Below, one piece after another: positions 1 through 64,000 of a DNA stretch of 64,000 bases. The stretch lies in contig VKHL01000057.1 of NCBI GenBank assembly GCA_015146655.1, positions 106,544 through 170,543 on the forward strand, given 5' to 3'. Positions within the stretch are counted from its first letter, which is position 1. Each line of letters opens with the position of its first letter. The position numbers and the translations under genes are program-made. This DNA is from Ochromonas danica. Lineage: Eukaryota; Sar; Chrysophyceae; Chromulinales; Chromulinaceae. The notes beneath the pieces are model-generated. The model worked only from the letters and a program-made list of their open reading frames with translations. It was not told the origin of the DNA and ran no database searches.

Positions 1-1241
1 GTGTCTGTCAGTTGCCAGGCGGTCTTATGCAGTCGTCCTGTCGAGATAGCGATGGAAGTGCAAAGGCATCTGTGGCGTCAGGAATTGCACCCCGTGTTGA
101 AGGCGAGAATAGAGGTAACTCCACATCTGATATGATTCGCCGCAATCGTCGAACCACTGCAGTTTCCGCATTGGCAGCAGGTTCGAATCGAAGTACTTCG
201 ACTGTAAGTCGAGTGGATGAGAACAGCTTGCACCTCACAAGTCCTCGAGATCTGGCAGAACAGCCGTCAATAGCGAACATGTCTAGTTCAGGCGATTTAT
301 TTCTGCTGGTGGAGATCGAGGACACAGGAATAGGTCTGACGGAGGAGGGGATGGCGACGTTGTTCAATGCTTTCAAGCAAGCTCAGAAGCTGGCAGGAGG
401 GACGGGGTTGGGATTATTTTCCTTAGCTCGTCGCGTGGAGGCATTGGGAGGGTCGTATGGGGTGAGGAAGCGCCTAGATGGAGTTCAAGGATCAGTATTT
501 TGGTTCACGATTCCTTATCGTCCAGATACTGTGACTGCATCGTTAACTGAGTTAGTGGAAGAAAGGGTAATTGAGTTGAAGTCGAGTTCTACTGATAATC
601 CTGTTGATTCAATGGTGGTTTCTGACCTATCATGTGATCGATTAACTATTCCTTCGAAAATTTCTAACGACAGGAGAAAGATGCGTATCCTAATTGTGGA
701 CGACGCTCCTTCTATCCAGAAGATGATGAGCATGATGTTACGTCGCCATGGCCATCATGTGGATCAAGCAGACAATGGGGCGAGTGGTTTGAGCTTGGTG
801 ACGAGCACACACAATGAGGCTCAGGAAGGGTTTCCAGCTTATGATGTAGTGTTGATGGATTTGCAGATGCCAGTGATGGATGGGTTGGAAGCAACTCGCA
901 GGATTCGAGAGGCTGAGCGGTTGTTCTGTGAGGGTATGCTGGCGCAAAGGAAGATTAACCTCCATTCTCATGTTGTTTCAGAGCTAAGTTCTAAACATCG
1001 TTTGCGCTTGCTTCCGCGCTTTTCATCTAGTGGAAGTGACAAAGCTACTGTTCCAACGTTGGAGAGTTGTATGCCTGCGTTCAATGCCTCAAAGATTCAT
1101 CAATTTATCATCGGTGTCTCTGCCAATTCTGATACTGATACGATGAATGAAGCCTTTGCTGCAGGGGTGGATGCTTTTATATCGAAGCCATTTTCTATTG
1201 ATGTGTTTTATCAGACTTATTATCAACACGCCGATAGTTGA
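1..1241 (+). CDS. Hybrid histidine kinase, C-terminal part (5' partial)
   Basis: The reading frame is open to the first base of the window, so the N-terminus (sensor, dimerisation domain and ATPase N box) lies upstream, or the visible exon starts at the acceptor tgtcag at 6-11. The visible part holds the end of a HATPase_c domain: G1 box DTGIGL, F box around LFNAFKQ, and G2 box GTGLGLFSLARR. A variable linker follows, then a receiver domain: acidic pair VDD (codons 699-704), phosphoacceptor Asp in LMDLQMPVMDG (codon 858-860), Ser in GVSAN and Lys in SKPF (codon 1185-1187). All receiver key residues are present, so phosphotransfer is likely functional. About 60 residues are inserted between the helix after the phospho-Asp (RRIREAE) and the next strand (IIGVSAN). 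Family assignment is firm; the sensed signal is unknown. Confidence 0.9.
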   Translation, partial: VCQLPGGLMQSSCRDSDGSAKASVASGIAPRVEGENRGNSTSDMIRRNRRTTAVSALAAGSNRSTSTVSRVDENSLHLTSPRDLAEQPSIANMSSSGDLFLLVEIEDTGIGLTEEGMATLFNAFKQAQKLAGGTGLGLFSLARRVEALGGSYGVRKRLDGVQGSVFWFTIPYRPDTVTASLTELVEERVIELKSSSTDNPVDSMVVSDLSCDRLTIPSKISNDRRKMRILIVDDAPSIQKMMSMMLRRHGHHVDQADNGASGLSLVTSTHNEAQEGFPAYDVVLMDLQMPVMDGLEATRRIREAERLFCEGMLAQRKINLHSHVVSELSSKHRLRLLPRFSSSGSDKATVPTLESCMPAFNASKIHQFIIGVSANSDTDTMNEAFAAGVDAFISKPFSIDVFYQTYYQHADS

Positions 1242-1826
1242 TTCGGATATGCCCTTTTCTTATTTATTTCGTTCTTCACGCGTTGTCGTGGTGCTGTTCT
1301 ATGTTAATTATTGTATTATTGGTGTGCCTGATGCTCTTGATGCGTTGTGTTGTAGTATTTGTTTTAGATAAGCGATGGGTGTTTTGTTATTATTTGCATT
1401 GTATGTACAGGGAGCATGTTGAGCAGTCATCCTCAGATGCACACAAGATAGCAAATCCAAAATATTCTAGTCTTCATCGATCGTTGTTCTTGTTGTTGCT
1501 GTAGTTGTTCTGTAGTTGTCAACGTTTGTACATTGTTCATGACCACAGCATATGTGCGCGTATCAATGTGTTGTTGAATCCTGGTGAATAGTGTTTTTAT
1601 ACTTATGGTATTTGAATGTGGTTCATAGGGGTTAAATGTGAGTGTGTGAAGTGGAGATTGTCCTCAACCTAAGTGAAGCATAAACTGTCTATATGGATAA
1701 AACCGCTTGATAGTTCCATGGAATTTACATATGTGTCCATGGAATGGATTTGTTGGGTGCACCTGCACGCATTGCATTCACTTATCTTCAGACTACCATC
1801 CTCTTCACCACCGTCGACATTGAATA
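1242..1826. other. Intergenic region, no gene seen
   Basis: Lies between the hybrid kinase stop and the aminotransferase start codon. It is T/G-rich with short TTGTTG runs near 1485-1520. Short open frames on both strands lack family features or splice support. It probably holds the kinase 3' UTR and the promoter of the next gene. Confidence 0.5.
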
Positions 1827-3200
1827 ATGACAACCTTCGTTGGCACTCCCTTCGTTTTGGAAAATGTAGCGAGAAAGAATATTCTCGAGTTGACGCCTTA
1901 TCGCTGTGCTCGTGATGTAAGTAAGAACCATCTGCCGCATTGAATAGACAGACCACTACCGCCACCATCACACCCCACCATATTAATGTGACTTCCTAGC
2001 CTGAACATTTCCCTAACGTACCATGCAATGCATGCCGTCATTGTCGGGTATTTTGCATGTGTGTTCGACTCTGATCGAAATGTTGTCATTCTCACACTCA
2101 TTCTTGCCTCACTGTCTTATGCTGGAGATAGGATTATTCCGATGGTGTACTGTTAGACGCCAATGAAAACAGCTGCGGATCTGCCTCCAATAAACACGAA
2201 GAGCTGGTGTTGAACAGGTAGCTCGTATTAAATCACACTGTTTCTGCAGTTTTATTCATTCTCTTGGATATGTTCTGTTAGGTATCCTGACCCTCTCCAC
2301 TATGAAGTGAAAGAACACATTGCAGAGTTTCGTAAGGTGAAGAAGGAGCAAATCTTCCTTGGTGTCGGTAGTGATGAAGCAATCGACTTGCTGGTTCGCA
2401 TTTTCTGCCAGCCTGGTGTCGACAATCTTGTTATCACGCCACCTACTTATGGCATGTATAAAGTGTGTGCTAAGATCAATGATGTTGCTGTGAAATCAGC
2501 TCCGTTGACTCCTGACTTTGATGTGGACCTGGCAGTGCTGTTTCAGAATATTGATGCTAAGACCAAGCTAGTCTTTTTGTGCTCTCCAGGCAATCCAACA
2601 TCCAAAGCTATTCCTCTGGAGGTGATCGAAACTGCATTGCAGAATTTTACCACTGGTGTGCTGGTTGTAGACGAGGCCTATATTGACTTCTGTAAAATCC
2701 CCAGTGCGGTCGTCTTGCTGGAGAAATATCCCAACTTGGTTGTCTTGCAGACTTTGTCCAAAGCCTTCGGCCTGGCAGGTATCCGTTTGGGCATGGCATT
2801 TGGTCGTGAAGATATCATTCAGCTCATGAACAATGTGAAAGCTCCCTATAATGTGAACAAACTTACCGCAGATGTTGCTAAATCTGCCTTCGGAAATCTC
2901 GAACTCTTCGTGCAGAATCGTGACTATCTTCTGGGTGAACGTGATTTTCTGGAAGAAGAGTTGAAGAAAATATCTGTAGTAAAGAAAGTCTATCCTTCTG
3001 ATGCCAATTTCATTTTGTTCGTCTTGCCGAGGGCTCTCGAAGTCTACAAGATCATGGCGGATCGAGGAGTGGTCTGCAGGTATCGGGGCAGCGAACTGCA
3101 CTGTACGGATTGTCTTCGTGTGACGGTTGGCACGAGAGATGAAAACACTCGCTTTTTGGAGCTTTTGCGCACCGTGACTACTGAGTTAGGTATCAATTAG
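1827..3200 (+). CDS. hisC: Histidinol-phosphate aminotransferase
   Basis: PLP-dependent class I/II aminotransferase that converts imidazole acetol-phosphate and glutamate to histidinol-phosphate in histidine biosynthesis. Inferred exons are 1827-1916, 2132-2217 and 2282-3200; they join in frame to 364 aa, close to yeast His5 (385 aa). Exon 1 encodes NILELTPYRCARD and ends at a gtaagt donor. Exon 2 carries the signature GVLLDANEN. Exon 3 carries VGSDEAIDLL, SPGNPTSK, VVDEAYIDF and the PLP-lysine segment TLSKAFGLAGIRLG, plus the C-terminal CLRVTVGT. The start chosen is the ATG at 1827, directly before the conserved N-terminus. No signal peptide or plastid presequence is visible, so a cytosolic enzyme is inferred, unlike the plastid-type genes that follow. 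The first intron (215 nt) is longer than most here. Confidence 0.93.
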
Positions 3201-3781
3201 TCTCGCATGTTGATATGGTGCTTGAGGAATGATGGGTGAGATGTATGAGCGCATTTAAAAGGACGATTTTGCAGGATGCTTATGTGAAACGTTAAATCGA
3301 TCTTCTTATCACTTCAGATTTATCCGTCATGGAGATGCACATGCCATAATAATTTGTTTTGGGGGGACTTTGGACACACTGGAATTTAAGCACTGTACTT
3401 CACTGTTGTTCAGTGAGGATTTCTCCGATTTCTCCCCACTCCCTTGTTTTCTCACGATCCATTGCAATTTGTACGCTTTCAAGGCCACCAGGAAGTTGGG
3501 CAACCTGTAATTGACTACATTGTAGAATCGTCCAAAGGAGCGGGAAAATTGACAAGTGGCAAAGGATTTTGGATTTTCCCACCTTTTACCGCCTTTTCCC
3601 ACCGCCTGCTGCGCATGTCTCTGTGCTGGCTGGGGCTCAAGGGCTGCTTGCCTTGCAACTTCATTGACTGGCCATCATAAAAACTTGCCCAAGGAGACTC
3701 ACCTTCTTGCAATTGCACTACTTGAATCTAATTATCTTTAATTATTTTATTGACTCCGACCTGTGGTCGTGATTGAAAATA
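3201..3781. other. Intergenic region, no gene seen
   Basis: Spacer between the aminotransferase and the S1 repeat protein, both on the plus strand. Overlapping short frames at about 3327-3740 on both strands have no recognisable domain and no convincing splice continuation. It presumably contains the 3' UTR of the first gene and the promoter of the second. Confidence 0.5.
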
Positions 3782-6700
3782 ATGTTTCAACGTGCTTTCT
3801 ATTTTCTTGCGGCCATCTTTGTATGCAATGCTTTTCTATTTAACTTGCGCCCTTTTGGGCTATTCCGGAATCAGCATTCCATCAAACGAGATATGTCGCT
3901 CTTTAGCAAGCTTTCAATTGGTCAGAGCGTAATTGCTGAGGTGGACGATGTGGGAGGAAGCTTCAAGGATCCTCAAGTCTTCTTTCGGGTACTTCATTTC
4001 CCGTTCTTACACTTAGCGTTGCTTCTTTTGCAATTAACTTCCACCTTGTCTTTATCTAGATTAAGACAGATGACAATGAAGTAGTTCCAGCTCGCATGTC
4101 AGCCAAGACATTAACTGCTACTGAGAGGTTGGCTTTCCAAAGTGGAGCTGTGGTGAAAGTCAGTGTTATCGGAGAGGACAATGGTAGCTATCGGGTTACT
4201 ATCCCTGACCGAAGGCTTGATGGCTTGAGCTCTGTGTCAGGTCCACAAAGTGAAGCGAAGAAAGCTCCAAAGAAAGCAGGCACTCCTCCCGGTGCATTGA
4301 TTAGTAGCTTGAAGACAGGCATGCCTTTGCAAGGTACTGTGAGCAGAACAGGCCCTTACGAGGCTCATCTTGATGTGAAAATCTTTCGCCCCGCTAAGGG
4401 AGGCACTTTTGCCCCTGTTCTAGCCAAGCTGGATAAGGATGATATAACATCTTCAGTGCGTAAGAGCTTCCAGCATGCCAACATGGGAAGAAATATCTTA
4501 CCTAAAGGTGCTCAATTGCCTGTTTTTGTCAAGGAAGTTTACAAGAACTCTGGGTAAGAAGATTCTTTCTGTCTTTTTGCTTTGGTTTATGCTGATCATT
4601 GTTTCCTTCTAGACAACTCACCGTAACGACCGATGCCTCTGTGGATAAGGCAACAGTGGTAGCTGGCAAGGTTGAAGGCAGATTGCATAGCCTCCAACGT
4701 AGACAATCCCGGCGCGTTCGTAGACAGTTGGACAAATTCGAAGTTGGACAAACTGTGTCTGGTGTTGTGCAGGGAGTAGCACCGGAAGGAGTTCTTGTTA
4801 ATGTTGATGTTGATTTCCCACTCAACATCACTGCTCTTCTGGGAACACGAGATTTGCCTGAACAGTTCGCAATTCCTGATGGTATGACGGATGTTCACGT
4901 TCAACAGCTCTTGAGTCAGGACTTTGTTGTTGGCAGACGCCTTTCTGGAACTATTTCCAAGATTAACCCAAAACCCAGTGTGACCGCAAAGTATAACTTG
5001 AAGCTTGTTTTGGAAGAATTAGATCCAGTTCCTACCGATGACTTTATTATAACTGATCGCTTTGATACAGAAGGTGAAAGCTTCAAGAAGCAATATTATC
5101 GTAAGACAAAAGAAGCCGAGAAAATCAGTGACGAAGAAGATGAAGATGATGAGGAAGGTGATGACTATTTAGTATCGGAAGAAGATGCTCATGAAATTTA
5201 TGATGAACTGAAAGGAGAAAAGAATGCCATGAACGAAGACGATCTCTTTGCATGGGCTGACCTTCAGGATATCATTGCGGAAGGCAGTGTGTCTGAAGAC
5301 TATGTACGATCTGTAATGAGATCTGCTGGTGTGAAGCAAGGAGGGGCAATCAGCTTCTCTCAATTCTTTGACATTATTACCAATGTTCAAGACAAGGTTT
5401 TCCTTGACGACGATGTACCTGAGGAGTGGATTGATGACGAAGCTGATGAAGATGATGAAGATCAAGCTGAAAGAAAAGAGCAAAAGCCTGTGGTAGAAGA
5501 AGAGGAGGAAGATGATTTTGGCGAGGAAGATAGTGAGGAAATAATTAAGGAAATGTATGACGATCTTCGAGGAAACGCGAAAAGATTGCACGTGAAGTCC
5601 TTCAAGAAGTGGGAAGATCTTGTGGAGCTCTTGCAAGAAGGAGTTCTGGATGAAAACCAACTGGAGAAATTTTTTCAAGAAGCCAAAGTGGATGGAAAGA
5701 ATGGCATTACTTTCGAACAATTCAAGATACTTGTTGATAAGATCGACGAAGCGGCCACAATTTTTGAAGAGAAGAAAGCCGCCTTACCCTCGAAATCAGG
5801 CGACAAGCAGCAAAAAGAAAAAGAAAACGCCATTGAGGAAAATGAGAGCGACGATGTGCGCATAGAGGATGATGAAGACGACGATGATGACTTGAGTGAG
5901 ATTTTCGCCTCATTGAGGAATAAGCAGGGCAAAGTGACCGTTGAGTCCTTCAAACAATGGGAAGACATCGCTGAGCTCATTACCAGTGGCGAACTAGAGG
6001 AATCTGATCTCGATACCATAATTGGCGAAGTACTGGGCAAGGAGGTGACCAAAAAGAACTCAAAAAGCCTCGTAATGAGTTTGGAACAGTTTGAAGAGAT
6101 TTTTGATGGTTTGTCTTCTGCTCTAAATAACTCTTCGGATGAAGAGGACGTGAATGAGGAGGAAGACGATGAAGATGAGAAGGCTTCGGAGGAACATGAT
6201 GATTTGGATGTCAAGTTTATCTTCGATGAGCTGAAGAACGAAGCTGGCAAGGTTACGGCTCAAGCTGTGCTGGATTGGGGAGATATCCAGGCGTTAATAA
6301 CAACCAATGCTGTCACACAAGATCAAATCGACAACCTCTTCGCCAAAGTACTGGGTAAGCAAGTGACCAAGAAGAATGCTGCTACCATCACCTTAACTTT
6401 GAGTCAATTGGAAACCTTCCTGGCTGCGCTTGATGGGCTAGTGGATGATCGAGAGACGACTGAGAACGCTGAACTAGAGCAAGACGACGTGGAAATTGAA
6501 GAATCCGCCGACAAGATCTTTGCTTCTCTTAAGGACAAGCAGGGAAAAGTGACAGTGGAGGCGCTCAAAGGATGGGAAGACATTGTTGGACTTCTGCAAG
6601 AAGGCGATCTGGACGAGGCCGGACTCGATGGTATCATTAGTGATGTATTGGGTAAGAAGGTGACCAAGAAGAACGCTAGTAGTCTCACAGTGAACTTGGC

Positions 6701-9479
6701 GCAGTTTGAGGAAATTGTGGATGCTGTTGAGAGCCATGTGAAGTCTTCTATTGAAGCTTCCACAGCCGGAAAGAATAACCAGAAAGATGACAAGGACGGT
6801 CAGGATGAAGCCGCTTACAGTGATGAAGAAAACGTTCTAAGATCTTATTATGATGACCTCAAGGATAAAACTGGCAAAGTCACCGTCAAGTCTTTCCGTG
6901 AATGGGATGACCTCGCTGAGCTGATGAGGGACAATTTGCTGAAAAAGGAAGACATTGAGGAGGCAATTAAGTCAGTCTTGGGGAAATCTGTTGATAAGAA
7001 GAGTGCTGAAACTGTACGTTTGTCATATGAACAGTTCAAGCAGCTGGCAGATGAAATTGATGCTCGTATTGCGGATTCTGACGAAGAAGAATCACCTGCT
7101 GTTCGTTCTGCAGATAGTCCAAAAGAGGCCAATAAGGTCATGGAGTTTGATGAAGAAGATGAAGGTCAAGATAGTGATGCGGAAGAAAGCAGTTTGACTG
7201 AGATTTTCGAATCCCTGGCCAACAAGCAAGGCAAAGTGACTGTGGCATCTATTAAGCAATGGGATGATTTAAAACAACTTGTTGACGAGGGCTTTTTGAC
7301 AGAAAAAGATGTGGATGACATTGTGGATGAAGTGATCGGCAAGAAAGTGAACACGAAGAATGCCGCGACCACCGTGTTAACCTATGATCAATTTCAGCAG
7401 ATTGTTGATGAAATGGACAATCGTGCTGGTGGGGAAGAAGAAGATGAAGAAGATGATCAAGGCAGCGATGATAGTGAGGAAGAGGAAGGTGCCCCACCTG
7501 ACGAAGAGATCTTTGAAGAGCTCAGTTCCGATGGAAAGACAGTGAAAGTTCAGGATTTCTTAGCTTGGGATGAACTCCAGGAGCTTCAGACTGAAGGATA
7601 CATTACTAAGAAAGACATCTTGGAAATGGTTCGTGCAGTTGGAGCCCAACCGAAAGGAAATCTAACACTGCCTCAATTCAAAGCGCTGATACGCAAGGTA
7701 GAGGAACTAGTTGAAGAAGAAGGAAGTGATGAAGATGGCGAGGATGATGATGAAGACATCGATCCTGAAGTCTTCCGTGCTGACTTCGACAAGTTACGTG
7801 GAAAGGTTAGTGGCATCATATAGTTCTTGTATGATATCACATATAACTTATTGGTTACATTTGCTCCTGTTGGTGATTTCAGAATGATGCTGTCTCAGTG
7901 AAGGCTTTGGACAAATGGGCTCCTTTGCAATTGGCGTTATCTGCTGGTGCTATGAGCGCAGAAACGCTAAATCTGATGATCGATGGAGTGACGGACAAGA
8001 AGAAGGCCAAGACTCTCACTTTCGACGAATTTGCTCAACTGGCTGGACTTGTCCAGCAGATTTCTGCGTCCAGCGAAGAAGATGGAAGCGAGGCTGCCGT
8101 TCAGAAGGAAATAGATTCCTTTCTTGACACTTCCTTTGACGAACTCAAAGGCAGCAAGAACAGCGTTAGTCTTGATCGCTTCCGCGAATGGGAGGAGATC
8201 CAAGACTTGCTCAAGAGCGGTGCCTTAAAAGCAAGTGCGTTGGAGAAGACTTTACTCAAAGTCGTGGGACCCGATGGAGAGAGCATGTCGCGTTCTCAAT
8301 TCAAAGAAGTCTTCGAACTTCTTCAGAAATTTGTGGACATGAGCAATTTCGACTTTGCCTCTCTTGAGAAAGAGTTACAGGCTGCTGAAGCGCGCAGAAA
8401 CACCCCCGTCAAGAAGGAGAAAGAAGAGAAGACCAAGAAGGAGGCAACCGTTGCCAAGCCAAGTGCGCAAGTGTTGACTTTTGACGACGAGGTGGCTGAA
8501 GATGTCTCTGGAGATGACGAGAATGATTCCATCCAAGAGGAGGAAGAAGACGATGGCTCCAATGGCTTGTTGGAGGAGATGACTCCCGAAGAAGCTGCTC
8601 GAGAGATTTTCGATGAACTCGCTGCCAAGAGCGGCAAGAAGAAATTAGTGCGTTTAGCAGACTTTATCGCCTGGGAAGAAGTCCAAGATCTTCTTCAGTC
8701 TGGATCACTTACCAAGGATGATCTCTCCAAGGCGATTTCTAACTCTGGTGTTGATATTGATGACCAAAAAGCCAGAAACCTCGAAGACTGCACGATGGAC
8801 TTTGATACGGTACGCTTCTTTCCTTCTTTGTTAACTGCTGCTTGTTCTGTGATGGACTAATCTTGTTGTCATGTAGTTCTATGATTTGTTGCAGATTATT
8901 GAGAACTTCATTGACAAGGAGAAGCTGCAAGAACTTCAAGACATCATTCTTGAGAAGAAGGTCGATGTTAACATGCACGATCCCCAGCAACGGACTCAAG
9001 CTTTGGCTCATGTGAATACCTTAGAGAATCAATTAGACAAGGCCTTGGACAATGATTCCAATGAACCCGCGGATGTGAAGGTGAGCTATACCGATAGCCG
9101 CGGAGACAAGAAGGCAGAAGCCATGGAAGCCTTGCGTGCCTTGCATGACGAGTTGGTTGAGATGGAAGATTCCCTCGAGACGAGTGACAAAGAAGTAGAG
9201 GATATGTTCAAATCTCTGAGTCGTGGCAAGGGCTATATTACCGAGAAGGCCCTGCGCAACTGGGATGAGTTGAAGGCTTTGATGGATTCTGGCATTGTGA
9301 GCAAGAAGATGGTGAGCGACTTCATTGAGCAAATCGACGTAAAAGACGGACGCCTTAGCTTGGACAACTTCCGTCAGTTTATGGACTTATTGGATAGTGT
9401 CTTTAGCGAAGGCTTTGATGAAGATGATGTGGATGAAGATGAACTTGCTGACAAGGAGATTGACGGAAAAAAGAAATAA
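3782..9479 (+). CDS. Plastid-targeted S1-domain protein with 12 degenerate EF-hand-like modules
   Basis: Inferred exons 3782-3988, 4060-4553, 4613-7805, 7883-8809 and 8877-9479 give 1807 aa with consistent phases. The N-terminus is a signal peptide (AFYFLAAIFVCNA) followed by FLFNLRPFG, an ASAFAP-like junction indicating plastid import. Residues to about 380 contain S1/OB-like segments, clearest at KFEVGQTVSGVVQGV, which suggests RNA or ribosome association. From about residue 425 to the C-terminus I count 12 modules of about 75 residues with the consensus IFxxLxxKQGKVTVxxFKxWEDI, then xxLLxxGxLxxxDL, then a second helix pair ending LTxxQFxxIVD. Modules are separated by very acidic Glu/Asp linkers. 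The pattern resembles paired EF-hands, but canonical DxDxDG calcium loops are missing in the modules I inspected. Function is unknown; calcium binding is doubtful, and a plastid RNA or translation role is inferred only from the S1 part. Confidence 0.82.
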
Positions 9480-9728
9480 GCGAGGAAGGTCCTTCACTTC
9501 GTTCTTTTAGATATGAATGAAAGAACAGCTTTTGTTGTATGTACTCGTATATAACTAACTTGCCAACCAACCGATTAGCTAACCTTGCTAGCATTGTCTC
9601 TACCATAGATGTTATGATTATAATTTGCCAGGCCACCATTGTCTTTTCATTTCCCACGCACCGCAACAATATCTGACAACTGCTTCTTGTCTCAGATATC
9701 GATGATGAGAAAGAATGTGGAATAGGAA

Positions 9729-11054
9729 ATGAAGAAAACTAGCAAATCTTGGTTCACTATCTCACCAGCAAAATGTGTTGTTTACTTTGTCGTCACCATC
9801 ATAGTGATCTTTCTTCTGGGGATATCAAGATATGTTCTGCTGGAGACGTGGTCTTCCTCATCATCTGCCCAGCAGCCAGCGCTGCGAGGAGAAGGAGAAC
9901 CACAACCACCTCCTCCACCTCTTCAGCCAACCTCTACCCTCCCTGATCATTCATTGAAGATTGACCCGAACCCTGTAGTAGAAGAAACACAGCAGGCTAG
10001 AGCATCTGTTCCTGTCACTGCCTCGCGACCCAAAGTAGCCGTTGCGATCACAGTGACCAAAGATGGTCCCTTTGTTGACGGTGCCCTTGTACTAGGCTAT
10101 GCTGCGAAGAAGTATCACTCAGCTAACCTGGGCTATCCTTCACGCTTTGATATCGAACTCGTCGCCTTCGTCACAAAGAAAGTCGTTACCACCCGACCCA
10201 TCCTATCCAAGTTTGGATGGAAGATCTTAGAACGTGATCTACCTGTTGCTTTATCAGAGATTGGGAATCAAGATTATGCTCAACGTATGCGTGATTCTGG
10301 ATGTTGTGGTGCGGATGAATTTTTGAAACTTTGGGCTTACACGCTAACAGAATATTCGCGTGTATTACATTTTGATATGGACTGTATCATCTTTAAGAAC
10401 TTGGATACTCTCCTTAGTATTGATAAGGAGTTGCTCTATACAGGTGACTATAATATGAAAGGTCATTCTCCTGTCCCGCCTGTCCAAGGAGGATTCCTTG
10501 TCATTCGACCATCCATGGAACGATTTCATGAATTTCAAGCAATTATCCGCAAAGGAGACCATGGTACTAAAGGTTGGGGTGGATCAAAAATAGGCAATTT
10601 CTGGGGAGGACAGACCATTCAAGGAATCATGCCATATTTCTATCATATCGTCCATCCAGGCGATGGCGAGGAAATGAATCGTTGCCAATATAACAACATG
10701 GTTGACAATCCTTATTTCCCTAATACTGTCAGATGTATTAACGGTCAACCACAGTGTGAAGATTGTCGAGCATCAGATCCTGAAGAAGTCTACACAGCAC
10801 ATTTCACGATTTGTCAGAAGCCATGGACTTGTACAGAACATCTCAATCCACGCAATAAAGTGCTTTGTGAGGCATTTCATAAGAAATGGTTTGCTTTACG
10901 AGATGAAATGGAAAGAGCATTGGAAATACCTTTAACCTATCGGTCAAAACAGACTCGATTTAAAGAGTCTTTGGGAATGTGTCGAGGATATGGTGACAAG
11001 AAATACTTGCCCATGCCAATCGATCTCGTGCAAGACCCACAGGGCAAATATTAG
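9729..11054 (+). CDS. Type II membrane glycosyltransferase, GT8-like
   Basis: Single-exon gene of 441 aa. A short basic cytoplasmic tail (MKKTSKSW) is followed by one transmembrane anchor (VVYFVVTIIVIFLLGI) and a Ser/Pro-rich stem to about residue 95, the topology of Golgi glycosyltransferases. The catalytic domain starts at PKVAVAITVTKDGPFVDGA. It has the metal/nucleotide-sugar DxD motif in VLHFDMDCIIFKNLD and downstream GGFLVIRPS and WGGQTIQGIMP segments, as in glycogenin-like GT8 enzymes. The C-terminal part is Cys-rich (CINGQPQCEDC, FTICQKPWTC), suggesting lumenal disulphides. Donor and acceptor sugars cannot be told from the sequence. The next gene converges on it, with 94 bp between the two stop codons. 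Confidence 0.82.
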   Translation: MKKTSKSWFTISPAKCVVYFVVTIIVIFLLGISRYVLLETWSSSSSAQQPALRGEGEPQPPPPPLQPTSTLPDHSLKIDPNPVVEETQQARASVPVTASRPKVAVAITVTKDGPFVDGALVLGYAAKKYHSANLGYPSRFDIELVAFVTKKVVTTRPILSKFGWKILERDLPVALSEIGNQDYAQRMRDSGCCGADEFLKLWAYTLTEYSRVLHFDMDCIIFKNLDTLLSIDKELLYTGDYNMKGHSPVPPVQGGFLVIRPSMERFHEFQAIIRKGDHGTKGWGGSKIGNFWGGQTIQGIMPYFYHIVHPGDGEEMNRCQYNNMVDNPYFPNTVRCINGQPQCEDCRASDPEEVYTAHFTICQKPWTCTEHLNPRNKVLCEAFHKKWFALRDEMERALEIPLTYRSKQTRFKESLGMCRGYGDKKYLPMPIDLVQDPQGKY

Positions 11055-11066
11055 CGACTTTACTCA

Positions 11067-11085
11067 CTCTCTCACAAAGAGAGAG
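11067..11085. other. Short perfect hairpin between convergent genes
   Basis: CTCTCTC at 11067-11073 pairs with GAGAGAG at 11079-11085 across a 5-nt loop (acaaa). It sits 13 bases after the glycosyltransferase stop and 64 bases before the convergent methyltransferase stop. It could affect 3'-end formation of either transcript, but a simple-sequence coincidence is equally possible. Confidence 0.35.
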
Positions 11086-11148
11086 TCGCTGAATAGGAGT
11101 AACGATCATGTTAATAGTTAATGAGGTCTATGACTTAGATTAACTACT

Positions 11149-12537
11149 TCAGCTGCTGCCACTAGTATTATGGTTATCATCGCCCCCACTGCTAAATCCT
11201 GCAGTAGTCTTGCTAAGACCACCACTACCTTCTCTCCATTGCCGCAGCACTTCGAAGAGGACAATCGGTGCAGCAGATGCTACATTCAGTGAGTTCTTCA
11301 ATCCATACGTAGGGATCTCAGCCAAAAGATCCGCTTCTTCCATGACTTTAGCATCGACGCCTATGAGCTCATTGCCCAAAACCAGAGCGACTTTCTGCGG
11401 ATAGACTACCGAGCTATAGACTTGAGACCGAGATGTAGTCTCCATCGCCACGATGGTATATCCATCCTTCTTTAACACAGCCAATGCTTCTAGAACGCTG
11501 TCAAAGTGTCTAGATGGAACATTCTGCACCGCGGAAAATGCAGTTTTGGCTACTTTGGGATGTGGTGGATGAGGAGTGATACCACAGGTGATCACTTCCT
11601 CCACACCTGCTGTCTCTGCAGAGCGAAAGATACTACCAACATTAAAAGCAGAACGTAGATTATCCAAGACAAGTACAATAGGATGGCGAGGAAGGTTTTG
11701 TGTCAAATCTGCTGGGCGATCAACATTACGTAGATAGGTTGCTTGATCAGCTCGCCATTGACGTAATGCTAATTCAATCTGTTGTGCAGCACGTTCAGCT
11801 GCTCGTGGGATAGGTTCCACAGTGAAGACAGCGCGTGGATGAGGACAGATGAATGAGCGATAGATGCGCGAAGGCGAAGTGCCGAGATAAGGTTCTGCTA
11901 AGAGCTCTGCACCAGTGATACTTCCATGTTTCTTTAATGCCTCCTCCAAGGCAGCTAATCGAATAGGATCTAGTTTACGTTCTTTCTCTGTAAAGGATTC
12001 ACTCGTTTGTTGAGCACGAGGATGAAAGACCAACAGAATGAGTCGAAGAGTTGATGCAGTAGTAGTAGAGGTGGAAGGAGAAGAAGGAGAAGGTGCACAG
12101 AGGTCAGAGCAGTAGGTGACATGCTGATGTTGAAGCATTCCTCCATGTAGAGGTAGGAGGAGGTGGTGGCTGGGCACGAGGAGGAGAGCATTCTCAGCTG
12201 TTGCGGGGAGGAGCACTTCCTTCTTCTGCACGGCCTCGTCAATACGTGCTACCACTGCAGCACCATCTGTATTAGCTAATGGAGTCGTGATGGGCAAGTC
12301 AATGATTTGAGTCCAAAAGCGACTGTTTGGTTGAGGAGATGATGTTGTCGATGTTGTTGATGATGCTGTGGGTGTATTGCTGGCGCTGCTGGGGGTTGAG
12401 GTAGTCAGACATTGCAGTCGAGAAAAAGCAGGGAGGCGATGGAGACATCCTCTTGAGAACGGGTTTACAAAGTGGAAGCCAGTGACTAGCAAAGGCAGCA
12501 GTGAGAAGGTCAGATGGAAGGCAGGCCTCGTCATCAT
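11149..12537 (-). CDS. SpoU/TrmH-family RNA 2'-O-methyltransferase, probably plastid-targeted
   Basis: Uninterrupted frame of 462 aa. The N-terminus is a signal peptide (FHLTFSLLPLLVTG) followed by FHFVNPFSRG, an ASAFAP-like junction typical of nucleus-encoded plastid proteins of secondary red origin. A Ser/Thr-rich transit region follows. The C-terminal half is a SPOUT fold with all three family motifs: motif 1 LDNLRSAFNVGSIFRSAE, motif 2 ALVLGNELIGV, and motif 3 IPTYGLKNSLNVASAAPI, which forms the AdoMet-binding knot. Members methylate a ribose in tRNA or rRNA; the target here is not determinable. The middle (about residues 100-270) is less conserved and may be the substrate-recognition part. 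The start chosen is the ATG at 12537; the second Met follows immediately. Confidence 0.88.
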   Translation of the reverse strand: MMTRPAFHLTFSLLPLLVTGFHFVNPFSRGCLHRLPAFSRLQCLTTSTPSSASNTPTASSTTSTTSSPQPNSRFWTQIIDLPITTPLANTDGAAVVARIDEAVQKKEVLLPATAENALLLVPSHHLLLPLHGGMLQHQHVTYCSDLCAPSPSSPSTSTTTASTLRLILLVFHPRAQQTSESFTEKERKLDPIRLAALEEALKKHGSITGAELLAEPYLGTSPSRIYRSFICPHPRAVFTVEPIPRAAERAAQQIELALRQWRADQATYLRNVDRPADLTQNLPRHPIVLVLDNLRSAFNVGSIFRSAETAGVEEVITCGITPHPPHPKVAKTAFSAVQNVPSRHFDSVLEALAVLKKDGYTIVAMETTSRSQVYSSVVYPQKVALVLGNELIGVDAKVMEEADLLAEIPTYGLKNSLNVASAAPIVLFEVLRQWREGSGGLSKTTAGFSSGGDDNHNTSGSS

Positions 12538-12784
12538 TCCCTTTCCTTCTCAATCACCACTTAATAGGAAAAACGCGATTGTTCAAGTACAACAAACAGT
12601 TTCTCCAAAGTACAGTGTCAAGGGTCAGCGTGAGCTTTGGTTAGATACAGCAGCTACCTGGTATAGTACTACCACTACAACTATAATGGAAGCAAAGCAA
12701 GAGACAAAAAAGGAGAGAGTAGAACGTGAGAAGAGAAACTAAACTGTACAGGGAGAAGGAGGTAGAAGAAATGTCTTCTTCCCG

Positions 12785-14127
12785 CTAACCCCAGCGGATG
12801 ACAGCCGCACCCCACGACAATCCCGCACCAAAGCCACTCATTGCGATGATGTCGCCCTTCTTGACCAATCCAGACTTTACAGCCTCACTCAATGCCAATG
12901 GGATAGAACCTGCTGAAGTATTTCCATACTCTTCGATATTCCTCAAGACACGGTCCATAGGAATGCCCAAAACTTTGGCGGCATGTTCCATGATGCGAAT
13001 GTTAGCTTGATGTAGAAGCAACCAATCTACATCATTGGCAGTCAATCCTGCATTAGCTAAAGCTTCTTCCACCACCGAAGGCACTTCATTGACAGCAAAC
13101 TTGTAGACTTCAGCACCATTCATAGTGATTTTACCGTAACTTCCCTGGTCGACAATAGTTTCCTCACGATTCTTCAAGGCTTCCGATTGCGATTGGAATG
13201 CTAACTTGAGATTCGCGTAACGTTCACCATCACTATGAATAGCAAATCCTAAGACACCAGAGGATGTTTCAGACTCTGTGGCTTCTAACACCTGCCCAGG
13301 ACATCCAGTCATTATTACCATTTGTTTGTTAGTTCGTGCGGACAAGGGACGGGATAGTTTACAAGGCGAAGGTCTTACTCACCATAGCACCAGCACCATC
13401 ACCAAACAAAATGCATGTTCCTCGATCAGACCAATCAAGGAAACGTGTCAAAGCATCACCACCAATCAAGAGGACACGTTTGTAAGTACCCGACTGAATG
13501 AACTGAGAGGCTGTCACTAACCCAAACACAAATCCAGAGCAAGCAGCAGTTAAATCAAAAGCAGCTGCACCAGTCGCACCAATTGCAGCTGCTACAGATG
13601 GAGCATCACCAAAGAGATCATCTGGAGAGCTAGTGGCCATTATCACCAAATCAATATCTTTGCCTTCTAATTGGGCAGATGCTAATGCTTCCTTAGCAGA
13701 TTGAACAGCAAGTTCTCGCAAGGAAGAACCCTTTTCAATAACATGACGGCGATGAATGCCTGTTCTCTTGGTGATCCAGGCATCATTCGTGTCGACCAAA
13801 GTCTCGAAAGCGTCATTTGGAATGACTGATTGACCAGGTGCAGCCCCGACACCCACGGGTCGCACCCTCAACCAACTCTTGCCTTTCACAGCTCTCCCTA
13901 TAGCAGTGGAGGAATCGACTTTGCCACTGACATCATCAGAATTAGTTTGCATCACCCAGTGACGACTTCCTCGAAAAGTAGAATCACCCAATCGGAAAGA
14001 CTGTGGAGGTCAATTGTCAGTCACGATCAGAACATGAATTCAAGAAGATGTGACAAGGAAGCAAAGGCGTCTGACTAACCTGAACAACATATAGTAGACC
14101 AAGCAAAACAAAGATTCGCAACAACAT
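12785..14127 (-). CDS. fabH: Beta-ketoacyl-ACP synthase III (KAS III), plastid
   Basis: Starts type II fatty acid synthesis by condensing acetyl-CoA with malonyl-ACP. Inferred exons on the minus strand are 14127-14080, 14000-13383 and 13291-12785, joining in frame to 390 aa. Exon 1 encodes only a signal peptide (MLLRIFVLLGLLYVVQ); exon 2 begins SFRLGDS, so the targeting junction coincides with the intron. The catalytic triad is intact: Cys in DLTAACSGFVFGL, His in LLLHQANIRIM and Asn in EYGNTSAGSIPLAL. GDGAGAMV is split by intron 2, whose donor is gtgagt. The gene lies head to head with KAS II, consistent with coordinated plastid fatty acid synthesis. Confidence 0.94.
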
Positions 14128-14630
14128 CTTTCTTCTCTATATTGCTAATAAATAATAGAATCTGACTAGTAAGAAATGGTATTTTGATAACCACTAATTA
14201 ATAACGTTCTTCCTCTCCTTTTTATCGGATCACTATCCTCTTGAAGAATAGCCAAAAGGGAAGGCAGAAGGGAAGTCTCAAATCAATCAATCGATTGCTT
14301 CTCCCAATAACCCCCACAGCATCATCATTTCGCCGGTTAGACAGAAAGTCACCTTTCTCACTGAGAGAAGGTGTAATTTGGAAGATAAAAGTCGACCTGA
14401 ATGACGCCATGGAGGGTGATGTGTATTGGTCATGCTTCTGCTGTGTTGGGATTGCAGAGATTTGCTTTGCCTCGACCACATCGAAACAAACCCTTTTAAG
14501 GCGAAACAAAGGCGTTGTTGCTGGTGTTGTTATCGTTTGTTGTGATTATTAATTTGTTTTTGGTTATCAATAAATCTATCCCATTTGGATCTGTTAGTAA
14601 ATAAAAGAGAGAAAAAGTTGGATAAAAAAA
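14128..14630. promoter_or_regulatory. Divergent intergenic region between KAS III and KAS II
   Basis: A 503-bp spacer separates the divergent start codons of the two condensing-enzyme genes, so it must contain both promoters and 5' UTRs. AT-rich stretches flank both starts (around 14140-14215 and 14550-14630), with A-runs just before the KAS II ATG. Short open frames in the middle lack features of a gene. No specific transcription-factor site could be assigned. Confidence 0.6.
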
Positions 14631-16231
14631 ATGCTGTGGATTGCTACCTTGTTGACACTATTGGCTGCTGATGCGCTTCGATTAGATGGATCCATGAATC
14701 TTGTGATGTCTGCAAGCAAGAAGAAGGTAAGATCTTCTTGGATTTCCTGCAACAGTATCTTCGCCATGCAGTAACCAATGCCTGATGGATTTGGGTCAGA
14801 TCGTTGTCACTGGCTTAGGTGCCGTTACTCCTTTAGCCATTGGTGCCCATGAATCATACAAAGCTATGTGTGAAGGCAAGAATGGTATCTCTCGTTTACC
14901 TTCTTGGGCTGATGAATATCCTGCCAAGGTGAGTGAGTGACGACGCAAGCTGCTGGCTTTTCTCATTGCTAATAAAGGATCGTTTTCTCTATCTGTCTCG
15001 ATCGTTTTCTCTTAGTTGGCTGGCTTGGTGGATTTCGACCCTAAGGCTAATGGATTGAAAGGAAAGCTCATCAATCGCAATGGTCGTTACACTCACTTCG
15101 CTTTGGTTGCTGCTCGCCAAGCCATCGCCGATGCAAATCTTGATGTCAAAGCCATCGATGGAGATCGTTTTGGATGCATTGTTGGCTCCGGTATCGGTGG
15201 TGTGGAGTGGTTTGAGAATAACTGCAATTCTTTCACAGCTGCAGGGGGTGGATACAACTCATTACGAGCTGTCGATCCGTTCCTCATTCCTGCCCTCATT
15301 TCCAACACTGCTTCGGGAATGATCGCCATTGAGCATGGCGCGAAGGGTCCAAACTATTGTGTTACTACTGCTTGCGCTACTGGATCTCATTCTATTGGTG
15401 CTGCTTTAAAGCATCTGCGTGACGGAGATGCTGACATCATGCTTGCTGGAGGATCGGAAGCTGCCATTACTCCTCTTTGCTTTGCTGGCTTCTGTGCTTT
15501 GACTGCTATGGCCACCAAGTATAACGAGACCCCCGAGAAGGCCTCGAGACCTTTTGATAAGGATCGTGCTGGCTTCATCATGGCTGAAGGCTGTGGTGTC
15601 GTTCTGCTTGAGACCGAAGAGCATGCTCTTGCTCGTGGTGCTAAGATCTACTGCGAGCTGGCTGGATATGGTGCAACTTGTGATGCCTACCATATTACTG
15701 CCCCAGCTCCTGGTGGTGTTGGCCTCCAGCGTTGTATGGAAATGGCCTTAAAGGATGGTGGGGTGAAGCCTGAGGAGGTCGGCTACATCAACGCCCATGG
15801 CACTTCCACTCAGCTCAACGATAAGACCGAAACTGAGGCAATCAAGCAAGTTTTCAAGGACCATGCGTATAAACTCAAGGTCTCTTCCATCAAGTCCATG
15901 ATTGGTCACTCTCTGGGAGCGGCTGGTGGTATCGAGGCTGTAGTGTGTGCGAAGGTCTTCGAAGATGGTGTTGTGCCTCCTACCATGAATTGTGACAATC
16001 CCGATGTTGAGGCTGGATGCGATTTGGATTATGTCCCCAACAAGGCGCATGTCTACAAGCCCGAAGAGATCCCCACTGCTATTTTGAGTGACAATCTGGG
16101 TTTTGGTAAGTTCAAAGATCTTTGTCTCAGTGTTATTTGAGTGGCAACGTGTGTGACATTCTCTTCATGATGCTTGTACAGGTGGACACAATGCAGCTCT
16201 GGTCTTCAGGAAGTATGTTAAGTCTGCATAA
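14631..16231 (+). CDS. fabF: Beta-ketoacyl-ACP synthase II (KAS II), plastid
   Basis: Elongating condensing enzyme of type II fatty acid synthesis. Inferred exons 14631-14726, 14800-14928, 15016-16105 and 16182-16231 give 454 aa, a normal length for KAS I/II plus a presequence. Exon 1 encodes a hydrophobic signal peptide (WIATLLTLLAADAL) and a short linker; mature homology begins at exon 2 (IVVTGLGAVTPL). Active-site Cys is in CVTTACATGSHSIGAA, the first His in YINAHGTSTQLND, and Lys and second His in SSIKSMIGHSLGAAGG. The last exon supplies the C-terminal GHNAALVFRKY, conserved in the family. The Phe of a classical ASAFAP junction is not evident (LLAADALRLD), so plastid import is inferred from the signal peptide, the pathway and the KAS III partner. 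Confidence 0.94.
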
Positions 16232-16453
16232 GTAGAGAGGTACTCGATTTTGGCATTCGAATGTTATCATACTGGCGATGGTTGGAAAAGCATAGACATC
16301 CACCACTTTCACAATATACATGAATAGATAGTCCTTTTCTCCCTCTCTCAACCACTTTAACAACCATTCCCTTTTAGACAATTGCAGTTTCTCTCGGCTT
16401 TTTTTTTTTGGCTTTACACAAAACATAACGTGTATTTCGTCACAGTCAATTCT

Positions 16454-17860
16454 CTACTGACCCGAGGGGGTCGAACGATAACCTCGTCCTTTATATAGGT
16501 CTTTATTTTTCAAATGACGAGTAGGAAGACGCAGAATGTGGAATGGTGCCTCCTCGGTGATGTTCTTTCCTGCTAGGCGCAAATGGAGAGCAGAATTGGT
16601 GACATAGAGGCCATCAGGTCCAAAGCTCAGCCCATCGGGCCAACGAAGAAGGTTTTGTGATTGAACAGCCTTCACAACTGTAAAAAAGGGATTGGAGGAC
16701 TTGTCTTTGGAGGAATAAAAAGGTACTGCGACAACGAGTGCACTATGTTCCACAGCAGTCATCCAGATATTACCAGCTGTATCTGATGTTAGTCCATCTG
16801 TAACAGGCTTTTCAGTGCAAGCCACAATCAAGCCACTCCCGAGCGATGATGTGGACCCATTACTCTTCAGAACCTGCAGCACTTGTGTTGTATCGATTGC
16901 ATATAGCCGATCACCCGTCAAAGCTCCCAGATAGAGCCAACGACCATTACGATCTAATGCTATACTATCTACATGAATCTTAATCCCTAGAGGACCCCAA
17001 GCAAAAGGCTTAGACAGTGTGGGGAAGTTCAGAAAAGTGGACAGACCGTGTAGTGCAGGCTCGTCGTCTAAAACTCTCCAACTGCGACGATCGGTGATTG
17101 AATAGATAACCAAAGCAGGTCGTACACCTAGGATAGATGTGTCTGCAATGTAGATCCACTCACCTTTAGGATCTACTTGAAAGTCATTTAACATGGATCC
17201 AAATCCAGCAACTTCTGCTGGAAAGACATATTCGTGAATGATCTCTCCTGCTCCATTTCCCGCTACATTCAGCGCATACAAACGAGGAAGACCACTAATA
17301 CCATGGTTAGCAAAGTCTAGCAGCCATAAACGATCCTTACTGTCAACTCGCATGGAGAGGACTGTAGAGAGCTGACTCTGAAAGGAAGCATTGGGGAAGG
17401 CATCCGCTTGTCCATTCTTCCACTCGGCAACTTTAATAGGAGGATGATATTCTGGATGATAGGTAAAGAATAAACGCTTTTTGGATGTCACAGCAATATT
17501 ACCAGGTGGCCAAGAGAGTTCCGCGACCACTTCCAGTGATGATTCGGGCAGAATGGCAGGACCTGTGGTGAGAAAAGGTTGTGGTGGAAATAGTGCACCA
17601 AAACCTAATCTTGTATAGAGTAGATAGAAGAGTGGAGAAGAGAGAAGACAGGAAATCAAGATGGAATAGGTGATCAAGGAAGTCCACGGCCATCGAGAGG
17701 AAGAGGAAGAAGCAGAGCGTTGATTTGTTGATTTCTCTAAACCTGCTGCTGATCGTAAAGCCTTGATCGCTTCTATAGAGTCTTTCTTTACTTCTTCATC
17801 CTTTTTATTTTCTGTTGAAGGAGCTGATCGACGAAACATGATGATAGTTGATGAAAACAA
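16454..17860 (-). CDS. Membrane-anchored major royal jelly/yellow-family protein
   Basis: Single frame of 468 aa, convergent with KAS II. A hydrophilic Lys/Ser-rich N-terminus precedes one transmembrane segment (LITYSILISCLLSSPLFYLL), suggesting a type II membrane protein. The rest looks like a six-bladed beta-propeller of the MRJP/yellow type: MRVDSKDRLWLLDFAN, LNDFQVDPKGEWIYIADTS, DSIALDRNGRWLYLGAL, LTSDTAGNIWMTAVEHSAL and LRWPDGLSFGPDGLYVTNS are the repeated strand motifs. The distantly related SMP-30/gluconolactonase propellers are the main alternative. MRJP/yellow proteins are best known in insects, with scattered bacterial, fungal and protist members. Substrate is unknown. The start at 17860 is taken; the Met at 17839 is also possible. 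Confidence 0.72.
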   Translation of the reverse strand: MFSSTIIMFRRSAPSTENKKDEEVKKDSIEAIKALRSAAGLEKSTNQRSASSSSSRWPWTSLITYSILISCLLSSPLFYLLYTRLGFGALFPPQPFLTTGPAILPESSLEVVAELSWPPGNIAVTSKKRLFFTYHPEYHPPIKVAEWKNGQADAFPNASFQSQLSTVLSMRVDSKDRLWLLDFANHGISGLPRLYALNVAGNGAGEIIHEYVFPAEVAGFGSMLNDFQVDPKGEWIYIADTSILGVRPALVIYSITDRRSWRVLDDEPALHGLSTFLNFPTLSKPFAWGPLGIKIHVDSIALDRNGRWLYLGALTGDRLYAIDTTQVLQVLKSNGSTSSLGSGLIVACTEKPVTDGLTSDTAGNIWMTAVEHSALVVAVPFYSSKDKSSNPFFTVVKAVQSQNLLRWPDGLSFGPDGLYVTNSALHLRLAGKNITEEAPFHILRLPTRHLKNKDLYKGRGYRSTPSGQ

Positions 17861-17984
17861 TACGATGACATGTTGATGACAGAAGATTGCATGGATTCCA
17901 ACATAATAGGGATCATTCCATGGAACTGCGATGAAGGTGTGTTTACATTTATATTACAAGGTGAAAATTATCACAATAGCTATC

Positions 17985-19751
17985 TTATCGACTCTCACCT
18001 AACGCTTTGATTTGATAGTGTGCTTCAAGAGCTTTCGCTTTATATGCTTCAGCCCTCTTACGCTCTTTAGCAAGAGCAGACTTCATTTTGGACTGCATAA
18101 CATCAATTCGTTCTTTGACATCAGGGGCCACACTTCGCAGATGGTTGAGGAAGTCAGCTTTCATTGTATCTACTTGAAGCAAAAGTTGATTATAACGATG
18201 CTCTAATTGGTCATATCTATCCCGAATCTGATTTCGATCTCGTTCAATCTCACCATTCTTTGTGGTGAGACTGGTGACATTGTTTTCCAATTGAATAGCG
18301 CGTGTCATTGCATCACGAGCTTTCTTCTCTGCCGCAGTAACCTTACTTGATTCCTCTTGTTGAGATGCTAGTTGCTTCTTCCTGAACATCTCATTATTGT
18401 TTTCAGCTTCACGTAGTTTTGTCAGAAGAATTTCCTTTTCTTTGCGAATGCGACTAACTTCCGATATCAGCGATTCTTTATCAAACGCTAGTTGCTCTTG
18501 TTGACTAAGAAGCTGATCTTGTAATGAACGGGCATTTTGAGTTGCATCAGCTAACTCCATCTCAGCTATGGCAGCTTTCTTGCGCACTTCTTGCAGCTGC
18601 AGCAGATGAGATCGTCTCAACTCCCGCTCCATGCCCTCCGCCCGCATCTGCACTTCTGACGCCTCGCGTTGTATCTGACGAAGCGATTCTTCTCTTTCTC
18701 TCAGAAGGCTTCGAAGTTGCTGGACTTGATGAGCATGCTCATTGGCAATCAACTGTGCAGTGGATTGACTGGACTCAATTTGACGACTCATCTCGATCTT
18801 AAGAGATTGCACCATTCGTTGAGAACTTTCATATTCTTTTTGACAGTTCTCAAGACGATTTGATAGTTCTTCAGTGAGCAATTTCGATGCTTGAAGGTCA
18901 TTTTCTTTCTCTCCAAGTTGTTTCTCGAGATTAGACAAACGCTGTTGTAAGGCCTGCTTTTCTCCCTCCAATGAAGCCAAAGAAGCTTTCAACAGAACAT
19001 GTTGAGCTTCTCCTTGCTGAGAAGATAAGGTTAAAGCACTTTGTAAGTCATCTCTTTCATGACGTGCCACTTTCACCTCTTCTCGCAGTAGTTCCACTAA
19101 ATGACTCAGTTCAGCTAATTGGGAGGTTTGCTGCCGCAACTTGTCGTCTTTGGTTGAAGTTAGATCAACATATCGATTCTTCACAGATTCACTACGTAAT
19201 GCATCTGTTAGTTGTTCTTTCTCTTGTCGTAAAGAGTTAATCTCATTTTGTTGATTTTGTAACAAGGATTGGTATTCTACACGCACTTTCTCCGCATCAC
19301 GTCTCACCGCAAAACTACGCTCTCGTTGATTTTCTAATTCTTCTTCCATTGATTTGATCTCTTGCTTATGTCGAATCTCTAACTCTTCTTGTACTTTAAT
19401 ACGTAACTGATCAATATCATGTGGAATGAGATCATCACGAATTTTCTCGAATTCTCTTGTTTTTTCTTGTAATTGACTTTTCAAACGATCAATTAGTGCT
19501 TCATGTTGTTGTTCTGCTTCAAACTTCTCTGCTGCAGTGGCTAAATAGCTTTCACGAGCTTCTTTATATTTCTTTTGTATAGTGTGGGACTCTTCTTTGC
19601 TGTGTTCCACGGCATGGCGAAGTTGATCATTCTCATCTTGGAGGGATTTTAATTTCAATGAAGTTCGCTCTAGATCAGAACGCAACTCAGAAATGGTTTG
19701 GATCAGCACAGCATAGTGGTTGGACAGGTCACTGGAGGAAGATTTCTCCAT
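17985..19751 (-). CDS. CEP83: CEP83-like coiled-coil protein
   Basis: Intronless frame of 588 aa, predicted to be almost entirely alpha-helical coiled coil. Compared from memory with human CEP83 (CCDC41), a centriolar distal-appendage protein needed for ciliogenesis, several collinear stretches match in spacing and residues. One is LQEKTREFEKIRDDLIPHDI then DQLRIKVQEELEIRHKQE (CEP83 has LVEKTKDLEEMKLQILTP then LLRAQIQQELETPMRE). Another is VEYQSLLQNQQNEI then LRQEKEQLTDALRSESV. Near the C-terminus, ALAKERKRAEAYKAKALE resembles the CEP83 segment AIAQKKRKSLHENKLKRL. A centriole-to-membrane docking role is inferred. Generic coiled-coil similarity is the main risk. Confidence 0.62.
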   Translation of the reverse strand: MEKSSSSDLSNHYAVLIQTISELRSDLERTSLKLKSLQDENDQLRHAVEHSKEESHTIQKKYKEARESYLATAAEKFEAEQQHEALIDRLKSQLQEKTREFEKIRDDLIPHDIDQLRIKVQEELEIRHKQEIKSMEEELENQRERSFAVRRDAEKVRVEYQSLLQNQQNEINSLRQEKEQLTDALRSESVKNRYVDLTSTKDDKLRQQTSQLAELSHLVELLREEVKVARHERDDLQSALTLSSQQGEAQHVLLKASLASLEGEKQALQQRLSNLEKQLGEKENDLQASKLLTEELSNRLENCQKEYESSQRMVQSLKIEMSRQIESSQSTAQLIANEHAHQVQQLRSLLREREESLRQIQREASEVQMRAEGMERELRRSHLLQLQEVRKKAAIAEMELADATQNARSLQDQLLSQQEQLAFDKESLISEVSRIRKEKEILLTKLREAENNNEMFRKKQLASQQEESSKVTAAEKKARDAMTRAIQLENNVTSLTTKNGEIERDRNQIRDRYDQLEHRYNQLLLQVDTMKADFLNHLRSVAPDVKERIDVMQSKMKSALAKERKRAEAYKAKALEAHYQIKALGESR

Positions 19752-20149
19752 CTTCGCTATAGTTTGAGAGATGATCTGATTTGACTCTTCGCCGACCTTA
19801 ACTTAAGGAGAGATTGTAGCCCAGAAGCCCAACGGTCACTGGAAACGGCTTGTCTGTCCCACGCAACCTAACAACAATATAATAATAATGGCAACGGCAA
19901 TATAATAATTGAAGACAATATAATAATGATAAGATAAGAAACGACTTAATCACTAAACTACGCTCATAGCACTAGCTGACTAACTTATAATAATAAGCAG
20001 AAAATAACACATACACGATGAATCCATATAAACATGTCTACATCACAAGATGCTTCAACACGTGCGACGCCTACAGGATATGGAAATGGATAACAACACA
20101 CCTTATGCTTTCTCAAGCATCAACTTAACACAGAATAACAGACACATCG
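19752..20149. other. AT-rich intergenic region
   Basis: Between the CEP83-like start codon and the 3' end of the first tandem paralogue. It contains repeated ATAATAATA-type simple sequence at about 19870-19935. The part from about 20010 to 20149 resembles the 3' flanks of the other paralogues (a shared stretch with GATATGGAAATGGATAAC and ACAACACACC), so it belongs to the duplication unit. No gene was recognised. Confidence 0.5.
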
Positions 20150-21294
20150 TCACAGATTAGAACTTGGTCGTCCCATTCTCAACGATTCATACTTGTCCAC
20201 GGAAAAACCTTCCATGTCCAAGCGATAGATTCGATTATCATTATCCAACCAATATGTCATCACTGATATGATATCCACTTCATAAGAATTGGTAGAATTC
20301 GTACGCATATCTGAACATAAAGCATCGAACGACAAACCACCTCCAGCAGCCAGAACTGTCTCCAGCTTCTCGCCACTCATCAGCAAATTGTCCCAAAGTC
20401 TCACAGGAATCTTACGTAATATCTGATTCTCGTCCAACAGCTCCATCATATAGTCCTCCACTCTCGTTCCTTGCGCACGGCAAGTCAAGACCAACTGACT
20501 GCCCGCACGATTAAGATGTTGTTTGATTTTCGCATCCTTCAATCGCATCGCAAAGTCAGGACAAGATCCCATACATCCAGACATCACAGACAATATCTGA
20601 TTCAAACCATCCAAACGACGAATAGGAATCTTGCCAAAATCAGGACGCTCTTGACCCTCTTCCCTTAAATAACTGTTCATATGGCAGCTACCCACACTGA
20701 AATTCATGAAAAATGTACAAACCGTCTGTGCATCACGTGAATTGAAGACATTCATCATCATGGTAGGAAAGTCACGTCGAATATCTCGCTTCAAGATGCG
20801 TGGAAGAGGATTCACGCGACGCCAATCCCGACGAGATTTCGTTCTGGGAGCCAGATTTACATCACTGCCCACAGTGAAGTCCACAGCCGTTGAGGTCGAA
20901 GTCGAAGTAGTGGGCGAGGTGATGTCAGAACAGATTTCTTTTGCCACTCGCTTTCGCTCGTTCGACTTCTTACTCTTCTTCTCACTCACCACCAAACTGT
21001 AGTCATCATATCCAAAGCACGGTGAGTCTGGAAGTACAGTGTGACAACGAATAGAATGGATGATACATACCTTAAGCCCGATGAATCTGTCGAGGCCTCA
21101 TTTATATCATTTGCAACATTATCCTCCTCGTAATCTGCAACAGCAACAATCCAATGAAACAATGAGTAGAAGGAGTGTGGATGAACATGATAATGTTGAT
21201 TACCAGCCAGCCATTCGAAGAGATCGTTCATTTCCTCTTGACCAAAGCTTTCATGAATGTCAAGGATAGGTGTTGAGATTGAGAACAGCTCCAT
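20150..21294 (-). CDS. Tandem family paralogue A, unrecognised nuclear-type protein
   Basis: Inferred exons (minus) 21294-21204, 21134-21071 and 20996-20150, giving 333 aa. Exon 1 encodes MELFSISTPILDIHE and ends in DLFEWLA; exon 2 is YEEDN plus a short Ser/Asp segment; exon 3 has a Lys-rich cluster (EKKSKKSNERKRVAKE, a likely nuclear localisation signal) and then the conserved domain. That domain runs RRDWRRVNPLPRILKRDIRR, FPTMMMNVFNSRDAQTVCTF, IRRLDGLNQILSVMSG, PVRLWDNLLMSGEKLE and MTYWLDNDNRIYRLD. The helix with N-S-x-D followed by FF and the late W-x-D-x-x-x-R-I strand recall NTF2/SnoaL-like folds, but this is inference. The two introns (69 and 74 nt) were deduced by aligning the four copies. 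Confidence 0.72.
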
Positions 21295-21758
21295 TTTACT
21301 TATTTTTCCTTGTTGTTCAAGACTAATTTTAATTGGAATGGGCAGGTGAAGTTTGGTTTGGTTTTACTGGACGAAACTTGCAAATACTACGATGCGAGAG
21401 AAAGGAGCGGAGAGGCAAACAATGTTTGGCTGTAATAATCGACGCAAGCTTTAGGTAAATCGCTTTAATATAACATTTCTGTTTAGGGATGACTAAACTA
21501 CGTTTTACGAGTGCAAATAGTTCTGTTTGAATGACTGTAAATAAGACTGGGAATGGCTTTTGATTGCAATTTAAAAATACAAAAAATCTGCCTATCTACC
21601 GCATATTGAGCATCTAATTGAAAGATACCTTATAATATTGAAGTCAAGACTTATCGAGTAGCCTTTACCAGAAAATAACACATACACTTCAACACGTGTG
21701 ATACCTATAGGATATGGAAATGGATAACAACACACCTTAGACTTTTTCAAGCATCATC
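21295..21758. other. Spacer between paralogues A and B
   Basis: Contains the promoter of paralogue A at its left end and the 3' flank of paralogue B at its right end. The segment from about 21486 is recognisably similar to the one from about 23339 in the next spacer (shared CGAGTGCAAATA and GAATGACTGTAAATAA, then GCATCTAATTGAAAG), showing that the duplicated unit includes several hundred bases of 3' flank. No gene seen. Confidence 0.55.
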
Positions 21759-22918
21759 TTAACATGGACTAATAGGGACGTCGTCACAGATCAGCAATCC
21801 CTCGGCCCTTATCATCGATTCATACTTGTCCACGGAAAAACCTTCCACGTCCATGCGATAGATTCGATTATCATTATCCAACCAATATGTGATCTCTGAT
21901 ATGATATCAACTTCAAATGAATTGGTGGATGCAGTATCTGAACATAAAGCATCAAACGACAATCCACCTCCAGCAGCCAGAACTGTCTCCAGCTTCTCGC
22001 CACTCATCAGCAAATTGTCCCAAAGTCTCACAGGAATCTTACGCAATATCTGATTCTCGTCCAATAGCTCCACCATATAGTCTTCCACTCTCGTTCCTTG
22101 TGTACGGCAAGTCAGGACCAACTGACTGCCCTCACGATTGAGATGTTGTTTGATTCTCGCATCTTTCAAGTGCATCACAAAGTCAGGACAAGCTCCCATA
22201 CATCGAGACATCGCAGACAATATCTGATTCAAACCATCCAAACGACGAATAGGAATCTTGCCAAAACTGGGACCATCTTCCTTCAAATAACTGTTCATAT
22301 GGCAGCTACCCACACTGAAATTCATGAAAAATGTACACACCGTCTGTGCATCACATGAATTGAAGACATTCATCATCATGGTAGGAAAGTCACGTCGAAT
22401 ATCTCGCTTCAAGATGCGTGGAAGAGGATTCACGCGACGCCATGCTCGACGAGATTTAGGTCTGGGAGCCAGATTTACATCATTGCCTACAGGGAAGTCC
22501 ACAGCCGTTGAGGTCGAAGTAGAGGTCGGAGTTGAGGGCGAGGTGCTGTCAGAACAGCTTTCTTCAACAACTCGCTTTCGCTTTTTCGACTTCTTACTTT
22601 GCTTCTCACTCACCACCAAACTGTAGTCATCATATCCAAAGCACGGTGAGTTTGGAAGCACAGTGTAACAACGAATAGAATGGATGATACATACCTTAAG
22701 CCCGATGAATCTGTCGAGGCCTCATCCATACCATTTGCAATATTATCCTCCTCGTAATCTGCAATAGACACAATCCAATGAAACAATGAGCGAAGAAGGT
22801 GAGTAGGACGTGTGAAGTGTTGGTTACCAGCCAGCCATTCGAAGAGATCGTTCATCTCCTCTTGACCAAAGCTGTCTTGAATATCCAGTACAGTTGTTGA
22901 GATTGAGAACAGCTCCAT
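21759..22918 (-). CDS. Tandem family paralogue B
   Basis: Same architecture as paralogue A. Inferred exons (minus) 22918-22828, 22758-22695 and 22620-21759 give 338 aa, with introns of 69 and 74 nt at identical positions and phases. The acceptor of intron 2 is the CAG in gactacag. The upstream CAG-like site is CAA in this copy and cannot be used, which settles the model for paralogue A too. Nuclear-type basic cluster EKQSKKSKKRKRVVEE; conserved domain with ILKRDIRRDFPTMMMNVFNS and ITYWLDNDNRIYRMD. An in-frame Met eight codons upstream exists, but the start aligned with the other copies is preferred. A 15-bp minisatellite begins 123 bp upstream. Confidence 0.72.
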
Positions 22919-23040
22919 TTTACTCATTTTCTCGTTCTTCAAGTCTTTAAATTGAGACTACGATGGAAGGAACCTTGGGAACAGGCCTAGTTTGTGTGTT
23001 CGATCTCATTTCCATTGCCAGGTTTGATTCCGGAGGTGCT

Positions 23041-23185
23041 GTGATGTGCTATGCTGTGATGTGCTATGCTGTGATGTGCTATGCTGTGATGTGCTATGCT
23101 GTGATGTGCTATGCTGTGATGTGCTATGCTGTGATGTGCTATGCTGTGATGTGCTATGCTGTGATGTGCTATGCTGTGATGTGCT
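23041..23185. repeat. 15-bp minisatellite, about 9.7 copies
   Basis: Perfect tandem repeats of the 15-mer GTGATGTGCTATGCT cover 145 bases. They lie upstream of paralogue B (minus strand), within its likely promoter region. Because 15 is a multiple of three, all frames through it stay open on both strands; these frames are compositional artefacts. Confidence 0.95.
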
Positions 23186-23654
23186 GAGTAGTGTTGTGTT
23201 GGTGGGTGGGTGGTGCACAAATACTGCCTTGCGAGGGAACAGAGACAACAAATTTTGTTGTGCGAACAGAAAATCCAAAGCAGATCTTAAATCTCTACAC
23301 AAGTTTTGTGAATCGTTGAACTATATCATTAATGATTAGGGATGAAAACTCTATGGTTTTCGAGTGCAAATAATTCTGTTCGAATGACTGTAAATAACTC
23401 ACTACTGTTGGTGACCAATCTTTGCTTTTCTTTAACAAATCAGAAAATATGTTTTTCTACCACATGTTTAGCATCTAATTGAAAGGTGCCTTATACCAAT
23501 AAAGTACAAGACTTGTCGAGTAGCATTAACTAGAAAATAACATATACAAAAATCCATACAAGCATCTCCACATCTCAAGATGCTCCAATATGTTCGACGC
23601 CTGCAGGATATAGAAATGGATAACAACACAACTTATAGTTTACCGAGCATCATC
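23186..23654. other. Spacer between minisatellite and paralogue C
   Basis: Includes a segment from about 23339 homologous to the 3' flank of paralogue B. It ends with the sequence GATATAGAAATGGATAAC, shared with minor variation by the 3' flanks of all four copies. No gene recognised. Confidence 0.5.
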
Positions 23655-24796
23655 TTAACATACAATAACAGACACGTCGCCACAGATCCGCACCTGGCCG
23701 TCCTCCATAATTGATTCATAGTTGTCCACGGAGAAGCCTTCAACGTCCATGCGATAGATTCGATTATCATTATCCAACCAATATGTCATCTGTGATATGG
23801 AATCAACTTCATATGGCTTGATGGATGCCTTATGTCTATCTACAGAAATAGCATCAGGCAACAATCCACCTCCAGCAGCCAGAACTGTCTCGAGCTTCTC
23901 TCCACTCATCAGCAAATTGTCCCAAAGTCTCACAGGAATCTTACGCAAAGCATTATTCTCGTCCAACAGCTCCACCATATAGTCCTCTACTCTCGTTCCT
24001 TGCGCACGGCAAGTCAAGACCAACTGACTGCCCTCGCGATTGAGATGCTGCTTGATTCTCGCATCCTTCAATCGCACCACAAAGTCTGGACAAGATCCCA
24101 TACATCCAGAGATCACAGACAATATCTGATTCAAACCATCCAAACGACGAATAGGATGCTTGCAAAAGCGAGGGCCATCTTCCTTCAAATAACTATTCAT
24201 GTGGCAGCTACCCACACTGAAATTCATGAAAAATGTACACACCGTCTGTGCATCACATGAATTGAAGGCATTCATCATCATGGTAGGAAAGTCACGTCGA
24301 ATATCTCGCTTCAAGATGCGTGGAAGAGGATTCACGCGACGCCATGCTCGACGAGATTTAGGTCTGGGAGCCAGATTCACATCATCGCCCACAGGGAAGT
24401 CCAAAGCATTCGAGGTCAAAGTAGAGGTCGGAGTTGAGGGAGAGACACTGTCAGAACAGCTTTCTTCAACAACTCGCTTTCGCTTGTTCGCCTTCTTACT
24501 CTTCTTCTCACTCACCACCAAACTGTAGTCATCACATCCAGAGCGCGGTGAGGAGTCTGGAAGCACAGTGTGACAACGAAAGCCCGATGAATCTGTCGAG
24601 GCCTCATCCATAGCATTTGCAACATTATCCTCCTCGTAATCTGCAAAAGACACAATCCAATGAAACAATGAGCGAAGAAGGCGAAATTGCGATAATGTTG
24701 GTTACCAGCTAGCCATTTAAAGAGATCGTTCATCTCATCTTGGCCAAAGCTTTCATGAATGTCAAGAACAGGTGCCGATATTGAGAGCAACTCCAT
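23655..24796 (-). CDS. Tandem family paralogue C, with exonised second intron
   Basis: Inferred exons (minus) 24796-24706 and 24640-23655, giving 358 aa; only the first intron (65 nt) remains. At the place of intron 2 in copies A and B, the donor segment (AAGGTATGTATC onward) is deleted. The remaining intron sequence reads through in frame as FRCHTVLPDSSPRSGCDDY before joining SLVVSEKKSKK. The protein therefore carries about 20 extra residues derived from intron. The conserved domain is intact (FPTMMMNAFNSCDAQTVCTF, MTYWLDNDNRIYRMD), although the segment near GGLLPDAISVDRHKASI diverges from the others. Function unrecognised. Confidence 0.7.
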
Positions 24797-25313
24797 TTTA
24801 CTTATTTTGCTTCAGCTTCAATCAGCATCAATGAGTGTCATTGGGTTGTCCTGATGTGTTCCAAGAGAGTGTTGGCTTTGGTTCTCACTTTGGTGCAAAA
24901 GCAAGAAGTTCATTTTCGTTTCCGTTTGTTCGGCTTTTGTGTCAAGCATCACGTGGTTTACGGCACTGATTACAGTGCAGACATTCTTGAATAAAACCGT
25001 GTGTATAATGATTATACATTAACTTTTGCCATATAAAACACTCTTGAAAGTGAATTGGAGAAGACGGTGACATCTATCTATCTCTTATTGAAATTGGCTG
25101 AAGTCATATTTATTCATCTCTTGTATTCATATATTTACAGATAATAATAGCAAGTGGCCATTAAGCCTTAACGGGTAATAAAAACCAGAAAAAACACATA
25201 CAAAAATCCATAAAAGCATGTCCGCATATCAAGAAGCTGCAACATATAAGATGCCAACAGGATATGGAAATGGATAACAACACACCTTACAACAGAATTT
25301 CTCAAGCATCATC
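24797..25313. promoter_or_regulatory. Spacer with promoter block shared by paralogues C and D
   Basis: About 105 bp upstream of the paralogue C start, a 36-base stretch (24901-24936, beginning GCAAGAAGTTCATTTTCG) is identical to 26545-26580, about 110 bp upstream of paralogue D. Copies A and B lack it at this place. The right part (about 25000-25170) resembles 26650-26765 downstream of the giant gene, so the duplicated unit extended that far. The role as promoter element is inferred from position and conservation. Confidence 0.5.
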
Positions 25314-26433
25314 TTAGCATACAATAACAGACACGTCGTCACAGATTAGAACTTGGTCTTCCTTTATCATCGATTCATACTTGTCCACGGAAAAACCTTC
25401 CACGTCCATGCGATAGATCCGATTATCATTATCCAACCAATATGTCATCTGTGATATGATATCAACTTCATATGGCTTAGTAGATACAGCATGCATATCC
25501 GAACATAAAGCATCGAACGACAAACCACCTCCAGCAGCCAGAACTGTCTCCAGCTTCTCGCCACTCATCAGCAAACTGTCCCAAAGTCTCACAGGAATCT
25601 TACGCAATATCTGATTCTCGTCCAATAGCTCCACCATATAGTCTTCTACTCTCGTTCCTCGTGCATGGCAAGTCAAGACCAACTGACTGCCCGCACGATT
25701 AAGATGCTGTTTGATTCTCGCATCTTTCAATTGCATCACAAAGTCAGGACAAGATCCCACACATCCAGACATCGCAGACAATATCTGATCTAGCCCGTCT
25801 AAACGACGAATAGGATGCTTGCCAAAACTGGGACCCTCTTCCTTCAAATAACTGTTCATTTGGCAGCTACCTACACAAAAATTCATGAAAAATGTACAAA
25901 CCATCTGTGCATCACATGAATTGAAGACATTCACTATCATGGTAGGAAAGTCACGTCGAATATCTCGCTTCAAGATGCGCGGAAGAGGATTCACGCGACG
26001 CCAATCCCGACGAGATTTCGTTCTGGGAGCCAGATTCACATCATCGCCCACAGGGTTGTCCACAGTCGTTGAGGTTGAGGTCGAAGTAGAGGTCGGAGTT
26101 GAGGGAGAGGCACTGTCAGAACAGCTTTCTTCAACAACTCGCTTTCGCTTGTTCGCCTTCTTACTCTTCTTCTCACTCACCACCAATCTGTGGTCATCAC
26201 ATCCAAAGCGCGGTGAATCTGTCGAGACCTCATTCATACCATTTGCAATATTACTCTCCTCATAATCTGTCATGAACACAATCCAATGAAACAATGAGCG
26301 AAGAAGGTGAGAAGGAGTGTGAATGAACATGATGTTGGTTACCAGCAAGCCATTCGAAGAGATCGTTAATCTCCTCTTGACCAAAGCTTTCTTCAAAATC
26401 AAGGATAGGTGCTGAGATTGATAGCAGCTCCAT
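25314..26433 (-). CDS. Tandem family paralogue D
   Basis: Inferred exons (minus) 26433-26343 and 26266-25314 give 347 aa. Intron 1 (76 nt, acceptor gacag) is at the same position and phase as in the other copies. Intron 2 is absent, but its last 29 bases or so remain as coding sequence (SPRFGCDDHR between STD and LVVSEKKSKK), a shorter exonised remnant than in paralogue C. Basic cluster KKSKKANKRKRVVEE; conserved domain with RRDFPTMIVNVFNSCDAQM, IRRLDGLDQILSAMSG and MTYWLDNDNRIYRMD. It is transcribed in the same direction as copies A-C. Confidence 0.72.
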
Positions 26434-26770
26434 TTTACTTATTTATCTTCTGCTTCAATCTTGTTGATTGAGGATCGAGTGTCATTTGTCTTGATGATCG
26501 TGGGTGTTGGCTTTCGTTTTCACTTCCCGGGGTGTGCAAAGCAAGCAAGAAGTTCATTTTCGTTTCCGTTTGTTCGGCTTTCGGGTTTTGTTTGGGGGGG
26601 AAAAAGCGAGGTTTATTAGTCTATGGGTTTTAACCTCACCATAGACATTCATGGTGTGTATAATGATTGATACATTAACTTTTGTCATAGAAGGTGACAT
26701 TTATTTAATTATCTCTTGTATTTATATATATTTACACATAATAATAGCAAGTGGCTATCATTAAATGACA
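26434..26770. promoter_or_regulatory. Promoter of paralogue D and 3' flank of the giant gene
   Basis: Holds the 36-base block (26545-26580) shared with the paralogue C promoter. A segment from about 26650 is similar to 25000-25170, with ATACATTAACTTTTG and ATAATAGCAAGTGG in common. No gene recognised. Confidence 0.45.
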
Positions 26771-29700
26771 TTATCGTAAAAACGTATCACTTGGTTGCAC
26801 ATGTGATCTCAAACCTGATGCACCCTTTGCATAATCTAATAGATCGGCTGCATCAGAGAGCATGGAAATGTCGAATATATCACTTTCTTCAGACACTTGT
26901 GAGTCGAACGAAGCATTTTGCTTCGCCCTTTCAGAACTATTTGGAGCGCTTTGTTGCTTACTTCGAGTTTTGCGCAAAGCTTGATACACATTTTGGTAGG
27001 TACTGTTAGGAAGCAAAGTCTCTTCCAAATGGTCACGACTTCCTCGACTGCCAGTGCTGCTACCAGTACCTGGTGTGCTTATATGCGATATGTTGATACT
27101 ACGCTCAGGTGTGAATAGAAGACTGTGACCGACTGCCGCTTCTGACTCTTGTAGCCTGTTGACTAAACTCGCTTCGTCCTGTCGACTAAAAGAAGCTTCA
27201 AATAAGTCCCTACTTGCTGATGAAGACTTGCCAGAAGCGGAGTTATCGTGTGATGTTCGAACGAAGTCGTCTGCTTCCAAAACTTCAACACGTCGTCGAG
27301 GCGATAATCCGTCATTACTAGTCTCGATAAGGGAGGTCTTCCTCTTTTCGACAAGAGCGGTAGTTGCATCTTCACTCCTTGTAACTGTAATGTTAGGAAA
27401 AGGATGCATCTTGTGGTTATCTTTGACGATATCTTCATCAGCCGTTATACTCGATAAATTAAGTTGAGGTTTGTGATGAGTGGAATCCAAAGTCTTGCTT
27501 TGCATTAGGTCCTTCTTCGATATAGGTTGATCTGACGACCCCTTTAGAGATGAATAGTCAGCGCTACTCAATGCTGACGCAGAAATGAGTTGAGCTGATC
27601 TAGATGAAGGTTCAACAACGGTGGCTCTGATATCAAATCCCCTTTGCGAGCCGATAGAGCGATCATTACTGCTAGAATGCAGATGTGCAGCGCCTTCAGA
27701 GGACTGTGAACGGTTGCTGTCATTATGACGAACTTTCTTGTCTTCGCCTTTGTTGAGAAAAGAAGGAATAAGCGTGTGAGCAGGAGCCAAGACAACAACT
27801 TCATTCCCTTCATTAGCATCGCCAGGGGAAGGAAGTGTGCCTCCACCCTTTCCGCAGCTTGAGCTGCGGCACTTGAAAGGTAAGATAGCTAGCTTATTAT
27901 GAAGCACATAATGGAATCCACTCAGGTCAATCAGCTTCTTTTTCATCATCGATAGCTGACTGTTGAACTGAGCAGAAAGAACTGGTTGATTGAGCAGTGT
28001 TGCCATATCTGCACAAAGATAAACAATGACCTCGTGAATTTGCAATGAATGCAAAAGTAAATCATCCTGCCATAAATCTATCTTGGCCAACAAACTCTTG
28101 TCATTAGGCTCAGCAGGTTGCTGACTGGGCTTCTTTTTAACTGGACTATTGGAGCTTTGTAACAGACGGTTAATGTACTCCAATAAGACACTGAACTCCT
28201 CTTGCTTTTTACTCAAGGACTCTTGCAACTGAATATTCTTTTGATGTAAGAGATTATGCTCTTTTTCTCGATTCTCTGCCAGAGAGATAATGCTGGTGTA
28301 CATGGAAATAGTCTCTCTTAGTTTGACGATACTACTCAAAGCATCATCTCTCTGTGCAACCATTTGATCATAACGATGTTGCAAATCTGTGACTTGAGAT
28401 CGCAACTGGTCCTTTTCTGCGTCTAAGCTCTTATCCAAACCCTCTTTGTGGACTTTCTCCAAATCGGTGCGGACCAACAGATAGGCATTTTCTAAAGTTT
28501 TGACCTTGTCTTCGGCAGCATTGAGAGCAGTGCGACTGTCTTTACAGGCTTGCTGTTGCGCTGTGCTTTCTTCTTTCTCAAGCAATAACTCTTGCTTCAA
28601 TTCTTCAATTTGAGAAAGTAAAACAGCCTCACTGATCCTTTCTGAATCCAACTCCTGTTCCAACCTCACCTTATCAGCAAGAGCCAATTCCAACTCCCTC
28701 AATACATCACTATGTATTTGAAAATGCTTCTCCAACTCACTCTTCGTTTCCACATAAGCGCCTTCCTTCTCTGTCAACTCGCGCCTCTTTTCATTCAGTG
28801 CATCTTCCATCTCAAGTAACTTGGCTTCTAAGCCTTCCACGCGGCTGCGATACGAACCCACTTCCTTCGCTAACTCGCTCTCACTGGCGGAAAGCTCCGC
28901 TTCGAGACTTTCAAGTCGCTTCCTTTCCGTCGAGAGTTGAAGCTGACTTTCAGAGAGCAGAGCGTCCTTCTCTTGAAGCGTCATTTGTAGAGCAGTCCTC
29001 TCTTGAGCTAACAGCTGATTTGCATCTTCCAACTCTTTGTACTGTTGCTGGCTGCTCAATACCAGATCCTGGTGATTCTGGAGATCTTCTTTGTAATGAA
29101 CCTCTCTTTCAGAAGCCACAACCACCTGCTGTTGGAGTTCCACACAGCGCTCGCTGAGTTGCCGATTGCTTTCCCTCAGTTCGAACAGATTGGATAGCTC
29201 TTGTTGGTATTTCGTAAGAGCTTCTGCGTGACTCACTTGCAAGCTCGCAAGCTGCCTATCCGCTGCTTCACAACGACTAGTCAGTGCATCCTTCTCTTGA
29301 GCATGCTCTTGACGTAAAGCTGACAACTCAATCATGCGGGTCGTCAATACTTCCTGCAGCTGCTTTACTTCCACTTCTCGATCGCTTGTGCGTTGGAGAG
29401 CATCCTCACTCACTTTGCATTGAGAAACAAATTGAGCATGAAAGCCATCTCGTTCTCGTCGAGCATCTTCCAATGTTGCCAACGCAGATCGATGTGCCAA
29501 CTGAAGCTTCTCCCATTCATCCTGGAGTTCTTGGTACTGCTGTGTTTGAGTAGTCTTGTGTGCTTCTCTTGTCCTTACTAATTCCGCCCTCACACTCTCC
29601 AGATCCCCTTCCAGCACTGTAACTCTAGATGTGGCCTTGCTAAACAAGTCCTGCAACGTCGCGAGTTCCTGGGAGAGAACAGAGTACTGGTCTCTCTCCT

Positions 29701-32700
29701 TCTCCAACTCACTCTTCGTTTCCACATAAGCGCATTCCTTCTCTGTCAACTCGCGCCTCTTTTCATTCAGTGCATCTTCCATCTCAAGTAACTTGGCTTC
29801 TAAGCCTTCCACGCGGCTGCGATACGAACCCACTTCCTTCGCTAACTCGCTCTCACTGGCGGAAAGCTCCGCTTCGAGACTTTCAAGTCGCTTCCTTTCC
29901 GTCGAGAGTTGAAGCTGACTTTCAGAGAGCAGAGCGTCCTTCTCTTGAAGCGTCATTTGTAGAGCAGTCCTCTCTTGAGCTAACAGCTGATTTGCATCTT
30001 CCAACTCTTTGTACTGTTGCTGGCTGCTCAATACCAGATCCTGGTGATTCTGGAGATCTTCTTTGTAATGAACCTCTCTTTCAGAAGCCACAACCACCTG
30101 CTGTTGGAGTTCCACACAGCGCTCGCTGAGTTGCCGATTGCTTTCCCTCAGTTCGAACAGATTGGATAGCTCTTGTTGGTATTTCGTAAGAGCTTCTGCG
30201 TGACTCACTTGCAAGCTCGCAAGCTGCCTATCCGCTGCTTCACAACGACTAGTCAGTGCATCCTTCTCTTGAGCATGCTCTTGACGTAAAGCTGACAACT
30301 CAATCATGCGGGTCGTCAATACTTCCTGCAGCTGCTTTACTTCCACTTCTCGATCGCTTGTGCGTTGGAGAGCATCCTCACTCACTTTGCATTGAGAAAC
30401 AAATTGAGCATGAAAGCCATCTCGTTCTCGTCGAGCATCTTCCAATGTTGCCAACGCAGATCGATGTGCCAACTGAAGCTTCTCCCATTCATCCTGGAGT
30501 TCTTGGTACTGCTGTGTTTGAGTAGTCTTGTGTGCTTCTCTTGTCCTTACTAATTCCGCCCTCACACTCTCCAGATCCCCTTCCAGCACTGTAACTCTAG
30601 ATGTGGCCTTGCTAAACAAGTCCTGCAACGTCGCGAGTTCCTGGGAGAGAACAGAGTACTGGTCTCTCTCCTTCTCCAACTCACTCTTCGTTTCCACATA
30701 AGCGCATTCCTTCTCTGTCAACTCGCGCCTCTTTTCATTCAGTGCATCTTCCATCTCAAGTAACTTGGCTTCTAAGCCTTCCACGCGGCTGCGATACGAA
30801 CCCACTTCCTTCGCTAACTCGCTCTCACTGGCGGAAAGCTCCGCTTCGAGACTTTCAAGTCGCTTCCTTTCCGTCGAGAGTTGAAGCTGACTTTCAGAGA
30901 GCAGAGCGTCCTTCTCTTGAAGCGTCATTTGTAGAGCAGTCCTCTCTTGAGCTAACAGCTGATTTGCATCTTCCAACTCTTTGTACTGTTGCTGGCTGCT
31001 CAATACCAGATCCTGGTGATTCTGGAGATCTTCTTTGTAATGAACCTCTCTTTCAGAAGCCACAACCACCTGCTGTTGGAGTTCCACACAGCGCTCGCTG
31101 AGTTGCCGATTGCTTTCCCTCAGTTCGAACAGATTGGATAGCTCTTGTTGGTATTTCGTAAGAGCTTCTGCGTGACTCACTTGCAAGCTCGCAAGCTGCC
31201 TATCCGCTGCTTCACAACGACTAGTCAGTGCATCCTTCTCTTGAGCATGCTCTTGACGTAAAGCTGACAACTCAATCATGCGGGTCGTCAATACTTCCTG
31301 CAGCTGCTTTACTTCCACTTCTCGATCGCTTGTGCGTTGGAGAGCATCCTCACTCACTTTGCATTGAGAAACAAATTGAGCATGAAAGCCATCTCGTTCT
31401 CGTCGAGCATCTTCCAATGTTGCCAACGCAGATCGATGTGCCAACTGAAGCTTCTCCCATTCATCCTGGAGTTCTTGGTACTGCTGTGTTTGAGTAGTCT
31501 TGTGTGCTTCTCTTGTCCTTACTAATTCCGCCCTCACACTCTCCAGATCCCCTTCCAGCACTGTAACTCTAGATGTGGCCTTGCTAAACAAGTCCTGCAA
31601 CGTCGCGAGTTCCTGGGAGAGAACAGAGTACTGGTCTCTCTCCTTCTCCAACTCACTCTTCGTTTCCACATAAGCGCATTCCTTCTCTGTCAACTCGCGC
31701 CTCTTTTCATTCAGTGCATCTTCCATCTCAAGTAACTTGGCTTCTAAGCCTTCCACGCGGCTGCGATACGAACCCACTTCCTTCGCTAACTCGCTCTCAC
31801 TGGCGGAAAGCTCCGCTTCGAGACTTTCAAGTCGCTTCCTTTCCGTCGAGAGTTGAAGCTGACTTTCAGAGAGCAGAGCGTCCTTCTCTTGAAGCGTCAT
31901 TTGTAGAGCAGTCCTCTCTTGAGCTAACAGCTGATTTGCATCTTCCAACTCTTTGTACTGTTGCTGGCTGCTCAATACCAGATCCTGGTGATTCTGGAGA
32001 TCTTCTTTGTAATGAACCTCTCTTTCAGAAGCCACAACCACCTGCTGTTGGAGTTCCACACAGCGCTCGCTGAGTTGCCGATTGCTTTCCCTCAGTTCGA
32101 ACAGATTGGATAGCTCTTGTTGGTATTTCGTAAGAGCTTCTGCGTGACTCACTTGCAAGCTCGCAAGCTGCCTATCCGCTGCTTCACAACGACTAGTCAG
32201 TGCATCCTTCTCTTGAGCATGCTCTTGACGTAAAGCTGACAACTCAATCATGCGGGTCGTCAATACTTCCTGCAGCTGCTTTACTTCCACTTCTCGATCG
32301 CTTGTGCGTTGGAGAGCATCCTCACTCACTTTGCATTGAGAAACAAATTGAGCATGAAAGCCATCTCGTTCTCGTCGAGCATCTTCCAATGTTGCCAACG
32401 CAGATCGATGTGCCAACTGAAGCTTCTCCCATTCATCCTGGAGTTCTTGGTACTGCTGTGTTTGAGTAGTCTTGTGTGCTTCTCTTGTCCTTACTAATTC
32501 CGCCCTCACACTCTCCAGATCCCCTTCCAGCACTGTAACTCTAGATGTGGCCTTGCTAAACAAGTCCTGCAACGTCGCGAGTTCCTGGGAGAGAACAGAG
32601 TACTGGTCTCTCTCCTTCTCCAACTCACTCTTCGTTTCCACATAAGCGCATTCCTTCTCTGTCAACTCGCGCCTCTTTTCATTCAGTGCATCTTCCATCT

Positions 32701-35700
32701 CAAGTAACTTGGCTTCTAAGCCTTCCACGCGGCTGCGATACGAACCCACTTCCTTCGCTAACTCGCTCTCACTGGCGGAAAGCTCCGCTTCGAGACTTTC
32801 AAGTCGCTTCCTTTCCGTCGAGAGTTGAAGCTGACTTTCAGAGAGCAGAGCGTCCTTCTCTTGAAGCGTCATTTGTAGAGCAGTCCTCTCTTGAGCTAAC
32901 AGCTGATTTGCATCTTCCAACTCTTTGTACTGTTGCTGGCTGCTCAATACCAGATCCTGGTGATTCTGGAGATCTTCTTTGTAATGAACCTCTCTTTCAG
33001 AAGCCACAACCACCTGCTGTTGGAGTTCCACACAGCGCTCGCTGAGTTGCCGATTGCTTTCCCTCAGTTCGAACAGATTGGATAGCTCTTGTTGGTATTT
33101 CGTAAGAGCTTCTGCGTGACTCACTTGCAAGCTCGCAAGCTGCCTATCCGCTGCTTCACAACGACTAGTCAGTGCATCCTTCTCTTGAGCATGCTCTTGA
33201 CGTAAAGCTGACAACTCAATCATGCGGGTCGTCAATACTTCCTGCAGCTGCTTTACTTCCACTTCTCGATCGCTTGTGCGTTGGAGAGCATCCTCACTCA
33301 CTTTGCATTGAGAAACAAATTGAGCATGAAAGCCATCTCGTTCTCGTCGAGCATCTTCCAATGTTGCCAACGCAGATCGATGTGCCAACTGAAGCTTCTC
33401 CCATTCATCCTGGAGTTCTTGGTACTGCTGTGTTTGAGTAGTCTTGTGTGCTTCTCTTGTCCTTACTAATTCCGCCCTCACACTCTCCAGATCCCCTTCC
33501 AGCACTGTAACTCTAGATGTGGCCTTGCTAAACAAGTCCTGCAACGTCGCGAGTTCCTGGGAGAGAACAGAGTACTGGTCTCTCTCCTTCTCCAACTCAC
33601 TCTTCGTTTCCACATAAGCGCATTCCTTCTCTGTCAACTCGCGCCTCTTTTCATTCAGTGCATCTTCCATCTCAAGTAACTTGGCTTCTAAGCCTTCCAC
33701 GCGGCTGCGATACGAACCCACTTCCTTCGCTAACTCGCTCTCACTGGCGGAAAGCTCCGCTTCGAGACTTTCAAGTCGCTTCCTTTCCGTCGAGAGTTGA
33801 AGCTGACTTTCAGAGAGCAGAGCGTCCTTCTCTTGAAGCGTCATTTGTAGAGCAGTCCTCTCTTGAGCTAACAGCTGATTTGCATCTTCCAACTCTTTGT
33901 ACTGTTGCTGGCTGCTCAATACCAGATCCTGGTGATTCTGGAGATCTTCTTTGTAATGAACCTCTCTTTCAGAAGCCACAACCACCTGCTGTTGGAGTTC
34001 CACACAGCGCTCGCTGAGTTGCCGATTGCTTTCCCTCAGTTCGAACAGATTGGATAGCTCTTGTTGGTATTTCGTAAGAGCTTCTGCGTGACTCACTTGC
34101 AAGCTCGCAAGCTGCCTATCCGCTGCTTCACAACGACTAGTCAGTGCATCCTTCTCTTGAGCATGCTCTTGACGTAAAGCTGACAACTCAATCATGCGGG
34201 TCGTCAATACTTCCTGCAGCTGCTTTACTTCCACTTCTCGATCGCTTGTGCGTTGGAGAGCATCCTCACTCACTTTGCATTGAGAAACAAATTGAGCATG
34301 AAAGCCATCTCGTTCTCGTCGAGCATCTTCCAATGTTGCCAACGCAGATCGATGTGCCAACTGAAGCTTCTCCCATTCATCCTGGAGTTCTTGGTACTGC
34401 TGTGTTTGAGTAGTCTTGTGTGCTTCTCTTGTCCTTACTAATTCCGCCCTCACACTCTCCAGATCCCCTTCCAGCACTGTAACTCTAGATGTGGCCTTGC
34501 TAAACAAGTCCTGCAACGTCGCGAGTTCCTGGGAGAGAACAGAGTACTGGTCTCTCTCCTTCTCCAACTCACTCTTCGTTTCCACATAAGCGCATTCCTT
34601 CTCTGTCAACTCGCGCCTCTTTTCATTCAGTGCATCTTCCATCTCAAGTAACTTGGCTTCTAAGCCTTCCACGCGGCTGCGATACGAACCCACTTCCTTC
34701 GCTAACTCGCTCTCACTGGCGGAAAGCTCCGCTTCGAGACTTTCAAGTCGCTTCCTTTCCGTCGAGAGTTGAAGCTGACTTTCAGAGAGCAGAGCGTCCT
34801 TCTCTTGAAGCGTCATTTGTAGAGCAGTCCTCTCTTGAGCTAACAGCTGATTTGCATCTTCCAACTCTTTGTACTGTTGCTGGCTGCTCAATACCAGATC
34901 CTGGTGATTCTGGAGATCTTCTTTGTAATGAACCTCTCTTTCAGAAGCCACAACCACCTGCTGTTGGAGTTCCACACAGCGCTCGCTGAGTTGCCGATTG
35001 CTTTCCCTCAGTTCGAACAGATTGGATAGCTCTTGTTGGTATTTCGTAAGAGCTTCTGCGTGACTCACTTGCAAGCTCGCAAGCTGCCTATCCGCTGCTT
35101 CACAACGACTAGTCAGTGCATCCTTCTCTTGAGCATGCTCTTGACGTAAAGCTGACAACTCAATCATGCGGGTCGTCAATACTTCCTGCAGCTGCTTTAC
35201 TTCCACTTCTCGATCGCTTGTGCGTTGGAGAGCATCCTCACTCACTTTGCATTGAGAAACAAATTGAGCATGAAAGCCATCTCGTTCTCGTCGAGCATCT
35301 TCCAATGTTGCCAACGCAGATCGATGTGCCAACTGAAGCTTCTCCCATTCATCCTGGAGTTCTTGGTACTGCTGTGTTTGAGTAGTCTTGTGTGCTTCTC
35401 TTGTCCTTACTAATTCCGCCCTCACACTCTCCAGATCCCCTTCCAGCACTGTAACTCTAGATGTGGCCTTGCTAAACAAGTCCTGCAACGTCGCGAGTTC
35501 CTGGGAGAGAACAGAGTACTGGTCTCTCTCCTTCTCCANNNNNNNNNNTGTGGCCTTGCTAAACAAGTCCTGCAACGTCGCGAGTTCCTGGGAGAGAACA
35601 GAGTACTGGTCTCTCTCCTTCTCCAGCTCAGATGTTGTGGTGTTGTATCGATGCTGTAGATGTTTCACTTCCATTTGAAGCATCTCATGGTCATACTGAA

Positions 35701-38700
35701 GTTTCGCATAATCCCCTTGTAGCGTTGCCTTTTGATTAATTGCTTCTGTTACCTCCTTCTTGAGTTGATTATTGGCATCGTGTAAATCTGATAGCTCCCG
35801 TGTGGTCTTAGAACAAAGAGACTCGAACTTCTGCAATTGCTCCAAGGAGTCAAGCGAAGCTATGCGATGTTGCTGCTCATCCTCTTTGATGCTCTCCAAT
35901 ATTCGTTGAAGATTTTGCAGCTTTTCTTCATACTCTCCCCTGATCATAAACATCAATTTCAAGGAGTCACACAAGACATTTATCAAACGCAAATAAGATC
36001 ATCAGTACCTAATGATAGCGACTTGTTGGTTGCTCAATAGTTGGTGTTGTTGAAGCTGTTGTTGCTGCTCTCGACACTGCTTATACAACGCCATACAAAG
36101 CTCCTCCGAATTACGAGCATTGACCAAGGATAAAGAGAGTTCTTCAGAATGTACTGGAACTACTTCGCGAGTAACTAGAGTTCTGAGTGAACAATGCACA
36201 AAAATATCACATTATGTTGTATGAATTAATGATAAGCAATCAAACCTGATTATATGTTTGTGTAGATTGAGCAACTCCACCAATTCGCATTGAACATCTC
36301 TGTGTTGCCCCTGTAATAAAGTTGTTGAAGTCCAAATACTTCGCACAGTATCCAGCCATTTCGATCTTTGCTGTTGATATGACTGGACCTGTTTTTTCAG
36401 TAAATCATTGCTTGCTTGACATTCTTCCAAAGTAGCCTACAAACAACACACACATAACCGTCATCCATCATCCAACTACACATGCAGATACAGTATTATC
36501 CACTAACTCTCAAGTCGGAAATCCTCTTTTCATATGTCTCCTCCATTTCTTGCAGTACGTCTTGTGCTTCCTCATAAAGAGCATGAGTGCGACTGTATTT
36601 CTCACACAATATTTCACATTCTTTTCTAATTTCATTACTTCGGACAATTTCTTTGTCGAATTCCTCTTGCAGATCATTGTGAGTTTGAATCAAATTATCG
36701 TATTCGATTTGCTTGGCTAGCTGTTCATTGTATTCACCGCGCAACTTTTCCAATTCTTCAGCTAGAGATTGATACTTGTATTGACTGTCCTGATCCACAA
36801 TACTTCGACTAGCTATTTCTTCTTCCAATAGAGAATAGCTCTCTTGTATCGTAGAGAGCTCATGTTGTAGTTTTGACACTTGCTCTAGTAAGCTCTCATG
36901 CTCGATTTGCCAATGCTGTTTCGCATTCGCATATTGCACTGCTTCTCGCGTAGCTTCAGCAAAAGCGTTTTCATGAGTTTCTAACAATTGCTGATATTGG
37001 TGTTGGAGGGAAGAATAGTCTTGCATAGTCTTGGTATTCGAGGCCTCAACTCGTTGATATTCTCTGTCCAGACTTTTGAATTTCTCCTCGAAGTGTTGCT
37101 TTGAAATAGATAGCTCCTCTTCGCGGTCATGAATGGTCTTACGATACTGTTCAATCAACAAGTCGTGATCAGATCTCGCTCGAAGCTTCGTATCTTCGGT
37201 GTCTTGTTCTAATGCAGATATTAACTGTGACTTCTGTTTTCCATCCATCACAGATAAAAACAATCACACAAAAATAATCAGAAAATGACTAACTATATGG
37301 ATAAAATAGAAATCATTACCTGACGAGTCTCCGCTAGCAACAATTCGACTTCTTTGTCCTTTTTCACCAACAGCTCTTTGGACATCACATTTTCTTGTTG
37401 TAGAGCTGCCAGTCGTCGAGTTAGCTCTTCATTAACAGTCTTATTATTCTGTTCCATATAAGACAGACTACTCAAGAACTGATTCTCTTTATTAGTGAGG
37501 TCTTGTTTTATGGAAACAAGTGACTGGTTGAGATCATCAATAGTTGCAGTTAATTTGATAATTTGTTGATTACTTTGAGCTCTTAACGTTTGTAAATCAT
37601 TCTCTTTCTCTTCCAAAATAGATAGAACATCATGATACTTGCCTTGATAATCTTCCAGCTCACTCGATAGTTTACGATTCTCTTCGGAAAGTTGGTTCAT
37701 GTTGGTATGAATACTTTGCAATTCTTTTGCATTCAATAGAGCACTGTTTCGTTTTTCTTCTTGTAGCATAACTAGCTGTTCTTGTAAATGAGAAAACAAC
37801 TTGAGTTTCTCTCCAGTCTCATCTTGCAGTTTTATCAGAGAATGCTCACGGGCAGATTTCTCTTCAACACAACTTTGCAATGCTTCCGACAATTCTTTCA
37901 CTTGAAGACCGCTGCTCTTTTGTATTGACAACAAAAGACTAAACTCTCTATCCATTGCTTCACGATAAGATTCCAACTGATTGCGAACATCTTGCTTTAA
38001 AGAATTTAAATGAATAAACAAATCTTGTACCGCGAGATTCATACTTTGAAAGTTATACTTGTATTTGCTACCTTTCTGCTTCTCCATAAGTGTTTCTGAT
38101 TTATGAAGAAGTAGTTCACTGTTTGCCGAAGTTAGTTCTTGTTTCATGAGATTGACTTCTTGCTCCAACGCTTCCAATTGTAACTTATATATACTGATAG
38201 ATGTCGATAAACGCTCTCGTTCAGTCTCACAATCTTGATAAGCTTGATCTTTAGATATCAACAATTGATTTTGCTTATTAAGATTATTCTTATTCTCTTC
38301 TGAGATTTTCTGTAAACTTTTCATATTTTCTTGTAGTTGAGAATTAGCTTCTTGTAAATGAGATCGTTCACGTTGCCAAATTTGTTCATTCGTTTTATAT
38401 TCTGCAACTTCTTCAGCTAATCGATCAATTTCATGTTTTAGAGAGAGTCGTTCATTACGCAATTCGATTGATTCCTTTTGAAAGGCTAAAATCTCGTCAT
38501 CCTTTTCGCAAAGCATGTGATAATACTTGCTTTGCATCTCTTCGATGGTCGTGTTACAGTCACGATCTTTCTCTTGTACTTTCTGATCTGATGACAGAAT
38601 AGCGTTTTCAAGGTCTTCTTTCTCCTGAATTAGTCGTGAAATGGTATCTTGTTGAACACTTCTCTCCTCATCCATCTTCTTATGCGATCGTAACAGATTG

Positions 38701-40314
38701 TCATACTCCTTTTGCAAAGCGATCATAGCAATACTGTTCTCTTCTGTTTCCTTAGTGTACAAGTCCAACAATTCCGAATATTTCTCACTGACATTTTGGA
38801 ATAGAGACTGGTGTTGTTCTTGTTGAGAGAGAAAGTGCTGATTGTTCTCCTTTAGTACAGCAACCTCATCATAGAGATTGTTAATCAGTTTATTGTTTGC
38901 TTCACATTCTTTCTCCAAAATGAAAATGGAGCTTTTGGCATGTTGTAACTGGCTATCGACATGTTCCTTCTCTGCTTTCAAAGAAGAAAGTTCGGCTTCA
39001 AGAGCACTCATCTTTTCCACTTTCTCTTCATAGAATTGAATCTTATTGGAAAATACCTTTTGCTTCTCCTCTAATTCCCCAAGAAGAACAACGGATCTGG
39101 ATAGCTCTTGTAAAAGGTCATACTTATTCTGGACAATGTTTTGCATTTCAATCTTGGAGTATACTGGCATTTGCTGAGATGTTTGTGCTACCAATCTCTC
39201 CGCCTGATTACCCAGTGCATTGGTGACCTGTATAGCTGTTTCCAAAGCAGTCGATCCAACATAATGAGCTGTTTGAGCAATACTCGACCCAACCGTGGAT
39301 CCAAAATCACGCAATGATCGAGGAATTGGAGCCTGGATATCTTGCTCTCCCACCTCTAGACTTTGCCGAACAATGTTCATATTCAATGGTGAAGGGTCTC
39401 TGATAGTTGTTGGAGAGGGAGCTAGTGAAGCTGTCTGCGATTGGGACTTCAGCTTCCGCAGTGAAGAAGGAGAGAAAGGCATAGAATCGTCCAACCGCAG
39501 TTCCTGTTGTCTGCTTAGCGGCAAAGGGCTGTAGAAACGCTTCTTATGGACTGATTTGGGAGAGAATGTGAACACTTGATTCCGTGTGGATAACAAGTCT
39601 GCAGTCTGCAACGGAACATCTCCAGTTGGGAGAGGCGATGATCCGGATTTGCGTCTATCTAATGAATGATTGCGAAGACGTCTCCGACCACTACCAGTAC
39701 CCGCACTATGGGGCGATTTGATCGGCAGACTGTTGGGATGATTAGCAGCAGTGAGATTCTCCTCGTTGCTAACGGACAGTAACAGCTGCGGTGAGGAATG
39801 TGAATGAGGTATTGACCCTGTTGATTTCTTCGGTGACAAGAGAGCATCTAGTGTATTCAATCGAGCTGAAGAACTGCTTTGTTGATTCTCACGTTTACGA
39901 CTTTTGCTTTTGCTTCGACGTTCTTCAGACTTCCCTGTTCACGCACACACACGTAAAAGCACAATTAATACTATGAGATGATAGATGGAGAAGGGAGAAG
40001 AAAAGTGTTTTCCACTGACAAGAAGCGGTGATATTCTTAAACCAGATCGTCTTTTTCTGATCTTTCATTGACTTTAACAATTCCACGATTTGCTCAAATG
40101 GATAGGAACGAACATCTTCACCATTCACATAGGAAATGACATCTCCAATAGAGACTTTGCTTTCCAAGACTTGTTGATCAATACCACTGTGTCCCACAGT
40201 GTAGAAGAAGTCCTTCACACGACAACCCAATTCTCGTTCAGCTGATTTGATCAAAGGCTCAAGTTCCAAGCCCATAGGCCCAGGAGGAAACTCAACACTA
40301 TAATCAACTTTCAT
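26771..40314 (-). CDS. Giant PDZ plus coiled-coil protein with identical 324-residue repeats
   Basis: Inferred exons (minus) 40314-40020, 39934-37320, 37233-36508, 36436-36246, 36182-36009 and 35939-26771 join in frame to about 4389 aa as assembled. Residues about 5-95 form a PDZ domain: carboxylate-binding loop PPGPMGLELEP, then SIGDVISYVNGEDVRSYPFE. A Ser/Pro-rich basic linker follows (LSPKKSTGSIPHSHSS, SRKRENQQSSSS). From about residue 320 the protein is almost pure Glu/Gln/Leu-rich coiled coil. Exon 6 contains seven tandem 324-aa repeats, a unique coiled coil and then a Ser-rich tail ending YAKGASGLRSHVQPS. Introns are 63-86 nt. Such proteins usually act as long tethers at centrosomes, Golgi or basal bodies; which applies here is unknown. 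The 10-N gap in exon 6 makes the true length uncertain. Confidence 0.82.
28728..35538 (-). repeat. Seven tandem 972-bp coding repeats
   Basis: Period 972 bp (324 codons), seven copies, all inside the last exon of the giant coiled-coil gene. The copies appear identical at the nucleotide level by eye; the only difference found is C versus A in GCG[C/A]TTCC near the 3'-most copy (Gly instead of Cys in the protein). Each unit runs from EKERDQYSVLSQELATLQDL to ECAYVETKSEL. A unit divisible by three keeps any copy number in frame. The upstream edge abuts an assembly gap, so the count is a minimum or an assembler's estimate. Confidence 0.95.
35539..35548. other. Assembly gap (10 N)
   Basis: Ten undetermined bases. 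The 77 bases before the gap (35462-35538) reappear exactly after it (35549-35625). This is what an unmerged overlap between two contig ends in a repeat would look like. Removing one 77-base copy plus the Ns deletes 87 bases (29 codons) and leaves the frame intact. Confidence 0.95.
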
Positions 40315-40541
40315 CTCATGAAAGATCCTAGGATAGAAGGTTGTTATTTGTTATCAAAGCTATTTTTCTCTTTTTGGTTTGCGCAATTTGAAAACAAAGC
40401 CTCACACACCAGAAAGCCAGATTGCCAGAAAAATTCCCGCGCAAACTGTACTAGTCTCCGCTGCTGGCTTATTGGCTTTGCCAGCAGAGGCTTGAACCGG
40501 TCCCATCCCATTTTTTCGTCCACAGAAACATCAAAAAAAAT
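40315..40541. promoter_or_regulatory. Divergent promoter region
   Basis: A 227-bp spacer between the start codons of the giant coiled-coil gene (minus) and the secreted Cys-repeat gene (plus). It must hold both promoters and 5' UTRs. An A-run lies just before the plus-strand ATG. No specific sites assigned. Confidence 0.55.
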
Positions 40542-41291
40542 ATGGCTGCTAAATATTCTCTTCTCGTTCTTATTGCTTGTTTCTTATCTTTAACTAGTGC
40601 TTCTAAATTTACCCCTAAGCACTGGAAAGGATCGAAAGTGGTCAAGTCGGCGAACAGCGAAGAGCCCACCATCTACTTCGAGGAATACATGTACCACTGG
40701 GGCTCTAACTGTGCTGGAACACCCGATCGTACTGAATCCACTGCATTTGGAGCTTGCATTGGGGGTATTGACGAAAATGGTCATCCTATTGATACGTGGA
40801 AGACTGTGCTTAACAGCACGGATGACACCCACCTCATCTTCACCAATATCTACTACACCTCACAGGACTGCAGTGGTCCACCTATTAGTGCCAATACCTA
40901 TAGCTATGCTATCAACATTTGTGCAAATGATCTGGAGTATAAAGTCACCGATAAGAGTAACCCCACTCCTTGGGTAGGAGAGAACAGTGGTGTCGTGGTG
41001 AAGACCTTTGCCAATGGCGATTGTTCAGCTGCCCCCGAGGTCTTCCAATCAGTGGCACTAAATTATTGCTTGGGTATTTCTGACCCTGGCAATGGTGCCC
41101 AGAGTATGGCCTATTCTTCATGTGACAGCCAGTCTTTCACCGTTCAGTATTATTCGGATTGGGGTTGCTCTGTTCCACTTGAAAAGGCTGTACTCCCTGC
41201 TAATGCTTGCCGTAAATGTCCAGATGGTGCCAACTGCTATCCTCAAGGCTTCTGGTATCAGAACTATGAAACTATTTCTTGCAATGCTTGA
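40542..41291 (+). CDS. Secreted protein with four Cys-containing repeats, unknown function
   Basis: Single frame of 249 aa. A clear signal peptide (KYSLLVLIACFLSLTSA) is followed by a neutral, Cys-rich mature part. Four degenerate repeats of about 45-55 residues share an aromatic strand, then C-x-x-x-P or C-x-x-P, then a second Cys: YHWGSNCAGTP, YYTSQDCSGPP, TFANGDCSAAP and YYSDWGCSVPL. It ends with a short Cys cluster (CRKCPDGANCYPQGFW). Even spacing of the Cys residues suggests one disulphide per repeat and an extracellular or cell-wall location. I do not recognise a named family. The ATG at 40542 gives the signal peptide directly. Confidence 0.78.
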   Translation: MAAKYSLLVLIACFLSLTSASKFTPKHWKGSKVVKSANSEEPTIYFEEYMYHWGSNCAGTPDRTESTAFGACIGGIDENGHPIDTWKTVLNSTDDTHLIFTNIYYTSQDCSGPPISANTYSYAINICANDLEYKVTDKSNPTPWVGENSGVVVKTFANGDCSAAPEVFQSVALNYCLGISDPGNGAQSMAYSSCDSQSFTVQYYSDWGCSVPLEKAVLPANACRKCPDGANCYPQGFWYQNYETISCNA

Positions 41292-41947
41292 ACTTTGATC
41301 CACCATTATTCAAACGATAAAGAGAATTCTCCCAGCGGCAAACTTGATTTTAGACATTTTAGATTAGTTAATTAAGTGAATGGTTAACTGTATCATATAT
41401 CCATTATACAGCGTAAAACAGATGGTAGTATCTTCAACGTGAGTTTGAGGTTAATCCATGAGAAAAGTCGAATTCTCTTTGTTGTTGAATTGTTGTTGAA
41501 TGTTTATGAAGGATTGACAAAACGAGTGAGTTAGGGAATGGCACATAACCAGTTGCTTAGTAAAAGTTAGTTAGGTGTCAAGTTCCCCCCAATGGTTTGA
41601 CAACAACCAGACCAGACAGGCCCTGTTCCGGTGTTGGACACAAAAGGAAGCCTGGAAACGCGTTTTCTGGTCATCTGGCAATCTGGCTGTCTGGGGCTGT
41701 TTGTCTGTCTCTGCTGTGCTGCGCTGTGTTGTGACCTTCCCTTCTTGCCTCGTTCACTTGGTTTGCTTTTCAACATCATCAAGAGAATTTAAATCCTCTT
41801 TATCACTCTCTTTTGGCTATAGTAGGGTAGGATAGAGGATTGTCTTAATTTATCTTGGCAACTCATCTTTTTTCATTCCTCTTTCTTTCTCTAGTTTTCC
41901 TCCTTCATTAAGAACAACTTTTTTCATCCTTTCTCTAAGCGACAAAT
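41292..41947. other. Intergenic region, no gene seen
   Basis: Between the secreted protein and the RhoGAP gene, both plus strand. A GC-richer patch (about 41575-41770) carries overlapping short frames on both strands without domain features. T/C-rich tracts before 41948 are typical of a 5' leader. Nothing else recognised. Confidence 0.5.
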
Positions 41948-44808
41948 ATGAAACCAACTGACGAACAATGCCTGGATGTTATCCATTTTTGTATTTCCTA
42001 TTTATATGAGAAATGCTCCTCGGAGCGAGGACTTTTCCGATCAACAGTCTCTCAAACGGATGTACGCCTTTTACAAACACAAATTGTACAAAGTGGACAA
42101 ACAAAATTTCGAGAAGAATTAGATCCTCATCTTGTAGCAGAAGTTCTACATACTTCGTTAAAAGATCTTCGCACTCCTCTCTTGCATGAGGTTTATCAGG
42201 ATATTCTTAATACTGGTGAGTATCAGTTCTTTTCATGTTTGAGAGACTGGTTGACATGATTAATTGTGTTTCTCTATAGAATTAGTTGAGGATAACTATG
42301 AAGCCAATAAAGCTACGGTGTTGAAATGGATTGAAAACATTCCTGTCGCTAAGCTCTCCATAGTAAGTTGTTCTTTGTTGTATGCTGATTGCCCATCAAT
42401 CTAACAGATGATCTCTTTCAGGTCAAGTCATATTTTCAATTACTGACTCGATTAGCCAGTCTAGAAGATAATGATGCAAGCTTGACTCAATTGGCTTACA
42501 CTATCGCTCCGGCTATTTGCAGGCCCACCACAAGTGCCTATATGTCTATTCGTCATATGGAGGATTTGAAACGCATTCGTCCAGTGGTGATGTTTCTCAT
42601 GGGTAATAGTGAAGATGTCTTGAAGGATGTACAAGGAGCTGCGCCACGAGAATCGTTCTCTGGAGATGAATCAACGATAGAAGACAAGGACAACATGCTG
42701 GCAGAGATGATGACGTCTTCTATGGTGATTGATTCTTCTTCGAAGCCCATGATGGGATTAACTTTAGCGACTTTTAGTGATGAAGGAAGCGAATCATCCA
42801 ACAATGAAGGCAATGTACCATTTATTCGCCCACCTGGCTTACTTGTTTCTATTCCATCTGTCCCTTCGATAAATCTTGCTGTTTCGTCGGCGTCAACGAA
42901 CAACTTCTCCAACGACACAAACGCCATGGAGCTAGAGTCATCCGAGGAAACTAAACGACCTGCAGTAGCCGCATCTCCGTATAATGATGCTGATTGGAAG
43001 GTAAAAGCTACTCACTTGATATATGATCTCTGTTTTGTCCTCACTGGATAATGGTTGGTCTACAGATTCTCTATTTCTTAGTCTGCAATAGGATGGCAAA
43101 TTTTCTTGAGTTAGATGATAATGAAACTTCACAGTTTACTACTCGTGAGGTGGCAAGTGAGTAATAGTCTGTCCATTTTCCTTTTGATCAACTGCTAATG
43201 ATTTGCCTGTTGTATTGAATAGGTGAGAGCTACTGTAGTGTCATGCAAGCTTGGGGTGCGAAACAAATCGTAGTGGTGCAAAATCCTAGTCCCATGAAGG
43301 CTGATATTAGCTCCGTCCCTGTTAGTCCTAGCAGCAGCATTGGTTCCCTCAATCGTGCGGCGTCATTGCAAAAAAGCAGCTTCAGACGCAGCTATCGCAG
43401 AAAAATGGTCGCTGATTGTAAAGCTTTGCGAGCTCAGATTCATGAATTTGAACAAGAGTTCACTTTGAAGAATAATCGTTTGCCAAAGGTAAGAGACTTT
43501 CTGGACCCATACCTCAGATAAACTGAACCATGAACCGTTCGCAATCACCGAATAGCCCCAAGAGCGTGGAGCGATGAATTCTATTTATATCAAGTACCGT
43601 GAGCTAAAACGTGATATTCGGGATAATGCAGCTATGGATATTCAGAGAGTCTATCGTGGATGGAAAGATAGACTTTTCGTCAGAAGACGAAAGCTCCTAG
43701 CTTTAAGTCGATCAGATGATGGAGATCAGCGCAAAGTTGCTTATATTACCCCTACATTGGGTGAAAGTAGGAACAATCAGTCCGGAAACAAGAATCTTGT
43801 CGGAGGAAGTATCTCCGTGGACAGCAGCTCTAGTACCAATCTTTTCAAACGTTATCGAGAGTTACGAGACAGTAAACGAGATCTAAAGAAGAAGTTGAAG
43901 AAATTTGACGAAGATTTCTTAGCACAGTACGGAAGAAATCCTAAAAAATCGGATAAAGAAGTAATTCGTCCTATGTATCAGAAATATCATGAGGTAAGTG
44001 ATGTGAGGGTGAATATTCTTCTCTGGGTGCTGAATACTCATTGTCTGCTTGTTGTTTGGTTCAGATCAAAAATTCTTTGGAAGAGTTGCGCACACGTTGC
44101 GCGTTAAGCAAAGATCCCATTCCAGAAGACCTTCTTGAAGATATTCTTTCTCCCAATGGTCAGCATCATGATAGCACATTGAGGAGAAGTGCTGGGGACA
44201 GCGATTTTGAGACAGGTAATGAGCGCTGTCACACTTTTTAATCTTGTACGCTATTTGGAGAAGTTGTTTTGAAATCGTATTTTGTGGTAGATGAACTGGA
44301 TCGGAGTGCAAGCAAGAGTCGTCCCAAGTCGGCTGGAGCACCAGAAGCTAATAAGACAAGTATTTCCTCGTCTGTCAGTAAGTCTTCAGTATCGGTTGTT
44401 GGAAGCAATGCGGATTCAACCTCTACCAATCCTTCCACCACACCTGAGAAAAAACCTTCGCCTACTCTCGATGACTTGCAACAAGAGAAAAAGAATCTTC
44501 ATGCCTACCTGAAGGTTTACGAAAGGTTAGCAAGAAGTTCTAATTGTCCCTGCTTGAAAGCAGCATTTTATATTTGTTATTGCTTTTTATAAAGGGATTT
44601 CAATCGAACTCATGGTCGACCAGTGATGAAGAACGAAGACATACTTCCTGTAGCTGGAGAATATCAGCGCTACAAGGTAATGGATGAAATAACTGCTTTA
44701 TCCATGTCTCGCTTTATTCACTTAATTCACTGCTTCTTGTCTTTACTGTTCACGACATGGTAGGAGCTTAAGAACCTGATAAAAGAAATGAAAATTGCCT
44801 CGCCCTAG
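41948..44808 (+). CDS. FAM13-like RhoGAP protein
   Basis: Ten inferred exons (41948-42215, 42280-42362, 42422-43000, 43066-43156, 43223-43488, 43556-43993, 44065-44215, 44291-44525, 44595-44676, 44764-44808) join in frame to 745 aa. The N-terminal 190 residues match a RhoGAP fold: arginine-finger segment GLFRSTVS, PHLVAEVLHTSLKDLRTPLL and LAYTIAPAICRP. The Lys usually found in the LLK-x-x-LR motif appears to be His, so GAP activity is uncertain. Exon 6 has an IQ-like helix (IQRVYRGWKDRLFVRRRK). Three short helical modules follow: ALRAQIHEFEQEF, KRDLKKKLKKFDEDF and KKNLHAYLKVYERDFNRTHG with GRPV. The last resembles the C-terminal YYESIHGRPV module of animal FAM13 proteins. Rho/Rac signalling is the likely setting. 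Confidence 0.78.
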
Positions 44809-45132
44809 TTGCATTGAGTGAATACCTGCTATTTTCATTTTTCGTTATTTCCTCGACGATGATAGTTAGATGGTAGTTTTAATACTTGTTAGAGCCGTAG
44901 GATTGATCGAAACCCACTGTTTTGTTCTCTTGCTGACAGTGTGCTGCAATTTTTAACAATTTGCAATGTCAAATTTGGTTAGTAAATGCTCTAGATGAGA
45001 TATAATTCTTAACGAATAGTGGCAGTTAGCTTATTTACAGTTGCGATCGATTGCTAACCAAGATAAATTACAGGTTTGCTCAAGGTCCCCCAATAAAGAT
45101 GGAGGGTCATCTGAGCGAATCAAGAATATTCA
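44809..45132. other. Convergent 3' intergenic region
   Basis: Separates the stop codons of the RhoGAP gene (plus) and the VOC gene (minus). It is AT-rich; it should contain both 3' UTRs. A short frame overlapping 45041-45232 is antisense to the VOC gene. Confidence 0.5.
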
Positions 45133-45771
45133 TCACATTGGCTCTGTTTGTAAACAAGAAGTCTCTCCCACAGGAGGAGCACAATTTGAAATCTCAATCA
45201 CATTTCCATCAGGATCAAAGAGAAAGATCTGATGAATGCCAGTGTGCGGAGGAGATGCATGTTTATAGTAGACTTGTTTCTGGTCTAATGTCCTGCGTAT
45301 TTCATCCAGATCAAAGGTCAAGAATGCTATGTGATCGACTGCTGGCAAAGCTGTGGTGAAATGATCAAGTCGAGAGCGCCTATTCTCTTTCTGGTCATCA
45401 ACAGTGGTAGTAGTCACTAAATGTAGATTAAGGCCATAGCCTATTAGCCAACTACCTTCATTACTAAATGGTGGCCTGGGAATCTCTCGAAACCCCAAGA
45501 TATCCATATAGAATCGTTTGGAATTATCAATATCCAAAACTTCTTTTGAGATGTGGTTGAAAGAGGTAAGCGGTAGTCTAGGAATATCCTCTCCTTCGTT
45601 GATAGCCTCATTTAAAGTCCAATTACAATTCATAGCAGGACAAGATTGGAAAGTGTCATGGGATACTCTACTGCTGTCACTGGAAGCTATTGGTTGGGCA
45701 ATATTTGCATTTGAGGTCATCATATCTGTGGGACTATTGTTGTGTTGTTTTTCATAAGAAAATGACTTCAT
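45133..45771 (-). CDS. Glyoxalase/VOC-superfamily protein
   Basis: Single frame of 212 aa from the ATG at 45771. After a polar N-terminus of about 65 residues there is one pair of beta-alpha-beta-beta-beta modules of the vicinal-oxygen-chelate fold. Candidate metal ligands are at the usual places: His in FNHISKEV, His in LNLHLVTT, His in VDHIAFLTFD and Glu in NVIEISNC. FLFDPDGNVIEI is the common family signature, and DILGFREIPRPPF matches the plant/algal glyoxalase-I-like subgroup. Substrate unknown; lactoylglutathione lyase activity is possible but not shown. No targeting peptide seen. Confidence 0.83.
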   Translation of the reverse strand: MKSFSYEKQHNNSPTDMMTSNANIAQPIASSDSSRVSHDTFQSCPAMNCNWTLNEAINEGEDIPRLPLTSFNHISKEVLDIDNSKRFYMDILGFREIPRPPFSNEGSWLIGYGLNLHLVTTTTVDDQKENRRSRLDHFTTALPAVDHIAFLTFDLDEIRRTLDQKQVYYKHASPPHTGIHQIFLFDPDGNVIEISNCAPPVGETSCLQTEPM

Positions 45772-45995
45772 TGTACTATACAAGAATGTATCCAGTCTTT
45801 GTTCTTATCCGTATTGTTATTATAAAGCTAATTACAGCTTTCCACTTGCACTCTTGGACTGTCGACTAGTCCCTTGATTATTGACGGAGATTGTAGAAAC
45901 GCGTTTTCCCGTTTTCTGACCAAGTTTTCAGCCGTTTCGTTGCCCTTCCCACTCTGTGACGAGAATGTAATTCTCCTTTAGGCATATTATCAGTG
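45772..45995. promoter_or_regulatory. Divergent promoter region
   Basis: A 224-bp spacer between the VOC gene (minus) and the large coiled-coil gene (plus). It must contain both promoters. No individual site could be assigned. Confidence 0.5.
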
Positions 45996-48900
45996 ATGTC
46001 TAGTAGATCAACAACAAAATATGTTCTCCCTCCAAAGCCATCTAAAGGTATCAGTCGACCATCGCCGAGGAGAGGCTCCAAGTATATTCCCAGTCGACCT
46101 GATCTGCCACTTCCTCTCCACAGCAATAGTCTAGCCACTGCCACCTTTGATGTCGAATATGATCCACATTCCAGCATCCTTCATGCTACACGTATAACAG
46201 ATGTGAACCGAGTAGAAGTTAAGCGGTTAGAAGAGAGTATTGATCAAGATCTACATCGTCTTTATCTACAAGAGCAAAGGCATGAGATGTCCGAGTTGGT
46301 ACGATGTATAGAACAAGTTAAAGTCTTAGAAGGTGCTATACGAGAGTTATCCTCCATGATTCGTAAGCATTGTAGTGATCAAGCTGACTTATTGGATAAG
46401 ATCTGGTCGTCCACAGCGGATTTGTTCGCATCCGTTTGTCAATCATTATCTGATCGCACACAGGATATGGAATCTCAATTAATCGAGAAAACTTATCAAG
46501 TTAAGCATTGGAAAGAGAAAGCAGAGATGTTTAAAGTGAAGTTTTATGAGGCAACACAGAATTCTACCACTTCTCATCACCACACAAATGCTACATCAAC
46601 AACAATAATAGCTGCTATGGTGGATCCTAGCCATATCAGACAACTAGAGGAGGAAATCTTACTCAAAGATAAAGAATTGATGGAAGTACAGAAAACGATC
46701 GTTAACTTATCTATTTGGTTTCCAAGATTTAGTAAATTTGGAGGTTCTATTCTAAGTCGATTTCTCCCACCTGTCATGGATGAGGAGGAATTCAATGAGG
46801 AAGAAGAGGAGGAGGAAGAAGAACAAAAAGAAGAGGAAACTAAACAAGGTATAGAGTCTCAGATGGAAGAAGTAATGAAGATTATTCATAGAAAACAGTT
46901 AGCGCAAGATTATCTATTGAAAGATCTGAAACGTTTAGAGCATTTAGGCATTGGTCTCAATATCATCCTTGGCATTCCTCCTCCCCCTGCATCCAATACA
47001 TCACACTCTGCATCATATACGTCATCTGTGAGTAATAGTCCCACAGTACATAACAGAGGAGGAATGGATATGAAGACTCCTTTGCGAAAGAGCATGCAAG
47101 GATCAAGTTTTGATGAAGGTGCTGCCTTGAGTTTGGGGCTTTTCAACAGTCCACAGATTGCTACTTCCTTCTCTGCTACCAATGGTATGGAGTATATGTT
47201 AAAGGCTCCTTCTCAAAGCTTCTCAGGCCAAATTCCACATCCTTCGCATTCTCATTCTCATGGACAGCAAAGTCATTCTCATCATCATCATTCTAATGCA
47301 CAGCAAGTGCCAGCTTCCTCTCACCATGTCAACTTTGAAGATATTTCCACAGATGATCAAATTACTCAAGCAGCTGCTCGCACAGCACTTGCTTATCAGG
47401 CTTCCACCCAAGCCAATCCCTCCCCAAACGGTCAAGAGAACAAACAGAAATCCCATCATAGAAGACGAAGGGAAAAGAAGAAGAAAGGTGTAGCAGCTGT
47501 AAAAGATGAGCCAACGACAGCACTTGACAGTCCCGGCGCTTCTCATCCTCCCCTTTTCACTGCTCAAGAATTCTATCGTTTACAAGGACGGAAGTTCTCC
47601 ACCATGACAAGTGTGAAGTCAGACTATTATGAACAACAAAACTATCTCTCCAAGCAGGCACCAGCGCTTAATTTACCTGTTGAGAAGAATGACAATGATA
47701 GAAAGCAAAGCAAAGAAGAAGAGGAAACCAACAAGGGCGATGATGATCTTTCTGATGATAGTAGTGACTATTCAGATGAGAATGAAGAGATTCAAAGATT
47801 ACGTACCAGATTGAAAGAAACCTTAGAACAACTACAGGCCATGGAAGTGTTAAAAGATCGTGAAAAGGAAAGTCATGAACATGATGTTGCCTATTATGAT
47901 GATGTTGTGAAGCAATTGAAATCCAAACAAACGTTGTTAAGGAAAGAGTTGAAACGAGTGACAGAATCAAGTAATACCATGACAAAAGCATTGCCATCCA
48001 TGTTCTATATGCAGTTACCTATCAATCAACTACATGTGAAATTACAAGGTACTGTAGTGATTAAATTACAAAGACAACCAACTTCTCAATCTATTCAATC
48101 TCAATCCGTCAGTAGTTGGTCTTTGGAAGAGATTGGTATTAAAGTGGATAGGTTTTTCTCAGAATTTGTGGTAATGTTGGATCATTGTCATGCTCATGCT
48201 CAACAAAATACTGCATCTGATCACATCTTAGACAGTTGGCACGAGCTTTATCTTGGCAATATCCTAAATGGTCAAAGCATGCATACCTTGAATGTGCCGT
48301 TGCTTGGCGTTAAAGTCCTCCTAACAGACAGCAGAGAAAGGCGATGTCTCTTCTCTCTCTTCAATACTCATTACTTTGAACAAGCACATCAAACGATATT
48401 AGAAGAAAGGATAGGACAGAAACAATCTCCTAAAGATGCATTGAAAGATCTTCTTCGTGGAATATTGACCATGTTAGTCGAGGAGAAAGAAAGTTTGTCG
48501 CTAGATCCCATTCGAGCATTGAGAAGTGAAAATAACGAGGAAATCAATGCAGATGTTCTCAGTGATATTCTTAATCAATTCACGCCAAGAGTGGCATTAT
48601 TACAAGTATTTCGATGTCTGTTTGGAGCTGATCAGCTTTCTTCTTTGTCTAAGAATATGGAAGAAGAGGAAGAGAAGGATAAACAAGTGGGAAGAAATCC
48701 TGTTGCTGATGATATCTTGCGATACAATCCTAGCTTTGGATCCTTGTATCTCTCTCGGACTGGGAATGAGTCGGCTGTAGTCATGGAAGAAGAGAAAGGT
48801 AGTAGTGATATCCATGCCAACACGGACAGAAGCTCAATACCAGTGGGTACGATCAGTATTGATGAACCACAATCCGCGATAGGGTTAGTCTCCAACAGAC

Positions 48901-51044
48901 TGGCCATTCCATTGGATAGCATTCACGAAGAAGAGAGTTGGATTGATCGAAATGGTGGTGCAGTCTTTGCCTTGGACAAGATGATTGAGTCTATTTCACT
49001 TAATCAACAATCTCAACAAGAACCCTTTAAAAAGGAAAATAATGAAACTTATACGATAACTGTGAGTCCACGTGCTCATTATTATAGCGATGATGAAGAA
49101 ATTGAAAGTGCTCGATATAATGTCTCCTTGAATGCGATTAAGAGTATTGAAGCATTTGACATCTACTTACAATGCTTTAAAGCCTTCCAGGTAATTGAGT
49201 TTACGTAACCACATTCTTTTGCAGTGTATGTGTGTCTATCTTCAGGAAATGTAATAACCTCGTCTTTTTGGTTTTATAGGAGTTCTTCGATGTTACTCCA
49301 TCGTCATTACAAGATGTTCTAATTCCCATAACAACTGTAGAGTCATTGATACGAAGAGCATTTACTATCTTATCTCTACCTGTTGGTGTGGTAAAGTTGA
49401 ACAATAACAATGATAACAAAGTTCGTCAACCCAATCATAATAATTCACTAGAACCTTGGTGGAGATACGTGACCAACGAGTAAGCCTCTTCTGTTTTATC
49501 TATCATCTTCTTTTATGTTAAGTATACCTGTGCCATCAATCTCTAGTACGGTGATGCTCTTGAAGCAACATCTACAACGTCATCGTTCTACAATACCTGC
49601 AAATAGTGACTTGGAAGAAATGAGTGAAGGAGTTTACAATCAAGACCAGCCGATAATACCTACCATACCTGCACCATACTTTATTTACTATTCCTTTAGG
49701 GCCGTTGACCGAATGCGAAAGCCCTTGACCATGATTCTCAATGTAAGTCTATTTCATAGTGTATTGAAGAGATTTGTTGTAGTGATTGTCTCTTTGCTAT
49801 GGTAGAATATGTACAGGTTTATTCATTCCCTTCTGCCAGACGGACCTTCTGATTCTCTCTTTCCTTCTTTATTATCATATCTATTACTATGTTCTCCACT
49901 CCTCACTCATCGAGAACGATTGGTAGAAACCACCGGAACTGGTGAGGAGGATGGCCAGCAATCAGCCGCCATTAGGACAGTTGATTTAGAGCCTTTCCAT
50001 TGCAGCGTGCCTCTGTCCTTATTGCATGAGCTTCGTGTGCTTCACAGTAATGAGCTCTTAAGCGATAAATCCTTCGCAGACACAGTTCTTCGAGCTGGAA
50101 TTCCAGGCTTGGTTTGCAGGTTATCACCCATCCTTCTCTCTTCGAAAGAAACAAGAACATCGCCAAGAAGTCGTCAACAGTCGAAACAAAGTAAAGGAGG
50201 TGTTCTCATCAATGAAGAGATGTTGGGAGATTTGGGACATTCAAAGGCTGTGGCCGATTTGGCGAAACTAGCACGAGACAGCTCGCATCATTCTAATAGT
50301 CTCTCACAAGATCAAAACTATGATGAGAAGGTGCAAGCAAAAGTTCGTAATACACTAATGAAGACTGGTATTGGCTACCTTGGTATCGCACTGTCAATCG
50401 TCTCTGAAATGAAGACAGAATGGCAACGTGTGTACCCTTTGAGAAGTCCAAGGAACAAGCAGAAGAAATCAATCCAGCAGCCTTCTCTCAGTGAATTAGA
50501 AGAGTGTATTGTTCTCCGTCGATTTCTCTTCCCTAAGAACTATCACAATCAAGAAGAGGAAAGCAAACAGAAGCTTCTTGATGATCTACTTGGCCTTCAT
50601 GGCAGTGACTTCTTACGAAGACTTGTTGCACATACTCGTTTGTGCTTTGATCTACGGTTGCAACATAGTGTACCAGTGGGATATCTTCATTGTTATTTCA
50701 CTTTGGTGGCTTTGCTGGTAAGGGCTACCTTGTCCATTCATTTGTCCTATAAATACCGTTCGTTACAGTGTAAATGTGTGTTTTGGTCTTAGTTTTCGTT
50801 TGGTCATGTTCGACATGCTCGGTTGTTGTCTTGGATTGACTCTCTTGACGACAGTGTGACCGTAAGAGACTTTGCGAATTCAAATGAAGACCATGCGTTA
50901 TCGTTATTTCCAGGCTTGTCAAAGGATTGGGATATTGTTGATGCTAAAGCACAAGAGAAGTTCCGTTCAACAAAAGCCTATTATCTCACTCGACTCTGTC
51001 GAAGAGTCTTTCTAGCATGGAAACAATATCGCACAATTACCTAA
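45996..51044 (+). CDS. Large coiled-coil protein, unrecognised
   Basis: Inferred exons 45996-49190, 49280-49479, 49547-49742, 49806-50717 and 50793-51044 give 1584 aa. A basic Pro/Ser-rich start (PPKPSKGISRPSPRRGS) precedes a coiled coil (about residues 70-200), a Glu-rich stretch (EEFNEEEEEEEEEQKEEE), a His/Ser/Gln-rich disordered segment with HSHGQQSHSHHHHSNAQQ, a second acidic coiled coil (EEIQRLRTRLKETLEQL) and a long, more globular C-terminal half. The very end has an IQ/SFI1-like helix (LCRRVFLAWKQYR). No enzyme motifs are visible. The start chosen is the ATG at 45996. Neighbouring CSPP1-like and FAM13-like genes suggest a cytoskeletal role, but that is only context. Confidence 0.75.
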
Positions 51045-51314
51045 CACTATGATGCAAATAGAAGTTATTAGATTGTGTTGTTTGATATGATATTCCCTGG
51101 TATAGGTATAGCAACAGAGTGGACAACATCCACATTGTAAAGCACTAAATTCATAGTCTGGAACAAAACTATTTCTAACATATTATTATCCTGAGGTGGA
51201 CATAACAAAGTAGTGTATCCCCACGCAAGATGTAATAGAAAAGCCCAGCCAGACTTCCAAATTTGAATCTGAAACCGCCACAGCAGCGCAGCCGCAATAG
51301 ACTAATTAGATGAC

Positions 51315-54300
51315 ATGAGACCTATTCGTCCCCCTCCCAAAGTAAACCCACCTAAGCCTCCAGCCTATTTATTTGAACCTGCACAAAGTCAATTTAATGG
51401 TGTAAATAGCCGACCACCTCTTGATTACAATCCTGTTGGTCCTCCAGATGCTTCTGCTGTTGTAAATGATCGACGTGAAGATTTCCATCCACCATCATCA
51501 AGATCTGAGACATCCATGAGAAATCCTTCCCAACCAATAGATTTTGATAAAGATGTGGAGATGGAGATGCGTGCGATAGAAGAGAATATTCGGCAAATGT
51601 TGGCTCAAAGTCAGTCGTTAGACAACAAATCAACATCCTCCACTACACAGCAACAACGACAGCAACAACAAGTAGCATACCCGCAGCAGTATCCACCCCA
51701 GCAGTCACTGTCTTCCAGGGATCCACAGGGTGTCCCTCCTCCAGGGAAGCTGATGTACTCTGCTAGTCCCATGCAGCCATCATATGGAGGCTATAATAGT
51801 GGCAATAGCGGTACAGGCGGTGGTGGCATGCAGTCTGCTTATGCTAATTATCCGTCCTCATCACGGGGACCCAATGGCGGTATGCCAGTGCAACCTTCTC
51901 CCAGAAATGTCGACTCTGCTGCCATGGTGAGAGTTACGACAACATCATATTCTTCTTCTTCACTATTTGAACGTACAGTAGCTAATGCAAGTTGAATGAT
52001 GATAGCCAAGTTATGAATCCTCAAGAAATGGTCCTGATCTACTGCCACAATATCGTGCTAATGTACAGGTTAGTATCAATATCTTCTGACTAGTGTTGAG
52101 TTTCTTCTCGTTCATCATCCCTCCACATCCTAGGATGTCAATTTACCTTCACAACCTTCGCCACAAGGACAAGCACGTCTACGACAGAACCAATCAAAAG
52201 GTGAAGAGCAAGGAGGTGGATTAGTGTTTGGACTCGATAAGCAAAGTGAACGTGAACTCAAACGCAAGAAGCAAGAAGAGTATCGCAGACAACTTGATCA
52301 ACTTGTTCAACAAAATCCACCACCCAGCAATAGTAAGCTTAGAGGTGGTCGTAGAGCAGTAGAAGAAGAAGATATTCAACTTCCAGTAGCGGTTGATCCA
52401 AAGCGATATGCTTCTCAGCCACACCCTCGACCTGCTGCTGGTCCTGCTGGTCCTTCTCCTGGTGGGAGAGTTTATCCTGAGGAAGATTATGGAAGGAACA
52501 GCAATAGAAGAGATGCACATCCATCTTCTGAGGTGTTTATAGAAGAGGAAAAGCGACGACGGAGAGAATCTCAAGAGGCATATCGATTGCAGTTAGATGC
52601 TCAAAGAGACCCTAGAGACTCTATAGGGAAATCTTCTATGGGAGGTAATAACAATGATCGTTTACAACCACAGCAACAACAACAACCACCACGCCAACTA
52701 CAGCAGAATGACCAACCTGCTTACTTTGCATCACCCAGAGGAGGTCCACCAGGCAAATACGATAAGCGACAGGCACAAGAAGAGTATCGTCGCCTGTTAG
52801 ACAAAGACAAGCTTCAACAGCCTTCACAGTCTGAGTCAGAACCTCCTGGTTATGCACCCACTAGTTATGAACCTTCAAAGCAGCGCGATATGTCACGAGC
52901 ATATGATGCTGAGAGGGGACGTGGTGTTCGCGGGGGAGGAGAAATGAATCGACCACAGATTGATCCTGAAGTTGCTTATCGTAGGCAAAAACAAGAAGAA
53001 TATCGTAGAATGTTAGATGTTGATAAAGCCTCTCAACCAGAAGTCCGAAATGTTGGACAACGCAAAAGTCAGAATGAAGGGGATAGAGGAGAATATGTTC
53101 AACAACGATCTCATGGAAGTAATCAGTACACATCATCGGCCTCTTCTATGGGGGGCTATATGCCTGAAAGTTATCATGAGCCTCCTAACAGTCTAGCAGG
53201 TTACGGTAATCAGTCACGATCATATGCTGAACCTTCTGTACCATCTCGAAATGATCGTTTTGATCCTTATCGACTCCCTCCACCACCTGCTGGACAGGCT
53301 GTTGATAATTGGCAGGATGAGGAAGCCAGGATGAGGAAAAGAGTTGAACAAGATAGTTATCGAAGTTATTTGGATCAGCAAATGGTTGAAAAGAATCAAA
53401 TGATGGACCGGCGGCGAGATCGAGATCGTGACGAAGCATCCACAGTTAGTAGTACAGGCCCAGCATATCAACAACAATCAGCTCCTGCTGCTGTTCCTGC
53501 TGGCGCAGCCGGTAGAAGAGTTGTTGCAAGTCATGTGGCAGAAGATAATGACCGACGCAGACAAACTCAACTTGAATACAAACGTTTACTTGATATTCAA
53601 CTTGCTGAGAGAGAGTTGGAAAAGGAGAAAGAGAAAATGCAAGAGAAAATGGAAGCGGAACAAAGTCAACCACAACAAAAACAACAACCAACTCCTCAGA
53701 AATTAGCCGATCCCGACCACAGACATCACCAACAACAACAACAGCATCCTTCACAATCATCACAATATAATCAACCTCGTGGTCCACCTCCCGATGTTCG
53801 CCCTGCTGCTGTTGATAATAACTATCCTTCTGAACCTATGATGCGAGGGGGGTATTCAGATTATGATCGGGATTCGACTGATGGTAATAATAACAGCAAC
53901 TATATGGATCATCGTAGAGATGGTGGTGGATATGGATATGGTGCTTCTCATGCATCACGATATGGTCATGAAGTGGAAGCAGATCCTCGGTATCGATCAA
54001 ATGGCTATCCTGCTTCAGACTATCTTCCACGACAACAAGAATATGGATATAATGACCCATCTTATGACGATGCTGTTAATCGAGTCAATCCATCAAGTAT
54101 GGGGGGTGAGTAGTAGATTGCTTGTTGAGGTACAGTAATTACATGTCTCATCACTGTGTTGTAATATCTGTTACTGTAGGTCATAATGGTGTTGGACAGC
54201 AATTACCACCACCACAACAACCATCTCCTGGGAAATCTCCGAAGATTGCTCGTGCTCGCCTAGTAACAGACATCTATGGCCAAAGCGCGTTATTAGGCGG

Positions 54301-56413
54301 AGACAGTGCTGCGCCTGTCGATGAAAAATGGCGACCCAGTGGAAAGAATCTCAATGAACGACAGAAGAATGCTATTGCAGATCAAAAGAGTGCCCTAGCA
54401 CAACAAATTGAAGAAAACCGATTACGGAAGTTAGAAGAAGAAAAGAAAGAGAAAGAGTTACGAGAGAAAGAAGACGAAAAGATTCGTAAAGAAATTGCGA
54501 AAGAAGAAGAGAGGCAACGTATGGAAAGAGAAAAGAAACAACAATTAGCAGGCCAACAGGCAAGAGATTTGGCAGATTTACAAGCAAAGCATGAAAGAGA
54601 AGCACTTGCACGGAAGAATCGTGCGGTGAATGAAGACGGCAATCATAGTGCTGGTACAACACCAGCTGCTGCCAAGCATTCCCCACCGCGAAAGAACAAA
54701 CAGCATGACCCTCCTCCACCAGTCTTGAATACCAATCAACAATCGTATCTTCGTCATCAACATCAACATCTCGAAGCTGCAACAGCGGAAGTTGCTTCTT
54801 CTCCTTTGCGAGATTTAGTCCAACAATCTGACGAACAGCATCGCGCTTTGCGTGCTGGCGGCGGCGGTGGTGGTGGTGGTGGCTATGGTGCGAGAGCTGC
54901 TGACTCTTATTATGACGATCGCTCAAGTGGACGAGGTTATCATGTTGAAGACAATGAGCTATGGAGACGTAGTCCTCAGAAGCTGAATTCTCCCGATGCC
55001 GTGGATAATTTCATGCAACGCTATCAGCAACAACACCAACCGCCATCACGACCCATGGATGATGTTGATGATGATCGTACTTCTTACTATCCCAAAAGTC
55101 GTGTTGCTCCAGCGGCAGATTCTCGTTATCGCTCTGCTGCTGCTGCTGGTGGTGGCGGTGGTGGTTATGGTAAACCTCCTGTAGATCATGCCCTCCGTAG
55201 ACCTCGTCCAGAGATGGGTTTGGAAGATATTCATGAAGAGGAAGAAGCACAAAATCTCTCTTTTGTGAGTGAATCTCGTCTTGTACCGAATAATCCTTGG
55301 AGCAGCTCTGATTTGCTCTCAAACCTTGTGCCTTTGGGTCATTCTGCTAACAACAATCATGAAGGTTCTCTGGGACGCAAGCCTATTGCCACTCATCGAC
55401 AACAACAGCAACGACCGCATCAATCAGCTCTTGGTGGAGAGGATTTAGAACGCTCTTTGGCTTCGAACTCTTTATTGACTTATGTTGGAAGTCGCACACC
55501 AATGGGTACCTTTTTCGATCATGATAATTCCATGCAGAGTCAGAAGAGGGTAAGTAACCATTGATCATGATCGTTGGAATAAGTAAACCAATGTAGATAA
55601 CACTCTTTGGGTACTAGACCGTGTCTGTTCCATCTACTGCAGTGCAGTACAACGATAACAATGCATACAGTAGCGCGCAAAGCCAACAGCAACGTCCTCA
55701 AAGTCGTTCGCGACTCAATCCAGAAAGTCTTCCTGCTGCTGGTCGACCAAGCCAGAAGGCTGCGCCAATGGAAGATGGTGTGGAGGTTGCTCAAATGAAG
55801 CGAGTCATTCAACAATCGGTACCTCCTTCAGTTGATGAAGTGCCTGCCAATCGAATCTTTTTGCGAAGTGCATCTAGTCGTGGAAACAGTGAGAGTGGTA
55901 AGCTTTCTCTTCCATGCTTCCCTTTTATGTATCAGCTGATTGAGTGAATGTGTTGTCTTGTCGTGCTTGTCAGACCAGAGCAATCTCGCTCCATCTTCAG
56001 CCTTCTACGGCGATGCTCCCAGTGGCTCAAGCCAAAGAAGAAATAATGCTCAAGATACAAACAATGCTTTCTATGAACCACCCAATCGGGTAGAAGATCG
56101 TCCACGGCCCCACAGTGGATACACTGTGGAGACAGCAAGCAATGTGGTGAATGTCAACCTTCAAAGACCGCCATCTGGTCGGAGCGTTGGTAGTAGACCA
56201 CCTTCCTCTTCCTCTATAGCATCTAATATTGCTGCCCCTCGTGGGAGAAGTTGGGGTTTGAGCAAGGAGGAGCAGGAAGAGACAATTCGACAACTAGCTC
56301 AGCATTCTGTGGCTTCAATCATCTCCACGTCTTCAGCTGGCAACAGCCGACTTGCTTATGGCAGAAGAGATGATCATGAAGAGTCGTATGCTAGTGAAGG
56401 TTTTGATGGCTGA
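51315..56413 (+). CDS. CSPP1: CSPP1-like centrosome/spindle-pole protein
   Basis: Inferred exons 51315-51926, 52006-52068, 52134-54105, 54180-55549, 55618-55897 and 55974-56413 give 1578 aa in continuous frame. The protein is largely disordered (Gln, Pro, Gly, Tyr, Ser), punctuated by short basic-acidic helices: KRKKQEEYRRQLDQL, RRRESQEAYRLQLDAQ, KRQAQEEYRRLLDKD, RRQKQEEYRRMLDVD and RRQTQLEYKRLLDIQ. A longer charged helix in exon 4 has ALAQQIEENRLRKLEEEKK. Repeated xxYRxxLxxQ helices and a QQIEE-type charged helix are the hallmark of CSPP1, a microtubule-associated protein of centrosomes and cilia in animals. A poly-Gly tract and a GGGGGGYGK segment lie in exon 4. Orthology rests on motif pattern, not full alignment. 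Confidence 0.7.
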
Positions 56414-57104
56414 CATGCTAGATGACTACATTGCTGAACAGAAGATGTCTGGGATTATTGTGATTGTTGTTCATTTTATTGTCATCTTGTGTACCAAGTG
56501 TGCAATGTTTGAGACTCTTGTAAACTACTGATTATACCTTTTCCTCGAAACCATCTTTCATCTTATCTGAAGCTTTGTTGCAATTGGTGTATCGTTTTCC
56601 TCTGCAACTATGCCGAAGCCCATTGAAATGAACCTCGATGGTCTACATCATCGTGTAGTGGTATTGATAGTAATAGTATTATACTTGTATAATATTATAC
56701 TTATATACAAGTAGTTTAGTAATTACATAAGCACATGTTAAGTTAGATATACATCACTACTCTGTTTACATGCCCATTTTTGACACCAAACTCGAGAAAG
56801 TGGCTTTTAAAGTCAATTTTGCGAATCAGCAAAGTCACAAAATAATGAAAGTGTGCATTTTTTCCCTGTGTGTGAAATATTGAAAGTCTCTATTATCATC
56901 ACATTTAGTTACCTTTTCCTCACTTTCGACTTCCACCACTCAACCATCACCACACCATGCAGCGGGCTGTGGCCAAGAAAACCGCGAAGTGACACACTCT
57001 AGCACTGTGAGCTGGGAGGGTCCGTCTATGTTAAGTTGGTCTTCTCTCTGTTAGCCTTATTGCCATGGATAGATAATCAAACAAATTACCCGAACAAGCA
57101 GTCC
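56414..57104. other. Intergenic region with promoter-side duplicated block
   Basis: Contains the CSPP1-like 3' flank, an AT-rich inverted repeat (56682-56713), and from about 56877 to 57080 a block that recurs at about 63697-63924 near the window end. The block is the immediate upstream region and leader of the GDPD-ankyrin gene. It includes an in-frame TTG-initiated extension upstream of the chosen ATG that I do not consider coding. Confidence 0.55.
56682..56713. repeat. AT-rich inverted repeat
   Basis: TACTTGTATA at 56682-56691 is the exact reverse complement of TATACAAGTA at 56704-56713, with a 12-nt spacer. It lies about 270 bases after the CSPP1-like stop. It could form a hairpin in RNA; function unknown. 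Confidence 0.6.
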
Positions 57105-60100
57105 ATGAGAAGATTCTTAACCTCCTTCCTCACAACCACTCTCTTACTCACCACTTCTACCTCTGGAAAAACTATCTCAAAGATGATTGTGAAAATTGTT
57201 GGTCATCGAGGATATGGTGCCAGTGATGCTCCATTTAACGTGAAACGTGATCTCAATATGCGAGTTGTTCGACCAGTAGAAGGGACCTTGATCAGTCACC
57301 GTAAAGCACTAGAAGATGGTGCTTATGGTATTGAGATGGATGTTATAGAAACACTGGATAACTATCTCGTAGGTACCCATGCAGATGAAGTTCGTCAACA
57401 TGTCCTTGTCCCTTATGATGCTCCAGAGAAGTATATTGGTAGAATGAGACCATCATCCATGGAGAACGAGAAGGCTTACAAAACAGAACAAAAGATCTTC
57501 TTTATCAACTTGAAAGAAGTTTCTTCAACAGTGAACACTGAGACGCGCAGTCACAGTCTGAAGACAATCATTCAAACCACTGCGGAAGTTGATGTCGCGG
57601 TTATTCCTAATCCACCTCCTGCAACTAATCTCCACCCATTTTATGCTACACTCTTGCATCTTGAAAGTAGAAATATAAATAATGCAACAAGAGTGTATGA
57701 CTTGAATGATGTCGAGGATGCTGTCACTGCTGCCTTGGAACGATCAACACCTTCACATGTCCTTGCTGAGGTCAAAGCAGTGGGACACTTGGGGTCGGTT
57801 CAGGTTCTCATTGAGTTCACCCTCGCCTCTCAATCTGCTGCTACTAACCTGGACTGGGGCTCAGACTGTGCCACATCTTATGCACAAGCTTTGTATGAAG
57901 AAGGATGTGATCTTAAGATATTTGATCCAGTCAACTATCAAGCTCAATGTGACATTGAGTTAAATAGTGAGGTGGCCCAAATAAAGATGTGTATGCTCCA
58001 GAAGAGATGGAGCGCATGGTTTGCTGCCTGCTACTTGGGCTTCTCCAACATAGTGCAGAAGTTGCTTTCCGATGGCAGAGTGGACGTGACTGAAAGCTAT
58101 GAGGTAACGTCACTTACTGTGCTCTTTGTCGTCTATAGTTTGAGCTAATTTGCCTAGTGGTTGTCTGGTTGTGCTACCACACGCTTAGAAGAAATATACT
58201 GCGTTACATGCTGCTTGCTTGGGAGGACATCTAGAAGTAGTACGCTTGTTGGCATTGGATGGTAGACTGGATGTCAGCGACTTACTTAAGGTTAGGCTTC
58301 CTGTTTTAGCTGCTTGTATGGGATGTGATTTATGGGTAATGTGTTATGTTCTGCTTGTGCGCAGTATGGTAGTACTCCATTTGAAATTGCTTGCTCCCAC
58401 GATCATCTTGAAGTGGTGAAGTTCTTAGTGTCAGAATATCATACGAGTATAAATGTCAACAAACAAGGCATGGTAAGTGATTGTTATGATGGCATGGTAT
58501 GATAACAATTAGCTGCTCGGCTGGTATAGAGCAGAGTAACGTATTGGTAAATGGTTTGGGTAGTGGTGGTATGTTTAAATAGTAAGAGTGTATATGCTAT
58601 GCTGTCATCGATTGGGGTGTTGAATGCCTTGTAGGCTGCATTCTTTACTTAGAATAAATGTAATATGAAGAGAAGGATACTACGTACTCGACAGATTGAT
58701 AGTAGGATGACAATGAACATACACGATCTCTCTGTGTGTATGAATGAGTATTGAAACACTAAATGATGATTGGTAAAATGTGCTTGTTTGTGGTGATGTA
58801 TTTGTATGTGTGCTTTCTTCAAAGTGTGGAACGCCGTTGTTTACTGCTTCCTTGGATGGTAGAGTGGAAATGGTAAAGTTTCTACTGTCTTGTCGTGGAA
58901 TTGACGTAAATATCTTTGATGAGGTACGGTAGTGTGCGGCTTGTTGCTCATAGAGTGTTTGCTAATTGAGTCGCGCTGAATTGTTTCTGTTGTGTGTAGG
59001 ATCACAGAACAGCATTAATTGCTGCTTGTTTCTATGGTCGTGTGGAGGTTGTCAAGTTGCTGCTGGCTTGTGAAGGAATCGAAGTCAACACAGTCGATAG
59101 AGTGAGTCTGTCGTTTATGCATGTGTATGAGTGTATATGTGTGTTTGATTATGGTGGGCACCCTATATTATGCACTGAAGCATCATATGGATGGCACTCA
59201 GAAATATCGAGTAATGACAGCTTTGTAACAGCAGTATGATTGTATTGTGGTGCGTGAGAGTTGACTGATGCAAGATATGCGATTTTATTTTGATTGTTTA
59301 TAGGGTGGCGATACTGCTTTACATGTTGCTTGTTCTGGAGGCCACTTGGAGGTGGTGAATGAGTTGATCTCCGACAATCGTGTGAATGTCAACCAGCTGA
59401 ATGCGGTAATAAGTCTATGTGACTTGACCATATCTGTTTGTTAGTTCTTTAATTTTGTATTATCAATCCTTATTGTTGGTTCATAGAATGGAGACACCGC
59501 ATTACAGCTTGCTGTTCTAGATGGACGTGTTGAAGTACTCAGAGCATTGTTGTCCAGCAGTCGTATTGATTTAAGTATCACTACAGAGGTCAGGCATGAT
59601 GGGAGTTGTCTTGTAATGATGTTGTGGCACTAAGCATGCTTTTTATGTTTGTGTCAGATTGGACGCAATGTATTTCATTCTGCTTGCTCCCAAGGTAACA
59701 TGGATATGGTGAGATTATTACTCTCAGACAACAGAGTTAATATACTCGCTGTTGATGAGGTAAGATCTGATGTTACAGGTTGTTATGCAGCAGTGCAGAT
59801 GATGATCGTTTGAAACTTAGATGGGCATGACTGCTTTCCATTTGGCTTGCTGTGAAGGTCATGTGGATTTGGTACAGTTGCTACTATCTGATAATAGAGT
59901 CGACATTACAGCCGTGGACGAGGTTAGTCTTATTCGTCATTGTATAATGTGCCGTGTGAAGGTTTACTTTCTAGTTTCATGACGTATTTGATGTTTAGAA
60001 TGGCTGGACTGCTTTTCAATTTGCTTGCTCTCTAGGTCGAATGGAGGTGGTTAAAGTGCTATTGTTGGATGCTCGTTTGGAATTCAATACTACTGATAAG

Positions 60101-61750
60101 GTAAGGTTTATAATGACACGATTGTTTATCATCTATTTCTTGTGATATTACTTTTGGTGGCATATTGTTTTCATTCATGTTTATGTTTGCCTCTACTGTA
60201 ATGAATGCCATTACTTTGTTATGACTTAACGCCAGAACGAAGTCAGTCCATTTCAAGCTGCTTGTGCTGAGGGGCGTGTGGAAGTCGTAAAATTGCTTCT
60301 ATCTGACGAGCGAATTGACGTGGCCGTGGTTGATATTGTAAGGCTCATCGTTGAATGTTGACAATCTTTATAATGCTGATGTTGTGTATAATTGGGACTG
60401 TGTGGATCGTTATATTAGATATTAGTATTATGTGTCATATACTGGTTGATTTGATTGCTTTGTTTTGTGAGGAGTTTTAAATAGTGTTGACATTTGTTGT
60501 TGTACTTTGGGTTACTTACAATATGCTGGTACTTGTGTTGGAAGTGTCAATGATGTTGTGTGCTGACGTGTTATTTATTTTTCTACTCAGTACAAAAGAA
60601 CTCCACTGCACGCTGCTTGTTTTTCAGGCCATTTGGAAGTAGTCGAAGCATTGTTATCTGATGATCGAGTGGAAGTCAATGCGGTCAATGAGGTAAAGCA
60701 CAAAGTTGTTGTTGTAATTATTAGTGGTGGAGGTTATGTTAATGAGATTAGTTACTGTGATTGAGGAATATATAGTGCATACATGTAGTGTCTAGGTATG
60801 CTGTGAGACTGTACTCTGTTTGTTATGTTATTGGATCGATGTTGTTTCTAAGTTTGGTGGTGGACTTTCCAGATGAAAACTATTGCTATTGCTGCAGTGT
60901 GTAGAATAATGCAGTATTAGACTGCTGCTGCAATAGGACAAGTTTGTTAATAATCTTTATGTGGTTGTCTTGTTGTTTGTGAGCAGAACGGAGTGACACC
61001 ATTGCATTTTGCTTGCCTTGAAGGTCATGAAGAGATTGTCAGATTGTTACTATCCAATGATGAAGTAGATGTGATGGCAGGCCTTGTGGTAGGTCATGAT
61101 AATGTTGAATGAGATTGTGATGTTGACGATGTTTGAATACAATGGAGGATGACAACAATGAGTGTTAAATACGTTGTTAAGAATGTTGCTGAGCTGTATT
61201 ATGGCAACGATGCCTTACACTAATATGTATATATGGCGTATATGATCAGACCAAACATTTAGTTCATAAGCAATATTGTGCACATGATGGATGATAATGA
61301 TGTTCAAGTAAACGAGATCTTGCGGATAGACTCTGTGGCTTGTTCTGGTATATGAATAAATATTTCTGTTATTATTGGATACCACTGCAATAATACCGCG
61401 TGCATTTGATAACATGGATACTGTACTGTATATCTAATAACTTCTTTGCTTATAGGACGGAACAACTCCCTTGCATGTTGCTTGCGCTGAAGGCCATGTT
61501 GAAGTTGTTAAGGTGTTACTATCAGATGGTCGCGTTGACGTGAATAAGAAGGATCAGGTATGAATGGACTCAATAGCTATTATTTAAAACACATGCATCC
61601 ACTTGACATTGTGGCACATTTATGACTTGTCTGCTCCTGTATTTCACTTTGACTAATTGTTGTTGGGGATAGTCTGGACGAACTCCTCTGAAGGTGGCCA
61701 AGTCCAAACAGATCAAACGTCTTCTCATTGAGAAGGGAGCGAATAAGTAG
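57105..61750 (+). CDS. GDPD-like domain fused to ankyrin-repeat array
   Basis: Fifteen inferred exons, all phase 0: 57105-58103, 58189-58290, 58365-58472, 58825-58923, 59000-59101, 59304-59405, 59487-59588, 59658-59759, 59821-59922, 59999-60100, 60236-60337, 60591-60692, 60987-61088, 61456-61557 and 61673-61750, giving 801 aa. Exon 1 has a signal-like start (FLTSFLTTTLLLTTST) and a glycerophosphodiester phosphodiesterase-like N-terminal half: GHRGYGASDAP, GTLISHRKALEDGAYGIEMD and LVGTHADE (HR, E-x-D and H-x-D resemble the family's catalytic residues, though ENT reads EGT and HD reads HAD). The usual C-terminal half of GDPD is not recognisable. Ankyrin repeats start near KRWSAWFAACYLGFSNIVQ and continue one per exon, as in GTTPLHVACAEGHVEVVKVL. 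Enzymatic activity is doubtful; ankyrins suggest protein binding. Confidence 0.78.
58189..61557 (+). repeat. Ankyrin exon array, one repeat per exon
   Basis: Thirteen consecutive internal exons each encode one ankyrin repeat. Eleven are exactly 102 bp (34 codons); one is 108 bp and one 99 bp. All introns fall at the same site, between the repeat-ending V-D-E (or equivalent) and the next G-x-T-P-L-H, in phase 0. Introns vary from about 61 to 367 bp, longer than elsewhere in the window. This indicates growth by exon duplication. Confidence 0.88.
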
Positions 61751-62306
61751 TCTCATCATAGATGCAAGAATGCTATTGAGCAAGACGACTATGACTTTGT
61801 TCTTGATATTCTGATTGTGTTTTACTCATAATCACTTTTACTAGACGATACTGTCCGGTTAAATGCATAAATAAAAAATGAATGAATAAACACTTCAATT
61901 CACAGCTCAATCGAGCATGTGACGATGAGATGAGATTTCAATCGAGTTTATTGGTCGTCTAGATTCCCCCATAATTCGTAAATCCCCTTCCAACACACTA
62001 AACTCAGCAGGAGACAACATACAGTAAATTATCAACTTAAAGCAATTCCATGGAATTAAGCTGTGTGCTTGGGTGGGTGTAACGGTCCAGTTGGTTAACT
62101 TCCCACAGACTGTCTCTGTCATTTGATGACAGACAACAACAACAAACAGTCAATAGACTAGACGGCACACTATATACGATATAATACCACCGTCTTGAGC
62201 AGTTGTGAACGATCTCTCCATTCACATTTCTATAGGAGACTTTTATCTCATCCTATCCTTATCTTCCCTTGCTAGTTTTGTCTTTCAATTATCATCTTCT
62301 TCAAAC

Positions 62307-62674
62307 ATGGACATGATGGAAGGAACTCCTTCTCCATCTCGTACTCTTTCTCACAGTCCCTCTGCAGCCAATCATTCTTCCTCTGCTATTCGTACAATTA
62401 GTCCTGAACGACGAGAATGGGTTAAGAAAGAAAGTGAAGACCTTCTCGTGAAAAACCTTCTACTTCGTGAGAAAACAAAAGTTGAAATGTATAAACGACG
62501 TCTTCATCAAGAGAAATTACAACAACAGAGTCGAGACTATCGTGTCTCTCGTTGGATGGACAAAACACGTAATTCACCCTTTGCAGTCAATCTTGTCGCA
62601 GAAGATGAACGAATTACAGAAGAAAATCGTATTCATATGAACCTGTCTACTTGTACCCTAAGGAGACTATGGTA
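62307..62674 (+). CDS. Small basic hypothetical protein, 3' end uncertain
   Basis: From the ATG at 62307 the frame encodes 122 aa and stops at TAG 62672-62674. It is Ser-rich at first (SPSRTLSHSPSAANHSSS), then a charged helix with SPERREWVKKESEDLLVKN, KTKVEMYKRRLHQEKLQQQ and SRDYRVSRWMDKTRN. The frame also runs upstream to 62205 through a hydrophobic stretch, but composition and the ATG at 62307 favour the shorter start. The stop follows ACTATGGTAGGC, where GTAGGC could be an intron donor, so further exons are possible. No family recognised; helix composition recalls cytoskeletal proteins. Confidence 0.5.
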
Positions 62675-62953
62675 GGCAACCTTTATCCAAACGATGATAA
62701 TAATGATAATCTTCAGTGTTGTGAGAGCAGAACACACTCCGACACTTCTACTGACTCCCTCATCTACATCAGCAGCGGTGTCTCCGATAACACCTTCACA
62801 TTCTGCTCTAATAACCTTTGTGCAAGTGCAAATAGCGGAGTGTACGCAGGTTCTGGTCAGATGTTAGCTGTAATCTACTATGGTAATGCTGTCTTCGGCC
62901 AGACTGGAAGAATTGCTTTCCTCACTCTTCCCAACACCCTGTCATTGAACTAA
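62669..62953 (+). other. Open frame, possible downstream exon
   Basis: A frame of about 94 codons from ATG 62669 overlaps the end of the preceding gene in another frame. It is Ser/Thr/Asn-rich, with STDSLIYISSGVSDNTF and VYAGSGQMLAVIYYGN. It may be part of an exon of the preceding gene or non-coding; I could not find a splice arrangement of typical intron length joining them. Confidence 0.2.
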
Positions 62954-63696
62954 AGTGTTGCTTGCTTACTTACTTCTACCTATGCGACTTGAAGACGATT
63001 GTGGGTGTTCTATCGCATCTCTTGGTAGCGATTTTTCTCAATATGGACAAGTCTTGCTTTTTCATTCGTAACATTGTGGGTGAAATATGCGAAGCGATTG
63101 ACGGAATTACTTATTGTGGCCCAAACATTGATTTTTCCATTTTGAGACGATCATTGGCCGATTTATTGTCAACAGCTCATGAGTGGTGATGTAATATTAT
63201 ATCACACATTCTAACTTTTTCTAGATTGAGGTTCATTTTGTGTCTATTGGTTGGTTTCCATGCAATGCATGTGTGTCTATATAACATATGTATGCATAAG
63301 ATTTGTTAGTTGTCAATTAGAGTATGATGCATGTCGATTTTCGATCAGATGGACGCATTTGGTTAAGCTGCTTGTTAATTGTCTCTAATGTTTACATATT
63401 GGACAGACCAACTCCTGGCTTTTGCTTGAAGTCCTAATATATGCTGCTCTAAGATAATTTGTGACCAATTTCAAAGCACCGCGGATTTTGTACCGATACA
63501 CAGCCCTTAGCCTATACAGCCCATATACAGAGCCTTTCTTTTCTTTCTGTCAGGTTTGCATCCTCAGCTAGTGTAATAAAGAGTTCTTCCAGTCCAAGCA
63601 TAGTCTTCTTGCAAGAAAGATTAAGAATCCCTGCTGGGGATCGATGCCATGGTTCCAACATTCTACTCTTGTTGGGAATTCCATCGCCGGGGGAGA
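62954..63696. other. Intergenic region, no gene seen
   Basis: Low-complexity AT-rich sequence with only short frames (one of 75 codons at 62962-63189) lacking domain or splice support. It leads into the duplicated GDPD upstream block. Confidence 0.4.
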
Positions 63697-64000
63697 GAAA
63701 TACTGAAAGTCTCTATTATCTCTCAGAAACATCACATTTAGTTACCTTTTCCTCACTTTCGACTTCCACCACTCAACCATCACCACACCACGCAGCGGGC
63801 TGTGGCCAAGAAAACCGCGAAGTGACACACTCTAGCACTGTGAGCTGGGAGGGTCCGTCTATGTTAAGTTGGTCTTCTCTCTGTCAGCCTTATTGCCATG
63901 GATAGATAGATAATCAAACAAATTGAGACCATCATCCATGGAGAACGAGAAGGCTTACAAAACAGAACAAAAGATCTTCTTTATCAACTTGAAAGAAGTT
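63697..64000 (+). pseudogene. Broken second copy of the GDPD-like gene 5' region
   Basis: From about 63697 the sequence repeats the upstream block of the GDPD-ankyrin gene (about 56877-57080), with small differences such as an inserted CTCTCAGAA and an extra GATA. At about 63925-63928 it jumps directly to the equivalent of about 57447, missing roughly 365 bases. The missing part contains the start ATG, the signal peptide and the HRG and E-x-D motifs of the domain. It then follows the coding sequence (MENEKAYKTEQKIFFINLKE) to the window end with no difference seen. Lacking the start and active site, this copy is probably a pseudogene unless another start is used; its continuation lies outside the window. 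Confidence 0.72.

Follow-up and report, generated by a model that had tools for sequence, protein, structure and literature searches.

A gene for a large coiled-coil-like protein in Ochromonas danica is printed with seven copies of a 972-bp unit. The best explanation is a real in-frame tandem duplication of at least two units, which a K=77 de Bruijn assembly would have printed as seven perfect copies although it left the repeat unresolved; we give this reading a probability of about 0.75. All positions refer to the window, the whole 64,000-nucleotide stretch of DNA that was analysed, and its main features are collected in Table 1.

Table 1. Features of the repeat array, its assembly join and its host gene (feature; positions in the window; strand; basis or remark).
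Perfectly periodic block	28763..35538	-	972-bp self-comparison, 6.97 units as printed
Terminal part of the 3'-most unit, with the substitution at 28762 and 35 matching bases	28727..28762	-	Gly codon; Cys codon in the remaining units as printed
Ten-N run, an assembly gap touching the array end	35539..35548	.	Sequence
Contig overlap, 77 bases identical to 35462-35538	35549..35625	-	Exact match
Predicted last exon, containing the whole array	26771..35939	-	GT-AG model; other acceptors possible
Five predicted upstream exons of the same gene, the first PDZ-like and the rest partly coiled-coil-like	35939..40314	-	GT-AG model
Final 77 bases of the window, identical to 57445-57521	63924..64000	.	Exact match

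The printed periodicity is perfect over 6776 bp. Self-comparison at a lag of 972 gave a longest match of 5804 bases, which rules out chance similarity as the source of the array, and none of the other 24 lags tested between 960 and 984 gave a match of more than 10 bases. Repeat finding returned seven copies at a constant spacing of 972 bp, with 100% identity across 300-base reference blocks. At the edge of the array the mismatch at 28762 is followed by 35 more matching bases (28727-28761), and no 21-mer of the unit occurs elsewhere in the window outside 28727-35640. The first-pass annotation had placed the array at 28728-35538; the end is correct and the start is 28727. It had also described an in-frame unit of 324 codons, and the minus-strand frame is indeed open through the whole array. 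As printed, then, adjacent copies in one orientation and one frame lie within one gene, the arrangement of an intragenic coding tandem repeat. The seven near-identical copies reported earlier are present in the printed sequence, but this does not carry over to seven, or to identical, units in the genome.

The first-pass annotation overlooked the gap at the end of the array. The window contains a single run of N, ten bases long, which abuts the last unit, and the 77 bases before it are repeated exactly after it. When overlap lengths from 20 to 399 were tried across the gap, 77 bases was the only fit. The base after the overlap is G in the flank and A in the periodic continuation. Two contigs thus overlap by 77 bases and diverge exactly where entry into the array and another round of it branch. 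The reading frame seems open across the gap because the ten N and the 77 repeated bases add up to 87 bases, or 29 codons, and the printed protein accordingly has about 29 surplus residues there (25 repeated and four X).

De Bruijn assemblers leave exact K-mer overlaps at contig ends, and the exact 77-base ends point to such an assembly with K=77. The last 77 bases of the window suggest a second, independent end of this length if the scaffold stops there, but the window may instead simply have been cut at this point. These bases belong to a second duplicated stretch, 56897-57521 and 63730-64000, in which exact blocks of 61, 93 and 77 bases return about 6.5-6.8 kb downstream, the last block closing the window. 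A K of 77, ten-N gaps and the removal of bubbles are habits of SPAdes, and we take the assembler of this sequence to be SPAdes-like and bubble-removing.

What a K=77 graph can tell about such a locus was modelled with error-free, one-strand graphs built on the flanks and units of the window itself. A locus with one unit gave a single unbranched path. With 2, 3, 7 or 12 units the unitig lengths were identical: besides the two flanks, each graph had one repeat of 944 bp and one link of 182 bp, the latter made of 28 new bases and two 77-mers. The modelled right flank starts with the terminal 77-mer of the repeat, matching the record. Graph topology therefore gives two or more units, never seven.

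The same models show what happens to differences between units. Every fourth base was substituted singly and in turn, in the leftmost, fourth or rightmost of seven units, and 603 of the 722 positions tested gave simple bubbles of equal length. The 119 that did not were either within 77 bases of the ends of the 944-bp repeat (117) or at the first base of the link (2). De Bruijn assemblers usually remove simple bubbles. The one surviving difference, at 28762, is 35 bases from the point where unit and flank diverge, inside the bubble-free zone; taken alone its position is weak evidence, about 16% of positions being alike in this respect. Because of the 77-base overlap by the gap, a graph blind to copy number and the hiding of differences, neither the copy number nor the identity of the units is a measurement of the genome. 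The argument that identity at silent sites makes the array very young or homogenised loses its support for the same reasons, as the graph is the same for 2, 3, 7 and 12 units and most differences form bubbles. An assembly join can in this way pass for striking biology, with silent-site identity over seven units mimicking a recent expansion.

The literature on this point includes a review (PMC6868369). The benchmark PMC6052550 describes a tandem repeat as a loop that has a single entry and a single exit, and the graph of our locus is of this kind. It states that, in its bacterial sets, repeats longer than the insert size were rebuilt only by dnaasm and SPAdes. In the simulated rows examined, SPAdes 3.11.0 printed two units where the array had two, and 0 or 2 where it had three to five; the simulated units in these rows were of 100-500 bp in 2-5 copies, against 972 bp and seven printed copies here. 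This benchmark cuts both ways: the counts are unreliable, yet SPAdes 3.11.0 undercounts. The seven in the record could have come from depth, mate pairs or long reads, and may be roughly correct.

Some duplication is probably real. The link from unit to unit needs reads that pass from one unit into the next. The base matching 28762 is A in the link, in a Cys codon, but C in the 3'-most unit, in a Gly codon, and because of this difference at least two units are probably real in the genome. Both borders of the array have CTTCTCCA in common, an 8-bp match at which the link joins them. Beyond it come one mismatch and then CTCA, all from codons of a SELEK motif present at both ends. A link at this point is consistent with slippage or unequal exchange where a short stretch is identical. 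We suggest that the ancestral gene had one copy of the unit, with similar SELEK-coding stretches 972 bp apart, and that the first duplicate would have arisen by slippage or unequal exchange at the common CTTCTCCA. Later exchange of whole units could alter their number and keep the frame. In the protein the effect would be a longer rod, with the heptad register probably held across the unit joins, as judged from a periodicity scan and a single-sequence helix model.

Several other explanations would leave a similar record. The genome may truly hold about seven near-identical units, through recent expansion or through unequal crossing over or gene conversion, with an assembler that counted them by depth or long-range reads. 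Seven copies with one difference are, after all, what is printed, and if SPAdes undercounts, as in the benchmark rows examined, seven would hardly be a default value. Many clustered differences would probably break the graph, which suggests that the units are not very diverged. However, the array ends at a gap with an exact 77-base contig overlap, the graph cannot count the units, and most single differences between them would be hidden. We regard a true seven as unlikely, although less so than the other alternatives. The printed path could also be a mixture of two alleles, or of two cells or strains in the sample, with unequal numbers of units. Our graph models indicate that such a mixture would give the same loop as one long array, but nothing in the window points to one, and within it the 21-mers of the unit are confined to the array region. 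A mixture seems improbable.

The least probable explanation, which we consider very doubtful, is an in vitro chimera: the cell would have a single-copy gene, and the link would have formed, for example during whole-genome amplification, by template switching at CTTCTCCA. The link does unite the borders at an 8-bp match, and in vitro chimeras often form at such short matches. A chimera of a single-copy gene should, however, carry the base of the 3'-most unit, and the link base is absent from that unit, so an additional change would be needed.

The host gene was modelled with GT-AG introns as six exons that start with an ATG at 40314 and end with a stop at 26771, giving 4379 residues as printed with N read as X. 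The start codon is our choice and further 5' exons are possible; four of the five introns have alternative splice choices. The predicted protein, of about 4,380 residues, is largely coiled-coil-like. The product of the first exon (40018-40314) is best called PDZ-like: its matches to PF00595 (18.8 bits against a curated Pfam cut-off of 23.2) and PF17820 (16.9 against 27) both fall short, and comparison with solved chains gave eight weak matches, the best with an E value of 0.0055. The unit itself matched CCDC22 (PF05667) with 23.9 bits, under the curated cut-off of 39.2; we put this down to coiled-coil composition and rejected CCDC22 as its identity. Matches elsewhere in the gene were also below the Pfam thresholds: Tht1 and TPR_MLP1_2 in ORF 36496-37263, and DUF3095 in 26771-28801. 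The Pfam scan of ORF 37293-39860 gave no match.

The first-pass annotation had called the protein a coiled coil, and prediction supports a helical, coiled-coil-like character. The unit has no proline and its best hydrophobic period is 3.53. AlphaFold2 run without an alignment predicted helices at residues 2-101 and 109-323 with a mean pLDDT of 82.9, falling below 50 at residues 97-108. The power at exactly 3.5 was 14.6, within the range of 300 shuffles (maximum 63.3), which speaks against a plain heptad repeat; stutters would yield such missing power. Outside the unit, the best period was 3.53 in ORF 37293-39860 from residue 221 onward, 3.50 in the first 150 residues of the last ORF and 3.46 after the array, and the peak for ORF 36496-37263 was 5.15. 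The periodicity scan detected no heptad-like hydrophobic period in the last 450 or so residues. The best heptad register was unchanged in scan windows from residue 267 through 358, which span a unit join, with scores near zero at windows 302, 309 and 358. For residues 2560-2720 of the last ORF, single-sequence modelling gave a mean pLDDT of 62.2.

A helix rises 0.1485 nm per residue, and a unit of 324 residues would as a helix be about 48 nm long, in agreement with the earlier suggestion of steps of tens of nanometres. The gene might act as a molecular ruler, a PDZ-like coiled-coil tether in a protist whose length would differ between strains or cells in 324-residue (~48 nm) steps, with unequal exchange of whole units keeping frame and register. 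We think this improbable as matters stand. If long reads were to confirm several identical units, the locus would become a good case for change in the length of a coiled-coil rod by whole units.

The nearest parallel in form is filaggrin (FLG). According to PMC5225520, its coding repeats in primates are 972-975 bp each, in frame and in one exon, with 10 to 12 complete repeats among humans; their nucleotide diversity is high and the authors fit birth-and-death evolution. The likeness to our array lies in long in-frame repeats of equal unit length within one exon, whereas the protein here is helical and coiled-coil-like. The two were compared by description rather than by sequence, and we take the equal unit length as coincidence.

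Protists have repetitive coiled-coil cytoskeletal proteins, the trypanosome flagellum-attachment proteins among them, that form a second parallel. They too are long coiled-coil proteins whose repeats share a reading frame, but their repeat units are much shorter, and the gene described here differs also in its predicted GT-AG introns and PDZ-like start; this comparison also is by description only. Among viral_contigs 117 stretches fitted a search pattern and none was confirmed as a relative, and searching both genome_contigs and viral_contigs with one 31-base probe gave no exact match. None of the titles listed in literature searches made without the species name dealt with this gene, which says little. 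Searches for RNA families at the gathering score and for tRNAs found none.

The surroundings of the gene contain further repeats. On the minus strand, 20073-26581 holds four tandem paralogous genes spaced about 1.6-1.9 kb apart, with a main block that shares 89-94% identity with the reference copy; the two copies scanned against Pfam gave no match. The assembly kept these diverged copies separate, in contrast to the units of the 972-bp array. Between the paralogous genes lies a perfect minisatellite (23037-23185) with a period of 15 bp and 9.9 copies. Long acidic ORFs with similar segments repeated occupy 4599-8860, and the one that was scanned (4599-7823) has an EF-hand match of 20.6 bits, below the Pfam cut-off of 25.

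A second coiled-coil-like protein, of 588 residues and with no Pfam match, is encoded on the same strand at 17985-19751; it may resemble the centriolar protein CEP83. FabF-type and FabH-type enzymes are encoded near the gene, and FabF-like chains were among the PDB matches. The introns predicted for the gene indicate a eukaryote, and these enzymes hint at a plastid-bearing protist without proving it. Within this protist-like neighbourhood, the predicted protein at 16454-17860 has a major royal jelly protein (MRJP) domain, with a score of 52.6 bits against a threshold of 19.8.
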